Shown in pieces: positions 1 through 64,000 of a stretch of 64,000 nucleotides of DNA. The first letter of the stretch is position 1; each line of letters begins with the position of its first letter. Location: assembly GCA_031285845.1 (NCBI GenBank), contig JAITVK010000014.1, forward strand, positions 62,001 to 126,000. The letters are read 5' to 3'. The position numbers and the translations under genes are program-made. The notes under the pieces are model-generated. The model did no database searches. It was not told the DNA's origin and saw nothing but the letters and a program-made list of their open reading frames with translations. Source of the stretch: Propionibacteriaceae bacterium (GTDB lineage Bacteria; Actinomycetota; Actinomycetes; Propionibacteriales; Propionibacteriaceae).

Positions 1-892
1 TGCCACCGGCCCGATTCGAGGAACGGACGATGCGGCCATCGACCAGCCGCATCTGATCGTGGGCGGCTGAACCGCGCATGGTCGCCAATTCAAAGCCGTC
101 TCCAATCTCCACCCCTTTGATCGCCGGAATCCCCATCAGTGCCGCCGCCAATCGGGCGTCCAAACGACGCTTGGCCACCGTGTGGGTTCCCAGGCCCGGT
201 GGACAACCCCAAGCCACGACCTCGAACACTCCGCCGAGGGTGTCGCCGGCCGCGCCGACCTCGGCGATCAGATCCTGCATCGCACGGGAGGCCACCGGGT
301 CGACACAACGAACCGGATCGGCGTCGATCTGGTCGGCTTGGTCGGGGCGCGGGCACTGATCGGTGGGCGCTGCGACCGATCCGATCGACGTCACGTGGCT
401 GACGATCTGGATGTCCAGCGCTTGGATCAAAAAGTTGCGCGCGACCACGCCTGCGGCGACCCGGGCCGCCGTCTCACGGGCCGAGGCGCGCTCAAGGATC
501 GGACGGGCCTGGTCGAATTCGTACTTCTGCATTCCAGGCAAGTCGGCGTGGCCCGGACGCGGGCGGGTCAATGGCGCGTTGCGAGCCGAGCTGAGAACCT
601 CAGGGTCGTTCACCGCATCGGCGGACATGACCTGCGACCACTGCCCCCACTCCGAGTTGCCGATCTGAATCGCCACAGGTGAGCCCAAGGTCTCGCCCCA
701 CCGCACTCCAGCGGTGATCGTGACTTCGTCGCGCTCGATGCCCATACGCGCTCCCCGACCGGCTCCCAGCCGACGGCGCGCCAAAGCGTCCACCAACTCG
801 GCGGTGGTGATTTTGACATGGGCCGGCACACCCTCGACGATGGCGGTCAATTGTTGCCCATGGGACTCCCCGGCAGTGATGTATCTCAACAC
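1..892 (-). CDS. aroC: Chorismate synthase (3' end beyond left edge)
   Basis: Catalyses the last shikimate-pathway step, 5-enolpyruvylshikimate-3-phosphate to chorismate, using reduced FMN. The N-terminus reads [13 protein letters not shown], the family signature, and the frame stays open to the window edge through conserved segments such as RPGHADLPG and [14 protein letters not shown], giving about 297 residues of a roughly 400-residue enzyme. I place the start at GTG 892-890, not at the in-frame GTG six bases upstream, because a TAGACT -10 element lies seven bases before it (900-905), a leaderless arrangement, and because it yields the canonical N-terminus. aroE ends 45 bases upstream, so both belong to the same shikimate cluster, although aroC appears to have its own promoter. 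Confidence 0.95.
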
Positions 893-899
893 GGGCACC

Positions 900-905
900 A
901 GTCTA
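900..905 (-). promoter_or_regulatory. Candidate -10 element of a leaderless aroC promoter
   Basis: TAGACT on the minus strand fits the TAnnnT -10 pattern and ends seven bases before the aroC GTG, with no Shine-Dalgarno between. The same hexamer and spacing recur before other genes in this window. No convincing -35 was found. Confidence 0.45.
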
Positions 906-937
906 CTGACAGGGGTGGACGGCCTCGGCGCGCCCAG

Positions 938-1870
938 TCACTGGTCGTCGCCGGACAACCCCAGCGCACGAGCCCCAGCCTGACGCAGGACCGCGAAGGG
1001 CACGTGCGACCCGGTCATCGTCGCCACCTGCCCAACCGCTTGAGCGGCCAACAGATCCAGGCCAGTGGCCACGGCGATCCCTCGTCGCGCGGCCCTCGAG
1101 ACCAATCCGGTGGGCCACGGGTCGTAGAGCACGTCGAAGACCAGCGACGGTGTCGACTCGGGTGGCAACCAGCGCAGCGCCACCGCCGCCGGAACCGTCG
1201 AGATCACCGTCGCACCGTCGAAGTCGGAAGCAGAAACGGCGTCGACCGTGGGATCCGAGGTGATCGGTTGAACCTCGATTCCCCACCCGGCCGCGTCGCG
1301 AGCCAGTCGCGCGGATGTGGCCACAGCCCGCCCGAACACTCGAACCGTGCCCAGCCCCAATCGCGCGGCCGCGTAGACACAGGACCGCGCTGTCGCTCCG
1401 TTGCCGAACACCACCAGATCATCATTGGCGCCGACCCCGGCTCGGCCGAGCACCAGTTCCACGCCGGTGACATCGGTGTTGACAACTCTGGTCGTCGATC
1501 TGAACCCCGGATCGCCGTCGAAGATCACCGTGTTGGCCACGCCCAACGCGACGACGACGTCGTCGGGCTGTCCCAACTCGACGATGGCCTGCTTGCAGGG
1601 CATCGTCACCGACAGTCCGCGCCACCGGCGATCCAACCCTGCGACGAACGAAGCAACGCCCTCCGCTGTGACCTCGTGACGGTCATAGACCCAGTCCAAT
1701 CCGAGCCAGTCGTACGCTGCCTGATGGATGACCGGTGACAGCGAATGACTGATCGGCGAGCCGATGACCGCACAGCGCCGATACTGTTCGCCGGCGAGAT
1801 CGGACTCAGGAGCACCCGGTGGGGTGGCCATTGTCGACGCACCACTGATCGAATCGGAGCTTCCCCTCAT
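938..1870 (-). CDS. aroE: Shikimate dehydrogenase
   Basis: NADPH-dependent reduction of 3-dehydroshikimate to shikimate. The 310-residue product has the substrate-binding SHSLSP motif (about residues 41-46), the catalytic lysine in SVTMPCKQA, the N and D of GVANTV and NTDVTG, and a degenerate nucleotide loop VFGNGATARS. The start at ATG 1870 is supported by GAGGAGG six bases upstream, lying inside the 3' end of mltG. The two genes overlap by 65 bases, so translation is probably coupled. An alternative ATG at 1831 has no such site. It could be an AroE paralogue, but adjacency to aroC supports the biosynthetic role. Confidence 0.93.
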   Translation of the reverse strand: MRGSSDSISGASTMATPPGAPESDLAGEQYRRCAVIGSPISHSLSPVIHQAAYDWLGLDWVYDRHEVTAEGVASFVAGLDRRWRGLSVTMPCKQAIVELGQPDDVVVALGVANTVIFDGDPGFRSTTRVVNTDVTGVELVLGRAGVGANDDLVVFGNGATARSCVYAAARLGLGTVRVFGRAVATSARLARDAAGWGIEVQPITSDPTVDAVSASDFDGATVISTVPAAVALRWLPPESTPSLVFDVLYDPWPTGLVSRAARRGIAVATGLDLLAAQAVGQVATMTGSHVPFAVLRQAGARALGLSGDDQ

Positions 1871-2969
1871 TGAAGGCCTCCTCTGTCTCGTAGAACTCGG
1901 TCTCGCCCGTGAACAGGTTCTGCGTGATCCACCAGCGCCAAGGCCCAGGGGTGGGATTGGCGGCGGCCTGAAGCGCGTCGCGCCCAGGATTGGCGATCGG
2001 AGTGTCAGGCAAAGCGGACTTCATGTAGAAGTTGTACGGCAGGTCGGGGTTGTGTTGATCGGCGACTTGGATCTCATCGTCGTACGGGGTGCCCGTGGCG
2101 ATTTCGCGTCCATAACGGAAAGCCGACTCCACACCCAACGCCTGACCGACCAACAGTCGATTGTAGATCGACCGGGCCACCATTGGACGGTACTCGGAAC
2201 GGTTGACTTCGCCTTCGATGATGCTGGCGACGACCACCAACTGTTGCGGCGTGATCGTGATCCCCAGTCCGGCGCTGACATTCGCCGCCGCCGCGTCCAG
2301 ATTGATCTCGCCTGCCACGTTGTTGAACTGGCCCGTCATCTGGCGGAAGGCCCCCAGCGCGTCGTGGGGCTCGGACATGTAGGTGTCCGGGAAGAAGTAC
2401 CCTTCCGGCTGAGCCGGATTGGCGTACGCGCTGAGCGAGTTGCCCGCCGGATCGGCCGTGATGGCCGCCCGGGCCTGGTCGACCTCCTCGCGGGTGACCC
2501 CGAGCTCATTGATCATCAGATCTTCGATCTGAGACAATCGCGTGCCTTCAGGCACAGTCCAGCGGATGGTGACACGATTGGCGTCGCGGTCGAGCAGCAT
2601 GTCGAGCGCGGTCTTGGCCGGCAGATGGGTTTTCAGATTGTACGTACCAGCCCAGATCGCGGCGGCGTCGCCCATCTTGGCGCACTCATCATCGAACACC
2701 GACGGATCCTTGATCACGTCGGCGGCCACGAGGATGTCGGCGATCCGCGGATTGGACGACCCCGGCGGGATGTAGATCTGAACCTGGCTTCCCCCAGCGC
2801 CGATGTAGTCTTCGCGCTGACGCCAACTCATGTAGACGGAGTATCCCTTCCACACGACCAGGCCGGCGCCACCGAGCAGGATCACGAAGCTGAGAGCCAC
2901 GGCCACCGCGCTCTTCGCGCGCCGCGCGCCCTCCGACGAGATCCAACTGAAGCCGTTGCGATCAGCCAT
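1806..2969 (-). CDS. mltG: Endolytic murein transglycosylase MltG (YceG family)
   Basis: Membrane-anchored lytic transglycosylase that cleaves nascent peptidoglycan and so terminates glycan strands. The 387-residue protein has a short cytoplasmic N-terminus, one TM segment (about residues 21-43), then the YceG domain, with the catalytic glutamate region ASIIEGEVNR and the downstream motifs YNFYMKSALPDTPIANPG and YFFPDTY. Its start overlaps the end of ruvX by eight bases and its end overlaps aroE. The order alaS-ruvX-mltG-aroE is widespread in Actinobacteria. Confidence 0.95.
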   Translation of the reverse strand: MADRNGFSWISSEGARRAKSAVAVALSFVILLGGAGLVVWKGYSVYMSWRQREDYIGAGGSQVQIYIPPGSSNPRIADILVAADVIKDPSVFDDECAKMGDAAAIWAGTYNLKTHLPAKTALDMLLDRDANRVTIRWTVPEGTRLSQIEDLMINELGVTREEVDQARAAITADPAGNSLSAYANPAQPEGYFFPDTYMSEPHDALGAFRQMTGQFNNVAGEINLDAAAANVSAGLGITITPQQLVVVASIIEGEVNRSEYRPMVARSIYNRLLVGQALGVESAFRYGREIATGTPYDDEIQVADQHNPDLPYNFYMKSALPDTPIANPGRDALQAAANPTPGPWRWWITQNLFTGETEFYETEEAFNEGKLRFDQWCVDNGHPTGCS

Positions 2970-3426
2970 CGGTTTCCTCCATCTGAAGCTTGATTCCCGT
3001 CGCGCGCCCTTGCTCTTCGGCTCGCAACACAGACTCTAGGATACCCACAGCCGCTTGGGCGTCGATCACCCCGCGAGCCGTTTTGGCGTGGCGACCCGAC
3101 TCGCGTAGCCGCCGATGCGCCTGCGCGGTAGTCATCCTCTCATCGACCAACCACACCGGCACCGGCAAACGTCGAGCCAACTGAACCGCCTGAGCGCGGA
3201 CTTTTTCCGCCGCGATCGAGGCCGACCCATTCAGCGCCAACGGGTAGCCGACGACGACCGCTTGGGCGGCGTGCTCGTCGGCCAGGCCCACGATCGCGCC
3301 GACCCAGTCTTGGTCAGCCGCCAGCGTGGTCACCGGGTAGGCCAAGATGCGCTCAGCGCCGCACGCGGCCACCCCGATTCGCACCGTGCCCACGTCCACC
3401 GCCAGCAGCGCCCCCCTGGGCAACAT
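2962..3426 (-). CDS. ruvX: Putative Holliday junction resolvase / pre-16S rRNA nuclease RuvX (YqgF)
   Basis: RNase H-fold nuclease family; the E. coli member is needed for 16S rRNA 5'-end maturation. The 154-residue product begins MLPRGALLAVDVGTVRIG, with the conserved DVG metal aspartate, continues with VVVGYPLALNGS and the second acidic site LVDERMTT, and ends with DAQAAVGILES. Several in-frame starts lie upstream inside alaS. The ATG at 3426 is chosen because it begins one base after the alaS stop and gives the family's normal length. mltG overlaps its 3' end. Confidence 0.93.
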   Translation of the reverse strand: MLPRGALLAVDVGTVRIGVAACGAERILAYPVTTLAADQDWVGAIVGLADEHAAQAVVVGYPLALNGSASIAAEKVRAQAVQLARRLPVPVWLVDERMTTAQAHRRLRESGRHAKTARGVIDAQAAVGILESVLRAEEQGRATGIKLQMEETDG

Positions 3427-3427
3427 C

Positions 3428-6097
3428 TCAGACAAGAGCGTCAGCCACCGCGCTGATCGCCGCAGCACCCGCGCCCGGATCGACACCGCCGCCTTGCGCC
3501 AGATCGGCCGAACCGCCGCCACGTCCCCCCAAAGCTGCGGCCGCGCGCGCCACCAGATCACCGGCACGGTGGCCCAGATCACGAGCGGCCGAGGTGGTGG
3601 CCACGACCACCGACGGTTTCGGGGTGGTTGAGATCAAGCACACGACGGCGGGAGTCACCCCCAACCGGTCGCGCAACTGAATCGCCAGCCCACGTACGTC
3701 ACCCGAAGCCACAGCGTCGATCGCCGACACGAAGCGAATCTGACCGACCTGAGTGGCCTGGTTGATCAGGTTGACGGCCATCGATCCGGCCTGAGCCGCC
3801 TTCAACTCGCTGATCGTCTTCTCGGCCTGCTTCAGTTGAGCCAACAGCTTGCCGATCCGATCCTCCAGTTGTCCCGGTTGGACTTTCAGGCTGCTCGACA
3901 GCGCCGCCACGATCGCCCGCTCGGCGGCAAGATGGCCAAAGGCGTCGGTGGACACCAGGGCCTCCACCCGTCGTACCCCAGAACCGACCGATCCTTCGGA
4001 CAGCAGCGAGAGCAAGCCGATCCGACCAGTGGAGGCGACGTGGGTTCCACCGCACAGTTCACGCGACCACGGCCCAGCGAATTCGACCATACGCACAATG
4101 TCGCCATACTTCTCACCGAACATCGCTTGAGCGCCCAGCGCCTTGGCAGAATCCAGCGGCATCTGGGTGGCCGTGACCTCCCAGTCGGCCCGAATCGCCT
4201 CGTTGGCCACGCCCTCCATCTCCTGCTTCATGTCCTCGGACATCCCCGCCAAAGCGTTGAAGTCGAAACGCAGATAGCCCGGCTTGTTGTACGACCCGGC
4301 CTGGTGAGTCTGCGGACCGAGCAGTTGACGCAACGCGGCGTTGACGACATGAGTGGCGGTGTGAGCCTGGCAGGCACCGAAACGGGCCGGCGCGTCGACT
4401 GCGGCGGTGACTTCGGCCCCGATCTCGGCCTGACCGTCGGTGATGACGCCACGATGGACGATCAGGCCAGGGATCGGTTTTTGGACGTCGATGACGTCGA
4501 TGCTCAATCCTGCCGCCGTGATCACGCCGGTGTCAGCGTCTTGGCCACCGGCTTCAGCGTAGAACGGGGTGTCGTTCAGCACGATCTCCACCTGATCGCC
4601 GACCATGGCTTGGTCGACCTGCTGACCGGCTTTGATCAGCCCCAGAATCCTCGCCGGACTGGTCAACATGTCGTAGCCCAGGAAACGCGACTCGCCCTCC
4701 TTGCGCAGATCGGCGTACGCAGAGGTCGCGGTGGCGCCACCCTTCTTCGCTTTCGCGTCGGCCTTCGCTCGGGCCTTCTGTTCGGCCATCAAAGCCGTGA
4801 AACCGGTGAGGTCGACGCTGATGCCCGCCTCGGCGGCCATCTCCAGCGTCAGATCGATCGGGAAACCGTACGTGTCGTGCAACTGGAAGGCCTTGTCGCC
4901 TGGGAGCACGGTGGCGTGGTTGTGACGGGTCTGGGTCACCGCCATGTCGAACAGTTGCGTGCCCGAGCTCAAAGTCCGACCGAAGCTGTCCTCCTCGGCG
5001 GCGGCCACCGCCTCGATCCGCGGCCACTGCTCGGCGATCTCGGGGTACGACGACTCCATCTGGGCCCGGCTGACACTGAGTAACTCGATCAGATTCGGCG
5101 ACGTGACACCCAGCAGGCGCATGGAGCGAATCGAGCGGCGCAGCAACCGGCGCAGAACGTAACCTCGAGCTTCGTTGCCCGGCGTCACACCGTCGGTCAT
5201 GAGCATCAGCCCGGAGCGGACATGATCGGCCACCACCCGCAGACGCACATCGTCGTCATGGTCGACGCCATAGCGGCGTCCCGACAACTGTGAGGCCCGC
5301 TCGATCACCGGGAAGACCTGGTCGATCTCGTACATGTTGTCGACGCCTTGGAGCAGGAAAGCGGTGCGCTCCAACCCCAGGCCTGTGTCGATGTTCTTGC
5401 TCGGCAGCAACGAGCGGACGTCGAAGTCGTCTTTGGCACGCACCACCGACAAATCCTCGGTTTGGAACACCAGGTTCCAGATTTCGAGAAAACGATCCTC
5501 GTCGGCCTCGGGTCCGCCATCGGGGCCGTACTGCGGCCCGCGATCGATGTAGATCTCAGAGCAGGGACCGCCCGGGCCGGGAACCCCCATGTTCCAGTAG
5601 TTGTCCTTCAGCCCGCGATACTGGATGTGATCAGGGGCGACACCGACCTTGAGCCACAGATCGCGCGCCTCAGCGTCGCCGTCAGGATAGTCAGGATGCA
5701 CCCCCGGTCCGAGCACGGTGACCCAAATCTTGTCGGGCGCGAAGCCATAGTTCCCGTCCGATTGCGAACCGGTCACCAACTCCCAGGCGTAGTTGATCGC
5801 ACCCTGTTTGAAATAGTCACCGAAAGAGAAGTTACCGGCCATCTGGAAGAACGTGCCATGCCGGGTGGTCTTTCCGACCTCGTCGATGTCGAGGGTGCGC
5901 ACGCACTTTTGGACGCTGACCGCGCGCTTGTACGGCGACGGCTCAACTTCAGTGAAGTACGCCTTGAACGGCACCATGCCCGCATTGACGAACAGCAGCG
6001 TCGGGTCGTTGTAGAGCAGGGAGGCCGACGGAACCACCGCGTGGTCGTTGCGCGCGAAAAAGTCGAGAAAACGCCGACGAATCTGAGCAGTGTCCAT
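3428..6097 (-). CDS. alaS: Alanyl-tRNA synthetase
   Basis: Charges tRNA-Ala and edits Ser/Gly mischarging. The 889-residue protein has the class II aminoacylation core (MVPFKAYF, FFQMAGNFSFGDYFK), the tRNA-recognition helical region, and the editing domain with its zinc motifs HTATH and CGGTH, followed by the C-terminal oligomerisation/DHHA1 region. It is full length. A DNA palindrome (6103-6116) lies over the ribosome-binding region just upstream. ruvX starts one base after its stop, so the genes are coupled. Confidence 0.98.
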   Translation of the reverse strand: MDTAQIRRRFLDFFARNDHAVVPSASLLYNDPTLLFVNAGMVPFKAYFTEVEPSPYKRAVSVQKCVRTLDIDEVGKTTRHGTFFQMAGNFSFGDYFKQGAINYAWELVTGSQSDGNYGFAPDKIWVTVLGPGVHPDYPDGDAEARDLWLKVGVAPDHIQYRGLKDNYWNMGVPGPGGPCSEIYIDRGPQYGPDGGPEADEDRFLEIWNLVFQTEDLSVVRAKDDFDVRSLLPSKNIDTGLGLERTAFLLQGVDNMYEIDQVFPVIERASQLSGRRYGVDHDDDVRLRVVADHVRSGLMLMTDGVTPGNEARGYVLRRLLRRSIRSMRLLGVTSPNLIELLSVSRAQMESSYPEIAEQWPRIEAVAAAEEDSFGRTLSSGTQLFDMAVTQTRHNHATVLPGDKAFQLHDTYGFPIDLTLEMAAEAGISVDLTGFTALMAEQKARAKADAKAKKGGATATSAYADLRKEGESRFLGYDMLTSPARILGLIKAGQQVDQAMVGDQVEIVLNDTPFYAEAGGQDADTGVITAAGLSIDVIDVQKPIPGLIVHRGVITDGQAEIGAEVTAAVDAPARFGACQAHTATHVVNAALRQLLGPQTHQAGSYNKPGYLRFDFNALAGMSEDMKQEMEGVANEAIRADWEVTATQMPLDSAKALGAQAMFGEKYGDIVRMVEFAGPWSRELCGGTHVASTGRIGLLSLLSEGSVGSGVRRVEALVSTDAFGHLAAERAIVAALSSSLKVQPGQLEDRIGKLLAQLKQAEKTISELKAAQAGSMAVNLINQATQVGQIRFVSAIDAVASGDVRGLAIQLRDRLGVTPAVVCLISTTPKPSVVVATTSAARDLGHRAGDLVARAAAALGGRGGGSADLAQGGGVDPGAGAAAISAVADALV

Positions 6098-6102
6098 GAT
6101 GT

Positions 6103-6116
6103 CCCTTGATCAAGGG
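6103..6116. promoter_or_regulatory. 14-bp perfect palindrome over the alaS ribosome-binding site
   Basis: CCCTTGATCAAGGG is its own reverse complement. In the alaS mRNA it could form a five-pair stem with a GAUC loop that hides AAGGG, the only plausible Shine-Dalgarno for the ATG at 6097. As DNA it could be a dimer operator. E. coli AlaRS is known to repress its own gene by binding a palindrome near the promoter; autoregulation here is only inferred. Confidence 0.45.
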
Positions 6117-6167
6117 CGCGCCGAGCGGCAGAACCTCCCAGTGCGCCTGGTGATGGCTAACCGGATC

Positions 6168-6194
6168 ATTCTAGACCAGTCGGCAAACTGACAA
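6168..6194 (-). promoter_or_regulatory. Candidate alaS promoter
   Basis: On the minus strand TTGTCA (6194-6189) and TAGAAT (6173-6168) are separated by 15 bases. The -10 matches TATAAT at five of six positions; the spacer is short. It would give a leader of about 65 bases containing the palindrome at 6103-6116. Confidence 0.35.
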
Positions 6195-6223
6195 CCGACC
6201 AGGCGTTGGAGCACAACGCGATC

Positions 6224-6466
6224 TCAGTTCTCGTCGGCGGCGTCCATCATTCCGGCTTGACGTCTCAACTCGACCTCGGCCTCACGCCTGGCCTGGTCGA
6301 ACTCTTTCAAGAACCGGGCCGACTTGGCCTGAGTCTCAACGACCCAGTTCTGGGCCTGTCGGGCCACTGAACTGGGCTTGGCCGACTGAAGCACCCGAGA
6401 GATCTGCCAGGTTCCCACCGCGCCGACTCCGACTCCGATCATGAACCAGACCAGCCGTCGTATCAT
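6224..6466 (-). CDS. DUF6167-like small membrane protein
   Basis: An 80-residue protein with one N-terminal TM segment (about residues 5-24) and a charged helical tail rich in Arg, Glu and Ala. Size, topology and position immediately upstream of alaS match the small proteins that follow DUF948 genes in actinobacterial alaS loci. Function unknown. Its ATG overlaps the stop of the preceding DUF948 gene (ATGA), so the two are translationally coupled. Confidence 0.75.
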   Translation of the reverse strand: MIRRLVWFMIGVGVGAVGTWQISRVLQSAKPSSVARQAQNWVVETQAKSARFLKEFDQARREAEVELRRQAGMMDAADEN

Positions 6467-6843
6467 TTCTTCCCCCAGCCACGAATCGCCCGTTTGCTGG
6501 CCGACATGACCGCAGCCACCTTGATGAACGGCACAGCGATCGTCTGTGACACCAGCGTCGTCACTCTCGACACGTCGGTGGCCACATCGGAGGCCTTGCC
6601 CGACACCGTGGCCACATCCTCGGTCACCACCGCGAGCTTGCCCAACTCGTCATTGGTGGCCACCACCGTGGATTCCAACTCGGTCAGGATCGGCACCGAC
6701 GCCACAGTCAAATCCTTGACCGAGCCGCGCAACTCGTCGAAAACACGGGCCAACCGGATCAACGGCCAACCAACCGCGCCGACAAGCAAAAGAAACGCGA
6801 TCGCCGCGATCAGCCCCGCGATGCCACCCAAAGTCACTGTCAC
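6463..6843 (-). CDS. DUF948 domain membrane protein
   Basis: A 126-residue protein with one N-terminal TM segment (about residues 5-27), then an amphipathic helical stretch rich in Val, Thr, Ser and Asp (ATVSGKASDVATDVSR), typical of DUF948 proteins, which resemble chemoreceptor-like coiled coils. Function unknown. The GTG start is preceded by GAGGAG at a good distance. It is followed by the overlapping DUF6167-like gene and alaS, the usual actinobacterial order. Confidence 0.78.
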   Translation of the reverse strand: MTVTLGGIAGLIAAIAFLLLVGAVGWPLIRLARVFDELRGSVKDLTVASVPILTELESTVVATNDELGKLAVVTEDVATVSGKASDVATDVSRVTTLVSQTIAVPFIKVAAVMSASKRAIRGWGKK

Positions 6844-6963
6844 CTGGTCTCCTCGGTTCGAACAGGCGCGCCAACTCGGTCGTCATCAGAACCGGTGCGC
6901 GCACCACCAAGACTACAGGGCCCATGTCAGCGAGTGGAACCGGGCCGGTCGAGTTCGAGGCGC

Positions 6964-8382
6964 TCAGCCGGAGCGTTGACCAGCCTGTGTCGACTCAGTC
7001 GACCTTGTTGAACCCTGCTCGGGTCGCCCCAGCAGCGCGTCGATCGCAGCCAAGCGAGAACCGACCTGCGCCTCGTAGCCATGATCGGTCGGTCGATAGT
7101 ACGTCGCGCCGACCAGGTCGTCGGGCAGATACTGTTGGGCGACGACCCCATGATCCCCGTCGTGCGCGTAGCGGTAACCGACGCCGTGTCCGAGGCCCGC
7201 GGCCGAGGCGTAATGCGCGTCACGCAAATGCGCCGGCACCGCGCCACCTCTGCCCTTTCCGACGTCGGCCTGAGCCGCGTCGATCGCGACGATCACCGCG
7301 TTGGATTTCGGCGCGGTCGCGCAAGCGATCACCGCCTGAGCCAAGATGATCCGGCCCTCGGGCATCCCGACCAATTGAACCGCTTGGGCTGCGGCCACAC
7401 ACGTCGACAACGTCGACGGCGAGGCCATCCCGATGTCCTCGCTGGCCAAGATCATCAGCCGCCGAGCGATGAACCGGGGATCCTCCCCGGCGCTGATCAT
7501 CCGGGCAAGATAGTGCAGCCCCGCTTGAACATCAGAACCACGGATGGACTTGATAAACGCGGAGATGACATCGTAATGCTGGTCGCCGTCCGCGTCGTAC
7601 CTCACGGCCGCCCGGTCGACGGCTTGAGTGAGGATCTCAGTGGTGATGACCGTGGTGTGAAGCGCTGTCGCGGTGGCGGCAGCTTCTTCGACATAGGTCA
7701 GAATCCGGCGGGCGTCACCATTGCCCAGCTGGATCAGATTGGCTCGGGCTTCATCGGTGATCGTGTAGCGCTGCCCCGACGGATCGATCATCCCCCGCTC
7801 GTCGGTCAACGCCCGATCGACCAAGACGCCCAGATCGGCGCCAGTCAGAGGGTTGAGGGTGAGCAGAAGCGAGCGAGACAGCAGCGGTGCAATCACACTG
7901 AAGGACGGGTTCTCCGTGGTGGCGGCGATCAGAGTCACCACCCGGTTCTCGACCGCCGGCAGCAGGACATCCTGCTGGGATTTGGAGAACCGATGGACCT
8001 CATCGATGAACAACACGGTTTTGACTCCGCGCGCCAACTCGGCCCGGGCCCGATCGATCTCGGCCCTGACCTGGCTGACCCCAGCGGTCACTGCGCTCAG
8101 TTCGACGAAACGGGCGCCGGTGGATCGAGACACCACTGAGGCGATGGTCGTCTTGCCCACACCGGGGGGTCCCCACAAGAACACCGACATCGGCGCTCCG
8201 TCAGCCAATCGCCTCAGCGGCGAGCCGGGCCCGAGCAGATGAGTTTGACCGACAATCTCGTCCAGTTTTCTCGGACGCATCCGTACGGCCAAAGGAGCGT
8301 TCTGATTGACGTCGCCCAAGGAACCCGTCCGCGTCGGGGTCACCGTGATGTTGCCGAACAAATCCTCAGTCACATCCACCAC
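6964..8382 (-). CDS. rarA: Replication-associated recombination protein A (AAA+ ATPase)
   Basis: RarA/MgsA-family ATPase, homologous to eukaryotic WRNIP1, acting at stalled replication forks. The 472-residue protein has Walker [10 protein letters not shown], Walker [11 protein letters not shown], the sensor TTENPSF, and the C-terminal tetramerisation/MgsA region ([34 protein letters not shown]). Two consecutive GTG codons (8382 and 8379) can start it; AAGGA lies just upstream and its spacing favours the second. No partner gene is adjacent in an operon. Confidence 0.96.
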
Positions 8383-8540
8383 TTTCCTTCACAACCACGC
8401 CGTGAGACCACCCGCACGCAGGCTGACGTGTCGACCGGAACCGTCGCACCCATCATAGTGTCCACCTCGGGTGAGACCCCACAGCACGCCGGACTCGCCA
8501 AGCCGGACCGGGGTTTTGGAGCACCGATCGGGGTGGTGGC

Positions 8541-10643
8541 TTAGATGTCGATCCGATCAGTGTCCAAGGTGTACGCCCCCTGGATGATCAGGTCACGGCG
8601 AGGACCGACCTCGTTGCCCATCCACACCTCGAACGACGACGCGGCCGCCTGCGCGTCACCGATCCTCAAACGACGCAGGGTACGATGATGCGGGCTCATT
8701 GTGGTCTCCGCCAACTGGTCGGCGTCCATCTCGCCTAGGCCCTTGTAGCGCTGCGGCTCTTTGAATTTGACGCCCTTCTTCGTCAGTTCGGCCATCTTGC
8801 GCTGATACTCGGGATCGGAATAGGTGTAAATGTACTTGTCATAGCCCTTTTTTGGGTTGATGATCTCGAAGCGATGCAGTGGCGGCACAGCGGTATAGAC
8901 CCGACCGGCCTCCACCAGCGGGCGCATATAAGTGAAGAACAGTGTGGCCAACAGGCATCGAATGTGGGCGCCATCCGAATCCGCGTCGGCCATGAAGATA
9001 ACCTTGCCGTACCGGGCCTGCTCGACGTCGAAACTGCGTCCAGACCCGGCTCCGATGACCTGGATGATTGAGGAACACTCCGCGTTCTTCAACATGTCGG
9101 TCACCGAGGCCTTCTGAACGTTGAGGATCTTGCCGCGAATGGGCAGCAGGGCCTGGAAATGCGAGTCACGAGCCAATTTGGCTGTGCCCAACGCTGAGTC
9201 GCCCTCGACGATGAACAACTCGGTCTTCTCCGAGTCTGAGGATCGACAGTCGGACAGTTTCGGCGGCAGACTCGACGACGCCAGCGCGTTCTTCGCCCTA
9301 GCCGCCTCACGATGAGTCCTGGCCTGAACTCTCGTCCGAGAGGCCTGGACCACCTTCTCCATCACCGCTCTGGCTTGGGCTTTGACCTGAGCTTTGGTCG
9401 AGGTCAGGAACTCGGTCATCTGCGCGGTGACCACTCTCGTCACCAACTTGGCCACCACGGGAGTCCCCAACACCTCTTTGGTCTGACCTTCGAACTGCGG
9501 TTCAGCCAGGCGCACCGTGACCACTGCGGTCATGCCTTCGCTGATGTCGTCCTTGGTGATCTCGTCGGAGGACTTCGTCAGACGGGTCCCCTCCAACGCT
9601 TTCGTGAACGCCTTGGTCAGACCGCGCTCGAAGCCTTGGACATGGGTTCCACCTTGAGACGTGGCGATGATGTTGACGAACGACACGATGGTCGAGTCGT
9701 AGCCAGCGCCCCAGCGTACGGCGACATCGATCCCCAGATCCCGCTCGACATCAGCCGGAGTCATCGCCCCCGTGTCGTCGAGCATCGGGACCGTCTCGGT
9801 GAAAACCTCTTGGCCAGTCAACCGGATGACATCGGTGATGGCCTCGTCACGGGCCAAAAACTCACAGAACTCCCCGATCCCACCGTCGTGGCGGAAAGTC
9901 TCGACATCCTCGACCGGACCACGTCGATCCGTCACAGTCAGGGCCAAACCTGGAACGAGGAAAGACGTCTGACGAGCGCGATCCTTCAGTCGTGACAACG
10001 ACAGCTGAGCGTCTGCCAAGAAGATCTGCCGATCCGGCCAGTAGCGCACCCGGGTGCCGGTCCGCGTCTTGGGCACGCGCACGCCGAGCTTGGTCAAGCC
10101 GCTGCGAGGAGTGAAACTGGCGTTGGGTCCCGGCCCGTCGAACACTCCGGGCACGCCACGGCGAAAACTCATCGTCCAGGTCGCTCCATCGCGATCGACT
10201 TCAAGATCTAACCGTGACGACAACGCGTTGACCACCGACGCGCCGACACCATGCAACCCGCCAGCGGCGTTGTACATTCCCGAGCCGAACTTGCCACCCG
10301 CGTGAAGACGGGTGTAGACCACCTCGACGCCGGTCAGGCCCGTCTTGGGCTCGATGTCGACTGGGATGCCGCGAGCATGGTCGGCCACGAAGATCGACCC
10401 ATCCGGTTCCAACACGACCTCGATCGACGACCCGAACCCGGACAGCGCCTCGTCGACCGCATTGTCGATGATCTCCCACAAGCAATGCATCAGGCCCTTG
10501 GTGTCAGTCGAGCCGATGTACATCGCCGGACGCTTGCGAACCGCTTCGAGCCCTTCCAACACGAGCAAATGACGGGCGCTGTACTCCCCCGAAGCGCCAG
10601 TGGAGCGCCGTCGAGCGCTGGGAATGGGTTCTGCCTGGTTCAC
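8541..10643 (-). CDS. parE: Type IIA topoisomerase ATPase subunit (ParE/GyrB type)
   Basis: ATPase subunit of a topoisomerase IV-like or second gyrase-like enzyme. The 700-residue product has the GHKL ATPase domain (EIIDNAVDEAL, AGGLHGVGASVVNALS), transducer, and Toprim domain (ELFIVEGDSALGTAK, MADADSDGAHIR) ending with QRYKGLGEMDADQL. The ATP-binding motif usually written DNGRG or DDGRG is DHARG here. The GTG start is preceded by TAAACT seven bases upstream (10651-10656) and no Shine-Dalgarno, suggesting a leaderless mRNA. The partner A subunit is not in the window. Location near sigA is typical of the actinobacterial ParE-like copy rather than gyrB next to dnaA/recF. Confidence 0.92.
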   Translation of the reverse strand: MNQAEPIPSARRRSTGASGEYSARHLLVLEGLEAVRKRPAMYIGSTDTKGLMHCLWEIIDNAVDEALSGFGSSIEVVLEPDGSIFVADHARGIPVDIEPKTGLTGVEVVYTRLHAGGKFGSGMYNAAGGLHGVGASVVNALSSRLDLEVDRDGATWTMSFRRGVPGVFDGPGPNASFTPRSGLTKLGVRVPKTRTGTRVRYWPDRQIFLADAQLSLSRLKDRARQTSFLVPGLALTVTDRRGPVEDVETFRHDGGIGEFCEFLARDEAITDVIRLTGQEVFTETVPMLDDTGAMTPADVERDLGIDVAVRWGAGYDSTIVSFVNIIATSQGGTHVQGFERGLTKAFTKALEGTRLTKSSDEITKDDISEGMTAVVTVRLAEPQFEGQTKEVLGTPVVAKLVTRVVTAQMTEFLTSTKAQVKAQARAVMEKVVQASRTRVQARTHREAARAKNALASSSLPPKLSDCRSSDSEKTELFIVEGDSALGTAKLARDSHFQALLPIRGKILNVQKASVTDMLKNAECSSIIQVIGAGSGRSFDVEQARYGKVIFMADADSDGAHIRCLLATLFFTYMRPLVEAGRVYTAVPPLHRFEIINPKKGYDKYIYTYSDPEYQRKMAELTKKGVKFKEPQRYKGLGEMDADQLAETTMSPHHRTLRRLRIGDAQAAASSFEVWMGNEVGPRRDLIIQGAYTLDTDRIDI

Positions 10644-10650
10644 TGGCGCA

Positions 10651-10656
10651 AGTTTA
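10651..10656 (-). promoter_or_regulatory. Candidate -10 element of a leaderless parE promoter
   Basis: TAAACT (minus strand) ends seven bases before the parE GTG, and no Shine-Dalgarno lies between. No clear -35. Confidence 0.42.
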
Positions 10657-10688
10657 GTGGGCTAGGACAACCTGCCCGTGCCGTCGAC

Positions 10689-11813
10689 TCACTTGGGCGT
10701 GTCGGACGTGGGCTGACCAGCGTTCGTCGAAGAAACCACCACGGCGACCAACGGCTCAGCTGGCTGATCCTGGGCCGGAACGTCGGATTGCTGGAGACCT
10801 GAAGTGCTCGAACCAGGTTGCACTGGCGGATGGGACGGCTGCCAGCCGGGGGCGTTCCCATCGGACTGATCGGGTGACTCAGTCGATTTCGCGTCCAGTG
10901 AGCTAAACGCCGTCTCGCCACCGGCCGCCTCATCGGTTTGCGCCACGGCGCTCGAGGGTACCGGCGTCGAGGTCGTATCCTCGGCGTCAATCGTCTCCGC
11001 GGGCATCGCGTCCGTGCTGGTGTCGACCGAAGCCGGGCTCGTATCGGCGCTAGTCAACTCCTCGTGGGTGAAGACGTTGATCGACGTGTCGTCGATGTCG
11101 ACTTGGGAGGGCGCTGGCGCTCCGGCCACCGCGGATTCCAGTTGAGCCAGGCGTCCGTCCGCGCCGAACGTCACCACCAGTCGGCTCGAATCCTCGAAGG
11201 TCAACACCATAGCGCCATCTTCATCGGTCACCGGGATCTGATGCGCCGACGCGTAGACCGTGATCACGTCGCGATGACCATCAGGCACATAAGGCAAGGC
11301 CCCTGACACATGACCGGCCGCGGTGAAAGCCGACGGTGGCTCCATGGTCAGTCGCGGATCGGTCACAACGGCGTACAACCGGCCAGCGCCGCTGGCTCCA
11401 GAGAACACCGCCCCACCCATCAACTGCGGACTGGCCACCAAGCAAACCGACGCTGCTGGGGTCATGCCCAGGTCGACGATACCCTCGACACTGAAGGACG
11501 GTTCGACGAACTCCCACAACTGGGTCTCTTCGCCGAAACGACGCAGCGGCAGGCTGCGATGAACAGCGACCATGTTGCGATCCCAACGCGACTCGCCCCA
11601 GGCCCAATGCCACGTGTCGGTGGACTCGTCGACTCTGCCCAACAAGGCGAAATGCAGGCGCACACCATTCAACGTCAACAGCCCGGTGTCAAGGTTCATC
11701 TCCCAGTCAGGACTGTCCGTGCCGATGAGTTCGCTCAGGCGCGACTGGCCTTCGACCAGCAGTGCGGTGTGCGCCAGCGCCCAGGAATTGAGGAGCGAAT
11801 GATCAAGGGCCAT
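10689..11813 (-). CDS. DUF6882-like protein with Ser/Thr/Pro-rich tail
   Basis: A 374-residue protein. The N-terminal ~190 residues contain ALAHTALL, DWEMNLDTGLLTL, FALLGRVDES and TWHWAWGES, resembling DUF6882 proteins of unknown function. From about residue 230 the sequence becomes a low-complexity Ser/Thr/Asp/Pro/Gln-rich tail with no recognisable domain. No signal peptide or TM segment is seen. The start is fixed by TAGACT seven bases upstream (11821-11826) with no Shine-Dalgarno, in the 20-base gap after sigA. Family assignment rests on motif memory only. Confidence 0.62.
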   Translation of the reverse strand: MALDHSLLNSWALAHTALLVEGQSRLSELIGTDSPDWEMNLDTGLLTLNGVRLHFALLGRVDESTDTWHWAWGESRWDRNMVAVHRSLPLRRFGEETQLWEFVEPSFSVEGIVDLGMTPAASVCLVASPQLMGGAVFSGASGAGRLYAVVTDPRLTMEPPSAFTAAGHVSGALPYVPDGHRDVITVYASAHQIPVTDEDGAMVLTFEDSSRLVVTFGADGRLAQLESAVAGAPAPSQVDIDDTSINVFTHEELTSADTSPASVDTSTDAMPAETIDAEDTTSTPVPSSAVAQTDEAAGGETAFSSLDAKSTESPDQSDGNAPGWQPSHPPVQPGSSTSGLQQSDVPAQDQPAEPLVAVVVSSTNAGQPTSDTPK

Positions 11814-11820
11814 GTGATCT

Positions 11821-11826
11821 AGTCTA
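11821..11826 (-). promoter_or_regulatory. Candidate -10 element of a leaderless promoter for the DUF6882-like gene
   Basis: TAGACT on the minus strand, seven bases before the ATG at 11813, identical in sequence and spacing to the aroC element. It lies between the sigA stop and this gene, so the gene can be expressed independently of sigA. Confidence 0.45.
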
Positions 11827-11833
11827 GTGAGAC

Positions 11834-13207
11834 CTAGTCCAGATAGTCGCGCAGGACTTGGGAACGTGACGGGTGTCGCAGTTTGGACATCGTCTTCGAC
11901 TCGATCTGGCGGATGCGCTCACGCGTCACTCCATAGACGCGCCCGATCTCGTCGAGAGTCTTCGGCTGGCCGTCCGTCAGTCCGAATCGCATCGAGACCA
12001 CCCCAGCTTCCCGCTCCGACAACGTGTCCAACACGTCGTGCAGTTGCTCCTGCAACAGCGAGAAGTTGACCGCGTCGGCGGGTACGACCGCTTCAGAATC
12101 CTCGATCAGATCGCCGAACTCTGAGTCGCCATCCTCGCCCAGCGGGGTGTGCAACGAGATCGGCTCACGTCCGTACTTCTGGACCTCGACCACCTTTTCT
12201 GGGGTCATGTCCAGTTCTTGCGCCAACTCGTCCGGAGTCGGTTCGCGACCCAGATCTTGCAACATCTGACGCTGAACCCGAGCCAATTTGTTGATGACCT
12301 CGACCATGTGGACGGGGATACGAATCGTACGGGCCTGATCGGCCATCGCGCGGGTGATCGCCTGCTTGATCCACCATGTGGCGTAGGTGGAGAACTTATA
12401 CCCCTTGGTGTAGTCGAACTTCTCGACTGCGCGAATCAGGCCGAGGTTGCCCTCCTGAATCAGGTCGAGGAACAACATGCCACGCCCGGTGTAGCGCTTC
12501 GCCAACGACACCACCAGACGCAGATTGGCCTCCAGCAAGTGGTTCTTCGCTCGACGACCGTCTTCAGCGATCCACTCCAGGTCGTCGCGCTCGGATTGGG
12601 ACACCGTTAAAGATGAGTCGTTCAGCTTCTCTTCAGCGAACAGGCCAGCCTCGATCCGCTTGGCCAAAGAGACCTCTTGCTCGGCGTTCAGCAGCGCGAC
12701 CTTGCCGATCTGCTTCAGATAGTCCTTGACCGGGTCGGCCGTGGCTCCGGCCGCCAAAACCTGTTGCTCCGGCTCGTCGGTCTCATCGGCGTCGGACAGA
12801 GAAAAACCTTCGTCCTCGGTCAATTCGGCTTCCAGAATCGCTTCCTTCTTCGGCTGAAACTCCGTGTCATCGACATCGTCCAAGCTGCGCTTTTTGCCGC
12901 CCACCTTGAATTCGACCGACTCACCATCCTCACTCAAATCGAAATCCTCGGCGCTCAAGACGGCGTCTTCAACCGACGGCTCGCTCACGGCGGCGGTTTC
13001 GCCGGCGGCGACGTTGCTTTGACCCCGAGTCGGCCTGCGTGCGGCAGGCTTCTTGGCTGACCGTTGGGCAGCAGCAGGCTTCGAGTTCGGCGCGTCATCG
13101 GCGGTGATCGCGGCATCGACGTCAGGCACCACGGCCACCGTTTTCTTGGTTGATCGGCGCGACTGGGTCGCCGAGGGCTTGCGCGCGGGCTTCTCCGTCG
13201 TGTTCAT
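11834..13207 (-). CDS. sigA: Principal sigma factor (RpoD/SigA/HrdB)
   Basis: Housekeeping sigma-70 of RNA polymerase. About 457 residues: a Lys/Ala/Ser-rich N-terminal extension, an acidic segment, region 1.2 ([12 protein letters not shown]), region 2 ([50 protein letters not shown]), region 3, and region 4 with [16 protein letters not shown] and the helix-turn-helix [13 protein letters not shown]. The long N-terminus is typical of actinobacterial principal factors. I favour ATG 13207; AAGGAG lies 15 bases upstream, rather far, so a GTG farther upstream is possible. It is transcribed divergently from the SigB-type gene. Confidence 0.95.
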
Positions 13208-13731
13208 CTGGTGTGTTTCCGTCTCCTTCACGGCTGCTGGAACCCTAGCGCCCAAAGCTGTCCCCTCACGTGGCATGATCTCGATCTACCCTTCCTCGAC
13301 ACCGGCTCAACCCGTACGAGGGTAAAAAAAAACCCGCACCTGTCAAGCCGCATTATATTATGCATGACGACTCCGCTTCACGCAAGTTGCCGCGTGGCCA
13401 AACCCCCATGTCCCACGGTATTGCGCGGCGACACCGGCACGGTCGACACCTCCACTGAGCCGGAATCTGGACTCGACACCTCACCAACATGAGACACAAT
13501 CGCTCAGAATGCAAGCAACCATCTAGAATCACAGCCAAGGATTCGGGGATCCTTGAAGCGGGGCGGGAACCACACACGTCGCTGGTCGCGTCGCCGTGAC
13601 CGTGCCATCGTCCGCCCACCACAGTACGAGGCCAGACAAGTCGACGACCTCGTCGATGGCACAGATTCGTGGGAATGAAATCTCACGGCTCGCTGTTATC
13701 CAAGGGGAACACGTCGATGAAAGGAATCGTA
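13208..13731. other. Intergenic region between divergent sigma genes
   Basis: About 520 bases without a credible gene; the short frames on both strands lack family features or ribosome sites. It holds the sigA promoter (13319-13346) with an adjacent AT-rich patch (13350-13363), and must also hold the sigB promoter, which I could not place. It includes a run of nine A residues at 13324-13332. Confidence 0.6.
13319..13363 (-). promoter_or_regulatory. Candidate sigA promoter with UP-like element
   Basis: On the minus strand TTGACA (13346-13341), a perfect -35, is followed by 16 bases including a T-tract, then TACCCT (13324-13319), which fits TAnnnT. Immediately upstream of the -35 is the near-palindromic AT-rich block GCATTATATTATGC (plus strand 13350-13363), at the position of a UP element. 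The predicted leader is about 100 bases. Confidence 0.6.
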
Positions 13732-14670
13732 ATGTCCACGCTTGCAGCACCAGCGCGAACCGGCGATCCAGCCAGCCGAGACGCCATCGGTCAATATTTG
13801 GAAAACATCTCTCATCATCAACTTTTGGACGCCGAGGAAGAACGGGAACTGGCCCACCTGATTGAACTGGGTGTCTTCGCCGACCATCTTCTCGCCGACC
13901 ACGACACGCCGCGACCGGACGGTGCGAGCGACGCGGTCCTCAGCCAGATCGCCGATCAGGGCCAGGCCGCCAAACAGCGATTCATCGGAGCCAACTTGAG
14001 ACTCGTGGTGTCGATCGCGCGCAAGTACGGTCGGGAGAACCTGTCCTTCCTCGACATCATCCAAGAAGGCAACATGGGCCTGATCCGCGCGGTCGAAAAG
14101 TTCGACCACACGAAGGGCTTCAAATTCTCCACCTACGCCACTTGGTGGATTCGCCAGGCCATCTTCCGCGGCATCGCCGCTCAAGGCCACATCGTCAAAC
14201 TCCCGGTTCACGTCGCCGAACAGATCTCACGGATCGCGTCGGCCACCCGGCGGTTGACCGCTGACCTAGGCCAAGAGCCAACACCAGCTCAGATCAGCGA
14301 CGAGTTGGGCATGTCAGAAGCCGAGGTCATCGAATTGACGGGGTACGCCCGCCCGCACGCTTCGCTCGACGCCCCCCTCACCCAAGGTGAGACGGCGACC
14401 TTGGGCGACGTGATCGCGGTCGAGACCGCCGCAGCCCAGGCTTCGGAAGCGCCCGACACGACCGCCGACATGGAGATGGTCTCGGGGTGGTTGGACAACC
14501 TCGACGAGCGCTCGGCCGACATCATTCGACGTCGCCATGGCTTGATCGACGGACGGCCCAATCGCCTGTCCGAGATCGGTGAGCATTGGGGCATCAGCGC
14601 CGAGCGCGTACGTCAAATCGAGCGTAGTGCGATGACGAAGCTGCACACCTGCCTCCAGGCCGCCGCCTGA
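13732..14670 (+). CDS. sigB: SigB-type sigma factor (principal-like, non-essential class)
   Basis: Sigma-70 group 2 factor like mycobacterial SigB or streptomycete HrdA/HrdD, usually serving stress or stationary phase. About 312 residues: region 1.2 (IGQYLENISHHQLLDAEEE), region 2 ([50 protein letters not shown]), regions 3 and 4 (GISAERVRQIERSA). It lacks the long N-terminal extension of sigA. ATG 13732 is preceded by AAAGGA at six bases; ATG 13717 with AGGGGA at a longer spacing is an alternative. Confidence 0.9.
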   Translation: MSTLAAPARTGDPASRDAIGQYLENISHHQLLDAEEERELAHLIELGVFADHLLADHDTPRPDGASDAVLSQIADQGQAAKQRFIGANLRLVVSIARKYGRENLSFLDIIQEGNMGLIRAVEKFDHTKGFKFSTYATWWIRQAIFRGIAAQGHIVKLPVHVAEQISRIASATRRLTADLGQEPTPAQISDELGMSEAEVIELTGYARPHASLDAPLTQGETATLGDVIAVETAAAQASEAPDTTADMEMVSGWLDNLDERSADIIRRRHGLIDGRPNRLSEIGEHWGISAERVRQIERSAMTKLHTCLQAAA

Positions 14671-14724
14671 GTCCACCCTGACCCGGGGTCGGCACCTGCC
14701 TGCGCGAACCGTCCCCGGGAGAAT

Positions 14725-15591
14725 TCAGCGATTGATCAGCGCAACCGGACATGCGGCGTGCGCCAAGATCGCGCGCACCGGCCCGCCCAAGATCATCGAC
14801 GGACGAGTCTTCACACCCAACGTCAACAGATCGACCTTGGCGGACTCCTGGATCAGTTCATCAGCCAAGACTCCACGCTGGGAGCGTACGGTGATGTCGA
14901 CGTCGGAAAAAGCACGACGGACCGGATCGACCAACTGGTCCAACCCCGCCAGCACCCGCTGCTCCCACTGCTTCTCTTGAGCGGCAGTGGCGGGCAGGAA
15001 CGAGACGACCCCGGTCGGCTGGTAGGGGATGACATGGACAACATTGACCCGACAGCCCAGTGACCGCGCTTCTTGGCAGGCCCAGCGCAGCGCGGTGTCA
15101 CCCGAGCCACCCATGCCCACCAGGATCGTGTTGAACTTCCCCGTCGGTTCCGGGGTCGACGCGGCAGAGATGACCACCAACGGACAATAGGCCGACGACA
15201 CCAGCGCCGTCGACGTCGAGCCGACGAACATCCGCTCCAACCCCGAACTCGCCCGACGTCCGACGATCAAAATCTCCGCCTCTTTGGAGAACTCGGTCAA
15301 CACCGGGGTCGGGTTCCCGATGACGACATCAGCCCGGATTCGATCAGAATCGATCCCCTTGGCGATCGCCAAATCCGACGCCTGTTTGACGGCGGCCTGG
15401 CCAGCCTCCTTCAACACGGTCGGATCGTAGATCACACCCCAACCGCCTGACACTGCTCCGTCGTCGACCGCGTTGACGAACCACAGGTCACGGTCCAGCC
15501 GCTTCGCACGTCCGATGGCGTAGCGGGTGGCGCGAATCCCGTCCTCAGAGCCATCAATGCCCACCAGGATTTTCGGTCTGCTACCAGTCAT
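14725..15591 (-). CDS. Universal stress protein with tandem UspA domains
   Basis: A 288-residue cytoplasmic protein with two Usp domains, as in mycobacterial Usp proteins that bind ATP and respond to hypoxia or stress. Domain 1 (about residues 5-143) has the ATP loop VGRRASSGLERMFVGSTS. Domain 2 (about 150-288) has GVKTRPSMILGGP, in which the usual GS is changed, so it may not bind ATP. The start is ATG 15591 with AAAGGAG five bases upstream; the longer open frame to 15957 has no such support. It ends convergently 54 bases from sigB. Confidence 0.9.
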   Translation of the reverse strand: MTGSRPKILVGIDGSEDGIRATRYAIGRAKRLDRDLWFVNAVDDGAVSGGWGVIYDPTVLKEAGQAAVKQASDLAIAKGIDSDRIRADVVIGNPTPVLTEFSKEAEILIVGRRASSGLERMFVGSTSTALVSSAYCPLVVISAASTPEPTGKFNTILVGMGGSGDTALRWACQEARSLGCRVNVVHVIPYQPTGVVSFLPATAAQEKQWEQRVLAGLDQLVDPVRRAFSDVDITVRSQRGVLADELIQESAKVDLLTLGVKTRPSMILGGPVRAILAHAACPVALINR

Positions 15592-15778
15592 GACTACTCC
15601 TTTCGCTGTCTCCATTCTCCCCCGCCTCATCCCGGAACTCAAGGACGCCCCGTCGAGCGCGGCAGGTCTTGGCGTGTCACCGCAAGGCCCTCGCGTGCCT
15701 CGTCGAATGAACTCGGGGCGCCTCGTCGGGCCCTCCTGTCGCGGCCAGCCTGACTCCACGCTGTTCGGCGAGGCTGGC

Positions 15779-16690
15779 TCACCGCGGCAGGCTGGGAGGC
15801 TCCTCGCCGGTCCAACCCTGCTCTGGGAAGGTCGTCTTACCTTGCAGGCTGGCCGCCAACAAGCCATCGACCCCGTCGGCGACATTGGCCATCTCGGTGA
15901 TCGCCTGGCGCAGATGTTCGGCCACGAACGGCGACGCCAGAATCGACAGCGTGGCAAAAATCTTGTCCCTGACCAGGTAAAACTTCACCCAGCGGGCATG
16001 GGCGTTGACATCGTTGAGCACTTCCATCGCCCGAGACCGTCCGGCGACGTCGTGGACGATGACCGAGAACAACCGAATCTCCAAGCCATCGACGGGCACA
16101 GCCACGAAGATCATGGTCGATCCGACCCGAATGGCGAAGTCGCCGTCCTGATCCCTGATCGGGACCGCGCCGAAGGCGGCAGACAATTCTTGGGCCACGA
16201 CGGCAGTGAGATCGTCTTCCCCGATCGAGGGAATCGACCCAGAGCCATCGTCGTACGCCTTGGAGTCGACCGCCGGGGCTGTGCCGCGCAGCATCTCGGC
16301 CAACAGACTGGCGTCGAGGAACACCGGATGCTCGACCACGAGCACATCGCGCAAAATCGCGACCGACTTGCGGGCCAGTTGGGCCGAGTCGTCCTGATCG
16401 CAGGCGAAACAGAAGCCGTCCGCGGTGGGTTGCCATCCCAGTTGGAGCACCTGAGTCACCTCGGCGGGCGAGAGGCACACCTCCGCCTGAGGGTCGCAGG
16501 TCAGTCTCACCATCAAACGTCCCCGCCGCTCTTGAACGAATTCCATCCGCCACCGGCCGGGGGCCAGCTCGTCGGGCAGCAGGATCAAAGGCTCGGTCTC
16601 ATCCATCATCGACAGCACCTCGCCCAGTCGTACGGCGAAGCGGTCCCAGGCCTGGGCCACCGAGCGGTCAAAGTCAAAAGTCGCGGTCAT
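15779..16690 (-). CDS. YbjN / TY-chaperone-like protein
   Basis: About 303 residues with no TM segment. The two halves each look like the YbjN/type III chaperone-like fold common in Actinobacteria: RWRMEFVQERRGRLMVRLTCDP and LGWQP in the first, VGSTMIFVAVPVDG, RLFSVIVHDV and LNDVNAHARWVKFYLV in the second. Such proteins are predicted peptide-binding chaperones; no substrate is evident. The start at ATG 16690 is supported by TAGCGT seven bases upstream and the absence of a Shine-Dalgarno, suggesting a leaderless transcript. The assignment is by motif resemblance only. Confidence 0.7.
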   Translation of the reverse strand: MTATFDFDRSVAQAWDRFAVRLGEVLSMMDETEPLILLPDELAPGRWRMEFVQERRGRLMVRLTCDPQAEVCLSPAEVTQVLQLGWQPTADGFCFACDQDDSAQLARKSVAILRDVLVVEHPVFLDASLLAEMLRGTAPAVDSKAYDDGSGSIPSIGEDDLTAVVAQELSAAFGAVPIRDQDGDFAIRVGSTMIFVAVPVDGLEIRLFSVIVHDVAGRSRAMEVLNDVNAHARWVKFYLVRDKIFATLSILASPFVAEHLRQAITEMANVADGVDGLLAASLQGKTTFPEQGWTGEEPPSLPR

Positions 16691-17002
16691 CAGACTCACG
16701 CTAGCATGGTCGCCGCCGCTGCCATAGTGGCGACCGCCACGACGAACGTGCGAAAAACCTGTCACGGACAAGAACGAATCTGACGCGAGCCGGGGTGAGT
16801 CGCGGATTCAACCCAAGGCGATGTCCCGGCCCAGGCGACGTTAGAGGTGAACTGATCCGACGTGAGTCGCGGGTTCAACCCGAGGTGACGGGAGGTCGGG
16901 GGCCCCGGTCGGGGAAGCGCGCCGCAGCGGGGAGGATGCAGCCTGGCCACGCCGGGCGACCGCTCGGATCGCTGGCCCAAGCCGTACCGAGGAAATCACG
17001 GC
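16691..17002. other. Intergenic region with a direct repeat
   Basis: About 310 bases without a credible gene. It contains the candidate -10 TAGCGT (minus strand, 16698-16703) for the chaperone-like gene and an imperfect two-copy direct repeat at 16795-16887. No terminator hairpin was obvious. Confidence 0.55.
16795..16887. repeat. Two-copy direct repeat, 26-bp unit, period 67
   Basis: Copies at 16795-16820 and 16862-16887 share GTGAGTCGCGG, one variable base, then TTCAACCC and AGG. They lie between the sugar kinase 3' end and the chaperone-like gene. No protein-binding family is recognised. Confidence 0.6.
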
Positions 17003-18076
17003 TCAGCGCTGGACGCGGGCGTTGCCGTTCCAGATCGCCCAAACCTGGTCCTCATCGGCAGGCAAGGCGTAATCCGTTGTCGAGGCCGCAGCCAGTGCCC
17101 CAGTCGCCCAGCCGAATTGCATCGATTTCTCGGCGCTCCACCCTTGGAGAATGCCGTAGAGCATTCCTCCGACCGAGCCATCACCGCCGCCGATGCGGTC
17201 ACGTACCTCGATGCACCGAGGCGGCGCGACATGGAACTGCGAATCGCCGTAGACGACCATACCCCACAGATGTCGGTTGGCCGACACGACTTCACGCAGC
17301 GTGGTGGCGACGAACTGCGCGCCAGGGTAGGCCGCGCGGACCGCGCCAATCATGTCTTGGAAGGAGTCGATCTGGGCGCCAAGGCCCTCACCCCCGGGGT
17401 TCGGGCCCTTGATTCCCAGGCACAGCTGGAAGTCCTCCTCGTTGCCGATCAGGATGTCGCACAGTGAGGCGATGTCGGCGAACGCTCGACTCAATTCGCT
17501 GTGCCGTCCAGCCCAGAACGAGGCACGGTAGTTCATGTCCATACTAATGACTGTGCCATGTCTCCTCGCCGCTTGAGCCAATTCGACACAGAAGCGACTA
17601 GTTGACGGACTCAAAGCGGCCACCAGCCCTGACAGGTGGAGAATCTTGACCCCTTCGTCCCCGAACAGCGCATCCAGATCGAAGTCCTCGACACGAAGTT
17701 CGCGGCCGACCTCGCCGGCGCGATCATTCCACACTCTCGGGGCGCGATCACCGAAACCGCGGTCAGCGATGTTGAACTGATGGCGGTGTCCCCACGGCCC
17801 CCCCTGCGGCAGATCGGCCCCCCGATAGCTCAAGCCACGTCGCCGCAGATCCGACTTGATGAAGGCCGAGATCGGCGAACCCGCCACGAAATTTGTCAAC
17901 ACTAGCGTGGGAAGACCCAGGTAACCGGCGATCGAGGCGACGTTGGTCTCAGCCGAGGTTGCCTGAAGCGTGAAGTGATCACAGACATGAACCGGTTGAT
18001 CGTCCACTGGTGTGATCCTGACTCCCATCGAGGTGGGGACCACCAGCGACCATGAGGCGTTCGTACGTAGACGCAT
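17003..18076 (-). CDS. PfkB-family sugar kinase, 2-keto-3-deoxygluconate kinase-like
   Basis: Ribokinase/PfkB-fold kinase that phosphorylates a sugar or sugar acid. The 357-residue product has the glycine-rich substrate region (TSAETNVASIAGYLG), SMDMNYRASFW, characteristic of KdgK-like enzymes, LIGNEEDF, and the C-terminal anion-hole/catalytic motif DRIGGGDGSVGG with the catalytic aspartate in GGD. GGGAG precedes the ATG at good spacing. No aldolase, transporter or regulator neighbours it, so the substrate is unconfirmed. It is transcribed in the same direction as nrdJ, but the strong hairpin between them suggests a separate unit. Confidence 0.82.
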   Translation of the reverse strand: MRLRTNASWSLVVPTSMGVRITPVDDQPVHVCDHFTLQATSAETNVASIAGYLGLPTLVLTNFVAGSPISAFIKSDLRRRGLSYRGADLPQGGPWGHRHQFNIADRGFGDRAPRVWNDRAGEVGRELRVEDFDLDALFGDEGVKILHLSGLVAALSPSTSRFCVELAQAARRHGTVISMDMNYRASFWAGRHSELSRAFADIASLCDILIGNEEDFQLCLGIKGPNPGGEGLGAQIDSFQDMIGAVRAAYPGAQFVATTLREVVSANRHLWGMVVYGDSQFHVAPPRCIEVRDRIGGGDGSVGGMLYGILQGWSAEKSMQFGWATGALAAASTTDYALPADEDQVWAIWNGNARVQR

Positions 18077-18177
18077 GACTCTCCCTGACTAAGATGTCGA
18101 CACTTGTGTGAAATGTCGTCACCCATTCTGACTGTCTGCCCGCCGCGATGTCGGCCCTTGCCGGCTGTTGCTCACAG

Positions 18178-18217
18178 GAAGGTCGCCGGCCGCCCCAGTC
18201 GGCGGTCGGCGACCTTC
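18178..18217 (-). terminator. Strong hairpin downstream of nrdJ
   Basis: GAAGGTCGCCG and CGGCGACCTTC form a perfect 11-pair stem with an 18-base loop that can pair further. It begins ten bases after the nrdJ stop codon. No U-tract follows, as is common for actinobacterial terminators. Confidence 0.65.
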
Positions 18218-18226
18218 ACTGATCGA

Positions 18227-21031
18227 TCAGCTGCAGCCCGAGGTCGCGCCACAGCCTTCACAGACATAGCACGAGCCCGAGGGTCGCATCTTCGTGCCGC
18301 AGATCAGACACAAAGGAGCGTCGATCGACTGTCCCAGCGCCTCCATCAGTTCGGCGGTGGTGTGAGGCGCCTCGATCAGCGCTGGCTGGCGCGGACCGGC
18401 CTCGTCGATCCTGAGATTGTCGGCGTCATCGTTGCGCAAAGTCTCCGACTCCAGCAGCTGGGACTCATCCTCTTCAGAAAGGTACGACCCGGTGTCGACA
18501 TAACGGGCACGCTCCGCCGCGGTGTAGATGCCCAACTCGGCCCGCTGGTCGAAAGCCAGGTAGTCCAAAGCCAGACGGCGGAAGACGTAGTCCATGATCG
18601 ACTGGGCCATGCGAATGTCGCCATCGTCGGTCATGCCAGCGGGTTCGAACTTCAAGTTGGTGAACTTCTGGACGAAGGTCTCCAAAGGCACACCGTACTG
18701 CAGGCCGATCGACACCGCGATCGAAAAGGCGTCCATCACGCCTGACAGGGTCGAACCTTGCTTGCCCAGCTTGAGGAACACCTCGCCCAAGCCACCGTCG
18801 TCATAGGCTCCTGAGGTCATATATCCCTCGGCGCCACCGACCGAGAAACTGGTGGTCCTCCCAAGCCGCGACTTCGGCAAACGACGCCGTTTCGCACGAT
18901 ACTCCACGCGCACTTTCTCTTCCGGCGCGGCCTTCTCAGTCGTCTTGCTGCTGCTCGACAGGGGCTGACTCACCTTGCAGTTGTCCCGGTAGATAGCCAC
19001 GGCTTTCAGACCCATGCGCCAGCCCTGCATGTAGACCTCGGCGATGTCGGCCACGGTGGCCGACTCCGGCAGGTTGACCGTCTTCGAGATCGCGCCAGAC
19101 AGGAACGGCTGGACCGCCGCCATCATGCGCAGGTGTCCCATCGGCTCGATCGATCGAGCGCCCACCGCACAATCGAACACCGCGTAATGCTCCTTCTTGA
19201 GACCGGGAGCGTCGATGACATGGCCGTTGCGTCCGATGTAGTCCACGATCGCGGCCGTCTGCTGAGCGGTGTACCCCAGGATCCGCAGAGCCCGATCCAC
19301 CGTCGAGTTGACGATCTGAAGGCTGGCCCCGTCGACCATCTTCTTGAATTTCACGAGAGCGAAATCCGGCTCGATGCCGGTGGTGTCACAGTCCATCATG
19401 AAACCGATGGTCCCCGTGGGGGCCAACACCGAGGCCTGCGAGTTACGGAACCCGTGCTGGGCCCCCTGGGCGATGACTTGTTCCCACTGGGCGGTGGCGG
19501 CGGTCTTGATCATCTCGGCCAATCCCCCAGGATTGACCCCCAGGTCGGCATTGGCGTCGCGATGTTTGCGCATCACCTTCTGATGAGGATCGGCGTTGTC
19601 GCGGTAGCCATCGTACGGACCGACGACCTCGGCCAACTCTGTGCTTCGCCGATAGGCAGCCCCGGTCATCAGCGATGTGATGGCGCCAGCCAACATTCGA
19701 CCTTCGGCAGAGTCGTACGCCAAACCCAAACCCATCAGCAGCGCGCCGAGGTTGGCATACCCAATGCCCAACTGCCGGAAGCGCCGGGTGTTGGCGCCAA
19801 TCGGCTCGGTGGGGAAATCGGCGAAGCAGATCGAGATATCCATCGCGGTGATGACCAACTCGACAGCGGCGATGAACCGCTCAATGTCGAACTGGTCGTC
19901 GTCATTGAGGAACTTCATCAAGTTGAGCGAAGCCAGGTTGCACGACGAGTTGTCCACACTCATGTATTCGCTGCACGGATTCGAGGCCGTGATCGGCCCA
20001 GAGTTCGGGATGGTGTGCCAGGCGTTGATGGTGTCGTTGTATTGGATTCCCGGATCGGCGCATTTCCACGCCGCCGTGGCGATCTTGGTGAACAGATCCT
20101 GAGCCGACACCGTAGTGATGGTCCGCCCATCCAACCGAGCGGTCAGGTTGAACTCCGAATCCGTCTCGACGGCGCGCATGAAGACATCGGACACGCGAAC
20201 CGAGTTGTTCGCGTTTTGATACTGCACCGAGGAGATGTCGGCGCCGCCCAGATCCATATCGAAGCCCGCGTCGCGCAGCGCGCGGATCTTGTCCTCTTCC
20301 CGAGCCTTCGTCGCGATGAACTCTTCGATGTCAGGGTGGTCGACATCGAGAATCACCATCTTGGCCGCCCGACGGGTCGCGCCACCGGACTTGATCGTCC
20401 CGGCGGAGGCGTCCGCGCCACGCATGAAGCTGACCGGGCCGGAGGCCGTGCCACCCGAAGACAGCAGCTCCTTGCTCGAACGGATCCGCGACAAGTTCAC
20501 CCCGGCGCCCGATCCGCCCTTGAAGATGAACCCTTCCTCGCGATACCACGTCAGGATGGAGTCGATCGAATCATCCACGCTCAAGATGAAGCAAGCTGAG
20601 ACCTGCTGGGGGGCCGGGGTGCCCACGTTGAACCAAACCGGGGAATTGAAACTGAACACCTGATGCAGCAGCATCCACGTCAGTTCGTCAGCGAAAATCT
20701 GAGCGTCCTCGGACGTGGCGAAATAGCCCTGCTCCTCACCTGTGCGTCGATACTGGGTCACCACTCGATCGATCAGCGTCTTGAGGCTGGCCTCGCGCTG
20801 GGGGGAGCCGACGGCGCCGCGAAAGTACTTCGTCGTGACGATCGTCGACGCGTTTGCGCTCCAGAACTCGGGGAACTCCACCGCTTTCTGTTCGAACACT
20901 GTCTCGCCGGTCTTCCAGTTTGTCTGGACGACGTCTCGAAGTCCCCATTTCACCTCATCGTAGGGATGAACTGTAGAAGAGAAGACCCGCTTCAGCCGTA
21001 AACCAGACTGGCCCGCGACGGGAACCGACAT
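18227..21031 (-). CDS. nrdJ: Adenosylcobalamin-dependent (class II) ribonucleotide reductase
   Basis: Reduces ribonucleotides to deoxyribonucleotides using a B12-derived thiyl radical, independent of oxygen. The 934-residue protein has HQVFSFNSPVWFNVG near the N-terminus, the active-site segments ASNPCSEYMSVDNSSC and ASVLAPTGTIGFMMDCDTTG, and the C-terminal zinc-binding tail CLICG...CEGCGATSGCS carrying the redox cysteines. AAGG lies nine bases before the ATG. It follows nrdR by 36 bases and is presumably co-transcribed under NrdR control. Confidence 0.97.
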   Translation of the reverse strand: MSVPVAGQSGLRLKRVFSSTVHPYDEVKWGLRDVVQTNWKTGETVFEQKAVEFPEFWSANASTIVTTKYFRGAVGSPQREASLKTLIDRVVTQYRRTGEEQGYFATSEDAQIFADELTWMLLHQVFSFNSPVWFNVGTPAPQQVSACFILSVDDSIDSILTWYREEGFIFKGGSGAGVNLSRIRSSKELLSSGGTASGPVSFMRGADASAGTIKSGGATRRAAKMVILDVDHPDIEEFIATKAREEDKIRALRDAGFDMDLGGADISSVQYQNANNSVRVSDVFMRAVETDSEFNLTARLDGRTITTVSAQDLFTKIATAAWKCADPGIQYNDTINAWHTIPNSGPITASNPCSEYMSVDNSSCNLASLNLMKFLNDDDQFDIERFIAAVELVITAMDISICFADFPTEPIGANTRRFRQLGIGYANLGALLMGLGLAYDSAEGRMLAGAITSLMTGAAYRRSTELAEVVGPYDGYRDNADPHQKVMRKHRDANADLGVNPGGLAEMIKTAATAQWEQVIAQGAQHGFRNSQASVLAPTGTIGFMMDCDTTGIEPDFALVKFKKMVDGASLQIVNSTVDRALRILGYTAQQTAAIVDYIGRNGHVIDAPGLKKEHYAVFDCAVGARSIEPMGHLRMMAAVQPFLSGAISKTVNLPESATVADIAEVYMQGWRMGLKAVAIYRDNCKVSQPLSSSSKTTEKAAPEEKVRVEYRAKRRRLPKSRLGRTTSFSVGGAEGYMTSGAYDDGGLGEVFLKLGKQGSTLSGVMDAFSIAVSIGLQYGVPLETFVQKFTNLKFEPAGMTDDGDIRMAQSIMDYVFRRLALDYLAFDQRAELGIYTAAERARYVDTGSYLSEEDESQLLESETLRNDDADNLRIDEAGPRQPALIEAPHTTAELMEALGQSIDAPLCLICGTKMRPSGSCYVCEGCGATSGCS

Positions 21032-21067
21032 AGTAGTACCTTTCTGTTTGAACCTGTTGTGCTCTGC

Positions 21068-21523
21068 TCAGCGGGATGCCCGCTGCTGACGCAGCGAAGC
21101 GATCCCGGTCTCAAAATCTTCCATCGAAGCGTAGTTCTGGTAGACCGAAGCGAATCGGAGATAGACCACCTCATCAAGGTCACGCAGCGGGCGCAGGATC
21201 GCCACGCCGATCTCCTCAGCGGGGACCTCAGCCAGGCCCATGGCCCGAATGGAATCCTCCACCTGCTGGCCCAATCGAGCCAAGTCGGCGTCGGAGACAG
21301 GACGTCCTTTGCAGGCTTTGCGCACTCCCTGAATGACTTTGTCTCTCAGGAACGGCTCAACTGCGCCCGAGCGCTTCACCACCGCCAACTGCGTCTGCTC
21401 CACGGTCGTGAAACGGCGTTCGCACGCCGGGCATTGCCGCCGCCGCCGGATGCTGCCGCCATCATCGGCGACGCGCGAGTCAGTCACCCGCGAGTCGGGA
21501 TGTTTGCAGTAGGGGCAGTGCAT
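21068..21523 (-). CDS. nrdR: Transcriptional repressor NrdR
   Basis: Zinc-ribbon/ATP-cone repressor of ribonucleotide reductase genes, sensing ATP/dATP. About 151 residues: the zinc ribbon with C3, C6, C31 and C34 ([18 protein letters not shown]), then the ATP-cone ([16 protein letters not shown]). ATG 21523 is chosen; a GTG three codons upstream is possible. It is the first gene of the nrdR-nrdJ unit and its own promoter carries two NrdR boxes, so autoregulation is expected. Confidence 0.97.
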
Positions 21524-21584
21524 GCGCCTCACGTCCTATCGGTTCCAGATCATCGTCGGCCACTTTCCATCTGCCGACGCCCCC

Positions 21585-21632
21585 CTACTATACATGGGAG
21601 AATCCCATCTGTGTCACTACTAGATGTAGTGG
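21585..21632 (-). promoter_or_regulatory. Two NrdR boxes over the nrdRJ promoter
   Basis: Box 1 (21585-21600, core CTATACATGG) and box 2 (21617-21632, core CTAGATGTAG) match the NrdR consensus acaCwAtATaTwGtgt in most core positions and are 32 bp apart centre to centre, three helical turns. A TATAGT -10 (minus strand 21592-21587) lies inside box 1, with TGACAC upstream at about 18 bases. Between the boxes is a perfect inverted repeat ATGGGA-GAA-TCCCAT (21594-21608). Confidence 0.72.
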
Positions 21633-21894
21633 TTTTGCGTGTCGCGACCGTTTCCGTCTGACTCACGGAATCGTCCCTTGTGGCCTGGCGTGTCGGCCAT
21701 CACGAGGGTGAAAACCGCAGATCACCCCACTGCGCGTGTCGCGAACGGCTTGCGACTGAATCCTCGTTCTAGTGATTCACGCACCCCCGCCGTGAAGGTC
21801 GCGATTCACGCTCGACACCAAGATGATCCTTCAGAACCACGCACACTCACCCGCGTGCATTGACCCCGACGCCGCAGTCTGATCACTAGCTGCC
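21633..21894. other. Intergenic region upstream of the nrdRJ promoter
   Basis: About 260 bases between the NrdR boxes and the small SOS-type membrane protein gene. I see no credible gene. It contains scattered copies of GTGTCGCGA and GATTCACG, too degenerate to call a repeat array. No cobalamin riboswitch B12 box was found. Confidence 0.4.
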
Positions 21895-22197
21895 TCACGG
21901 AAGATTGGGCACAGACAGGAAAGCCCACGCCATCGTGCCGACGGCCGTAGACATCACCGCGACCATTGAGGTGAGCACGCAGGTTCGCGCCAGCACCGCT
22001 CGGTCTCGGGCGCGAACAGCCACCCGGGCATGATCGCGCCGCCTGGCGATCGCGGTGACCATGGCCTGATCGACCACAGTGAGCGAACCTCTCGTGGCCC
22101 CGCCTGACGCCGGGGCTCGCCGACGCGATCGATCACCAACACCCAACAACCCAGCCGATCCCCAGTTCCCCTGGTCGAACACTTCCGCTGCGCTCAT
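21895..22197 (-). CDS. Small single-pass membrane protein divergent from lexA, predicted SOS-induced
   Basis: A 100-residue protein with no family I recognise. The N-terminal ~65 residues are basic and lack hydrophobic stretches ([27 protein letters not shown]), followed by one TM segment (about 70-95) and only a few residues after it. ATG 22197 has AAGGAAG at a good distance. Two LexA boxes sit over its promoter. In B. subtilis (yneA), corynebacteria (divS) and mycobacteria (Rv2719c) the gene divergent from lexA encodes an SOS-induced division inhibitor with a TM segment and LysM domain. This protein has the position, regulation and TM segment but no LysM domain. Function is inferred. Confidence 0.72.
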
Positions 22198-22209
22198 GAT
22201 GACTTCCTT

Positions 22210-22225
22210 TCGTACATCTGTTCGA
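22210..22225 (-). promoter_or_regulatory. LexA box (one mismatch) downstream of the -10 of the small membrane protein gene
   Basis: Minus strand TCGAAC-AGAT-GTACGA matches the Gram-positive LexA consensus TCGAACRNNYGTTYGA except one base. It lies between the -10 and the start codon of the 100-residue protein gene. Confidence 0.7.
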
Positions 22226-22229
22226 ATCA

Positions 22230-22270
22230 ATTATGCTCTATTGATCTCCTGACATCAAACGCATGTTCGA
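22230..22270 (-). promoter_or_regulatory. Promoter of the small membrane protein gene with a perfect LexA box
   Basis: Minus strand TTGATG (22258-22253), a 17-base spacer and CATAAT (22235-22230) form a good promoter. The box TCGAAC-ATGC-GTTTGA (plus 22255-22270) matches the LexA consensus at every position and overlaps the -35, so LexA should block the polymerase. Confidence 0.78.
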
Positions 22271-22327
22271 ATCAAGGGACCGTGACACACAGTAGACACC
22301 CCAGGTACGACAGATTCTTCGACACGA

Positions 22328-22368
22328 TCGAACAAGTGTTTGATTCAGCCTCGGGTTTCCGGTACGGT
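22328..22368 (+). promoter_or_regulatory. lexA promoter with a perfect LexA box; leaderless
   Basis: The box TCGAAC-AAGT-GTTTGA (22328-22343) is a perfect consensus match. It overlaps the -35 TTGATT (22340-22345), followed by a 17-base spacer and TACGGT (22363-22368). The lexA ATG begins six bases later, so the mRNA is probably leaderless and autorepressed. Confidence 0.8.
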
Positions 22369-22374
22369 TCCACC

Positions 22375-23076
22375 ATGGACTCCACCACAACGTCAACCGA
22401 AGACACCGGCGCTTACCATGACAACGTCACCGAGTTGCCCGACGGCCCGGCCGACGCCCACGGCTTGACCTTGCGCCAAAGACGAGTCCTCGACGTGATT
22501 CTGGCCTCCGTGCGAGACCGAGGGTACCCTCCGACCGTGCGTGAGATTTGCGAACAGGTCGGCTTGAACAGCCCGTCGTCGGTCGCCCATCAGCTGCGCG
22601 TCCTCGAAAACCGCGGCTTCCTGCGCCGGGATCCGAACCGACCACGCGCCATGGAGGTGCTGGCCCCGCCAGCCAGCGCCCCCGCCCCGACCACTCCAGA
22701 GCCGTACATCGCGGTGCCGCTGCTGGGACGCATCGCCGCTGGCGCGCCGATCACCGCCGAGCAGACCTGGGAAGACAGCTACGCCCTGCCAGAGCAGCTT
22801 GTCGGAGCTGGAACACTGTTCATGCTTCAGGTACGCGGGGACTCGATGGTCGACGCCGCGATCTGCGACGGCGACCTGGTGGTTGTGCGCCAACAGCCCA
22901 CGGCTGAGAATGGGGAGATCGTCGCCGCACTGCTCGGCGAGGAAGCCACCGTGAAAGTCCTCAAACGCACGCCGGGCCAAGTCTGGCTCCTGCCTCAGAA
23001 CCGGCTGTATTCCCCCATCGACGGCAACGACGCCACCATCTTGGGCAAGGTGGTCGCTGTCTTGAGACGTTTGTGA
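22375..23076 (+). CDS. lexA: SOS repressor LexA
   Basis: Represses DNA-damage genes and self-cleaves when bound to RecA filaments. The 233-residue protein has an N-terminal winged helix-turn-helix ([32 protein letters not shown]), the cleavage site Ala122-Gly123 in RIAAGAP, catalytic Ser157 in RGDSM and Lys194 in ATVKVLK. The open frame extends to 22282 through the operator, but ATG 22375 sits at the leaderless position and gives the normal length. The N-terminal ~28 residues before the HTH are Thr/Asp-rich. Confidence 0.97.
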
Positions 23077-23099
23077 TCTTCGACCTCAGCGCCGCGGTG

Positions 23100-24539
23100 T
23101 CACAGTCTGCCCCCCGCCTGCCACAACGGAGCGACGAAACGACTGACTGCGGTGATCCGACCGTCGACCTGAGTCGGCCACGACAAGCGTAGCAACGAGC
23201 GCGCCCTGGTCACACCCACGTACAGCAGACGCTTCTCCTCCGCCAACTGCGCAGGCGAGGTCGCCAACGGATGGGGCAGACTGGAATCGCTCAGCCCGCA
23301 CAACCCCACTACGAGCCACTGCTGTCCTTTTGAGGCGTGCAGCGTCCCCAGATGGATCCCATCGCGCGGCGAGCCGACCTCGTTGACGTTGCAGACGAAA
23401 GGCACGTGGTTCTCAGTCAAGATCTGGCGGATGCTCGCCGCCTGACCATGCGTACGCCACAGCAACGCGATATCAGACCAGTCGACGCCATCGTGATGAA
23501 CCTGCTTGACCCACGCGACGATCGCCTCCGCCTCATCGAGCCGACTCGGACTCGCGGCGAACGTCACCGGGGCGCCCGGCGGCAGTGTGGCCGTCAACTG
23601 GACCGACGAAGTGACGGCATTGGCCACGTGAAGGATTTGCGGTGTCGACCGATAGTTTCGCGTCAATGTCAGCTCGGACGTACGGGCGTGTCGGACGCCG
23701 AATCGTTCCAGATAGACCGAGCGTGATCCAGCGAACGAGTGGATGGTTTGCGCCGGATCCCCCACCACGCAGACGTCCTCGCGATCACCGACCCACAGAT
23801 CGACCAAACGAGACTGGACCGGCGAGACATCCTGAAATTCATCGAACACGAAATGGCGGTAACGCGCCCGCACCTGACGGGCGACCTCGGGACACGTCGT
23901 CAGCAAAGCCACAACACACAGCAGCAGGTCATCCAAATCGATCACACAAGCGGTCTGTTTGGCCTGCTCGTACGCCACGATCGCCTCCGCCACCTGCTCG
24001 TACGCCACATGCGCGACCGTGCGCTGCTCGGCCCGGGCCAAGTCGACGTACTGCTCGGCCAACACGTTGGTCTGCTTGGTCCAGGAGATCTCCTGATCGA
24101 TCTGCCGCACGATCGGCGTCGTGGCGGTCAATCCGAGCGTCGAGCAGGCCTGAGCGATCAACCCGGTCCGATCGGCCTGGACCGGCGGGAGCGAGCAGTT
24201 GTAGGCCTGAGGCCAGAAGTACTGCGCTTGCCGCAAGCAGGCCGAATGAAAAGTCCTCGACTGAACCGAGGGCACGCCCATCGACGCCAGCCTGGTCACC
24301 AGTTCCTGCGCCGCAGCCGTGGTGAATGTGAGGGCGAGGGTCGCTGCCGGATCGAGCTGACCTGTTGTGGCGGCGTAGGCCAACCGATGAGTCAGCGTGG
24401 CAGTCTTGCCTGTTCCAGCGCCCGCGATGACCGACACCGGACGGCCCAACTCACAAACCACCCGACGCTGATCCTCGTCCAACTGGTCCAAGATTCGGTC
24501 GATGTGCACACCACCAACTGTGCCACGGCCGTACGACAT
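23100..24539 (-). CDS. Short UvrD/Rep-family (UvrD2-like) DNA helicase
   Basis: Superfamily 1A helicase of about 479 residues: Walker A VIAGAGTGKTATL, motif Ia FTTAAAQEL, motif II FVFDEFQDVS, motif III VGDPAQTIHSFAGS, motif IV TLTRNYRS, motif V GTLHASKGQQW, motif VI LLYVGVTRARS. It stops soon after motif VI and lacks the tetracysteine and HRDC segments of mycobacterial UvrD2, which its neighbourhood (nudC and adnAB nearby) suggests as the orthologue. ATG 24539 is favoured by a promoter just upstream (TTGTTT, 17 bases, TATGAT at 24556-24584). It ends convergently 23 bases from lexA. Confidence 0.88.
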   Translation of the reverse strand: MSYGRGTVGGVHIDRILDQLDEDQRRVVCELGRPVSVIAGAGTGKTATLTHRLAYAATTGQLDPAATLALTFTTAAAQELVTRLASMGVPSVQSRTFHSACLRQAQYFWPQAYNCSLPPVQADRTGLIAQACSTLGLTATTPIVRQIDQEISWTKQTNVLAEQYVDLARAEQRTVAHVAYEQVAEAIVAYEQAKQTACVIDLDDLLLCVVALLTTCPEVARQVRARYRHFVFDEFQDVSPVQSRLVDLWVGDREDVCVVGDPAQTIHSFAGSRSVYLERFGVRHARTSELTLTRNYRSTPQILHVANAVTSSVQLTATLPPGAPVTFAASPSRLDEAEAIVAWVKQVHHDGVDWSDIALLWRTHGQAASIRQILTENHVPFVCNVNEVGSPRDGIHLGTLHASKGQQWLVVGLCGLSDSSLPHPLATSPAQLAEEKRLLYVGVTRARSLLRLSWPTQVDGRITAVSRFVAPLWQAGGRL

Positions 24540-24555
24540 TGTCGCCCCGAAGCTG

Positions 24556-24584
24556 ATCATAACCACGTCGGCTAGCCAAAACAA
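24556..24584 (-). promoter_or_regulatory. Candidate promoter of the UvrD2-like helicase gene
   Basis: Minus strand TTGTTT (24584-24579), a 17-base spacer, TATGAT (24561-24556). The ATG at 24539 would have a leader of about ten bases. The region is shared with the divergent recC. Confidence 0.45.
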
Positions 24585-24639
24585 CCGACGAGAATGGGCC
24601 CGAAGGAAAATGTCAGACCCATGCCCTAACGTGTCTGTT

Positions 24640-27600
24640 GTGATCCGCTACATCGCCCATGACGTGGAGACCTTGGCTGACTGGTTGAGCCAAGGTCTGT
24701 GTGGCGTGCGCGCGGATCCGTTCCTCACCGATGTGGTGATCACCGGCTCGGTCGGTCTTCAGCGCTGGCTAGCGCAGCGATTGAGTCTCACATTGGGAGC
24801 GAGCGACCGCGGCGACGGGGTCTGCGCCGGTGTGACGATGACCACACCGGAACGCCTGTCGCGCCTCATCAGCGGCGATGACGACCCGTGGAGCTCCAAC
24901 GCCTTGGTCGACCGGGTCTGGCACGCTCTAGGGGCGGTGTCGGACCTCCCCAGTTTCGCTCCGTATCGCTCGTACCTGTTCAATCCGCGGCGCGGACCCT
25001 CGCGAACCGACGCCTGGGTCGCCCAGGTGGCGCGCCGACTCGCGGCGTACGTCGGATCCCGTGGCGAGCTTCTACAGTCCTGGCAGACCACGACGCCACC
25101 TGAGAGCGATCCCACCGCCTGGCAAGCCCAGTTGTGGAAGACGATCTGCGACCAGGCGGGATCCACTCCTGAAGACACTGCGGCGACACTGCGCCTCCGC
25201 GCTGCAGACGCCGCCAAGCGGTTCGCCTCCGTGACGCTGTTTTGCCCCGATCCGATCCGACCGATCGACCTCGATCTGCTCACGGCGATCGACCAGGTCC
25301 GCCCGATCACCGCCCTGCATCTGGCGACGACAGAACCAGGTGATCCGCCAGCACATCTGAGCCAACCCGATTCCGTCGGCCAGCAGCTTGGTCAGCGCCG
25401 AGCCCAAACCGTACGGTCGTTGACCCAGCTGGCTCACCAGCACATCGAGCTGACCGACCGACGACCGACGACCAGTCTGTTGAGCCGGTTGCAAGCGGAT
25501 CTGCGTGGTGCGTCAGCGGAGCCAGGAGGCGACGACGAATCCATCAGCCTCCACGTCGTGGGCCCAGACCGCCAAGCCGATCAGGTGGCCGAGCTGCTCG
25601 CCTCACTGCTGGACGCCGATCCGAGTCTTCAGCCGCGCGACATCATCGTGGCGACCCATCGCCTCGATCAACTCCGACCATCACTGGCGGCGCTGCTTCA
25701 TTCAGACGACTCGCCGCTGGCCACTGCGCGCCACCGCATCAGGGCGGCCCTGACCGATGTGGACCCACCAGCCGACGGATGGATCGACCTGCTGGGCCAC
25801 ATCCTGCGACTACTGCGCGAACGCGCCAGCGCCGATGACCTGGTGAACCTGTGTCGGCATCCGGCGGTGATGAGGCGCTCGGGGTTGACAGCCACCGATG
25901 TGAGCCGACTGGCGGCCATGGTCGAAGCCAGCGGAATGCGATGGGGGGTCAACGCCCCCGGACGGGCGAAGGATCAGATGGATCAATTCCCTCACAACAC
26001 CTGGGCGACAGGGTTGGCCCGTCTCGTGTTAGGTGTCGCGTTGGACGAGGACGATCTGACCTGGCGCGGCGCAGTGCTGCCTTTGAACGCCGCCGATTCC
26101 GACTCGGTACGTCTGGTGGAGATCCTCGGACACCTCATCGGGCAGGTGCGGGCCGCCCAGGATCTCTGGCACCAGCAGGCTGATCAAGCCACATGGTCGG
26201 ACCGTTTCCGCCACACGATGACGCAGTTGCTGGGCGAGCACAGCGCAAGCCCGCAAGCCGACGCCGCGCTGGCGCGCTTCGCGCAGGGGTCGCCTCACTT
26301 GTTGACGGCGGACCAGGCCGAGCGCCGCCTGAGCCGGATCTGGGCCACCAGCGTCCACGTCTCCGCTTTCGGCAACGGCGACCTGGCCGTGACCGACCTA
26401 GGCTCCATGGCGCTAGTTCCGGCCCGCGTGGTCATCGTGGCCGGTCTGGACGTCGACACCTTCCCGGCATCGACCCCGCTGGACATCGACGACGTGGCCG
26501 ACGTGTGGTCCGAACCCGAGTTCGACGTACGCCTGCGCGACTATCAGGGGCTGTGGGACGCCATCCAGTCGGCGCGAGACAAACTCATCCTCGTCTGCCG
26601 CGGATTCGACGCCACCGGCGGACCGGTCCCGCTCCCCAAGCCAATCCATGACCTCGAGCAGGTCTGCCGCGCCTTGAGCTCGACAAGGTGTGATGTCCGC
26701 CGGGATCACCCGCCGCGGGGGCCGGCGAGCCCAAGCACGACCGGTCGATCCCAGGAGCAGTCGTGGCCGAAAGACCCGGCGTCGATCGGTCAGACGCCAC
26801 CCAATCAACGGCTCGCCTGGGAGTCGGCCAACCTCGACACCGACCCGATCCACAGCGGGGCGACCGCGTTCGACGCGGAACCGTCCAACACGCAGGCCGC
26901 CAGGTTCAATAATCGTGGCACCGCGGTCAGGATCGACGACATGGCAGGATTGTTCGCTCAGCCAGCCGCCCATTGGCTCAAACGCCATGCCAATCTGACC
27001 GTGTCGGCGCTCAAACCGGCCGAGCCCTTGCCTGACGCGATCACCATCGACCTGTCAGCACTGGATCGATGGAAGGTGGTCGACACGATGCTGCGTCTGC
27101 TCGGCGTCGGCCAGCGCGCCGACGACATCGTGGAGGCGGAGTTGCGGCGTGGGCTGCTCCCTCCGGGCCCGGCCGGTGTCCTCGCTGCCCGGCAGTGTCT
27201 TCAGGTGGCGCAGTCCATCTTCACACGAACCCAGCCACTGCGGAACGAGGACTCGCAGTGGCTGCCGATCTGGGTCGACACCGCCGCCGATGTGACCCTG
27301 ACCGGCGATGTTGAAGTCTTCGGGTCCGATCTGGTCGAGTCACACGCCGGACTGATTCGCTGCGAGACCCAGATGGCCGCCTGGATCCGGCTACTGACAA
27401 CCCAGATCTGCCACCCGCAGCACACTCGGCGTGCCCACATCATCGGGCGACGAAACACGGTCGTGCTGACCGCGCCCGATCCTGGTCGCTGCCTCACGAT
27501 CGTCAACGAGCTCGCGAGAGTCTATCGTGCCGCGTTGTCCACACCATGGTTCGCTCCACCAGCCGTGGCCGGTCACGTCGCCTCGATGGCCAGTCGTGGC

Positions 27601-27891
27601 TTGCCGTTCGATCCCACCGTGGTCAGGCGTTTGATCCAGACCCAGTGGGAACGAGATCCATCATGGGCCTTGATCTGGTCTGACCCACGAACCGTCACTG
27701 GTTTGGCTGATCCGATCGGAGGTTTGAGTAACCCGCTGCGGCCCGTCTCGTCGACGCCGACCGCGACCGGCAGCCCAAACCAGGGCTGGTCGCCACTGAA
27801 CTCATCCGATGACCAGACCAGGATAGATCGTTGGGTCCAAACGATGTGTCGGGCGTATCAGCCGATGATGGAAGCCGGTGGTGTGCCATGA
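24640..27891 (+). CDS. recC: RecBCD subunit RecC (exodeoxyribonuclease V gamma)
   Basis: Chi-scanning and scaffold subunit of the RecBCD helicase-nuclease that resects or degrades double-strand ends. About 1083 residues, with family stretches near the N-terminus (LADWLSQGL, RWLAQRLS, ANALVDRVW-like SNALVDRVWHAL), the inactive-helicase region (IVATHRLDQLRPSLAALL, LNLCRHPAVMRR-like NLCRHPAVMRRSG) and a C-terminal inactive nuclease-like part. I favour GTG 24640, which follows TAACGT by seven bases (leaderless) and begins VIRYIAHDVETLADW. ATG 24610 is an alternative but its AAGGA is too close. recB overlaps its stop. Confidence 0.88.
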   Translation: MIRYIAHDVETLADWLSQGLCGVRADPFLTDVVITGSVGLQRWLAQRLSLTLGASDRGDGVCAGVTMTTPERLSRLISGDDDPWSSNALVDRVWHALGAVSDLPSFAPYRSYLFNPRRGPSRTDAWVAQVARRLAAYVGSRGELLQSWQTTTPPESDPTAWQAQLWKTICDQAGSTPEDTAATLRLRAADAAKRFASVTLFCPDPIRPIDLDLLTAIDQVRPITALHLATTEPGDPPAHLSQPDSVGQQLGQRRAQTVRSLTQLAHQHIELTDRRPTTSLLSRLQADLRGASAEPGGDDESISLHVVGPDRQADQVAELLASLLDADPSLQPRDIIVATHRLDQLRPSLAALLHSDDSPLATARHRIRAALTDVDPPADGWIDLLGHILRLLRERASADDLVNLCRHPAVMRRSGLTATDVSRLAAMVEASGMRWGVNAPGRAKDQMDQFPHNTWATGLARLVLGVALDEDDLTWRGAVLPLNAADSDSVRLVEILGHLIGQVRAAQDLWHQQADQATWSDRFRHTMTQLLGEHSASPQADAALARFAQGSPHLLTADQAERRLSRIWATSVHVSAFGNGDLAVTDLGSMALVPARVVIVAGLDVDTFPASTPLDIDDVADVWSEPEFDVRLRDYQGLWDAIQSARDKLILVCRGFDATGGPVPLPKPIHDLEQVCRALSSTRCDVRRDHPPRGPASPSTTGRSQEQSWPKDPASIGQTPPNQRLAWESANLDTDPIHSGATAFDAEPSNTQAARFNNRGTAVRIDDMAGLFAQPAAHWLKRHANLTVSALKPAEPLPDAITIDLSALDRWKVVDTMLRLLGVGQRADDIVEAELRRGLLPPGPAGVLAARQCLQVAQSIFTRTQPLRNEDSQWLPIWVDTAADVTLTGDVEVFGSDLVESHAGLIRCETQMAAWIRLLTTQICHPQHTRRAHIIGRRNTVVLTAPDPGRCLTIVNELARVYRAALSTPWFAPPAVAGHVASMASRGLPFDPTVVRRLIQTQWERDPSWALIWSDPRTVTGLADPIGGLSNPLRPVSSTPTATGSPNQGWSPLNSSDDQTRIDRWVQTMCRAYQPMMEAGGVP

Positions 27892-30800
27892 CCACTCCGA
27901 CGCCCCTTCCTCTGGCGGGGCAGACCTTGTCGATCCAAGCCAGTGCCGGGACGGGGAAGACCTGGACAATCTCCGCTTTGGTGTGCCGCTTCGTCGCCGA
28001 ACGCGATGTCGCGTTGCCTCAGATCGCAGTGACCACTTTTTCAGCGGCCGCGGCCAGCGAAGTCAAAACCCGCATCGCCTCCATGCTGAATCATTGCCGC
28101 GACGCACTGATGAGCGACCATCCCACGCTGGATCCGGAGCTGGCGAGCCTATGGACGGGCGAGCCTAAGACTCGCGCTCTGCGTGCGGAGCGGATCGGCC
28201 GAGCTCTGAACCAGTTCGACCAGGCCACCATCATGACCACGCATCGATTCTGCTCGCGACTGCTCGCATGGCTTGGACCGTTGGCCGACCATGACCCCGA
28301 CGACCACGTGGTGTCATCGGTGGCCGACCTGGTCGCCCAGACCACCGCCGATCACTACCTGCGACTGCGCAACGACGGTCCGCCTGGATTCAGTGTCGAC
28401 CAGGCCAACCGCTGGGTGACATCCGCCCTGCAGCACCCGTCGATCCGGATCGAGCCGAGCGACAGTCCACGTGCCCGTTTCGTTCAAGCGGTACGCGAGG
28501 ATGTCGAGCGGCGGGCCCGTCGGCGCGGAGAGTACACCTTCGACGACATTCTGCTGCGCACTCGCGAGGCTTTGACTCGGTCAACCACCGGCGCTGAGGC
28601 TCGCGCCCGGGTCGCGGCGGCGTACCCCGTGGTCTTGGTTGACGAGTTCCAGGACACCGACTGCGTGGGTTGGGACATCGTGAACTCCACTTTCATTGGA
28701 TCTTCAGCCGTTGTGCTGATCGGGGATCCCAAACAGTCGATCTACAGTTTCCGCGGCGCCGACCTGGCCGCCAATCTGCGGGCGACCCCACCAGGCGAAC
28801 ACGTGGCGTTGACCACCAATCACCGCAGTTCACCTGCGGTGATTGACGCGGTGGACGCCCTGATGGGTACAGTTCATCTTGGTCCCCAATCCATCAGTGC
28901 CACCCCGGTCGACGCGGCGTACGACTCGCCACGCCTTGTCGGAGCCGAGGGCACGCCGTGGTCCTCTCCAATCCGGGTACGACTGCCCGCCCGAATCGAT
29001 CCGATGTCAGTGAACCCTGCGCGTCGAATGGTCGAGGACGACCTTGTCACCGATGTGACCCGACTGCTCGGCGCGGGAATCGCCTACCAGCGAAGCGATC
29101 ACGATTCACCCCGGCCCCTGCGTCCCGACGATGTCGCGATCATCGTGACGACCAACTCGCGCGGCAACGCGATCCTCGCCGCGCTGCAACGCCACCGGCT
29201 AGCGGCGGTCTTCACCGGCACGGGTTCGGTCTTGGCCACCTCAGCGGCTCGCGACTGGTTGATGCTGTTGACAGCGCTGGAGACTGGCACCTCCTCTCGA
29301 ATCCGCGCCGCCGCGTTGACGAATCTCATCGGCTGGGATGTGCGTCGTCTGGTCAGCGCGAGCGCCGATGACTTCTCCGACTTGGCCGCCACCATGCGGC
29401 GCCTGACCGGCGTCCACGCTCAGTACGGCCCGCTCGGGGTGTTCGAATGGTTGAGCGACCACACGGATCTGACTGATCGACTCGCCAAGGATCGTGACGG
29501 CGATCGTCTGGCCACCGACTTGGTTCATGTGGCCAGGCTTTTGCACGGTCCACGGCCCCGGCTCGTCAGTGGCACTCAATGGTTGGCGGCCAAGATGAGG
29601 GACGTCGGCCAACCGGACGAGACGACACGCCGGGTGCCCACCGTCGGCGACGCGATCCGAATCCTCACCGTGCATCAGGCCAAAGGACTGCAGTTCCCGA
29701 TCGTCTATCTTCCCCAACTGAGCGACCGCCATCCAAGCCGACCCGAGATTGATGATCCTCAAGTCATCACCGATGAGGGCGGACACCGCGCCCTGAGTCT
29801 GTCCCAGCGCGATGTGACCACCGAGCAGCGCAAACGTCTGATCAGGGACGACTCGGCCGAGTCATTGCGCGCCTGCTACGTCGCGCTGACGCGGGCCACG
29901 GTCCAACTCACCACCTGGTGGACGCCGACTTCTCAAAACACACCCGCCTCCCCTCTGCATCGATTGCTGTTCCGAACCTCGGATGATCCGCCAGCCCAAA
30001 TCCCCCTATCGGGCCACGATCCGAGAGCCCTGCGTATTCCGGGGGTCCGGATGGAAACCATCGATCCTGCGCAAAAGGACCTGCTCCCACCGGGACTGAC
30101 CACCCAGACGGCGACCATGGCAGCGGCGGCCACCCCGGATCCGATCACCTCACAGCGGGGCAACCCACCTGTTCGTACGCTGTCCCGACCGATCGACCAG
30201 ACCTGGCGACGCGTATCCTTCTCTTCGCTGACGGTCGCCGCGCATACCTCGGCCTCGCAGCCATGGTTGGCTGAAGTCGACCCCCCGTCACTGACCGACC
30301 TCGACGGCGCACAGGCTCCCGGCACGCGCGTTGACACCAGATCGGCCCGTCCGGGACTTGAGCTCTCAAGCCAAGAGCTTCACCACTCGACGCCTGCCCA
30401 CGCGACTGTGCCCGCATCCACGCCGGTCACCCCTACCCCGCCCAGCGAGATCCCCACCACACCGCACGGATCCACACCACCGGATCAAGCATCATCCCTG
30501 GACGAGCTCGACCTGGACACCGTCTCCCCGCTAGCCGATCTGCCCGGTGGCACCGCTTTCGGCAGTCTCGTCCACACCATTTTCGAGTACGCCGATCCGG
30601 CCAACCAGGATTTGACCAGTGACGTCGCCGCCGCCATGTCGACCCACGGGCTGACCGGTTTCACCGCTGAGGCACTAGCGGCCGCGTTGACACCGGGTTG
30701 GCGAACTCCCCTGGGCCCGATCGCTGACGGGCTGAGTCTGGAAGAGATCCCAGCCGCAGACCGCTTGGCCGAGTTGGGCTTCGACCTGCCCTTGTCCCAC

Positions 30801-31313
30801 GGTGACACGGCCGCCACCCTGCGGGACATCTCCGATCTGATCGCTCGGCACCTGCCCGATGCCGACCCCCTGAGCGACTACCGGGCGGCCTTGCGATCAC
30901 CAGAGCTGGACACCAGGGCGCTGCGCGGGTTCCTCACCGGCTCAATCGACGCGGTCCTGCGTATCGGCCAGCGGCACGTGATCGTGGACTATAAGACCAA
31001 TCGTCTCGGCCCGCCCGGTGAGCCGCTCACGCTGAGGTCGTACGCTCCGCCGCGTCTGGCCGCGGCCATGATGGCCTCCCACTACCCTTTGCAAGGCTTG
31101 CTCTACACTGTCGCTCTGCATCGGTTCCTGCGCTGGCGACTAGCTGACTACGACCCGGAGCGTCACCTGGGCGGCATGGCCTATTTGTTCGTCCGCGGCA
31201 TGGCCGGTCCCCATACGCCCACTGTCGACGGCGTCCCGTGCGGCGTCTTCACTTGGAAGCCGCCGACCGACCTGGTGATCGAATTGTCCGACCTCGTGAC
31301 AGGAGTTCGATGA
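27888..31313 (+). CDS. recB: RecBCD subunit RecB (helicase-nuclease, beta)
   Basis: 3'-5' helicase and nuclease subunit. The 1141-residue protein has Walker A SAGTGKTW (about residues 18-26), motif Ia TFSAAAASEVKTR, motif II VLVDEFQDTD, motif III GDPKQSIYSFRGAD, motif IV NHRSS, motif V TVHQAKGLQFPIVYLP, motif VI CYVALTRA, then a Pro/Thr/Ser-rich linker (about 790-880) and a RecB nuclease domain with GTAFGSLVHTIFE, LTGSIDAVLR and the catalytic VIVDYKTNR. Its ATG overlaps the recC stop (ATGA), so the earlier in-frame ATG inside recC is not used. Confidence 0.97.
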   Translation: MTTPTPLPLAGQTLSIQASAGTGKTWTISALVCRFVAERDVALPQIAVTTFSAAAASEVKTRIASMLNHCRDALMSDHPTLDPELASLWTGEPKTRALRAERIGRALNQFDQATIMTTHRFCSRLLAWLGPLADHDPDDHVVSSVADLVAQTTADHYLRLRNDGPPGFSVDQANRWVTSALQHPSIRIEPSDSPRARFVQAVREDVERRARRRGEYTFDDILLRTREALTRSTTGAEARARVAAAYPVVLVDEFQDTDCVGWDIVNSTFIGSSAVVLIGDPKQSIYSFRGADLAANLRATPPGEHVALTTNHRSSPAVIDAVDALMGTVHLGPQSISATPVDAAYDSPRLVGAEGTPWSSPIRVRLPARIDPMSVNPARRMVEDDLVTDVTRLLGAGIAYQRSDHDSPRPLRPDDVAIIVTTNSRGNAILAALQRHRLAAVFTGTGSVLATSAARDWLMLLTALETGTSSRIRAAALTNLIGWDVRRLVSASADDFSDLAATMRRLTGVHAQYGPLGVFEWLSDHTDLTDRLAKDRDGDRLATDLVHVARLLHGPRPRLVSGTQWLAAKMRDVGQPDETTRRVPTVGDAIRILTVHQAKGLQFPIVYLPQLSDRHPSRPEIDDPQVITDEGGHRALSLSQRDVTTEQRKRLIRDDSAESLRACYVALTRATVQLTTWWTPTSQNTPASPLHRLLFRTSDDPPAQIPLSGHDPRALRIPGVRMETIDPAQKDLLPPGLTTQTATMAAAATPDPITSQRGNPPVRTLSRPIDQTWRRVSFSSLTVAAHTSASQPWLAEVDPPSLTDLDGAQAPGTRVDTRSARPGLELSSQELHHSTPAHATVPASTPVTPTPPSEIPTTPHGSTPPDQASSLDELDLDTVSPLADLPGGTAFGSLVHTIFEYADPANQDLTSDVAAAMSTHGLTGFTAEALAAALTPGWRTPLGPIADGLSLEEIPAADRLAELGFDLPLSHGDTAATLRDISDLIARHLPDADPLSDYRAALRSPELDTRALRGFLTGSIDAVLRIGQRHVIVDYKTNRLGPPGEPLTLRSYAPPRLAAAMMASHYPLQGLLYTVALHRFLRWRLADYDPERHLGGMAYLFVRGMAGPHTPTVDGVPCGVFTWKPPTDLVIELSDLVTGVR

Positions 31314-33106
31314 TGACCGCTATCTTGAGTCAACTGGTCGACGCCGGGGTTCTGACAGACGCGACCGTGCGATTGGCCCGTCATCTGGGCTGGATGTACG
31401 CCGAAGCGGACGACCTGGTCATCGCGGCCGCCGCCTGCACCATCGCCGCCGGATCATCCGGCTCGATCTGTTTCGATCCGGCCCATCCGAGTCTGCTGCT
31501 CGCCACCGACGACGCCACGGCGTCGATCCCGTGGCCGGCCCCCCAACCGTGGCTGGAAGCGCTGTGCGCCTCGCCGATGGTCGCCGTCGACGTCGACGAC
31601 CACACGCGACCGATGATGGTGGTGAACGACGTGGTCTACCTGACCCGTCACTGGAACGAGCAGGAGAAGATCGCCCGCTGGCTGATCGACCGGGTCAGTC
31701 TTCGACGACCTGACCAGGTGGGCTCGGCGCCATCCTCGGCGGCTCGAGTGGTCGACGAAGTCGACGATGATCACACCCGAGCACTGCGATGCGCCACCAC
31801 CATGCTGGTCTGTGTCATCGCCGGAGGTCCTGGGACGGGCAAGACCACCATCGTGTCGGAGATCCTCGACGCTCTCAGCGCCAACCGAACCGAACCGCTG
31901 CGGGTGATCTTGAGCTCACCGACCGGGCGCGCGGCCTCACACTTGGATCAGGCCGTCAGCCACCGACTCACCACTCAACCCCACGGCGTCGATCCTCCAC
32001 CGATCCGCGTCACCACCGGGACACTACACCGCATCCTTGGTCTGAAGCCACGCGGCGGCGCGCAGTACGACCGGCGCCGACCGCTGCCCGCCGACATCGT
32101 GGTGGTCGATGAGGCGTCCATGCTCTCCCTGCACTTGATGGCGGCGCTCCTCGACGCCATCGGCCCTCACACCCGGCTGATCCTCGTCGGAGACCCCGAC
32201 CAACTCGCTTCGGTCGATGCCGGAGCCGTGTTGGCCGACGTGGTGGCCGCCCAACCGGTGGTGCCCGTCATCCGGTTGACGAAAACCTACCGTTTCTTCG
32301 GCGCCATCGCTGACTTGGCCGACGCCATCCGGCGCGGCGACCCCGACACCGCCATCGCCGTGCTCGATAACGCCGACGACAGCGTCGAATGGATCCGCGC
32401 TGACATCGGAGCCCCCGATTTTCTTCCCACCGATCTGCCGCGACTGCGCCACGACCTGGTCCATCAAGGTCTCGGTCTCATTCGAGCCGGCGAATCCTCA
32501 GCAGTCGGAGAGGCGCTCGACCACCTCGACGCACATCGTCTGCTGGTCGCCCACCGCCACGGCCCATCCGGGGTGAGCCAGTGGAATCGTGTCGTCCACC
32601 ACTGGTTGGCCCAAGCGGCGCCCGAGACCGTCACCGCGCGTGGCTGGTATCCGGGCCTTCCCATCATGGTGACGCGCAACGATGACGCGCTATCGGTGTT
32701 CAACGGAGACTGCGGCGTGATCGTCGACGCGGGTGGTCTGCGCCTGGCCCTGCCCAACCCGTCTGGCCCACGGCTCATCTCCCCCGATCTGATCGAGTCG
32801 TGGGAACCGCTGTACGTCAGCACAATCCACAAAGCCCAAGGCAGCCAGTTCGACTCGGTCAGCCTGCTCCTGCCCGCCGAAGGCACGACGCTGCTGACCC
32901 GCGAATTGCTTTACACCGGGGTGACCCGGGCCAAGACCTTTCTACGCCTGATGGGGACCGAGACAGCGTTGAGACACGCGATCGATTCCCCAGCGGTACG
33001 AGCCTCCGGGCTGACCAACCGACTGACCACGCTACGCACCGGGTGTCAATCCAACCCGAAGGATTCACCCGCGTCTGATCCCGACCCGCCAACAGACGAG
33101 TCTTAA
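31310..33106 (+). CDS. recD: RecBCD subunit RecD (5'-3' helicase, alpha)
   Basis: Superfamily 1B helicase subunit of RecBCD. The 598-residue protein has an N-terminal RecB-contact region, Walker A IAGGPGTGKTT (about 170-180), SSPTGRAA, motif II VVVDEASMLSLHL, motif III LVGDPDQLASVDAG, motif IV KTYRF, and C-terminal STIHKAQGSQFDSV and ELLYTGVTRAK. The double ATG at 31310 overlaps the recB stop, so recC-recB-recD is one translationally coupled operon. The order C-B-D matches other actinobacterial recBCD operons. Confidence 0.97.
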   Translation: MMTAILSQLVDAGVLTDATVRLARHLGWMYAEADDLVIAAAACTIAAGSSGSICFDPAHPSLLLATDDATASIPWPAPQPWLEALCASPMVAVDVDDHTRPMMVVNDVVYLTRHWNEQEKIARWLIDRVSLRRPDQVGSAPSSAARVVDEVDDDHTRALRCATTMLVCVIAGGPGTGKTTIVSEILDALSANRTEPLRVILSSPTGRAASHLDQAVSHRLTTQPHGVDPPPIRVTTGTLHRILGLKPRGGAQYDRRRPLPADIVVVDEASMLSLHLMAALLDAIGPHTRLILVGDPDQLASVDAGAVLADVVAAQPVVPVIRLTKTYRFFGAIADLADAIRRGDPDTAIAVLDNADDSVEWIRADIGAPDFLPTDLPRLRHDLVHQGLGLIRAGESSAVGEALDHLDAHRLLVAHRHGPSGVSQWNRVVHHWLAQAAPETVTARGWYPGLPIMVTRNDDALSVFNGDCGVIVDAGGLRLALPNPSGPRLISPDLIESWEPLYVSTIHKAQGSQFDSVSLLLPAEGTTLLTRELLYTGVTRAKTFLRLMGTETALRHAIDSPAVRASGLTNRLTTLRTGCQSNPKDSPASDPDPPTDES

Positions 33107-33284
33107 GCCACTGGACGGGCAGTCGAAGCCGCCGAGCCAGCCGGATCTCACAGACGTGTCACCCGAAGCCGACCAGACCCATTCACATAGAAGCGCCCCG
33201 CGTGGTCGCTCGAGTCCGAACGCTGAATCGAGCGAGTCTGTCGAACCGCTCTGCCTTTCAGTTCGATCGAGTCTGTCGTCCGAC
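33107..33284. other. Convergent intergenic region between recD and nudC
   Basis: No gene and no clear terminator hairpin. It contains short direct repeats CGAGCGAGTCTGTCG (33229-33243) and CGATCGAGTCTGTCG (33264-33278), differing at one base. Confidence 0.45.
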
Positions 33285-34250
33285 TCAGTCCTTCGAGCCG
33301 ACCCAATCGCCGATCAGTCGTGAGGCGATGGACCCCGGAGGCGGCAACGTCACGGTTTGGTCAGCGACCGCTTGGCACAACTGATCACGAGTGAACCACC
33401 GGGCGTCGGTGATCTCCTCTCCATCGGGGCGCGCGTCGGTCGAGACGGCGGTCGCAGTGAATCCCATCATCAGTGATCGGGGCATGGGCCAGGGCTGACT
33501 GCCGATGTAGCGCACCTGAGCCAGGTCCAGACCGACTTCCTCGCCCACTTCCCGGTATACCGCCTGCTCCAACGACTCCCCTGCCTCGACGAAACCGGCG
33601 AAGACCGAGACCTGTCGATCAGCCCAACCCTGGTGATGACCGAGCAGAATCCTCTCATCAGCGGTGATGGCGATGATGATCGCGGGATCGGTCCGCGGGA
33701 AGAAAACCGAGTCACAGTCCTGACAGACCCGTGAACGACCGAGGTCTTGGGGCACGGTCGGTTTCCCGCACACCGAACAGAAGCCGCTGGAGTCGTGAAA
33801 GTTGGCCAACGCGACCGCGCGCATCGCCAATTCGGTGTCCACGCTGGTGGCGCGAGCCAGCCAGCCACGCAATCCGACGCGACCAGCGGTCACACCACCG
33901 CTCCTGGCGCCCCGGCCGCCGCTACCCTCATCGCTGTTCGCGCTGCCGCCAACACTCGTGCCCCCGTGCGATGTCGTACCGTCATCTCGGTCCAGCCAGC
34001 CGAACACCGGTGTACGGTCGACTTGCCCCAAATAGAAGTGTTGCTGAGGATCGAATCGCATGTCGCGCGAGGATCTCAAACCCGCAGGCGACCCGTCCAG
34101 GGTCGAATCACCGACCGCGTCACCCCATCCGATCGATGGGGATTGACCGGGACGCACCGACAGCAGTCGTGCCGTCCCCTCACGCCAGGCCCGGGGCCAA
34201 TTCGGATCCACAGCGAAATCGATCAGGCTTGGTGCTTCCCACAAGGTCAT
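33285..34250 (-). CDS. nudC: NAD+ diphosphatase / deNADding enzyme NudC (Nudix)
   Basis: Zinc-containing Nudix hydrolase that cleaves NAD(H) to NMN(H) and AMP and can remove NAD caps from RNA. About 321 residues: zinc ribbon CSVCGKP...CQDCDSVFFPRTDP, the Nudix box GFVEAGESLEQAVYREVGEE, and the NudC signature SQPWPMPRSLMMGF. Between the N-terminal domain and the ribbon is a Gly/Ser-rich low-complexity insert (HGGTSVGGSANSDEGSGGRG). ATG 34250 follows TACACT by six bases (leaderless). It lies just downstream of adnAB, as in mycobacteria. Confidence 0.94.
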   Translation of the reverse strand: MTLWEAPSLIDFAVDPNWPRAWREGTARLLSVRPGQSPSIGWGDAVGDSTLDGSPAGLRSSRDMRFDPQQHFYLGQVDRTPVFGWLDRDDGTTSHGGTSVGGSANSDEGSGGRGARSGGVTAGRVGLRGWLARATSVDTELAMRAVALANFHDSSGFCSVCGKPTVPQDLGRSRVCQDCDSVFFPRTDPAIIIAITADERILLGHHQGWADRQVSVFAGFVEAGESLEQAVYREVGEEVGLDLAQVRYIGSQPWPMPRSLMMGFTATAVSTDARPDGEEITDARWFTRDQLCQAVADQTVTLPPPGSIASRLIGDWVGSKD

Positions 34251-34256
34251 GCGCCC

Positions 34257-34262
34257 AGTGTA
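34257..34262 (-). promoter_or_regulatory. Candidate -10 element of a leaderless nudC promoter
   Basis: TACACT (minus strand) ends six bases before the nudC ATG at 34250 with no Shine-Dalgarno between. Confidence 0.42.
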
Positions 34263-34366
34263 GTCGGCCACTTTGGCCACCGTCGCAGCCGCTGGGGCTC
34301 AGTGCCGCGCGAGGCCGACAGAGTCGGCCATATCGGCCACCCTCACAGCCACTGAAGGCTCAGCCG
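34262..34366. repeat. Two-copy direct repeat between adnB and nudC, period 60
   Basis: Units at about 34262-34306 and 34322-34366 share AGTCGGCCA, GGCCACC, CAGCC and GGCTCAG at corresponding places, about 75 percent by eye. The right unit runs into the last adnB codons; the left one abuts the nudC -10 element, so this looks like a local duplication of promoter-region DNA. Confidence 0.55.
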
Positions 34367-37300
34367 TGGACCTCACGCGAATCGCGAACCTCATCCTGCT
34401 CATCCAGACTGGCGACGAGGTCGACCAGTTGCCCGGAATCATGATCATCCACGATGGCCAACGTGTCGCGGGCCACATAGTAGAACCCAGCCGCGACCTG
34501 GTCGAGTGGCACCGACGACGCGGCCGCCCATGCCATCGCGTAGACCCACAGCTGGACCTCGTCGGCGGGCCGATGTCCGGTCTTCCAGTCGACGATGAGA
34601 AAAGCCTTGCCCTTGGGAACCAAACCGGGATTCTCCTCAGCCCGGAACACCGCGTCGATCCGGCCCGAGACGGTCACCGCCGCGATCGTGGTGACGAACT
34701 CGACTTCCACGCCCAGCGGACGAGCGGCGGCGAATCGACCGGACAGGAAACGATCGCACAATCGGGCCAACTCGCGACCGCCATGAGTCGGCCGAAAGAC
34801 CTGAGGAATCGGTGACAAGCTATAATACTGTTCCACCCAAGCATGAAACCGAACCCCCAGATCGGTTCGACCACTCGGCGGTGATGGTACGGGCCGCGCC
34901 AGACGGGCGGCGAACTGCTCCGGGCCCAGACTCCTCAACCGCGCCAACTGAGAAGTCGACAACGGCGCGGGCACTGGCACTGACACCACCGAGCGCGCCT
35001 CACGCTCTGACTGCAAGATCGCGATCTGCTCATCCCACGTGTCGATCGCGGCCTGAACCTCCGGCGGCCGATCAGCGTCCGGCCACATGCGGTGGCCCAG
35101 CGCCGCTTCGTCGACGATCTGGCGAGCCTCGGCCCACCGCAGATCCGGCGGAGTCGGCCAGTCGCGGATAGGCGACTCGCCGATCGGAACGAGGTCCGCG
35201 TCCTCACCGTCCAGCCAGGACACCGTGATCGGGGAGCCCTCACCGGCCAAATCAGCCACGGCGTCCACGTACCGAGAACGGCGCTGCGCCCGAACAGCCC
35301 CGGCCCTCCAGCGGTGACAGGTCATCACCAGCTGACGCTTGGCCCGAGTGATCGCGACGTACGCCAGGCGATCCTCCGAGCCAGCCAACGCCTCGCGCAG
35401 CTCAGCCTCATACACTTTCAGCCCATCATTGGACACCTCCCGAAGTTGAGGCATTCCGGCCGCATCGGAGCGTACCGCCGTGGGAAGGGCCGCCGGCGTC
35501 TTGATCGGATTGTCGCTCAGCCGATCCGACGGAAACACATGATCGACCATGGCTGGAAGCACGACCGTGTCCCACTCCAACCCCTTGGCCCGATGCACGG
35601 TCATGATCGCCACCGCGTCGCCCGGATCGGTCCCCGCTCGCGACAGGCCGCTCGAATAGGTGGCCTCGGCCTCCAAATAGGCAACCAACGCGCTCAAACC
35701 AGCCTCGGGCTGGCGGGCGCCGAAATCGACGACATGCCCCAGAAACTGTCGGACCTGACCTTGGCTGTCCGCCTGACTGGCATAGACTTCGACGTCGAGC
35801 CCGATCTGGGCGATGACCCGGCGGACGTGGTCGACCAGCGAACCGTTGAAGCCGCGCAGAACAGTCAAGTCATGGGTCAAGCGGGCCAGGCAGGCCACGG
35901 CGTGCGGAGAGTACGCGCCTGCTCCAGGGTCGATCACCGCCGCCAGCAGACGCACCGGCAGCTGGACCGTGCCCATGCCAGTGCCACGATCGACACCACC
36001 ATCGTCGCTAGCGTGGCCACGAGCACTGCTCCCGGCGGCGGCGTCGCCATGATGGGTGCCGGCGTCGCCGGTGTCATCGAAGCCGATGTCGGCACGCCCC
36101 GGGTCACCACGACCGATGTCGTCGCTCGCCTCGCGAGCGAGTTGACGCGCCCGGGATCCGATCGCTTCAAGGTCATGGGGGCCAAGCCCGAAGCGCGGTC
36201 CGCTCAAGACCTCCACCACTTCGGGGTTGGCCTGATCATCGACCACCATTTTCATCATGGCGAACACTTGGGCGACGGCCGGGACGAACAGCAGTCCACC
36301 CAGTTCTTGAACCACTACCGGGACTCCTCGGCTGGCGCAGGCGTGGAAAATCGGTCCAGCTTCCCGGTTCCGACGCACCAGAATCACCGCGTCGCTCCAC
36401 TGATTCAGCCGACCAACGCGGTGGTCGTCGAGCAGTCGGTCGGCGATCCACTGGGTTTCCTCCTGCCAGGTGACGCTCTCATGGATCGTGATCTCGGCTC
36501 GTGGCGCGCCTGCGCCCGGGGTTAACTCAACCACCGCCGGGTCCTTCGCCGCCAACTCGCGGCGCACCGGTTCGGCGACGGCGTTGGCTGCGCGCAGGAT
36601 CTCTGCCCCACTGCGCCGGTTGATCGACAAGGTGTACGTCGCAGGCTTCGACGCCGGAAAACTGTGATGGAATGTGGCCATGTTGTCTGCGGCCGCCCCG
36701 CGCCAGGTGTAGATCGCCTGCATCGGGTCGCCGACCGCGGTCACCGGATAGTCCCGGATCTGACCGGCCGCTCCGAACAAGTGGCTCAGCATGCGGGTTT
36801 GGGCAACCGAGGTGTCTTGGAACTCATCGACGACCACCAGCGCGAAACGGGCGCGAAGCGTGGCCCCGACCAGGGGCAACCGCTGAGCCAGATCCACCGC
36901 GGCGGCCATCTGGTCACCGAACTCGACCAATCCGGCCCGGCCCTTGGCGTCACGGTAATCCGAGCACAGACGAATCAGATCCAGCCTGGCCAACCCGATC
37001 CGCTGAGCGTCCACCACCGCGCGATAGGCCTTTCCGCGATACAACGGAGCAGCGTCCAGCTCGGTCAGAAACCCCGTCGTCCAGCGTTGAATCTGGTCGT
37101 CGTCGAGCAAGTGAGCCCGGGCCGCTGATTCGAGGGCCACCACGTCTTTGGTGATCGAACTGATCGACTTGTGACCCAGATGGGTCCCAGCCTCAGTAGC
37201 GGAGCGTACAACCTTGTCAGCCACCACGTACCGCTGCGCGTCAGCCAAGACCGAGGTCGATGATGGCAAACCGACCCAATCGCCGAACTCCGCCACGATA

Positions 37301-37629
37301 TGCGAGGCGAATCCGTCATAGGTCGTGACCGTGGCAGCGAGGATGTCGTCCAACTGAAGCAGGGCCAGGGCCGCCTGAATCCGATCAGCCAACTCGCCTG
37401 CCGCTTTGCGGGTGAAGGTCAGGCCGAGCACCTGCTGGGGTTCCACAAAACCTCGACCGACCAGCCAGACCACCCGTGCCGCCATGACGGTGGTCTTGCC
37501 GCTGCCTGCTCCAGCGATGATCACTCCAGGGGCCAATTCTGCGGTGATCGCGGCCAACTGCTCGGCTGAGAAATCAATCCCCATCAGAGCGGACAGGTCG
37601 GCTGGGGTGTCCAATCGAATGCTGCTCAT
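34360..37629 (-). CDS. adnB: AdnB-type helicase-nuclease subunit
   Basis: Lead-motor subunit of the AdnAB end-resection machine characterised in mycobacteria: an N-terminal UvrD-like ATPase fused to a C-terminal RecB nuclease. The 1089-residue protein has Walker A IAGAGSGKTTVMA, TRKAAGELADR, VVVDEFQDTS, GDPMQAIYTWRGA, TVHRAKGLEWDTV, VAITRAKRQL and the nuclease segment FLIVDWKTGH. A Gly/Asp/Ala-rich low-complexity insert of about 60 residues (around 515-575) interrupts the motor. Its ATG overlaps the adnA stop (ATGA). It could be called UvrD-like generically, but pairing and nuclease domain support AdnB. Confidence 0.93.
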   Translation of the reverse strand: MSSIRLDTPADLSALMGIDFSAEQLAAITAELAPGVIIAGAGSGKTTVMAARVVWLVGRGFVEPQQVLGLTFTRKAAGELADRIQAALALLQLDDILAATVTTYDGFASHIVAEFGDWVGLPSSTSVLADAQRYVVADKVVRSATEAGTHLGHKSISSITKDVVALESAARAHLLDDDQIQRWTTGFLTELDAAPLYRGKAYRAVVDAQRIGLARLDLIRLCSDYRDAKGRAGLVEFGDQMAAAVDLAQRLPLVGATLRARFALVVVDEFQDTSVAQTRMLSHLFGAAGQIRDYPVTAVGDPMQAIYTWRGAAADNMATFHHSFPASKPATYTLSINRRSGAEILRAANAVAEPVRRELAAKDPAVVELTPGAGAPRAEITIHESVTWQEETQWIADRLLDDHRVGRLNQWSDAVILVRRNREAGPIFHACASRGVPVVVQELGGLLFVPAVAQVFAMMKMVVDDQANPEVVEVLSGPRFGLGPHDLEAIGSRARQLAREASDDIGRGDPGRADIGFDDTGDAGTHHGDAAAGSSARGHASDDGGVDRGTGMGTVQLPVRLLAAVIDPGAGAYSPHAVACLARLTHDLTVLRGFNGSLVDHVRRVIAQIGLDVEVYASQADSQGQVRQFLGHVVDFGARQPEAGLSALVAYLEAEATYSSGLSRAGTDPGDAVAIMTVHRAKGLEWDTVVLPAMVDHVFPSDRLSDNPIKTPAALPTAVRSDAAGMPQLREVSNDGLKVYEAELREALAGSEDRLAYVAITRAKRQLVMTCHRWRAGAVRAQRRSRYVDAVADLAGEGSPITVSWLDGEDADLVPIGESPIRDWPTPPDLRWAEARQIVDEAALGHRMWPDADRPPEVQAAIDTWDEQIAILQSEREARSVVSVPVPAPLSTSQLARLRSLGPEQFAARLARPVPSPPSGRTDLGVRFHAWVEQYYSLSPIPQVFRPTHGGRELARLCDRFLSGRFAAARPLGVEVEFVTTIAAVTVSGRIDAVFRAEENPGLVPKGKAFLIVDWKTGHRPADEVQLWVYAMAWAAASSVPLDQVAAGFYYVARDTLAIVDDHDSGQLVDLVASLDEQDEVRDSREVHG

Positions 37630-40600
37630 GCGCCGCCGCTTTCGTCGATCAATCCAGGACAGGCTTGGCGGAAGGCGCAACCACGGCAGCCTGGACCGGC
37701 GATCGCGGGGTAGGTGTCCTGGCGCAAGACTCCGGTGGCCAGACCGAGCCGATGATGCACCCAGGTCGGGTGCTGGCGTTGTGACCCGACCGACTCCAGC
37801 GGCGGCCAGCGACCAATCGGCGGTTCCTTGTCGTGGATGAGGTACGGATGATCAGTCAAAGACTCTTGTCGAAACACTTTCGGCAAAGCCGAGCTGGCGG
37901 CGTCGGGTTGCCCCAGGTAGACCAGTTCCGCCCCGCCCACGACCTGGCCTGGCCCGAGCGCTCCTCGTGCCACGCCCAACTGATACAGCCCCAACTGTAG
38001 GTTGGCAGCCGCGGCGGCCACCGTGGGCAAGGTGTGCCCAGTCTTGTAATCCACGATCCACACCTTGGACTGCTGGTCGGTCTCAAGCCGGTCGATCCTC
38101 CCCTGGATCGTGACCGAGTACGGCGCGGGCACCGTGAAGTCCACGGCTCTTTCGGAATCCATCCAGGCGCGGTCATGCCAGCGCTGATAGGCGTGGTACC
38201 GCCCAATCATCGCCACGGCCTGATCCCACTGGGTCGTGCGCATCCACTGCGCCGGGAACTCGATCGACTCCCAGCGTCGACCCAACTGCGCCACCATCTG
38301 CTCCTCGCTGGCCGAACGTTCCTGAACCACCGCATGGATGGCCACCCCGACGCTAGCCGCCATCCCGGACGGCCGTTGCCCCTGGCCTTTTCTCGCCAAG
38401 AACCAGCGTCGAGGACAACCCAGCAGGTCCTGCGCGCCACTGGCCGTGAGCACCATGGCTGGGCTTTCATCGGCATTGTCGCTCCCGGGAATCCCGACTG
38501 ACTGACGCTGACCCCGAACCACGACTCCGGGGCCGTCGCCGGGTTGGTCACGGCTGACGCCGGTCGCGCGGGCACGATGACCGGGCTCCTCGATCCGAAT
38601 CACACCACTGACGCCAGGCTGTTCAGATCTGGCGTCACCCACTCCCCACCACCAAGTCGGATCGGCGCCGCGAAAGCCCGGCTGCGCGGCCAGAACGGCC
38701 AGACGATCGGCGGCGGCCTGTCGCAACCCCGGATGGGCGTTCTCGTCGGCCAACGTCAGGCGCAGCCGACCGACCAGTTGGGCCGGCGACCAGGCGGACG
38801 ATTCGGGCGAGTCACCCCCGACCTGCTCGATGGCCGCGATCTGTTCGAACAGCATCGACGGCTGAGCGTCTGGTCCATCAACAGCGGTCACGATCAACTC
38901 GCAACTCGCGCTCGAACACGCGACGTAGAGCGACCGCCTTTCCGAGGTGAGCTGGTCGCGGTCCGACGGCAAGACAATCGACTCGCTGAGCCCGTCGAGG
39001 TCGATCAATCCGATCGGCGTCGACCTGGCTGGCCAGATCGACGACTCGACGCCGGCCACCACCACCAAGGGCCACGACCACGATTTGGCACGATGCGCGG
39101 TGGTCAACCGTACCGCTGACGAGGACCAACTCGATGATCGCGGCAGATCCTCGGGGATCTCCTGGCTGGTGACGGCTTCGTTCAAGGCAGTGATCCCCGA
39201 TCTGGCGGGCAGGTCGGAAAACTGTTCGGCCAAGGCGAACAGCGCCACCACCGCGTCGAGATCTCGATGCGCCCGCCAGGCCTGCTCGCCGGCCGATCCG
39301 GCCTCGTCGAGCAGACGTTGCTGCCAGGTGGAGTGGGACCACAACGCCCAAGCCACATCGGCCACGCTGGCCTCGAGGCTCCCCACCCCTGCTGTCAGCG
39401 CCGACCAGAGTCCGAACAATGGATCGTCATCAGAACAGGTCGGGGCGAACAGCCGAGGAAGAACTGCCTCAATTCCAGCTGAGGCCACCGCGGCGATCGA
39501 CGGCCCCAGCGGCGAGAACACCACCGCGCGAACGTCAACCATCGACGCCTGCTCCTGGTCACGGATCACCCTCAACCCCGCCAACAAACAGCTCACGACC
39601 GGCTCTGAACTGAGCTGAATCTCATCACCCGACAGGGCCACGGGAACCCCTGCTTCTTGACAGGCCATCGCATAACGGGCGAGCTGATCACGACGGCGTA
39701 CGATCACCGCCATCGACTCGTAGGCCAAGCCGGACCGCAGATGGGCTTGGCGCAGCCGCTGCGCGATCCAGGCCGCCTCCGCGTTCGGATCGGGAAACAC
39801 CAGCTTGGTCGCACGGCCATCGGCGTCGGCCTGAGTCGAGCGATATCGATCGACGGCAGCCAAGTCGATCCCGACGGGCAAGGTGATGGCGTCGCGGATC
39901 GCGGAACTGGCCCGCAGGCCCTGCCCGGCCACATCAAAACCTCGGTCCAAACCGACCACCGCGGTGGGCCACCCCCGGTCGCGCCATTGGGTGATCATCG
40001 CCGAGACTGAGCGCGCGACCGTGCCGCGAAAACCGTAGACCTGGGTGTCCGGGTCCCACGCGAGTATCGCTGGCGTCGAGCGGTCGATCAGGCGGTCGAG
40101 AATGTCCAGTTGGAGGCCGTCCAAATCTTCGGCGTCGTCGACGATCACCATCGACCCGGCCGGTCGGACCCGTTCCAGCGCCTCCGGATCCGACAACACC
40201 TGGTCGGCCCGAATCAATAATTCAGGGTAATCCACCGCCTGGGCCAACCCGAGCACGTCGAGGTACTCCTGATAGAACCCGCCCAGCGCCATCCAGTCGT
40301 CGCGACCTGCCTGCGCCCCGATGAACTCCACCTGACGCGGTGACAATCCTGCCCGCTGACAAGCAGCCACGGCTTCTCGTACATCACCGGCGAAGCGCGA
40401 GGACTGGCGCGCCTGATCGAAGCGCTGCGGCCACGCCTGCGTGGGTTGACCAGCCACTAAGTCGCGGATGTATCCGTCTTGCCGCGCGGCCGACAGAACC
40501 TGCGGAGGGCCAGACTGGTCGTCGACGTGGCCAAGGACCCACCCGGCGAAAGCGTGGACCGTGGTCACACGAAGCCTCGCGGCCAACTGAGGCTGGCGAG

Positions 40601-40841
40601 CGCTCAACCGGGCGCGCAAGTCGAGCCGGGCACGTCGAGACCGGGTGAAGAACATCACCTGAGGCGCGCCGTCGTCCAATCCGGCGAGGGCCGCTTCCAT
40701 GAGCGCTGTCGTCTTGCCCGTCCGCGGCCCGCCCAACGCAACTGCGATCCCGACCCGATGCGTCGCGATGGCCTGCTGGCTCGGATTCAGCACCCGCCGA
40801 GCCGCAGGGGCCGGTCGTACGAGCCGGTAGGAAGTCGCCAT
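37626..40841 (-). CDS. adnA: AdnA-type helicase-nuclease subunit with Fe-S cysteines
   Basis: Partner of AdnB. The 1071-residue protein has Walker A ALGGPRTGKTTALME (about 36-50), TRSRRARLDLR, a motif II VIVDDAEDLDGLQ weaker than in AdnB, WDPDTQVYGFRG, TTAHRAKSWSWPLVVV and a C-terminal RecB-type nuclease domain with VWIVDYKTGH. Four cysteines, one in LLGCPRRWFL and three in CRGCAFRQAC, have the AddB/AdnA-like pattern for a 4Fe-4S cluster that staples the nuclease domain. It is the first gene of the adnA-adnB unit and is divergent from telA. Confidence 0.92.
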   Translation of the reverse strand: MATSYRLVRPAPAARRVLNPSQQAIATHRVGIAVALGGPRTGKTTALMEAALAGLDDGAPQVMFFTRSRRARLDLRARLSARQPQLAARLRVTTVHAFAGWVLGHVDDQSGPPQVLSAARQDGYIRDLVAGQPTQAWPQRFDQARQSSRFAGDVREAVAACQRAGLSPRQVEFIGAQAGRDDWMALGGFYQEYLDVLGLAQAVDYPELLIRADQVLSDPEALERVRPAGSMVIVDDAEDLDGLQLDILDRLIDRSTPAILAWDPDTQVYGFRGTVARSVSAMITQWRDRGWPTAVVGLDRGFDVAGQGLRASSAIRDAITLPVGIDLAAVDRYRSTQADADGRATKLVFPDPNAEAAWIAQRLRQAHLRSGLAYESMAVIVRRRDQLARYAMACQEAGVPVALSGDEIQLSSEPVVSCLLAGLRVIRDQEQASMVDVRAVVFSPLGPSIAAVASAGIEAVLPRLFAPTCSDDDPLFGLWSALTAGVGSLEASVADVAWALWSHSTWQQRLLDEAGSAGEQAWRAHRDLDAVVALFALAEQFSDLPARSGITALNEAVTSQEIPEDLPRSSSWSSSAVRLTTAHRAKSWSWPLVVVAGVESSIWPARSTPIGLIDLDGLSESIVLPSDRDQLTSERRSLYVACSSASCELIVTAVDGPDAQPSMLFEQIAAIEQVGGDSPESSAWSPAQLVGRLRLTLADENAHPGLRQAAADRLAVLAAQPGFRGADPTWWWGVGDARSEQPGVSGVIRIEEPGHRARATGVSRDQPGDGPGVVVRGQRQSVGIPGSDNADESPAMVLTASGAQDLLGCPRRWFLARKGQGQRPSGMAASVGVAIHAVVQERSASEEQMVAQLGRRWESIEFPAQWMRTTQWDQAVAMIGRYHAYQRWHDRAWMDSERAVDFTVPAPYSVTIQGRIDRLETDQQSKVWIVDYKTGHTLPTVAAAAANLQLGLYQLGVARGALGPGQVVGGAELVYLGQPDAASSALPKVFRQESLTDHPYLIHDKEPPIGRWPPLESVGSQRQHPTWVHHRLGLATGVLRQDTYPAIAGPGCRGCAFRQACPGLIDESGGA

Positions 40842-41116
40842 GGGTTCATCTCATCACCTCGGTGTGACATTTGTCACTCGCCGCCCGCGGATTCGCCTGA
40901 TCACTCAAGCTCGACGGTCGGCCCATCACGCGAAAGAGCCACCGCCCGTCCCTACTGGCTGGGTCCTACCCTCACCGCACGGCCCGAGGCAGCCCCAGTC
41001 ACCCTAGTCTTTCCCCCAAACTGGCCAGTCAGATACTGTCTGGGCTACCCCGGCTTGCCTAGAACCGCTACATTAAGAGGGACATATCAAGCGCTGATCA
41101 TGATGGAGGGTCCTCT
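40842..41116. other. Divergent intergenic region between adnA and telA
   Basis: About 275 bases without a gene. It contains a CRP-like inverted repeat (40863-40878) near the adnA start, a TACATT -10 candidate (41069-41074), and the strong telA ribosome-binding site GGAGGG (41105-41110) six bases before the ATG. Confidence 0.6.
40863..40878. promoter_or_regulatory. CRP/GlxR-like operator candidate
   Basis: TGTGA-CATTTG-TCACT differs from the CRP/GlxR consensus TGTGA-N6-TCACA at the last base. It contains the perfect arms GTGACA/TGTCAC separated by two bases, and lies 22 bases upstream of the adnA start. No binding protein is encoded in the window. Confidence 0.4.
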
Positions 41117-42349
41117 ATGTCCGATTCGTCGGCCCCAGCCGCTTTGGCGGCACCAGCTTCGTCGTCTGCCATTCTCACCTTGGAGGCTCCGGCCGCCATG
41201 GAGGTTGTGGCCACCACGCAGGCCCCCGCGATGGCTCCACAAGTCGACGCGGCTCAGGTGCCCGTGCTGGATGACAAGGTGGCGTCGTTCATGAAGCAGA
41301 TCGATCAGGCCGAGACCAAGTCCCCAGAGTTCTCCGCCCAAGCCGACGCCGTACGAGCGATGGGTGACGTCGATATTCGTAAAGCCGCCGAGACCTCCAA
41401 CCGTCTGCTGACCGCACCGGTCAAAGCGATGAAAGAGGGCGGCTTGTCCCAAGGGTCGACGGTCGGCAAGACGCTGATGGACCTGCGCCGTACGGTCGAG
41501 GAACTGGATCCCCACGAGGACGAGGGCTTCATGAAGAAGCTCTTCGGCTCCTTGCCCTTCAAAAGCAAGGTGTCGGACTATTTCCGCAAGTATCAGTCGT
41601 CTCAGGATCATCTGAACGCGATTCTGCACGCTCTGCGCTCGGGCCAAGACGAGTTGACTCGCGACAACGTCTCGCTGAACATGGAGAAGCAGAACCTGTG
41701 GCAGACGATGGGGCGGCTCAACCAGTACGTCTACATCGCTGAGCGTCTGGACGCCCAACTGGCGCAGAGGGTGTCCGAGTTGACGGTGACCGATCCTGAG
41801 CGTGCCAAGGCCATGAGCGAGGACGTGCTGTTCTACGTGCGTCAGAAGCACCAAGACCTGCTGACCCAGTTGGCCGTCTCGATCCAAAACTACTTGAGCA
41901 TCGACATCATCATCAAGAACAACATCGAGCTGATCAAGGGCGTCGACCGGGCCTCGACCACCACGGTGGCCGCTCTGCGCACGGCTGTGATCGTCGCGTC
42001 GGCACTGGGCAACCAACGTCTGGTGTTGGATCAGATCACTGCGCTGAACACCACCACCTCTGGCTTGATCCAAAAGACCTCGGAGATGCTGAAAGAGAAC
42101 TCAGCCAGCATTCAACAGCAGGCCGCCAGTTCGACCATCGGCCTGTCCCAGTTGCAGGCCGCCTTCCAGAACATCTATCAGACGATGGATTCGATCGACG
42201 CGTTCAAGGCGCAAGCTTTGACCAACATGGCGCAGACCATCACCGTTCTCGAAGATGAAGTGTCCAAGTCACGCACGTACCTGAACCGGGTCCAACAGCG
42301 CTCGCCTCAGCAGGCGATTGACTCGCTCACGGTCGAGACCCGGGCCTGA
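41117..42349 (+). CDS. TelA/KlaA family protein (toxic anion resistance family)
   Basis: First gene of the nine-gene signalling operon. The 410-residue protein is almost entirely helical after an Ala/Pro-rich N-terminus (about 1-50) and shows the TelA pattern: GSTVGKTLMDLRRTVEELDP, KKLFGSLPFKSKVSDYFRKYQSSQDHLNAIL, a middle coiled coil, QNYLSIDIIIKNNIELIKGVDRA (split here by motif), and VASALGNQRLVLDQI. TelA was named from plasmid tellurite resistance, but the biochemical role is unknown. Comparative genomics links it to Ter stress systems. GGAGGG six bases upstream indicates strong translation. No TM segment, so cytosolic or membrane-peripheral. Confidence 0.92.
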   Translation: MSDSSAPAALAAPASSSAILTLEAPAAMEVVATTQAPAMAPQVDAAQVPVLDDKVASFMKQIDQAETKSPEFSAQADAVRAMGDVDIRKAAETSNRLLTAPVKAMKEGGLSQGSTVGKTLMDLRRTVEELDPHEDEGFMKKLFGSLPFKSKVSDYFRKYQSSQDHLNAILHALRSGQDELTRDNVSLNMEKQNLWQTMGRLNQYVYIAERLDAQLAQRVSELTVTDPERAKAMSEDVLFYVRQKHQDLLTQLAVSIQNYLSIDIIIKNNIELIKGVDRASTTTVAALRTAVIVASALGNQRLVLDQITALNTTTSGLIQKTSEMLKENSASIQQQAASSTIGLSQLQAAFQNIYQTMDSIDAFKAQALTNMAQTITVLEDEVSKSRTYLNRVQQRSPQQAIDSLTVETRA

Positions 42350-42361
42350 CAGGGGCGCACA

Positions 42362-42901
42362 GTGGGTTTTTTCGACTGGTTCCGTGCCGAACCTGAGCAG
42401 GCCGAGGCCGCTGTCGCCGGTCCTCCGACCCCCGAACAGATCAGTGCGGCGCTGGACACCATGGATGCCCGCGTGCTCGAGGCCCAGTTGTCTTCCCCGG
42501 TCATCGCCAGAGTCCGGCGCATCACCCAGCGCCTGCGTCAGACGCTGCCTCGGATGACCAACGCCGGGCTGACCTCGGTCGACCAGTACTCTCTGATCGC
42601 GACGGCCACCAGCTATCTGCCACAAACCGTGAGCAGTTACGTACGGCTGCCGCGCGACTGGGCGGACCGTCGTCCGGTCGACGCTGGGCGCTCCTCGCTG
42701 CTGGTTCTGGTCGACCAACTGGATCTGCTGGGCGCGACCATCGACAAGATTTATGACGCGGTCATAGCCAAGGACGCCGAGGCTTTGGTGGTCCACGGGC
42801 GCTTCCTGGCTGAGAAGTTCACCCCGGGCCACATGGACGCGCGTGTGATGCCCGCTGTGGCCAAGCCTTCCGCCACGGCCACCGGTTTGGATTTGGGATG
42901 A
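42362..42901 (+). CDS. Uncharacterised protein in the TelA-PknG operon
   Basis: A 179-residue protein I do not recognise. It starts with GTG (MGFFDWFRAEPEQ), and has a helical N-terminal half, a central proline/arginine segment (SSYVRLPRDWADRRP) and an acidic/hydrophobic helical C-terminal half (LLVLVDQLDLLGATIDKIYD). There is no TM segment or cysteine pair. It lies 12 bases after telA and overlaps the AAA+ gene by four bases, so it is probably co-translated with them. TelA genes are often followed by a small helical partner (for example XpaC-like), but I see no firm similarity. Confidence 0.7.
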   Translation: MGFFDWFRAEPEQAEAAVAGPPTPEQISAALDTMDARVLEAQLSSPVIARVRRITQRLRQTLPRMTNAGLTSVDQYSLIATATSYLPQTVSSYVRLPRDWADRRPVDAGRSSLLVLVDQLDLLGATIDKIYDAVIAKDAEALVVHGRFLAEKFTPGHMDARVMPAVAKPSATATGLDLG

Positions 42902-44364
42902 CGACGAACGACACCACTGACGCTCAAAAGATGGAAGATTTCACCACCAACGGCCCAGCCGTGCTGCGCCAGGTGATGGCCGCTCTGCGTCGGGTCAGCT
43001 CTGAGCAGGGCCACACCATCGACCAGCTGAGCGTCGACCCGTTCAGCTTGACCGACCTGCCCTCAGACGCTCCTGGAGCCTTCGAACTGCTCGGTTCTCC
43101 CCTGCAGGCAGGCGGCGACGCGACGACACCGGATGGCGACCAGTCACACCCTGGTTTGGCTGGCGTGGGACCAGGTTCGGCCACGCAACCGAATGGACAG
43201 TCTCAGTCGGGCACCACTGACGCACGAACCGGTTCGACGACCAGTCCGGCGACCGCCGCAGCTGCTGCTCCCGGGCAGCCTGATCAAGCCGAGGCTGAGA
43301 CAGCCCCGTCACTGTCCGAGCTGCTGGCTGAACTCGACGGGTTGATCGGATTGGAGTCTGTCAAACAGGAGATTCACCGCCAGTCGGCCATCTTGCGCAT
43401 CCAGGGCTTACGGCACAAGGCCGGTCTGAAGGATCCGACGGTCACCCGACACCTGGTGTTCGTCGGCAACCCCGGCACAGGCAAGACCACCGTGGCTCGT
43501 CTGGTCGGCGGGATCTACCGAGCCCTCGGCTTGCTCAGCAAGGGGCATCTGGTGGAGGTCGACCGCTCCGAGTTGGTCGCCGGCTACCTGGGACAGACCG
43601 CCATCAAGACCGCCGAGGTCTTGGCCAAGGCGGCCGGAGGCGTCTTGTTCATCGACGAGGCCTATGCCTTGTCAGGAGATCAATACGGCCAAGAGTCGAT
43701 CAACACCTTAGTCAAGGAGATGGAGGATCGACGCGGCGATCTGGTCGTGATCGTGGCGGGCTACCCCGGTCCGATGGAGCAGTTCATCGCCGAGAATCCT
43801 GGGCTGGAGTCGCGTTTCCGTACGACGATCGTGTTCCCCGACTACACCGACGACGAGCTGACGGCGATCCTCACCTCGATGGCTCATGCCGCCGATTTCG
43901 ACCTGCCTGAGGCGAGCGTACGGGCGTTCCGCGCACTGCTCGCCCTCCAGGTGAGAGACGAGAATTTCGGCAATGGCCGTTTCGTACGAAACGTGTTCGA
44001 GGCGGCAATTGGCAAGATGGCTTGGCGATTGAAGGACGTGGCCGAGCCCACCCTCGAACAACTGCGCCAGATCTTGCCGCAAGACATCTCACCAACACCC
44101 CAGGAATCAACGCCGACCGAGCCGGTCGACGAGGAAGACCAGTCCGGCTCGACTGACGATGAGTCAACGCCGACCGAGCCGGTCGACGATGGCGAGTCAC
44201 TGTCCGCCGAACAAGCCGACGCCAAGCCGATCCCCACCGATCCGACCGAACCCATGGATCTGGTCGATGGCGTCGAACGGGTTGAGACCAGCCAACCCAG
44301 CGAACAGATCGCCCCTGGAACACCCGATCAGGCTTATCGGCTCTCTGCCCCGCCGGAGGCCTGA
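42898..44364 (+). CDS. CbbX/SpoVK-type AAA+ ATPase
   Basis: Hexameric AAA+ remodelling ATPase of the CbxX/CfqX family, which includes Rubisco activase CbbX, SpoVK and the EccA ATPase domain. The 488-residue protein has a Gly/Thr/Pro-rich N-terminal region (1-135), then the AAA+ domain: LIGLESVKQEI, Walker A FVGNPGTGKTT, GYLGQTAIKT pore-loop region, Walker B VLFIDEAYAL, arginine finger region NPGLESRFRT and sensor 2 GNGRFVRNVFE. The C-terminal ~110 residues are acidic and contain a repeated STPTEPVD unit encoded by a 29-bp DNA repeat. No Rubisco is nearby, so the target is probably an operon product. Confidence 0.9.
   Translation: MTTNDTTDAQKMEDFTTNGPAVLRQVMAALRRVSSEQGHTIDQLSVDPFSLTDLPSDAPGAFELLGSPLQAGGDATTPDGDQSHPGLAGVGPGSATQPNGQSQSGTTDARTGSTTSPATAAAAAPGQPDQAEAETAPSLSELLAELDGLIGLESVKQEIHRQSAILRIQGLRHKAGLKDPTVTRHLVFVGNPGTGKTTVARLVGGIYRALGLLSKGHLVEVDRSELVAGYLGQTAIKTAEVLAKAAGGVLFIDEAYALSGDQYGQESINTLVKEMEDRRGDLVVIVAGYPGPMEQFIAENPGLESRFRTTIVFPDYTDDELTAILTSMAHAADFDLPEASVRAFRALLALQVRDENFGNGRFVRNVFEAAIGKMAWRLKDVAEPTLEQLRQILPQDISPTPQESTPTEPVDEEDQSGSTDDESTPTEPVDDGESLSAEQADAKPIPTDPTEPMDLVDGVERVETSQPSEQIAPGTPDQAYRLSAPPEA
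44104..44189 (+). repeat. In-frame 29-bp direct repeat in the AAA+ gene tail
   Basis: Copies at 44104-44132 and 44161-44189 differ at one base (period 57, a multiple of three), encoding two STPTEPVD units in the acidic C-terminal tail. Confidence 0.8.
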
Positions 44365-45593
44365 TGGCCACCGCCAGTCCTTCCAAGGGTTCGGTTCGCA
44401 CTGCGACGACACCCACCGCGACGAGCACAGCCTCGGTCGCGACCCAGTCGGTGGCCAAGCGGCCGAACTCGACCACTCTCGCTTCTCGCGTGTCCAGTCC
44501 TCGACTGTTCGCCTGGTTGCGACGTGGTTTGGTGGTTGCCCTGGTGATCGCGGGCGTCACCGGTCTGAGCGCGATCGCCACCTCACAGTCGAATCAGCAA
44601 CAGGTCGCAGCCACCGTCCAACATGTCCACGATCTGCAAGATCTTCGCGCCGACGTCGCCCAAGCCCAGTCGATCGCCATGGCGTCGTTCGTTGCGACCA
44701 CCCCACAGCAGGTCGACACCCAGTGGCAGGGGTACGAGCAGGCGGGCGAGGCCATCGCAAAATCGATGGTCGGGGCGGCGGTCAACACCACCGACCTGGC
44801 ACAGATGAACCAGATCGTCACCGATCTGACCCGGTGGCAGACCGCCGTGGCGCTCGCCCATGGCGCCGGGGCCAGCCCCACCACCGCGTCGGCGACCATC
44901 CAAACTGTTGTCGACGCTCAAGCCAGCTTGGACTCCACGTTGAGCGGGGCCATCGACTCTGTTGGTCAGACCACCGTGACATCCAGCGCCCTGGTCGTGG
45001 CACTGGTCGTCGCGGTCGCCACCGCCTGTCTGTTCCTGACCGCGTTGGTGATCATAGCCCGCCGGACCCACCGGGTGATCAATATCGGAGTGGCTATCGG
45101 CTTGATCGCGGCAGTGGCGATGGTGGCTCCTTTGGCTGGCTACCTGAAAGCCACGACCGAAGCCGACCATTCCAGCACCTACCGCGGCCAACTGAGCGCC
45201 ATCGACGTCAATGTCTGGTCCGGTCGCAGTATGGGCGCTTTGAGGATCCTCGATCCTAGCCGGTCCGCCGACACGGTCACGGCGATGACGAGCGACGTCG
45301 TCACCGCTGTCGGACAAACCGGAATGTCGGGACAGGTCGAGGCTGCCCTTCAAGCGTTCGTCGCCCATCAGAACCAAGCGGCCACCGACAGCACCCCGGA
45401 TCTGGTGTTGGACGCGACCACCTGGCAGGACCTGTCTGATCAGATCAACTCCGAGATCTCGTCGGTCACCACCTGGGCGGCGGCCGGCGTGGTGCCCTCA
45501 CTGACGCCGTCGATCCTGATCGTGGTTGGCGGGCTCATCGGCATCGGCGGCACACTGGCCGGTGTCCACGCCAGGACGAAGGAGTACGGATGA
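44364..45593 (+). CDS. Four-TM membrane protein with two extracytoplasmic loops (GlnX-like topology)
   Basis: A 409-residue membrane protein. After a Thr/Ser-rich cytoplasmic N-terminus (1-50) come TM1 (about 55-73), an extracytoplasmic helical loop (75-205), TM2 (208-232), TM3 (238-260), a second extracytoplasmic loop (262-375) and TM4 (378-401). This topology, and linkage to pknG, match GlnX, which in mycobacteria and corynebacteria receives an aspartate/glutamate signal from lipoprotein GlnH and passes it to PknG. No glnH is in the window. Sequence identity to GlnX cannot be judged here. The start overlaps the AAA+ stop (TGATG). Confidence 0.72.
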   Translation: MATASPSKGSVRTATTPTATSTASVATQSVAKRPNSTTLASRVSSPRLFAWLRRGLVVALVIAGVTGLSAIATSQSNQQQVAATVQHVHDLQDLRADVAQAQSIAMASFVATTPQQVDTQWQGYEQAGEAIAKSMVGAAVNTTDLAQMNQIVTDLTRWQTAVALAHGAGASPTTASATIQTVVDAQASLDSTLSGAIDSVGQTTVTSSALVVALVVAVATACLFLTALVIIARRTHRVINIGVAIGLIAAVAMVAPLAGYLKATTEADHSSTYRGQLSAIDVNVWSGRSMGALRILDPSRSADTVTAMTSDVVTAVGQTGMSGQVEAALQAFVAHQNQAATDSTPDLVLDATTWQDLSDQINSEISSVTTWAAAGVVPSLTPSILIVVGGLIGIGGTLAGVHARTKEYG

Positions 45594-46693
45594 GTCTGCC
45601 CGAAGCTCCCGGGTCAGCCCAGACCCCACCGACGATACAGCAACTGATGGCGTACCTGCCCCAGTTGGAGCAGTGGATCGATCAGACGCGCGCCACGCTC
45701 GACGGGTTGGATCGTAAGATCCAACAGGCCAGTCCTGACCAGGGTGTCCACGACATGGCGATGACGTTGACTGTGTGGCAAGCCGTGTCCGATCGTTACC
45801 ACGATCTTGATCGGACGTGGGACTCCGGACGGGTGACCGAGGTCCAATTGCGAACGCTGGGCGCGATGATTTGGGGAAACCTGAACGACATGCTGACCCC
45901 AGGAACCACGTTGACCACAGGCGGCGGATTGGCACTGTCCCTGCCGGAAGCCTGCCGGATGCTGGACGCTTTGGTGACCCAGTTGTCCACCCGCTACCAG
46001 TTAGGGCCGGTGGCTCCCCAGGCCGCCGCGCGCATCGCCGGATTGCGGGCGCAACTGGAAAGAATTCGCCAACAGGTGGCGCTGGATCCGCCCCAGATCT
46101 TGGCCACCACCGCCGGACCGGTCAACCAACTGTCTCACGACGTGGACGAGTTGGTCGCCATGGCTGATCGGGGCGGCGACATCGGCGGGATCATCGGGCC
46201 GTTGGAGGCCCGCGCCGCGCGGATGGAGCGCGACCTGATCGTGGCCCACGCCGAACGCGCCCAATTGGCGGCCGCCGTCGGCCAAGCTCGCAACCGCCAG
46301 GCCCAGTTGATCGCCCGTGAGCAGGCCGTGACCACGCTGGTGGCCGCGACCCAAGCCGAGGTGACTCCAGCTCCGAAGTACGCCGTGCCGCACGTCGAAG
46401 CCTTGGGCCCCGTGCCGAACACGATTGCCGATCTGCCGGCCTATCTGGCCAAACTGGATCAGGTGAATCGAGCGCTCGACCTGGTCCAGCAGGCCAATCT
46501 TCAGGCGAACGCCCGCAAGCAGGGTTTGGCCCAGCGTTTTCAGGCGGCGCGCACCGCCGCCAGTGCCAATCAGAGTCTGACTCAGACTCTAGGCACGCAG
46601 ATTGAGCAGTTGCTGACCAGTCGACCGGCGCCGCTCGACGTGATCGAGCCGCTGATCGCCGCGTTGGAGACCGCCGGAAGGCAGTCGTCATGA
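45590..46693 (+). CDS. Coiled-coil protein of unknown function, linked to pknG
   Basis: A 367-residue, Gln/Ala/Leu-rich, largely helical cytosolic protein. Coiled-coil stretches are visible around residues 15-50 (LPQLEQWIDQTRATLDGLDR), 145-250 (ARIAGLRAQLERIRQQVAL, LEARAARMERDLIVAHAER) and 280-345. No TM segment or catalytic motif was found. It overlaps both neighbours by four bases (ATGA). It may be an adaptor between the membrane protein and the kinase; this is inference from position only. Confidence 0.72.
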   Translation: MSLPEAPGSAQTPPTIQQLMAYLPQLEQWIDQTRATLDGLDRKIQQASPDQGVHDMAMTLTVWQAVSDRYHDLDRTWDSGRVTEVQLRTLGAMIWGNLNDMLTPGTTLTTGGGLALSLPEACRMLDALVTQLSTRYQLGPVAPQAAARIAGLRAQLERIRQQVALDPPQILATTAGPVNQLSHDVDELVAMADRGGDIGGIIGPLEARAARMERDLIVAHAERAQLAAAVGQARNRQAQLIAREQAVTTLVAATQAEVTPAPKYAVPHVEALGPVPNTIADLPAYLAKLDQVNRALDLVQQANLQANARKQGLAQRFQAARTAASANQSLTQTLGTQIEQLLTSRPAPLDVIEPLIAALETAGRQSS

Positions 46694-49194
46694 GATGCAC
46701 TCAACCCGGCTGCCCCGGACACATCGTCGACGGTTACTGCGATGTCTGCGGCATGCCCGCGCCAGCCGGCGCCAGTGTTCCGGCCCAGGCCGCCCACGCC
46801 TCACCGATCGGTCGGCCGACCGCCTCACCGGTCCCGCCTGCCGCCGTTTCGACTGGCGTACGACCTGGCCCAGCCCAAGCGCGTCCGACCCCTGTCAGCG
46901 GCGGAGTTCCCCCACTGGATCGGTCAGGCTCCGCCACCGGTCGATTCCTCACCGCGAGCGCGGCTGCTGCGCCAAGCCCGACTCAATCGTCGGGCACCGG
47001 GCCGCGCTGTCAAGTCCCGGGCTGCCCCGGTCACATCGTCGACGGTTACTGCGACACCTGCGGCGCTCCGGCCTCACAGCCGCAAGCCTCCACCGCGTCC
47101 ACCGCTGGCCTGGCCACCATGAGCCTCGGGTCCTCGCGGCTGCGCGGCGGCATGGCCGTGCGGCGTCCGTCGGTCGCCAACCACAACCTGGCGCATCTGG
47201 GGGCCGGTTACACCACGATTCCTCCGGAGCCGACCGTCGACCCCAAGTCGGCGATTCTGGCCCACCCGGAGGTGCCCGAGGATCGGCGCTTCTGTCCCAA
47301 CTGCGGTGCGGAAGTCGGACGGTCGACCAAGGATTCGCCCGGGCGACTCGAAGGCTACTGCCCCGCCTGTCGCAAGCCGTACTCTTTCACACCCAAACTC
47401 CAACCCGGTGACGTCGTGGCCGGACAATACAAGGTCAGCGGATGCCTGGCTCATGGCGGCATGGGGTGGCTCTACTTGGCCCAAGACCAGAACGTGTCGG
47501 ATCGCTGGGTGGTCCTCAAAGGTCTGCTGAACGCCGGAGACGAGGCGTCGATGCAGGCCGCGATGGCCGAACAGCGCTTCTTGGCTCAGATCCAGCATCC
47601 GCTGATCGTGGAGATCTACAACTTCGTCACTTTCGAAGGCGGCGCGTACATCGTGATGGAGTTCGTCGGTGGGCGCTCCATCAAACAGATCTTGAAGGAT
47701 CGGATGGCGAAAGCCGGCGGAGTGTACGATCCTCTGCCCGTCGCCCAGGCGTTGGCCTACATCGTGGAGATCCTTCCGGCGTTCAGCTATCTTCACGCCC
47801 GGGGCCTGCTCTACTGTGATTTCAAGCCGGACAACCTGATGCACGTCGAGGATTCCGTCAAGCTGATCGACATGGGCGGTGTGCGCCGTATCGACGACGA
47901 CGATTCGGTCATTTTCGGGACCGTGGGTTTCCAGGCTCCTGAAGTGGCCACTCAGGGCTGTTCGGTCGCCTCGGACATCTACACCATCGGACGCACACTG
48001 CTGATCTGCTGCGATGAGGTCAAAGGGTATCAATCGACCTACGCGACCACGCTGCCGCCGGCTGAGTCGCTGCCCCACCTGGCCCATCAGGATTCGGTCT
48101 ACCGGTTGATCGCCAAAGCCTGCGCACCCGACCCGTCGGACCGTTTCGCCTCAGTCGAGGAGCTGCGTGAGCAGATGCTTGGGGTTCTGCGCGAGGTGGC
48201 CTCGGTCTCCCGCGGCGCAGGAGCCCAGACCGCCACCCCGTCGGATCTGTTCGAACCTCCCACGGTGGTGTCCGACGCCTTCACTTGGAAGCATCTGCCC
48301 CGGTTGAAGCCTGATTTGAGTGATCCGGGGTTGGTCACTCTCGGGTCGCTCGACCCGGCACTGAGCCCGCAGGACCGGTTGGCCGCGTTGCTGCGCTTGC
48401 CCGTACGCACTCTTCAGACCGACATCACTGTCGCTTTGACGGCGATCGACGTCGGGGCGAAAGATGTGTTGGCGCGTACGGTGGAGTCGATTCTGACCCG
48501 TGACCCTTGGCAGTGGCGCGCGGCGTGGATCGAAGGACTGTCGGGGTTGAACACCGGCGATTGGGCGCAGGCCCAGGCGTGTTTCAACGCGGTCTATTCC
48601 CAGGTCCCCGGCGAGTTGGCGCCGAAGTTCGCTTTGGCGGTGGCCTGTGAGATGGGTGGAGTGGTCGATGTGGCTGAGCGCCTCTATCAGGTCTGCGCGG
48701 CCACCGACGCGGCGTACCTGCCGGGCGCGGCTTTCGGCTTGGCCCGCATCAGGGCCCGGCGTCGAGGCGCCACTGGTCAGATCGCCGACACCGGCGCAGT
48801 CCTGGCCGCCTTGGACCTGGTCCCAACCACCTCGGGTGGTTGGCGCCAGTCACGCCAACTGGCCGCCACCTATCTGACCCACGCCGGTCAAGGGGTGGCC
48901 GATCTCAACCGTGCGGCCCAAGCCATCGCCACCGCCGGATTGGGCAAAGCCGAGCAGTTGCGTCTGGAGTTGGAAGTGTTCCGGCGTGCGTTGGGCTTGG
49001 CGACGCTCGCGAACCGTAAAGCGGCTCGGCGGAACACGGTGCCCACCGTCGGCGGCGTGCCGGTCACCCGTAGCGACCTGCGAGCCAAGATCGAGTCGAT
49101 TCTGCGGGCGCAGGCCAGCCTTGAACCTGATGCAATCAAACGGAACTCTCTGCTCGACCAGGCGAACTCGTGGAGAAAGTGGACTTTACTATGA
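46690..49194 (+). CDS. pknG: PknG-type serine/threonine protein kinase
   Basis: Soluble eukaryotic-like kinase; mycobacterial and corynebacterial PknG phosphorylate the FHA protein GarA/OdhI to control 2-oxoglutarate metabolism. The 834-residue protein has two N-terminal zinc ribbons (C3...C20 and C107...C124, each with GCPGHIVDGYCD), a rubredoxin-like motif (FCPNCG, YCPACRKPY; about 202-227), and the kinase domain with glycine loop AHGGMGW, Lys277 in VVLKG, a non-RD catalytic loop YCDFKPDN (Asp377) and DMG at 394-396. C-terminal TPR-like helices follow (about 560-830). The PknG hallmarks, rubredoxin-like motif before and TPR after the kinase, are all present. Confidence 0.95.
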   Translation: MRCTQPGCPGHIVDGYCDVCGMPAPAGASVPAQAAHASPIGRPTASPVPPAAVSTGVRPGPAQARPTPVSGGVPPLDRSGSATGRFLTASAAAAPSPTQSSGTGPRCQVPGCPGHIVDGYCDTCGAPASQPQASTASTAGLATMSLGSSRLRGGMAVRRPSVANHNLAHLGAGYTTIPPEPTVDPKSAILAHPEVPEDRRFCPNCGAEVGRSTKDSPGRLEGYCPACRKPYSFTPKLQPGDVVAGQYKVSGCLAHGGMGWLYLAQDQNVSDRWVVLKGLLNAGDEASMQAAMAEQRFLAQIQHPLIVEIYNFVTFEGGAYIVMEFVGGRSIKQILKDRMAKAGGVYDPLPVAQALAYIVEILPAFSYLHARGLLYCDFKPDNLMHVEDSVKLIDMGGVRRIDDDDSVIFGTVGFQAPEVATQGCSVASDIYTIGRTLLICCDEVKGYQSTYATTLPPAESLPHLAHQDSVYRLIAKACAPDPSDRFASVEELREQMLGVLREVASVSRGAGAQTATPSDLFEPPTVVSDAFTWKHLPRLKPDLSDPGLVTLGSLDPALSPQDRLAALLRLPVRTLQTDITVALTAIDVGAKDVLARTVESILTRDPWQWRAAWIEGLSGLNTGDWAQAQACFNAVYSQVPGELAPKFALAVACEMGGVVDVAERLYQVCAATDAAYLPGAAFGLARIRARRRGATGQIADTGAVLAALDLVPTTSGGWRQSRQLAATYLTHAGQGVADLNRAAQAIATAGLGKAEQLRLELEVFRRALGLATLANRKAARRNTVPTVGGVPVTRSDLRAKIESILRAQASLEPDAIKRNSLLDQANSWRKWTLL
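46708..47052 (+). repeat. Duplicated zinc-ribbon coding segment in pknG
   Basis: Segments 46708-46740 and 47020-47052 agree at 32 of 33 bases and both encode GCPGHIVDGYC. The DNA between them encodes Pro/Ser/Ala-rich linker. Synonymous positions are also conserved, so the duplication is recent or homogenised. Confidence 0.8.
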
Positions 49195-50249
49195 CAAAAC
49201 TCGACCGCGGCGCGCCCGGAGTCCAGTGGAGCGCCGACACCAGCCCGATGACCGCACCGACGGCCCAGGCGACCGCTGTGGACTCGTACCCGGTCGCCTG
49301 CGCGGCGTGCGGCGGCCAGCTCGGCGTCGATGGCTACTGTACGACCTGCGGCCAGAAGGCACGCAGCCTGCGCGAGCACTATGAACTGACTCCCCAGCCC
49401 TGGGTGGCCGGTGTCTGTGACATTGGCCAGACCCATGCCCGCAACGAGGACGCGCTGGCACTCCAGGCCGACGCGACACGTGCCGTGATCGTGGTCTGCG
49501 ATGGTGTAACCACCTCGGAAGGTTCCGACGTCGCCTCCATGGCCGCGGCCCGATCGACCTGTGACCATGTGTGGGCCAGCGATCCGAAGGGCTTGGGAAC
49601 CCCGAGTTCACGTGCGGCCGCCATGAGGTCGGTGCTCGTCAAAGCCGTCGCCCGAGCCAATCAAACCGTGATCGACCACACCGACCTCGCGTCACACAAC
49701 TTCGCCGCGACGACGATCGCGATCGCGGTGGTCGACTCATCAGCGATCTTCTGCGCCACCTTGGGCGACTCCCGTGTCTACTGGCTGCCCGATTTCGGCC
49801 AGCCCGAGCAAGCCACCAAAGACCACTCACTGGCTCAGTCGGGAATGGATTCGGGCACGGAGCGGGCCCAGGCCGAGGCCTCGATCTTCGCCCACACGAT
49901 CACCAAATGGTTGGGACGCGACGCCACCGATCTGATGCCCAACACCGCGCAGATCGAGCTCACGGAGCCCGGCTGGCTGATCGTGTGTTCCGACGGCTTG
50001 TGGAATTACGTCTCCGAGGCCGCCCGCCTGGCCACCCTGGTCGGCGAGCTCGCCGGCGAACCGGTCACTGCCCATCAGTTGGCCACCCGCTTGGTCGGCT
50101 GGGCCAACGACCAAGGCGGCCATGACAACATCACGGTGGCCTGCGCTCGCGTCGGCGACCATCGACCGGCCCAGGAGGCGCGGGCGTCGACGACGAGCGA
50201 AGCAGTCGACACCACCAGCGCATCCGGTCCGACCCCGAAGCACACCTGA
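49191..50249 (+). CDS. PP2C-family protein phosphatase with N-terminal zinc ribbon
   Basis: Metal-dependent Ser/Thr phosphatase, expected to reverse PknG phosphorylation. The 352-residue protein has a zinc ribbon with C37, C40, C50 and C53 (CAACGG, GYCTTCG), then the PP2C domain: GQTHARNEDA, VVCDGVTTSEG, FAATTIAIAVVD, LGDSRVYWL, VCSDGLWNYV and GGHDNITVAC, which together contain the metal-binding aspartates. The Ser/Thr-rich tail after about residue 325 is low complexity. Its ATG overlaps the pknG stop, so kinase and phosphatase are translationally coupled. Confidence 0.93.
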   Translation: MTKLDRGAPGVQWSADTSPMTAPTAQATAVDSYPVACAACGGQLGVDGYCTTCGQKARSLREHYELTPQPWVAGVCDIGQTHARNEDALALQADATRAVIVVCDGVTTSEGSDVASMAAARSTCDHVWASDPKGLGTPSSRAAAMRSVLVKAVARANQTVIDHTDLASHNFAATTIAIAVVDSSAIFCATLGDSRVYWLPDFGQPEQATKDHSLAQSGMDSGTERAQAEASIFAHTITKWLGRDATDLMPNTAQIELTEPGWLIVCSDGLWNYVSEAARLATLVGELAGEPVTAHQLATRLVGWANDQGGHDNITVACARVGDHRPAQEARASTTSEAVDTTSASGPTPKHT

Positions 50250-50289
50250 ATGTGACGGCAACCACCCCTGAGCGCGATCACTGATCGTC

Positions 50290-50295
50290 TAAGCT
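50290..50295 (+). promoter_or_regulatory. Candidate internal leaderless promoter (-10) before the VWA gene
   Basis: TAAGCT ends six bases before the VWA ATG (50302) and no Shine-Dalgarno is present in the 52-base gap after the phosphatase gene. No clear -35. Confidence 0.38.
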
Positions 50296-50301
50296 GTTCC
50301 T

Positions 50302-51582
50302 ATGGCCATTTTCACCTCCACCGTCTACCAGAACGAGTTCCTCGCCGACGGTTCCACCGATGTCAACGCCATCGTGCGGATCACCTGTTCGCAGGCCGGG
50401 GTCGCCGGGCAGTCGGGCGCGGGCGATGTCGGTGAGATCGTCATCGTGGACACGTCGGCGTCGATGGGCCTGGTCAACATGCAGGCCGCGAAGGACGCGG
50501 CCATGGTCGCGGTGGACACGATCGTCGATGGGACATACTTCGCGGTGGTCGCCGGCAATCACCGAGCGTACCTGGCTTTTCCTCGAGTGACCTCAGGTCC
50601 GGGCATGGTCCGCATGGATCCGAACACCCGGATGGCCGCCAAAGCCGCTATCGCGTCGTTCAGAGCCGACGGAGGCACGGCCATGGGGGCCTGGCTGTTG
50701 TTGGCCCGATCCCTGTTCGCCTCCATTCCCAACCTGGCTGGAAAGCACGCCATCTTGCTGACGGACGGCGAGAACCACAACGAGTCGGTCACCCAACTGG
50801 ACGCTTCGATCCGTCAATGCTTGGGCCAATTCCAGGTTGACTGCCGTGGCATCGGCGTCGAATGGCAAGTCTCTGAGATTCGCAAGATCGCCCAAGCGCT
50901 GCTCGGCACCGTCGACGTCATTCCGGGCCCGCGCGACCTGCCCCGTATCTTTCGCGAACTGATCGCCACCTCGATGGGTCGGGGCGTTCCCGACGCCCAT
51001 CTGCATGTCTGGATCCCCCAAGGCGCGCAGATCCTGTTCGTTCGCCAGGTCTCGCCCACGGTCGAAGATCTGACACATCGAGCCACCCCGCTCAACCCCC
51101 TGACCTCGTGGTATCCGACCGGCGCTTGGGGTGACGAGTCGCGCGACTACCACATCGCGGTACGCTTGCCCGCCAAGGCGGTGGGAACCGAGCAACTGGC
51201 AGCGCGGGTGCAATTGGTGGCCGGGGCGGCCATCCTGACCCAGGGCATGGTCAAGGCCCGCTGGTCGGCCGACGCCAGCTTGACCACGCGAATCAGTCCC
51301 GAGGTCGCCCACTACACCGGACAGACCGAATTGGCCGCCGTCATCCAAGAGGGTCTGGCGGCCCACGCCGGCGGCGACGATCGCACCGCCACACAGAAGC
51401 TGGGGCGCGCGGTCCAACTGGCCAACCAGACGGGCAACGCCGAGGCCACCACCCGGTTGTCACGCGTGGTGGACATCACCGACGCCGCGACCGGCACAGT
51501 GGCGATGAAGAAAGACATCGACAAGGCTGACGAGATGGCGCTGGACACCGCGTCCACCCGAACCACCAGGATCCGAGGATAA
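50302..51582 (+). CDS. VWA domain protein (TerY-like context)
   Basis: A 426-residue cytosolic protein with a von Willebrand A domain (about residues 40-235). It has an intact metal-ion-dependent adhesion site, VDTSASMG near residue 50, a conserved threonine region DGGTAMGAW and LLTDGENHNE. The C-terminal half contains beta-rich VWA-associated sequence and ends with helical ATQKLGRAVQLANQTG. In Ter-type systems a VWA protein (TerY), a PP2C and a kinase form a triad; here the VWA gene follows kinase and phosphatase directly. It probably scaffolds a metal-dependent complex. It lies three bases before the FHA gene. Confidence 0.9.
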   Translation: MAIFTSTVYQNEFLADGSTDVNAIVRITCSQAGVAGQSGAGDVGEIVIVDTSASMGLVNMQAAKDAAMVAVDTIVDGTYFAVVAGNHRAYLAFPRVTSGPGMVRMDPNTRMAAKAAIASFRADGGTAMGAWLLLARSLFASIPNLAGKHAILLTDGENHNESVTQLDASIRQCLGQFQVDCRGIGVEWQVSEIRKIAQALLGTVDVIPGPRDLPRIFRELIATSMGRGVPDAHLHVWIPQGAQILFVRQVSPTVEDLTHRATPLNPLTSWYPTGAWGDESRDYHIAVRLPAKAVGTEQLAARVQLVAGAAILTQGMVKARWSADASLTTRISPEVAHYTGQTELAAVIQEGLAAHAGGDDRTATQKLGRAVQLANQTGNAEATTRLSRVVDITDAATGTVAMKKDIDKADEMALDTASTRTTRIRG

Positions 51583-51585
51583 CCC

Positions 51586-52476
51586 ATGGCAGTGTGTGTG
51601 AACGGACATCAAACCCGCACCGAAGATTTCTGCGATCAATGTGGCATGGCGGTGGTCGCCTCATCCGCGAATGGTCCGGTCGCAGGGGCGGCGTCACCAG
51701 CGGGAATGGCGCCAGTCGCGGGAGTCTGCCCTCACTGCGGAGCGCCACGCCCGGCCAACGCATTGTTCTGTGAGTCCTGCGGCTACGACTACACCACAGG
51801 AGCCCTGCCGCAGCAGGAGCTTCATGCTGAGCTCGGTTTGACCGCGAAGGGCGCGCCCGCCGGCTCGGTCGCTCCAGGTGCACCGGGTGCGATGCCGGTC
51901 GCGCCTGTGGCCGCCGCTGCCGGGGTCGCGACACCGGTCGATGACTCGATCACCGATCAACCAACCGGTTCACGAACACCGCCGGGCTCGCAAGGCTCGA
52001 AGTCGGCCGATGCTACCGGGCCATCACAGCCCGGTCGTGCCACTGGATCGGCCCGCGCTGGCGACAAGCATCAGACGTGGGTGGCCGAAGTGTGGATCGA
52101 TCCACAGTGGTACGCCTTTCAAGAGGCGACCGACCCATTGCCGCCGCAAGGCCCCGCCCGGATCGTGGTCCTGCACGAATCGGCCCTGATCGGACGCCGA
52201 TCCGTCTCCCGCAACATCCATCCCGACATCGACTGCGGCATCGACCCTGGGGTCAGCCGCCGCCAGGCCTACCTGTCCTCAGCCGACGGCTATTGGTACG
52301 TCACCGACCTGGAGTCGGCCAACGGCACCTTCGTCGGCGCGGTGACCGATCCCCTGCCCGACGAGCCGATCGCCGCTCGCACCCCGGTCGGACCTGATGT
52401 CCGCATCTACGTCGGGGCCTGGACGCGCATCGTCGTACGCCCCGCGATCGCGGAGGATCTTCCCGTGCGGTTGTGA
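51586..52476 (+). CDS. FHA domain protein with N-terminal zinc ribbons
   Basis: Phosphothreonine-binding protein, the likely reader or substrate of the PknG-type kinase. The 296-residue protein has two zinc-ribbon motifs (CVNGH...FCDQCG, residues 4-19; VCPHCGAP...FCESCGYDY, about 46-69), a Pro/Ser/Gly-rich linker (about 80-150), and a C-terminal FHA domain with LIGRRSVSRN, GVSRRQAYLS and LESANGTFVG. Unlike GarA/OdhI, I see no N-terminal ETT phosphorylation motif and the ribbon extension is additional, so it is not a simple GarA orthologue. GAGGA lies seven bases before the ATG. Confidence 0.9.
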   Translation: MAVCVNGHQTRTEDFCDQCGMAVVASSANGPVAGAASPAGMAPVAGVCPHCGAPRPANALFCESCGYDYTTGALPQQELHAELGLTAKGAPAGSVAPGAPGAMPVAPVAAAAGVATPVDDSITDQPTGSRTPPGSQGSKSADATGPSQPGRATGSARAGDKHQTWVAEVWIDPQWYAFQEATDPLPPQGPARIVVLHESALIGRRSVSRNIHPDIDCGIDPGVSRRQAYLSSADGYWYVTDLESANGTFVGAVTDPLPDEPIAARTPVGPDVRIYVGAWTRIVVRPAIAEDLPVRL

Positions 52477-52542
52477 AACCGGTCCGAAGGTCATAGCGCC
52501 ACCGTCCACCCACCACGACAGCCCAATCGAATAGGAGAGACC

Positions 52543-52770
52543 ATGGAAATCAAGATTGGTATCAGTAACGTCAACCGCGAGATCACGCTCAACGTCGATT
52601 TGACCTTGGAGCAGATTCTCGACGCCTACACCGCGGCCACCGCCGACTCCGGCTTCTTGCTGCTGACCGACGAATCCGGTCGTCAGACCATGATTCCGGT
52701 GGCGAACATCGGCTTCATCGAGTTCGGCCAGGAGCACACCCGTCCTGTCGGGTTCGGCACGAAACTCTAA
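52543..52770 (+). CDS. DUF3107 family protein
   Basis: A 75-residue protein beginning MEIKIGISNVNREITLNVD and containing LLTDESGRQTMIPVANIGFIEFG, the DUF3107 pattern (Rv3208A/TB9.4-like in M. tuberculosis). Function unknown; members are small single-domain cytosolic proteins. AGGAG lies at a good distance before the ATG. It is 66 bases after the FHA gene and may have its own promoter. In mycobacteria the DUF3107 gene is a few genes from adnA, so here the signalling operon separates them. Confidence 0.88.
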   Translation: MEIKIGISNVNREITLNVDLTLEQILDAYTAATADSGFLLLTDESGRQTMIPVANIGFIEFGQEHTRPVGFGTKL

Positions 52771-52829
52771 GTCACACGCCTACGCGTACGACGCATCACG
52801 TCATCGAGGGCAGTGGACCGGAGCTTGCC

Positions 52830-55379
52830 TCACACGCCGAGCCTCGTACGGCGCAGCAGTTCCTCGTCGCGCTGATCGGTGGTCGGATGGTGACCGGGCA
52901 ACGGCATGATCCGTTCGTGGATCGCGTCAAGGATCGCGTCCACCCCAGGACCCATCAGATCTTGGCGACCACCGGCCGGCATGACCAACGAACGAGCGCC
53001 GAGAACCACCACGGGCGCGTCGAGATCATCGAAACAGGTTTGCGTGATCGTCGACGCGATGGTGTGCAAGTACGAGCCCCTCTCGACTGCCTCGCCGACC
53101 AAAACCACCCGGCCAGTCTTCTTGACTGAGTCGATGATCGGAGTCAGATCCACTGGGGTCAGGAAGCGCAGATCGATCAGATCGCAGCTGACGCCGTACG
53201 TCCTGTCAAGGATCGATGCCGCCTCGTCGCCGGTGTAGAGGCTCGGTCCGACGGTGACGATCGTCACATCATCACCCGTACGACGTACGGCGGGGACCCC
53301 TTCTTCAGCGCGAACCGGGCCGTAGGGCACCCCGCCTGGCTCGAACTGTTCGCCGCGATCGTAGAGTTGAGCCGACTCCAGGAAGACCACCGGCTCAGAC
53401 CCAGACAAGGCCAGGCCCAGCATGGACTTGGCGTCGGTGGGGGTGGCCGGATAGTAGACCCTGAGCCCTGGGACATGCGCCGCCATGCCTGACCAGTCCT
53501 GACCCAACTGGGCGTCGCTGGGACGCTGGACCACCACGCGGACCACCAGCGGCATCGTCAACCCGGTCACGGCCGACCACTTCGCCATCTGGTTGAACAG
53601 TTCGTCGCCGGCACGCCCCAAGAAATCACAACCGGTCAATTCGACCACGGCCCGACCCCCGCTCAAGGCGTACCCGACACCAGCGCCGACGATCGCCGCC
53701 TCAGTGATCGGCGCGTTGAACAGGCGAGGGTAACCCAGCAGTGCAGTCAACCCGTCGTAGACCCCGAAGGCGCCACCCCAGTCACGATTGTCTTGGCCCC
53801 AACACGCCATCGTCGCGTCATGAGCGGCGGCGTCGACCAGCGCTTCGAAGAGCCCGTCGCGGAACTGATAAATCTGGTCGTCCGCCACCGGTTGGCCGTC
53901 GTCGATGACCTGGCGGACCTTGGCCGATATCGCGCGCACTCGCCGATTATCTTCGACCGGTTCGAGCAGCTTGGCGGCGACCGCGGGCGCGGTGACCGGG
54001 TCGCCCACCCCTTCGACCGAGTTAGCGACGCCTTCGGCCGCGTCACCTGACCTTTCAACCGAGTCAGCCTCCCCTTCGACCGAGTCCGCCACAGCCTCAG
54101 CTCGATCGGTCGATGTCATCCTCGACTCGACGAAGGCGATGTCCACGGCGTCATCAGCCTGATCGTCGGCCACCAGTTCCAACACATGGGCGATCTTCTC
54201 CACGATCAACTCGTGGGCGTCGTCGATCTGACCGGCCGAGAGCACACCGGCGTCGATCAAGACCTGTGAGAAGGCCTTGATCGAATCGACGTCGGCCCAC
54301 ATCTGCTGTTCCTCAGCCGTACGATAACTGTTCCGGTCTTCGGCCGAGGCCCCGCAGGTACGGTAGGTGACGACGTCGAGCAATCCCGGGCCTCGCCCGG
54401 CGCTCAACAGGGCCTTCTTACGTCGCGTCGCGTCGGCCACGGCCATCGGATCGTACCCGTCGACCCGTTCGGCGTGCATCGCCTCAGGATCGACACCGGC
54501 TCCGATCCGTGCGAGCATGTCGAAGCCCATCGTCTCCCCACGCGTCTGAGCGCCCATGCCATAGAAGTTGTCGAAGAACGTGAACAGAACCGGCGGGCGG
54601 CCCTGGGCTTCTTCCGGCCACAGGGTCCGGTATTGATCCATCGCGGCGAAGCTCATCGCCTCCCACACGGGCCCGCAGCCCGCGGCGGCGTCGCCCAGGT
54701 TCGCCACGACCACCCCGGGGCGCTGGTTGATCCGCTTGAACAGTGCGGCCCCGGTCGCCAACCCGGCCGCGCCGCCGACGATCGCATTGTTCGGCATCGA
54801 ACCGAACGCTGGGCAGCAGACGTGCAGCGGGCCAGCCATGCCACCGTTGAAGCCGCCACGTCGAGCGAACACCTCGGCCAGCGCGCCGTACAAAATGAAG
54901 TTGGCCTGCAACTCGGATTCCGACTCGTACGGCAGCGCTTCGGCGTGGCGCAAAGTCTGACCGCCGGTTTGGGCCTCCATCGTGGCGCGCACGTCCTCGG
55001 GATCCATGATTCTCGCGGCGGCGAAACACTTCGCCAAGACCTCGCCGTGGGAGCGATGCGATCCGAAGATCTGATCCTCGACCCCGAGCTCCAGCGCCTG
55101 ACCGACCACGGCGGCCTCCTGTCCGACACTGGCGTAGACCGGGGCGCCCGGACTGGCCTGGATTCCCTGCCACTGGCCGCGGGTGCTCAGCTCATCAAGC
55201 ATCGACTCGAACTCACGGATGACCATCATGTCGTTCAGCACGTTGATCAGCGTCTCGCTGCCATAACGCGCGAACTCGGTGGCAAGGTCAAACCGATAGG
55301 TGTTCACCGGAATCGACGGCGGCTGGACAAGGCCGGGAGCGCGTACCTCGAACGGGTTGATGACAATGGACTTGGTCAT
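52830..55379 (-). CDS. 2-oxoacid dehydrogenase E1, fused alpha and beta subunits
   Basis: Thiamine-diphosphate-dependent decarboxylase component of a 2-oxoacid dehydrogenase complex. The 849-residue protein has an alpha half (about 1-400): SHRSHGEVLAKCF, the ThDP motif GDAAAG (229-234) with FFDNFYGMG near 269-277, and a Val/Glu/Asp/Ser-rich repeat linker (about 425-470) with SVEG units. The beta half (about 490-849) has QDNRDWGGAFGVYDGL, FNAPITEAAIVGAGVGYALSG (quoted as a motif region) and VVLVGEAVERGSYLHT. Alpha and beta are usually separate genes. It follows the E2 gene by 63 bases. Substrate (branched-chain, pyruvate or acetoin type) is undetermined. No E3 gene is present. Confidence 0.9.
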   Translation of the reverse strand: MTKSIVINPFEVRAPGLVQPPSIPVNTYRFDLATEFARYGSETLINVLNDMMVIREFESMLDELSTRGQWQGIQASPGAPVYASVGQEAAVVGQALELGVEDQIFGSHRSHGEVLAKCFAAARIMDPEDVRATMEAQTGGQTLRHAEALPYESESELQANFILYGALAEVFARRGGFNGGMAGPLHVCCPAFGSMPNNAIVGGAAGLATGAALFKRINQRPGVVVANLGDAAAGCGPVWEAMSFAAMDQYRTLWPEEAQGRPPVLFTFFDNFYGMGAQTRGETMGFDMLARIGAGVDPEAMHAERVDGYDPMAVADATRRKKALLSAGRGPGLLDVVTYRTCGASAEDRNSYRTAEEQQMWADVDSIKAFSQVLIDAGVLSAGQIDDAHELIVEKIAHVLELVADDQADDAVDIAFVESRMTSTDRAEAVADSVEGEADSVERSGDAAEGVANSVEGVGDPVTAPAVAAKLLEPVEDNRRVRAISAKVRQVIDDGQPVADDQIYQFRDGLFEALVDAAAHDATMACWGQDNRDWGGAFGVYDGLTALLGYPRLFNAPITEAAIVGAGVGYALSGGRAVVELTGCDFLGRAGDELFNQMAKWSAVTGLTMPLVVRVVVQRPSDAQLGQDWSGMAAHVPGLRVYYPATPTDAKSMLGLALSGSEPVVFLESAQLYDRGEQFEPGGVPYGPVRAEEGVPAVRRTGDDVTIVTVGPSLYTGDEAASILDRTYGVSCDLIDLRFLTPVDLTPIIDSVKKTGRVVLVGEAVERGSYLHTIASTITQTCFDDLDAPVVVLGARSLVMPAGGRQDLMGPGVDAILDAIHERIMPLPGHHPTTDQRDEELLRRTRLGV

Positions 55380-55442
55380 GTTCTTTCTTCTCTGTTCGAC
55401 TCGGGACCCTCGACGCCGATCGGCGTGATCGGGTTGACTGGT

Positions 55443-58148
55443 TCAGTGGTCCAACCCACCGTCGGCCATGATCACCAGATCCAGGTCGGCGATGATGGCG
55501 CAGAGCGATTGCAAGTAGCGGGCCGCGTCAGCCTCGTCGACGACCGCGTGATCGACGGTCAGAGAGAAGGAGATCGCCTGCTCAGCTCCATAGCTGCCAT
55601 CGGGATGCACCACTGCCCTAGGCTGGATCGCGTTGACGCCCAAGATTGCCACCTGTGGCGCGTGGAGGATGGCGGTGAACGATTCGATGCCGAACGCCCC
55701 CAGGTTGGTGACGGCGAAGGTCGACCCGGTCAACAAAGCTGGCGAGATGTCGCCTGACCGGGCCTGTTCGGCCAGCGCTTTCGTCTGCCGAGACAGTTGT
55801 TTGAGACCCATCATCCCAGCGTCTCGGATCGTCGGGTGGACCAATCCATGGCCAGTGTCGACCGCGATGCCCAGATCCACCACCGACCCCGATCCAGTCT
55901 CGGCTCCACGTACGGCGGCGTTCATCGCTGGGAACTGTCGCAGGGCTCGTACCGCCGCGAAGCAGACCAAGTCCCCGATGGTCACATCGGCTAGGCCCCA
56001 GGCAGTCGGGGCGGCCTTGAACCGAGCACGAAGCGCCATCAACGAGGTCGCCGAGGCCGACGCGGTGAAGGTCAGTTGGACATGACCGAGCGGGTTCGGC
56101 TCGGACTCGTCACTGCCCTGGTTCTCAGCGGCGACTGTGACTGCGGCCAGATCAGGCGTCACCGAGTCAGACCCACCCACCACGGGAGCCGGGACGGCCA
56201 TCATCGCGACACCGTCGAAGTCATCGATCGACATGGTCGTCTCGCTTTCATCTTCAGGCGATTCACTGGCGTGGCTAGCAGATTCGTCGCGCTCATCAGA
56301 ACCAGTCTCACTGTCTAGTGACCCGGCGGGATCAGAACCAGCGGTCTCACCGCTGTGAGCAGTCGACTCATCACCGACAATGATATCATCGACATAGACC
56401 GGTTCGGGCGCCGGCTCATCGCACTCCTGCACCCCGGTCAGCCCAGCTTGGTCGGTCGTCACCGACCGGTCCATGTCCGTGGACGGGTCGGTGAGTGTTG
56501 GCGGTTCGGTCACGCCGTCGGTGACAAGCGCCTCGACCAAATCCATCGTCGGATTGACCGCACCATCGGTGACCAGCGCCTCGACGGAGTCCACCTTCGG
56601 AGTGGCTTCACCATCGGTGACCAGCGCCTCGATCATCTCAATCGGCGAGTCCGCGACCGTGTCGTTTCCCAGAATCTCGACCATCTCCGGCTGCGAGCCA
56701 CCGTCACCGTCCGACGCCAAAGGTTGCGCCCCATCCATCACAGGACCGGAGTCGGCCGCCACATCACCCGTCACCACCTCCGCCACGAGACCGGCGTCCG
56801 CGTCTGCGTACGTCGCCACCACCTCGACCGCATCCATCGGTGAGTCGACCTCGCGGTCGGTGACCTCAACGTCAATCCCATCCATCGCGAAGTCCACTCC
56901 ACCTTCTGTCGCATCAACGTCCACCTCGTCCAACGGCGAGTCAACTGCGGGCTCCGGCACCATCGCGCCGTCCGCGTCAACATCGCTCACAGTGTCATCG
57001 ATGTCCGCCTCATCAGCCCCGTCAGCCAGCTGTTTCGCGTCGACAGCGTCGCTACCCTGTTCCGCGTCCAAATCCGGTTGGTCGGCCTCGTCGACTCCGC
57101 CAGCGTCCGCAACCGGCTCCTCCACCAACCCCTGAACCTGATCGTCCTGACCCAGAGCCGCGTCCACAGGTCCGAAGGCGGACAACTCCTCGGTCTGACC
57201 GGCCCGAACTCCGCTCTCGGCCCCGTCACCGCTGGGTTCATCCTCGACCACCACCGGCGTCACCTCGGTTGACGCGCCGGTCGCCTCGCGATGGTCCGAC
57301 TCTTCGGCTCCAGTGTTGTCCGCGACCGCGTCACCCTGATCACGAGACCGCAGAACAGCCGCGACATCGCTGGCCAGCACTCGCCCGTGAGGTCCCGATC
57401 CGGTCACCTGCGCCAGATCGACTCCTCGCGCGCTAGCCAAACGCAGAGCACGTGGCGAGTACGACGACCCGCCCGCGCGAGCCTCAACACTCGATTCGGT
57501 CACAATGTCCTCCGGCGATTCGATGAGTTCTGATGATCTCGGCTGCGATGGCGCGTCGATCGCAGCCGAGATCTGCGGGTCCACCGACTCGATGCCACCA
57601 CTGGGCGTGTCACCGCTGGCGAGGACCGCAGCCGCGTCCTGATCGGGCGTGTCGGCGCTGGAGACAGCCGATGTCGCTTCCTGATCGAGCGCTGCCCCCT
57701 CACCTGTCGAAATGACCTCCAACTCGTTGTCTGACCCATCCTCGACCGGATCGCGATCCGGTTCGATCACCGGCTGCGTGCTCACCACGTCGGCCACGGC
57801 GCCTGGGATCGGCTGCACTGACTCGATTTCCGACTGGTCGACAGCGCGCGCGAGACCTGCCGCCGTGATCGCGGGAACAGCCGCGGGCAACGTCGACTCG
57901 ACCTTCTCCCCGGCCGTGCCGATGATGAAGAAGGGTGCACGGACCCCGACTTCGTCGCCCTGACTCGCCAACAGTGCCACAATGACGCCACTGTGGCCAG
58001 CCTGGACCTCCATGCTGGACTTCTCGGTCTCGATGTCGGCTACCACCGTGGTCGGCTCGACGACATCGCCCACCCGGACGTGCCAGGCGCTGACGACACA
58101 CGAATCGACAGCCTCACCTAGTTGGGGCATGAGCACCACATCAGCCAT
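55443..58148 (-). CDS. 2-oxoacid dehydrogenase E2 acyltransferase with very long acidic linker
   Basis: Dihydrolipoamide acyltransferase core. The 901-residue protein has one lipoyl domain with Lys43 in DIETEKSSMEV, an acidic linker, an E3/E1-binding domain (about 228-268, YSPRALRLASARGVD and GPHGRVLASDV), then about 400 residues of acidic Val/Asp/Glu/Ala/Thr sequence with imperfect repeats (VEALVTDG, SPMDAVEV, VDVDATEG), and the catalytic domain (about 670-901). The active site is DHAVVDEA: catalytic His and Asp are kept, but the usual Arg and Gly of DHRxxDG are Ala and Glu. AAGGAG seven bases before ATG 58148 fixes the start. A typical E2 is about 400-600 residues. Confidence 0.9.
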   Translation of the reverse strand: MADVVLMPQLGEAVDSCVVSAWHVRVGDVVEPTTVVADIETEKSSMEVQAGHSGVIVALLASQGDEVGVRAPFFIIGTAGEKVESTLPAAVPAITAAGLARAVDQSEIESVQPIPGAVADVVSTQPVIEPDRDPVEDGSDNELEVISTGEGAALDQEATSAVSSADTPDQDAAAVLASGDTPSGGIESVDPQISAAIDAPSQPRSSELIESPEDIVTESSVEARAGGSSYSPRALRLASARGVDLAQVTGSGPHGRVLASDVAAVLRSRDQGDAVADNTGAEESDHREATGASTEVTPVVVEDEPSGDGAESGVRAGQTEELSAFGPVDAALGQDDQVQGLVEEPVADAGGVDEADQPDLDAEQGSDAVDAKQLADGADEADIDDTVSDVDADGAMVPEPAVDSPLDEVDVDATEGGVDFAMDGIDVEVTDREVDSPMDAVEVVATYADADAGLVAEVVTGDVAADSGPVMDGAQPLASDGDGGSQPEMVEILGNDTVADSPIEMIEALVTDGEATPKVDSVEALVTDGAVNPTMDLVEALVTDGVTEPPTLTDPSTDMDRSVTTDQAGLTGVQECDEPAPEPVYVDDIIVGDESTAHSGETAGSDPAGSLDSETGSDERDESASHASESPEDESETTMSIDDFDGVAMMAVPAPVVGGSDSVTPDLAAVTVAAENQGSDESEPNPLGHVQLTFTASASATSLMALRARFKAAPTAWGLADVTIGDLVCFAAVRALRQFPAMNAAVRGAETGSGSVVDLGIAVDTGHGLVHPTIRDAGMMGLKQLSRQTKALAEQARSGDISPALLTGSTFAVTNLGAFGIESFTAILHAPQVAILGVNAIQPRAVVHPDGSYGAEQAISFSLTVDHAVVDEADAARYLQSLCAIIADLDLVIMADGGLDH
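56370..57290 (-). repeat. Imperfect repeats encoding the E2 acidic linker
   Basis: About 0.9 kb of degenerate in-frame repeats. The clearest are three VEALVTDG-type units between about 56510 and 56645, with irregular SPxDxVEV and VDVxATxG units upstream. Base composition stays GC-rich and the frame is open throughout. Confidence 0.65.
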
Positions 58149-58422
58149 GGCCGATCTCCTTGTCTGCACAATGAATCAGGTGGTTGGTCTCACCACTGGC
58201 CCAAGACGCGCCCGCTGCCGAAATATCGGCCGTCCGCGCGTTCGAGCAGCGCGACCGCCGGTCAAGCGCCGACCGGTCACGGATCATGCGATATCACTGA
58301 CCTCATGATCGTACACTGGTTGTCCTGTTCGACACTGATTCTATGTCATCACCGAACAGGCGCAATACCCGTAGACGTGTCCGACCAACCCCGCGAACCG
58401 CGTCACGCCCACCCCGCCTACG
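58149..58422. other. Intergenic region upstream of E2 with promoter/operator candidate
   Basis: About 270 bases without a gene between the aldolase/SDR stop and E2. It contains an inverted repeat around a candidate promoter (58324-58365) and the E2 ribosome site AAGGAG. No clear terminator for the upstream gene. Confidence 0.5.
58324..58365 (-). promoter_or_regulatory. Candidate E2-E1 operon promoter within a perfect inverted repeat
   Basis: CCTGTTCG (58324-58331) and CGAACAGG (58353-58360) are perfect inverted arms 21 bases apart. On the minus strand TAGAAT (58343-58338), a good -10, lies between them, with TTGCGC (58365-58360) 16 bases upstream. A dimeric repressor bound here would cover the promoter. 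Confidence 0.45.
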
Positions 58423-60429
58423 TCAGTTCATCATCACCTGACCGCCCGTCACGGGCAACGCCTGGCCGGTCTCGTACTGCTGCTCGACCAGGTAGGCGAG
58501 CGCGCGCACCACATCGGCCGGCAGACATCCCCTGCCCATCGGCACCGCGGCCTCGAAATGCGCCCGCACGTCGGCCACACTGGAAGCGCCAGGCACCCGA
58601 CCGGCCCGCAGGTATTGAACGAGCAATCCGGCCTCCGGGTCGGACCAGGCCGGCCCGTCCAAGTAGCTGCCCGGGCAGATGGCGTTGACCTTGATCCCCG
58701 CTTCGATCAGCTCCAGCGCAAAGGACTCGGTCAGACCGATCCCGGCGAATCGACTAGCCGCGTAGGCAAAATTGCGGCGAGCGCCACGTAATCCGAGGGT
58801 GGAGTTGATCTGAATGACATCGAACATCAGCTCGGGTCGTACCTCATGTTGAGCGGCCATGACTGGCACCACGGTTCGCACGGCCAAGAAATAGCCGCGA
58901 TAGTTGACCGACGTGACCAGGTCGAAATCTTCCAGGCGCTGTTCGGTCACCGACCCCGACTTGGCGGTGCCGGCGTTGTAGACCAGGACATCCACCCCGC
59001 CATATCGCGCCACGACCTGGGCCAGGCATTGCCGCTGGGACTGTTCGCTGGTCGCATCCATCGCCACGGCCATGGCCGACCCTGGGCCGAAGTGGGCCTG
59101 CAACCGGTCGGCCTCGCTCTCAGCGGCGGCTAGGTTCGTGTCAGCCAAAACCACGTTGGCGCCCTGCTCGACCAGTCCGTGGGCGATCCCCGGCCCGAAG
59201 CCTGAGACCGCGCCGGTCAGCAGAACCACCTTCGACGCCAAGCGTCCAGCCGGTGCGGCCTGGGCCACCTTGAGACGGTACTCTTCGGCCTCCCACGTCT
59301 CAATGAAGTGGCGCTCTTCGGCGTCCAAGACGCGGACCTTCCCGAGCCGATCCGCGTAGGCGGCGACCTTCAGCGTGTCGGTGAACGTGTCCAACGCGTT
59401 GCGCGCCGACCCGTGATCGCGCCCGACACCGAACAACACCTTGCCCGGCAGCAGCACCATCACCGGGTCGCGTCCGTACGTTTGCCGGTACGACGCCACG
59501 GCCGTGTTGACCTGATCGACCAGTGGGGCGTACTTCGGCTCGACCACACAGGGGATGGAACCGGCGTAGATGATCTCATCGGGCACTAGCGGTCCCACCG
59601 AAATGATCGGGCTGCCGACTTGAGTCTCTGATCGGACCAGGTCGCTGGCGTCAGAGGTGACCTGCGCCAACCGACCCGGCCCGCCCAACAGCGCCCGCAA
59701 AACCGGAGCCACCGTTAGGATCATCTCCTCCACTCGCCGAGCCTCGTCGCCAGGGTCCGATCCGGGCTGAAAGCGACTGGGACCGCGACGCGCCGGCGGT
59801 CTCGGGTGCGCGTCGATCGCAGCCTGAACCTTGGCGGTAGCCGCTTCGACCAGACCGATGACTTCGGCCGTCGAATTCCCGGCCGCCAAGATCCCATGAT
59901 TGCGCAGCACCGTCAGTCCCCCCGGGGCCCGTCCCGTACGTTGTGTGTGCTCCGCGCGAGCGGCCTCGACCGCCTGTGCCAAGCCGACTCCGGGGTTGGC
60001 GTAATCGACGACGACCACGTCCGGGCCAAGAATCTGTTCGGTCAGCTCGTGGGCCTGCTCATTGCAGGCCACGGCGTTGATGATCTGGGGATGCAGATGG
60101 ACCACCAAAGCCTCAGGCAACGCCGCGTGGACCAGCATGTCCACCGACGGCCGACGCCCGTCGTCGACCCCGACCCTGGCTTGCTCGGCGACCTGTTTGA
60201 TCAGATCGGGTTGATTCGGGTCACCATGGCGGCCAGCCTCGACCAGCAGGGCGATCCGCAGCGGAATCAAATCGTCGGCGCTCAACTGCGCCAGGGTGGT
60301 GCCACTGGGTTTGATGTGGAGCAGCCCATCAGCTTTGTACGACGCGTTGCCCCCCGCCGCGCGGGCGTACTGGGGACCGCCGAAATGGTGAGCGATGTGG
60401 AGGATCTGCTCGGTCAGGGACATCGTCAT
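58423..60429 (-). CDS. Bifunctional class II aldolase / short-chain dehydrogenase (RhaD/YuxG type)
   Basis: Fusion of an N-terminal class II aldolase-like domain (about 1-390), with the zinc histidines VHLHPQ and RNHGILAAG, and a C-terminal SDR domain (about 410-668) with TGAVSGFGPG, YNAGTAKSG and VNAICPGSY. Such fusions act in sugar (for example rhamnose or sorbitol phosphate) catabolism. The SDR catalytic pair is YAASR rather than YxxxK: the codon for the usual catalytic lysine is CGA (Arg). The start at ATG 60429 has GAAGGAG five bases upstream; the longer frame would run into thrC. It lies 31 bases after thrC. Substrate unknown. Confidence 0.87.
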   Translation of the reverse strand: MTMSLTEQILHIAHHFGGPQYARAAGGNASYKADGLLHIKPSGTTLAQLSADDLIPLRIALLVEAGRHGDPNQPDLIKQVAEQARVGVDDGRRPSVDMLVHAALPEALVVHLHPQIINAVACNEQAHELTEQILGPDVVVVDYANPGVGLAQAVEAARAEHTQRTGRAPGGLTVLRNHGILAAGNSTAEVIGLVEAATAKVQAAIDAHPRPPARRGPSRFQPGSDPGDEARRVEEMILTVAPVLRALLGGPGRLAQVTSDASDLVRSETQVGSPIISVGPLVPDEIIYAGSIPCVVEPKYAPLVDQVNTAVASYRQTYGRDPVMVLLPGKVLFGVGRDHGSARNALDTFTDTLKVAAYADRLGKVRVLDAEERHFIETWEAEEYRLKVAQAAPAGRLASKVVLLTGAVSGFGPGIAHGLVEQGANVVLADTNLAAAESEADRLQAHFGPGSAMAVAMDATSEQSQRQCLAQVVARYGGVDVLVYNAGTAKSGSVTEQRLEDFDLVTSVNYRGYFLAVRTVVPVMAAQHEVRPELMFDVIQINSTLGLRGARRNFAYAASRFAGIGLTESFALELIEAGIKVNAICPGSYLDGPAWSDPEAGLLVQYLRAGRVPGASSVADVRAHFEAAVPMGRGCLPADVVRALAYLVEQQYETGQALPVTGGQVMMN

Positions 60430-60460
60430 GGACACTCCTTCAGCCGGTGGTGGCGCGAAC

Positions 60461-61891
60461 CTAGTGGACGGGGAAGATCGTGCGAGCTTCAATGATGGAC
60501 TTCAGTTGGTCGACGCCTTGGTCACACACGACCGTGTGCGGCTCGGCGTCGAGCACCTGCGCGAAGCGCGCCGGGATGGGCGGGACCCGACCGATCGCTT
60601 CTTTGATGATCGAACCGAACTTGACCGGCAGCGCGGTCTCCAACGCGATCATCGGTTCTGGTCCCAAATGCTCACGCGCCACCTTGACCGCGTCGGCGGT
60701 GTGCGGATCGATCAAATACCCGTCGCGGTGGTAGACGTCGGCGATCGTCGCCACCCGGTCGGCATGGGTCGACACACCAGTCTGGAACCCGTAGACGCGT
60801 GCAGGATCGGCCACGTACGGCTTGTCGCGGATGTTGATCACCCCGCTGCGATTGAGCTCGACTCCGAACAACCGGGCGACCTCGGCATGGTCGCGCCCCG
60901 TCAGGTCGAAGAAGAACCGCTCGAAATTGGAGGCCTTCGAGATGTCCATCGACGGACTAGAGGTGACGAACGTCTCCGTCGAGGCCCGCACGCGATAGAC
61001 CCCAGTGGTGAAAAACTCAGCCAAGACGTTGTTCTCGTTCGTGGCGCAGACTAGGTGAGTGATCGGCAGACCCATCATCCGAGCGACATGACCAGCGCAG
61101 ATGTTGCCGAAATTGCCGGACGGAACGCAGAATGAGACCGGCCCGTGTCCGCCGCTGGCCTGGAACCAACTCGACACGTAGTAGACCACCTGCGACACCA
61201 GTCGAGCCCAATTGATCGAATTGACCGCCCCAATGGCGTAACGGGCTTTGAACTCAGCGTCGGCGTTGATCTGCTTGACCAAATCCTGACAGTCGTCGAA
61301 AGAACCTGGCACCGTGACGTTGACGATCCGATCCGAGTCGATGCCGTACATCTGACCACGCTGGAATGGCGTCATCCGGCCCTGAGGCGAAAGCATGAAC
61401 ACTTGGACCCGATTGGCGTCCAACAAGGCGAACTCAGCCGCCGAGCCGGTGTCGCCTGAGGTCGCCCCCACGATGGTCATCGTCTGGTCGCGCCGGTTCA
61501 ACTCATAGTCGAACAACTGCCCCAAGACCTGCATCGCCATGTCTTTGAACGCCGCCGTCGGCCCCTGCGACAGATGTCCGAGCCACAGATTGGGCTCCAA
61601 CTGGTCGACCGGCGCGATCAGATCCGTCCCGAACTTGGCTTTGGTGTACGCCCTAGACGCGATCGCCTCCAGATCGCGCATCGGGATGTCGTCGATGAAC
61701 AGTCCCAGCAGCTCAGCCGCCAGCCGGGGATAACCCTCGTACACCAGGATCTGGCCCAAGGCGTCCAGATCGTCTTCGCTCAGTTGAGGGTATGCCTGTG
61801 GAACGTACAACCCGCCGTCAGGGGCCAGCCCCTCCAGCAGGATGTCGGTGAAACTCATCGGACCGTATCCGCGAGTGGAGACGTACCTCAT
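60461..61891 (-). CDS. thrC: Threonine synthase
   Basis: PLP enzyme converting O-phosphohomoserine to threonine. The 476-residue protein has the N-terminal signature YVSTRGYG and DGGLYVP, the PLP lysine Lys116 in [12 protein letters not shown], the phosphate-binding region [11 protein letters not shown] and [13 protein letters not shown]. The length matches the long class found in many bacteria and fungi. Its ATG overlaps the rpe stop (ATGA), so rpe-thrC are coupled. The pairing is metabolically unrelated. Confidence 0.96.
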
Positions 61892-62604
61892 CGTGGCGGG
61901 TCACCCCCATCGCCATTGCTGTCAGTCGTGGCGAAGACCTGATCCCGTGAGGCCGCAGTCGACTCGGCCGCCCGACGCAACGACTGAACCATCCGATCAG
62001 GGTCGTCGGATCGGAACACCGCCGAACCGGCGACGAAGGTGTCGGCGCCCGCCTGAACACAGCGCTCAATCGTCTCCATCGAGACCCCGCCATCCATCTG
62101 AAGCCAGATGCTCAAACCCGACTGGCTGATCAGCCGACGCAACTGGGTGACCTTGGGCAACACCAAATCGAGAAAACCTTGGCCGCCGAAACCTGGTTCG
62201 ACGCTCATCACCAGAACCGAATCCACTTCAGGCAGAATCTGCGCGACCGCCTCCACCGGCGTGGCCGGATTCAGCCCAATCCCCACCCGTGCCCCCAGCC
62301 GTCTCAACTCCCGCGCCAAACGTACTGGAGCTTTGGCCGCCTCGACGTGGAAAGTGACCGACTCCGCGCCAGCTTCGGCGTACCCCGGCGCCCATTGATC
62401 CGGATCCTCGATCATCAAATGGATGTCGAGCATGTGGGTGGTCGCCGCCCGAATCGAGGACACCACGGGCAAACCGATGGTCAGATTGGGCACAAAATGG
62501 TTGTCCATCACATCGATGTGCACCGCATCGGCCGACTCGATCGAGGCGATGGCCTCGCCCAGACGAGTGAAATCGGTGTTCAAAATGCTCGGAGTGATTC
62601 TCAC
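61888..62604 (-). CDS. rpe: Ribulose-phosphate 3-epimerase
   Basis: Interconverts ribulose-5-phosphate and xylulose-5-phosphate in the pentose phosphate pathway. The 238-residue TIM-barrel protein begins [12 protein letters not shown] and has [40 protein letters not shown] and [11 protein letters not shown], which carry the metal-binding and catalytic residues. The C-terminal ~20 residues beyond the barrel are poorly conserved. GTG 62604 is preceded by TAGACT six bases upstream (62611-62616), a leaderless signature also seen at aroC. Confidence 0.97.
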
Positions 62605-62610
62605 TCGGTC

Positions 62611-62616
62611 AGTCTA
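62611..62616 (-). promoter_or_regulatory. Candidate -10 element of a leaderless rpe promoter
   Basis: TAGACT (minus strand) six bases before the rpe GTG with no Shine-Dalgarno between; the same hexamer precedes aroC and the DUF6882-like gene. Confidence 0.45.
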
Positions 62617-62651
62617 CCCAATGGGGTTTGCCCCGCCAGGATCGATCAGAT

Positions 62652-63215
62652 TCACGGCTTCGCGCGATCATCAAGAATGATTTGCAGCAAAGTCAGATCT
62701 AACCAGCGACCGAACTTGTGCCCGATCTGGGGCAGATGGCCGACCTGGCGAAACCCCAGGTTGGTGTGCAGCCGCAGCGAAGCCTGGTTCTCCGATGTGA
62801 CCGCGGCCACCATCGAATGCACTGATCGCAGTCTCGCCTCGGCCAACAACTGAGCCAGCAGGGCGGTGCCGAGCCCATGACGCTGGAAACGGTCATGCAG
62901 GAAGATCGAATCCTCCACGGTCGAGACGTACCCGGCTTTGGAACGAAACGAGCCGTACCCGGCGAACCCGGCGACCTGACCGCCGACTTCAGCCACGAGC
63001 AGGACATGATCATCGTCGGTGTGAGCTTGGAACCACTCATGCCAATCCTCGTTAGACAAGGGCAGCCATTCCCACGACGACGTGGACGAGGTCACCTCAT
63101 GGTTGAAGATGGCCTGCAGCTCGCCACGGTCACTGGCCGTGGCGTAGCGAATCGTCACCGTTGACGGATCAACCTGATCCGTGGTCGACGCCCCCTCATC
63201 CAACGACGACATCAC
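62652..63215 (-). CDS. GNAT N-acetyltransferase (phosphinothricin acetyltransferase-like)
   Basis: A 187-residue acetyl-CoA-dependent acyltransferase. It has IRYATASDRGELQAIFNHEV, GFAGYGSFR, EDSIFLHDRFQRHGLGTALL (the acetyl-CoA pyrophosphate loop, Q/R-x-x-G-x-G/A) and NQASLRLHTNLGF, the pattern of the Bar/MnaT subgroup, which acetylates methionine-sulfone-like or amino-acid substrates. The substrate is not predictable. GTG 63215 or ATG 63212 overlaps the ftsY stop, so it is co-translated with ftsY. Confidence 0.85.
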   Translation of the reverse strand: MMSSLDEGASTTDQVDPSTVTIRYATASDRGELQAIFNHEVTSSTSSWEWLPLSNEDWHEWFQAHTDDDHVLLVAEVGGQVAGFAGYGSFRSKAGYVSTVEDSIFLHDRFQRHGLGTALLAQLLAEARLRSVHSMVAAVTSENQASLRLHTNLGFRQVGHLPQIGHKFGRWLDLTLLQIILDDRAKP

Positions 63216-64000
63216 TGCCCCAAGATGCCATCGACGAACTGCTCAGGATCGAACGGCGCTAAGTCGTCGGCGCCTTCGCCCAGGCCGATGAACTTCACCG
63301 GCACGCCCAATTCCCGCTGCACCGCCACCACGATCCCGCCCTTGGCCGATCCGTCGAGTTTGGTCAACACGATGCCTGTCACATGGACGGCTTGGGCGAA
63401 GACTCGAGCCTGAACCAACCCGTTCTGACCGGTGGTCGCGTCGAGGATCAGCAGAGTCTCTTGCACCGGCGCGACCTTTTCGATCACGCGCTTGACCTTG
63501 CCCAGCTCTTCCATCAGGTTGGTCTTGTTGTGGAGCCGACCAGCGGTGTCCACCAGGACGACTTCCACGCCAGTGTCTCGGGCTTGCGTGACGGCGTCGA
63601 AGGCCACAGAGGCTGGATCGGCGCCCTCAGCGCCGCGTACCGTGACCACACCGATGCGCTCCCCCCAGGTGGTCAGTTGGTCGGCGGCGGCCGCCCGGAA
63701 GGTGTCAGCGGCGCCCAACACGACGGTACGGCCTTCGGCCACCAGTTCCCGCGCCAGTTTGCCCACCGTGGTGGTCTTGCCCGTGCCATTGACACCGACG
63801 ACCATGACCACACTCGGGCCGTGGCTCCAATCCAACACCAGACCCCGGTCGGCGTCGCAAGCCACCAAGGACAGCAACTCTTCGCGCAACACGGCGCGCG
63901 CTTGCGCCGGGTCGCCCACACCGTCCAACGAGAGTCGCTGTTTCAGCCGAGTCACCAGCTCAGTGGTGGGGCCGACCCCCAGATCCGAGGAGATCAGGGC
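63212..64000 (-). CDS. ftsY: Signal recognition particle receptor FtsY (5' end beyond right edge)
   Basis: Membrane-targeting GTPase that docks SRP-ribosome complexes at the SecYEG translocon. The visible 262 residues are the C-terminal NG domain: ISSDLGVGPTTELV at the edge, P-loop VVGVNGTGKTTTVGKLA, AADTFRAAAADQL, VDTAGRLHNKTNLM, TKLDGSAKGG and GLGEGADDLAPFDP. The frame is open to the last base, so the internal ATG at 63955 is not the real start. The N-terminal acidic/membrane-binding region lies outside the window. Confidence 0.97.
   Translation of the reverse strand, partial: ALISSDLGVGPTTELVTRLKQRLSLDGVGDPAQARAVLREELLSLVACDADRGLVLDWSHGPSVVMVVGVNGTGKTTTVGKLARELVAEGRTVVLGAADTFRAAAADQLTTWGERIGVVTVRGAEGADPASVAFDAVTQARDTGVEVVLVDTAGRLHNKTNLMEELGKVKRVIEKVAPVQETLLILDATTGQNGLVQARVFAQAVHVTGIVLTKLDGSAKGGIVVAVQRELGVPVKFIGLGEGADDLAPFDPEQFVDGILGQ

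Follow-up and report, generated by a model that had tools for sequence, protein, structure and literature searches.

In Mycobacterium tuberculosis, PknG has been studied as a kinase of virulence and metabolism, and in Corynebacterium glutamicum as an amino-acid switch. In the window (the whole 64,000-nt stretch of Propionibacteriaceae DNA analyzed here), open reading frames and their translations place a pknG gene in a run of nine tightly packed genes on one strand (41117–52476), in the order telA–U2–AAA+–glnX-like–coiled coil–pknG–PP2C–VWA–FHA. This raises the question of whether the nine form a single system and, if they do, whether its kinase has the role known from other actinobacteria or a different one. 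PknG and GlnX-type signaling are already known (PMC6069109, PMC8546545, PMC9769921), but no description of the full ten-gene operon (these nine plus glnH, considered below), or of a PknG kept without 2-oxoglutarate dehydrogenase (KGD) and glutamate synthase (GltB), was found in the open-access PMC literature, and none was found of a TelA mechanism. The window's genome (G000) is a 2.68 Mb draft in 37 contigs, 98% complete, so that gene absences are not absolute; among named relatives, the closest to it are metagenome assemblies of Propionibacteriaceae.

Layout of the locus and its products

All nine ORFs of the original prediction are present (Table 1), and its description of a same-strand run with overlaps or short gaps is accurate. 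The gaps are 12 bp (telA/U2), 52 bp (PP2C/VWA), and 3 bp (VWA/FHA); U2/AAA, glnX/coil, and coil/pknG overlap by 4 bp each, and AAA/glnX by 1 bp. The listed start of the PP2C gene is a GTG at 49170, but the most likely one is the ATG further downstream at 49191, within an ATGA that gives a 4-bp overlap with the pknG stop codon. Inside the operon, neither a sigma-70-like promoter nor a terminator better than chance was found, which is weak evidence in a GC-rich actinomycete.

Table 1. Genes and motifs of the operon, in window coordinates.
Feature	Position	Strand	Basis
TelA-family protein, 410 aa	41117..42349	+	PF05816
U2, uncharacterized all-helical protein, 179 aa	42362..42901	+	AlphaFold helical bundle
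AAA+ ATPase, SpoVK/EccA/CbbX group, 488 aa	42898..44364	+	AAA + AAA_lid_6
GlnX-like 4-TM sensor, two extracytoplasmic domains, 409 aa	44364..45593	+	TMs, operon-built HMM
CC5, cytoplasmic helical/coiled-coil protein, 367 aa, proposed adaptor	45590..46693	+	AlphaFold
PknG, 834 aa: two N-terminal zinc ribbons, rubredoxin, Ser/Thr kinase, TPR	46690..49194	+	Pfam
GYCxxCG zinc-ribbon motifs (two), PknG N-terminus	46732-46751, 47044-47063	+	pattern search
PP2C phosphatase, N-terminal zinc ribbon	49191..50249	+	PF13672
VWA protein, VWA_3_C tail, 426 aa	50302..51582	+	Pfam, MIDAS residues
FHA protein, N-terminal zinc ribbons, 296 aa	51586..52476	+	PF00498, PF13240

The kinase matches M. tuberculosis PknG along its length (PDB 2pzi, 3.5e-123) and shares its rubredoxin (PF16919), kinase (PF00069), and TPR (PF16918) domains; with the catalytic residues K277, D377, K379, N382, D394, and G396 invariant across 113 sequences, it belongs to the PknG family. 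The phosphatase (PF13672, 8e-13) scores 130 bits against NF033484, below the cut-off of 230, and its metal-binding Asp is invariant in the 34 aligned sequences. In the VWA protein, which has both VWA and VWA_3_C domains, the MIDAS residues D50, S52, S54, T126, and D155 are invariant (107 sequences), and mean column identity is 77% across diverse loci. The FHA protein (PF00498, 3e-8; zinc ribbons, PF13240, 3e-8) retains G203, R204, S224, and N246 where aligned. The zinc-ribbon motif GYCxxCG occurs three times in the window, twice in PknG and once in PP2C, against 0.00 expected from shuffled sequences. It is found in most PknG and PP2C ORFs, with the looser [YF]CxxCG in most FHA ORFs, and neither form was found in any of the VWA, AAA, or TelA ORFs examined. 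The ribbons common to PknG, PP2C, and FHA may thus be a docking system.

The four-TM protein has no Pfam family and reaches 29 bits against the NCBIfam GlnX model NF058618 (cut-off 250), hence “GlnX-like” here. It does, however, have the expected four TMs (near residues 48, 213, 238, and 376), two extracytoplasmic domains, and a gene within a pknG operon, and an HMM built from the operon proteins matches the GlnX of mycobacteria-like and Streptomyces-like pknG loci at 138–180 bits. The homology is therefore real, and the original identification as GlnX was correct. The neighboring coil, CC5, is all helical in its AlphaFold model (mean pLDDT 93.3); Foldseek against the PDB gave nothing at E ≤ 0.001, and comparison with Pfam gave insignificant matches only. 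Its C-terminus is weakly similar (hhalign E = 2e-5) to the coil at the same position in Streptomyces-like loci. In a phylum-wide search, the coil profile hit no genome other than its own, but a scan of named genomes brought up matches in many genera, so a restriction to its own genome was rejected, the phylum-wide miss being one of sampling. An apparent coil–PknG fusion in one Streptomyces-like locus (L065, a 1348-aa ORF) proved on inspection to be a frame artefact.

On the telA side, TelA itself is well above the gathering cut-off for PF05816 (E = 2e-90 over residues 70–390; 303.6 bits against 30), and the operon-type subfamily has 75% mean column identity (17 loci); no match to a solved structure was found. 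In Listeria, according to work cited in PMC8865564, TelA adds to resistance against nisin and cell-wall-acting antibiotics. U2 has no match in Pfam, NCBIfam, or PADLOC, although sequence comparison indicates that it is kept across operon loci. Its AlphaFold model (mean pLDDT 82.8) is a helical bundle for which Foldseek against the PDB gave no reliable match (nothing at E ≤ 0.001) and VIA-align only scores in the generic helical-bundle range. The AAA+ protein shares the AAA plus AAA_lid_6 architecture of CbbX, EccA, and SpoVK, with Walker A (GNPGTGKT), Walker B (FIDEA), and pore-loop (GYLG) motifs readable in the sequence, and matches both CbbX (PDB 3syk, 1.5e-59) and EccA1 (9lur, 8e-48). It differs from these proteins in its long low-complexity tails, in belonging to an operon without Rubisco or ESX genes, and in falling below every NCBIfam equivalog cut-off of the group, including that for CbbX (TIGR02880, 223 bits against 459). 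The earlier label “CbbX-type” is thus right at the superfamily level, but not for CbbX proper.

Co-occurrence, gene order, and origin

Co-occurrence was scored in 97 genomes of the window's GTDB family, using PknG_TPR and high-scoring (operon-type) TelA as markers. Each marker is present in 50 of the 97; 48 genomes have both, 45 have neither, and two plus two are discordant (Fisher p about 1e-22, with shared ancestry ignored). Gene order was compared in a set of 132 loci, made up of the family neighborhoods and another 80 named loci retrieved through the coil, and scored with operon-built HMMs. Some of these are the same genome reached by two routes; there are 66 distinct genomes with kinase, GlnX, and VWA. 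All nine genes are found in 84 of the 132 loci, duplicates included, in every case in identical order and on one strand, and no alternative gene order was found in any of the 132. The collinear loci span Propionibacteriaceae, Nocardioidaceae, Kribbella, and Intrasporangiaceae/Ornithinimicrobium. The association goes beyond chance, and the operon is probably kept vertically. The neighborhood survey thus found the opposite of the rare co-occurrence that would speak against the original grouping, and the telA and pknG halves do belong together.

Most incomplete loci stop at a contig or stretch edge. Among the exceptions, G026 is without AAA and G092 is an eroded remnant. The pknG locus of G029 consists of glnX-pknG-PP2C-FHA, without telA, U2, AAA, or coil; in Phycicoccus elongatus no telA or U2 was found within 5.9 kb upstream; and in G235 telA and AAA stand side by side with no other operon gene. 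The coupling of the two halves is therefore not absolute, as G026, G029, and G235 each illustrate in a different way. VWA and FHA are split by unrelated inserted genes in several loci, and in some there are extra genes between PP2C and VWA, aldo/keto reductase-like and DivIVA-like as read from sequence, which also look like unrelated insertions.

The original prediction took the locus to be a novel meeting of two established themes, but most of that meeting is found elsewhere. In the Streptomyces-like genus, a VWA orthologue is present in all eight sampled genomes (7–10 Mb), at 476–495 bits against the operon-type profile, and six loci carry glnX, glnH, pknG, PP2C, VWA, and FHA, all on the same strand; where this was checked, a coil precedes pknG. 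This core shares with the window the order of the pknG half, the VWA match, and the N-terminal zinc ribbons of PknG; it differs in having GlnH, in its weakly similar coil, and in the absence of telA–U2–AAA from the fetched stretches. The mycobacteria-like genomes have glnX–glnH–pknG only. TelA is found away from pknG in some Streptomyces-like and mycobacteria-like genomes. Since the halves exist apart, the window's operon can be described as an old signaling core that has gained a telA–U2–AAA module, and only that module is an addition.

Loss of GlnH and apparent absence of two metabolic targets

Beyond the window's clade, most loci have a tenth gene of ~1 kb between glnX and the coil. Those tested encode an SBP_bac_3 protein, i.e., GlnH, and a GlnH HMM was positive in 69 loci among those having glnX and its neighbor. 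In the window's operon glnH is absent, the glnX and coil genes there overlapping directly, and the genome's only SBP_bac_3 found is apart from the operon in an ABC-type neighborhood. The original list of nine genes was thus right in itself, but overlooked that a gene usual in the same operon elsewhere is missing here. Because the Streptomyces-like and mycobacteria-like outgroup loci both carry GlnH, its absence is a loss; on a tree of concatenated PknG, VWA, and TelA its presence changes at least four times, with the cytoplasmic parts persisting. The published model treats the contacts of GlnX with GlnH and with PknG as not yet demonstrated (PMC9769921). Here, where GlnH is lost, the extracytoplasmic domains of GlnX have diverged sharply while the kinase and VWA stay conserved, an independent evolutionary argument for coupling between GlnH and GlnX. 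Between pairs matched for kinase identity (70–80%), identity in GlnX domain 1 is 0.44 with GlnH and 0.19 without, compared with 0.28 and 0.27 in TM2–3 and 0.68 and 0.74 in VWA, although a single large clade supplies most of the pairs without GlnH, and the effect is smaller for the recent losses (L015, L019, L020).

The known targets of GarA include KGD, GltB, and NAD-GDH. No candidate for the KGD/OdhA E1 (PF16870) and no match to GltB (PF01645) was found in the 98%-complete draft, while PF16870 is present in 85 of the 97 family genomes and PF01645 has some match in 94, some of them weak and not counted as GltB. The window's genome, G075, and G026 (the one without AAA) keep pknG and telA, yet no KGD and no glutamate synthase turned up in any of the three. 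Outside the window, the window's genome encodes a GarA/OdhI homologue (G000:C10:32442-32777) that carries an ETTTT motif and begins with a zinc ribbon in its N-terminal part; it has the ETT phospho-motif expected of the family and scores 143 bits against NF041660, below the cut-off of 200. No close OdhI was found in G075. Nearly all of the 97 family genomes have an OdhI homologue, whether or not they also have PknG, and its presence is therefore not diagnostic. With GlnH lost and neither KGD nor GltB found, the canonical GlnH–PknG–GarA–KGD route is broken at both ends here, and the control of 2-oxoglutarate metabolism that the original prediction had drawn on does not hold as an output through GarA and KGD in this genome. 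A GarA output could still run through NAD-GDH or another target, given the homologue with its ETTTT motif.

Possible outputs of the kinase

Several readings of the operon can be weighed against these results. In canonical PknG metabolic control, GlnX would activate PknG, which would phosphorylate GarA/OdhI and so tune 2-oxoglutarate and glutamate metabolism, with telA–U2–AAA a co-transcribed accessory. The cascade is published (PMC6069109, PMC9769921), GlnX and PknG are homologous to characterized proteins and lie close together on one strand as in the glnX–glnH–pknG operon of Mycobacterium and Corynebacterium, a GarA/OdhI homologue is likewise encoded elsewhere in the genome, and most relatives beyond the window's clade retain GlnH. 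The window differs from these genera, however, in the absence of GlnH from the operon, in a genome where neither KGD nor glutamate synthase was found, and in its additional genes (coil, PP2C, VWA, FHA, and telA–U2–AAA) and additional zinc ribbons on PknG; the co-inheritance of telA–U2–AAA is too tight for a passenger, and OdhI occurs regardless of PknG. That the operon in the window's lineage works by the GlnH–PknG–GarA–KGD route is unlikely, and metabolic control with an accessory telA–U2–AAA is on the doubtful side.

A Ter-like stress, anti-phage, or antibiotic system, in which TelA with the kinase, PP2C, and VWA would make up a sub-membrane protective structure, appears distinctly improbable. 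TelA, VWA, kinase, and PP2C are all Ter-associated, TelA and the TerF vWA protein have been proposed from comparative genomics to form sub-membrane structures (PMC7824862), and a kinase–PP2C–vWA neighborhood with zinc ribbons has been described for actinobacterial conflict systems (PMC7159879). The stable order across families is nevertheless unlike that of a mobile defence island, PADLOC matches to the kinase are to generic kinase models, no TerD, TerB, or TerC is present among the annotated neighboring genes, the kinase is of the PknG type, and the VWA belongs with the Streptomyces-like core. It is hardly credible that two unrelated operons are adjacent by accident: the halves do occur apart, in the Streptomyces-like genus (no telA in the fetched loci) and in G235 (telA–AAA alone), but the junctions overlap or nearly so, order is the same in 84 of 84 complete loci, and 48 genomes with both markers stand against four discordant ones.

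The reading favored here, with moderate confidence, is a two-module membrane-signaling operon, in which GlnX–coil–PknG/PP2C–VWA/FHA would steer TelA–U2–AAA+ at the membrane. The core module would consist of a GlnX-type four-TM sensor, a coiled-coil adaptor, PknG, PP2C as its antagonist, and VWA and FHA as scaffold and phospho-reader, joined in most relatives beyond the window's clade by the amino-acid-binding lipoprotein GlnH; the putative effector module would be TelA, the helical U2, and the CbbX/EccA-group AAA+. An extracytoplasmic cue would alter GlnX and the coil would relay the change to PknG, which may phosphorylate Thr sites on proteins of the operon, as well as the GarA/OdhI homologue, with PP2C removing the phosphates. 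FHA would then dock on the phospho-sites, and together with the MIDAS-type VWA could control either TelA assembly or its AAA+-driven turnover at the inner face of the membrane. Writer, eraser, and reader might be held together by the zinc ribbons of PknG, PP2C, and FHA.

What gives this signaling operon a wider interest is that genomes where KGD and GltB were not found keep pknG alongside a phosphatase dedicated to it, phospho-readers, and the TelA/AAA+ module. Because the operon persists in such genomes, a second, probably membrane-directed job for PknG is suggested across much of the Propionibacteriales and the Intrasporangiaceae/Ornithinimicrobium relatives, and TelA gains from the operon a concrete set of candidate partners. 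It may tentatively be supposed that in the TelA-bearing lineages the VWA/FHA–TelA–AAA+ machine is the main output of PknG and GarA–KGD is dispensable, with GlnX freed from GlnH and turned toward other extracytoplasmic cues. In the Ornithinimicrobium loci, the glnH slot is occupied by a second four-TM protein with spacing similar to that of GlnX.

Variation among related operons

A second pknG–PP2C pair is present in three genomes of one genus (loci L021, L027 and L037). At L021 and L027 it is accompanied by glnX and glnH, and the main operons of these two genomes (L015 and L019) have lost glnH. In Ornithinimicrobium the glnH position is filled by a second 4-TM protein, whose TMs are spaced much as in GlnX. 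The operon of genome G092 is eroded, with telA, U2 and FHA remaining together with truncated pknG and VWA genes, and AAA, glnX, coil and PP2C absent.

Neighboring genes and the GarA/OdhI homologue

The GarA/OdhI homologue of the window's own genome (G000), which has an N-terminal zinc ribbon and the ETTTT motif, lies upstream of the window, ~29 kb from its start. Immediately upstream of the telA–FHA operon are two neighboring recombination nuclease systems, a RecC-RecB-RecD-like set adjoining a UvrD/PD-(D/E)XK pair. At the other end, genes for a pyruvate-dehydrogenase-like E1 (fused alpha and beta, 849 aa) and for an E2 (908 aa) are convergent with the operon, toward its 3' end.

Coordinates of features in the window, its genome and compared loci
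Feature	Location	Strand	Remark
Class II (B12-dependent) ribonucleotide reductase	window 18227-21031	-	
RecC-RecB-RecD-like set	window 24502-33106	+	
Two UvrD/PD-(D/E)XK helicase-nucleases	window 34360-40841	-	AdnAB-like by architecture
Pyruvate-dehydrogenase-like E1 gene and an E2 gene	window 52830-58169	-	
GarA/OdhI homologue	G000:C10:32442-32777	-	outside window
Eroded operon, G092	L080:8790-13430		
Second 4-TM protein, Ornithinimicrobium	L118:8511-9977		
Second 4-TM protein, Ornithinimicrobium	L147:8424-9935
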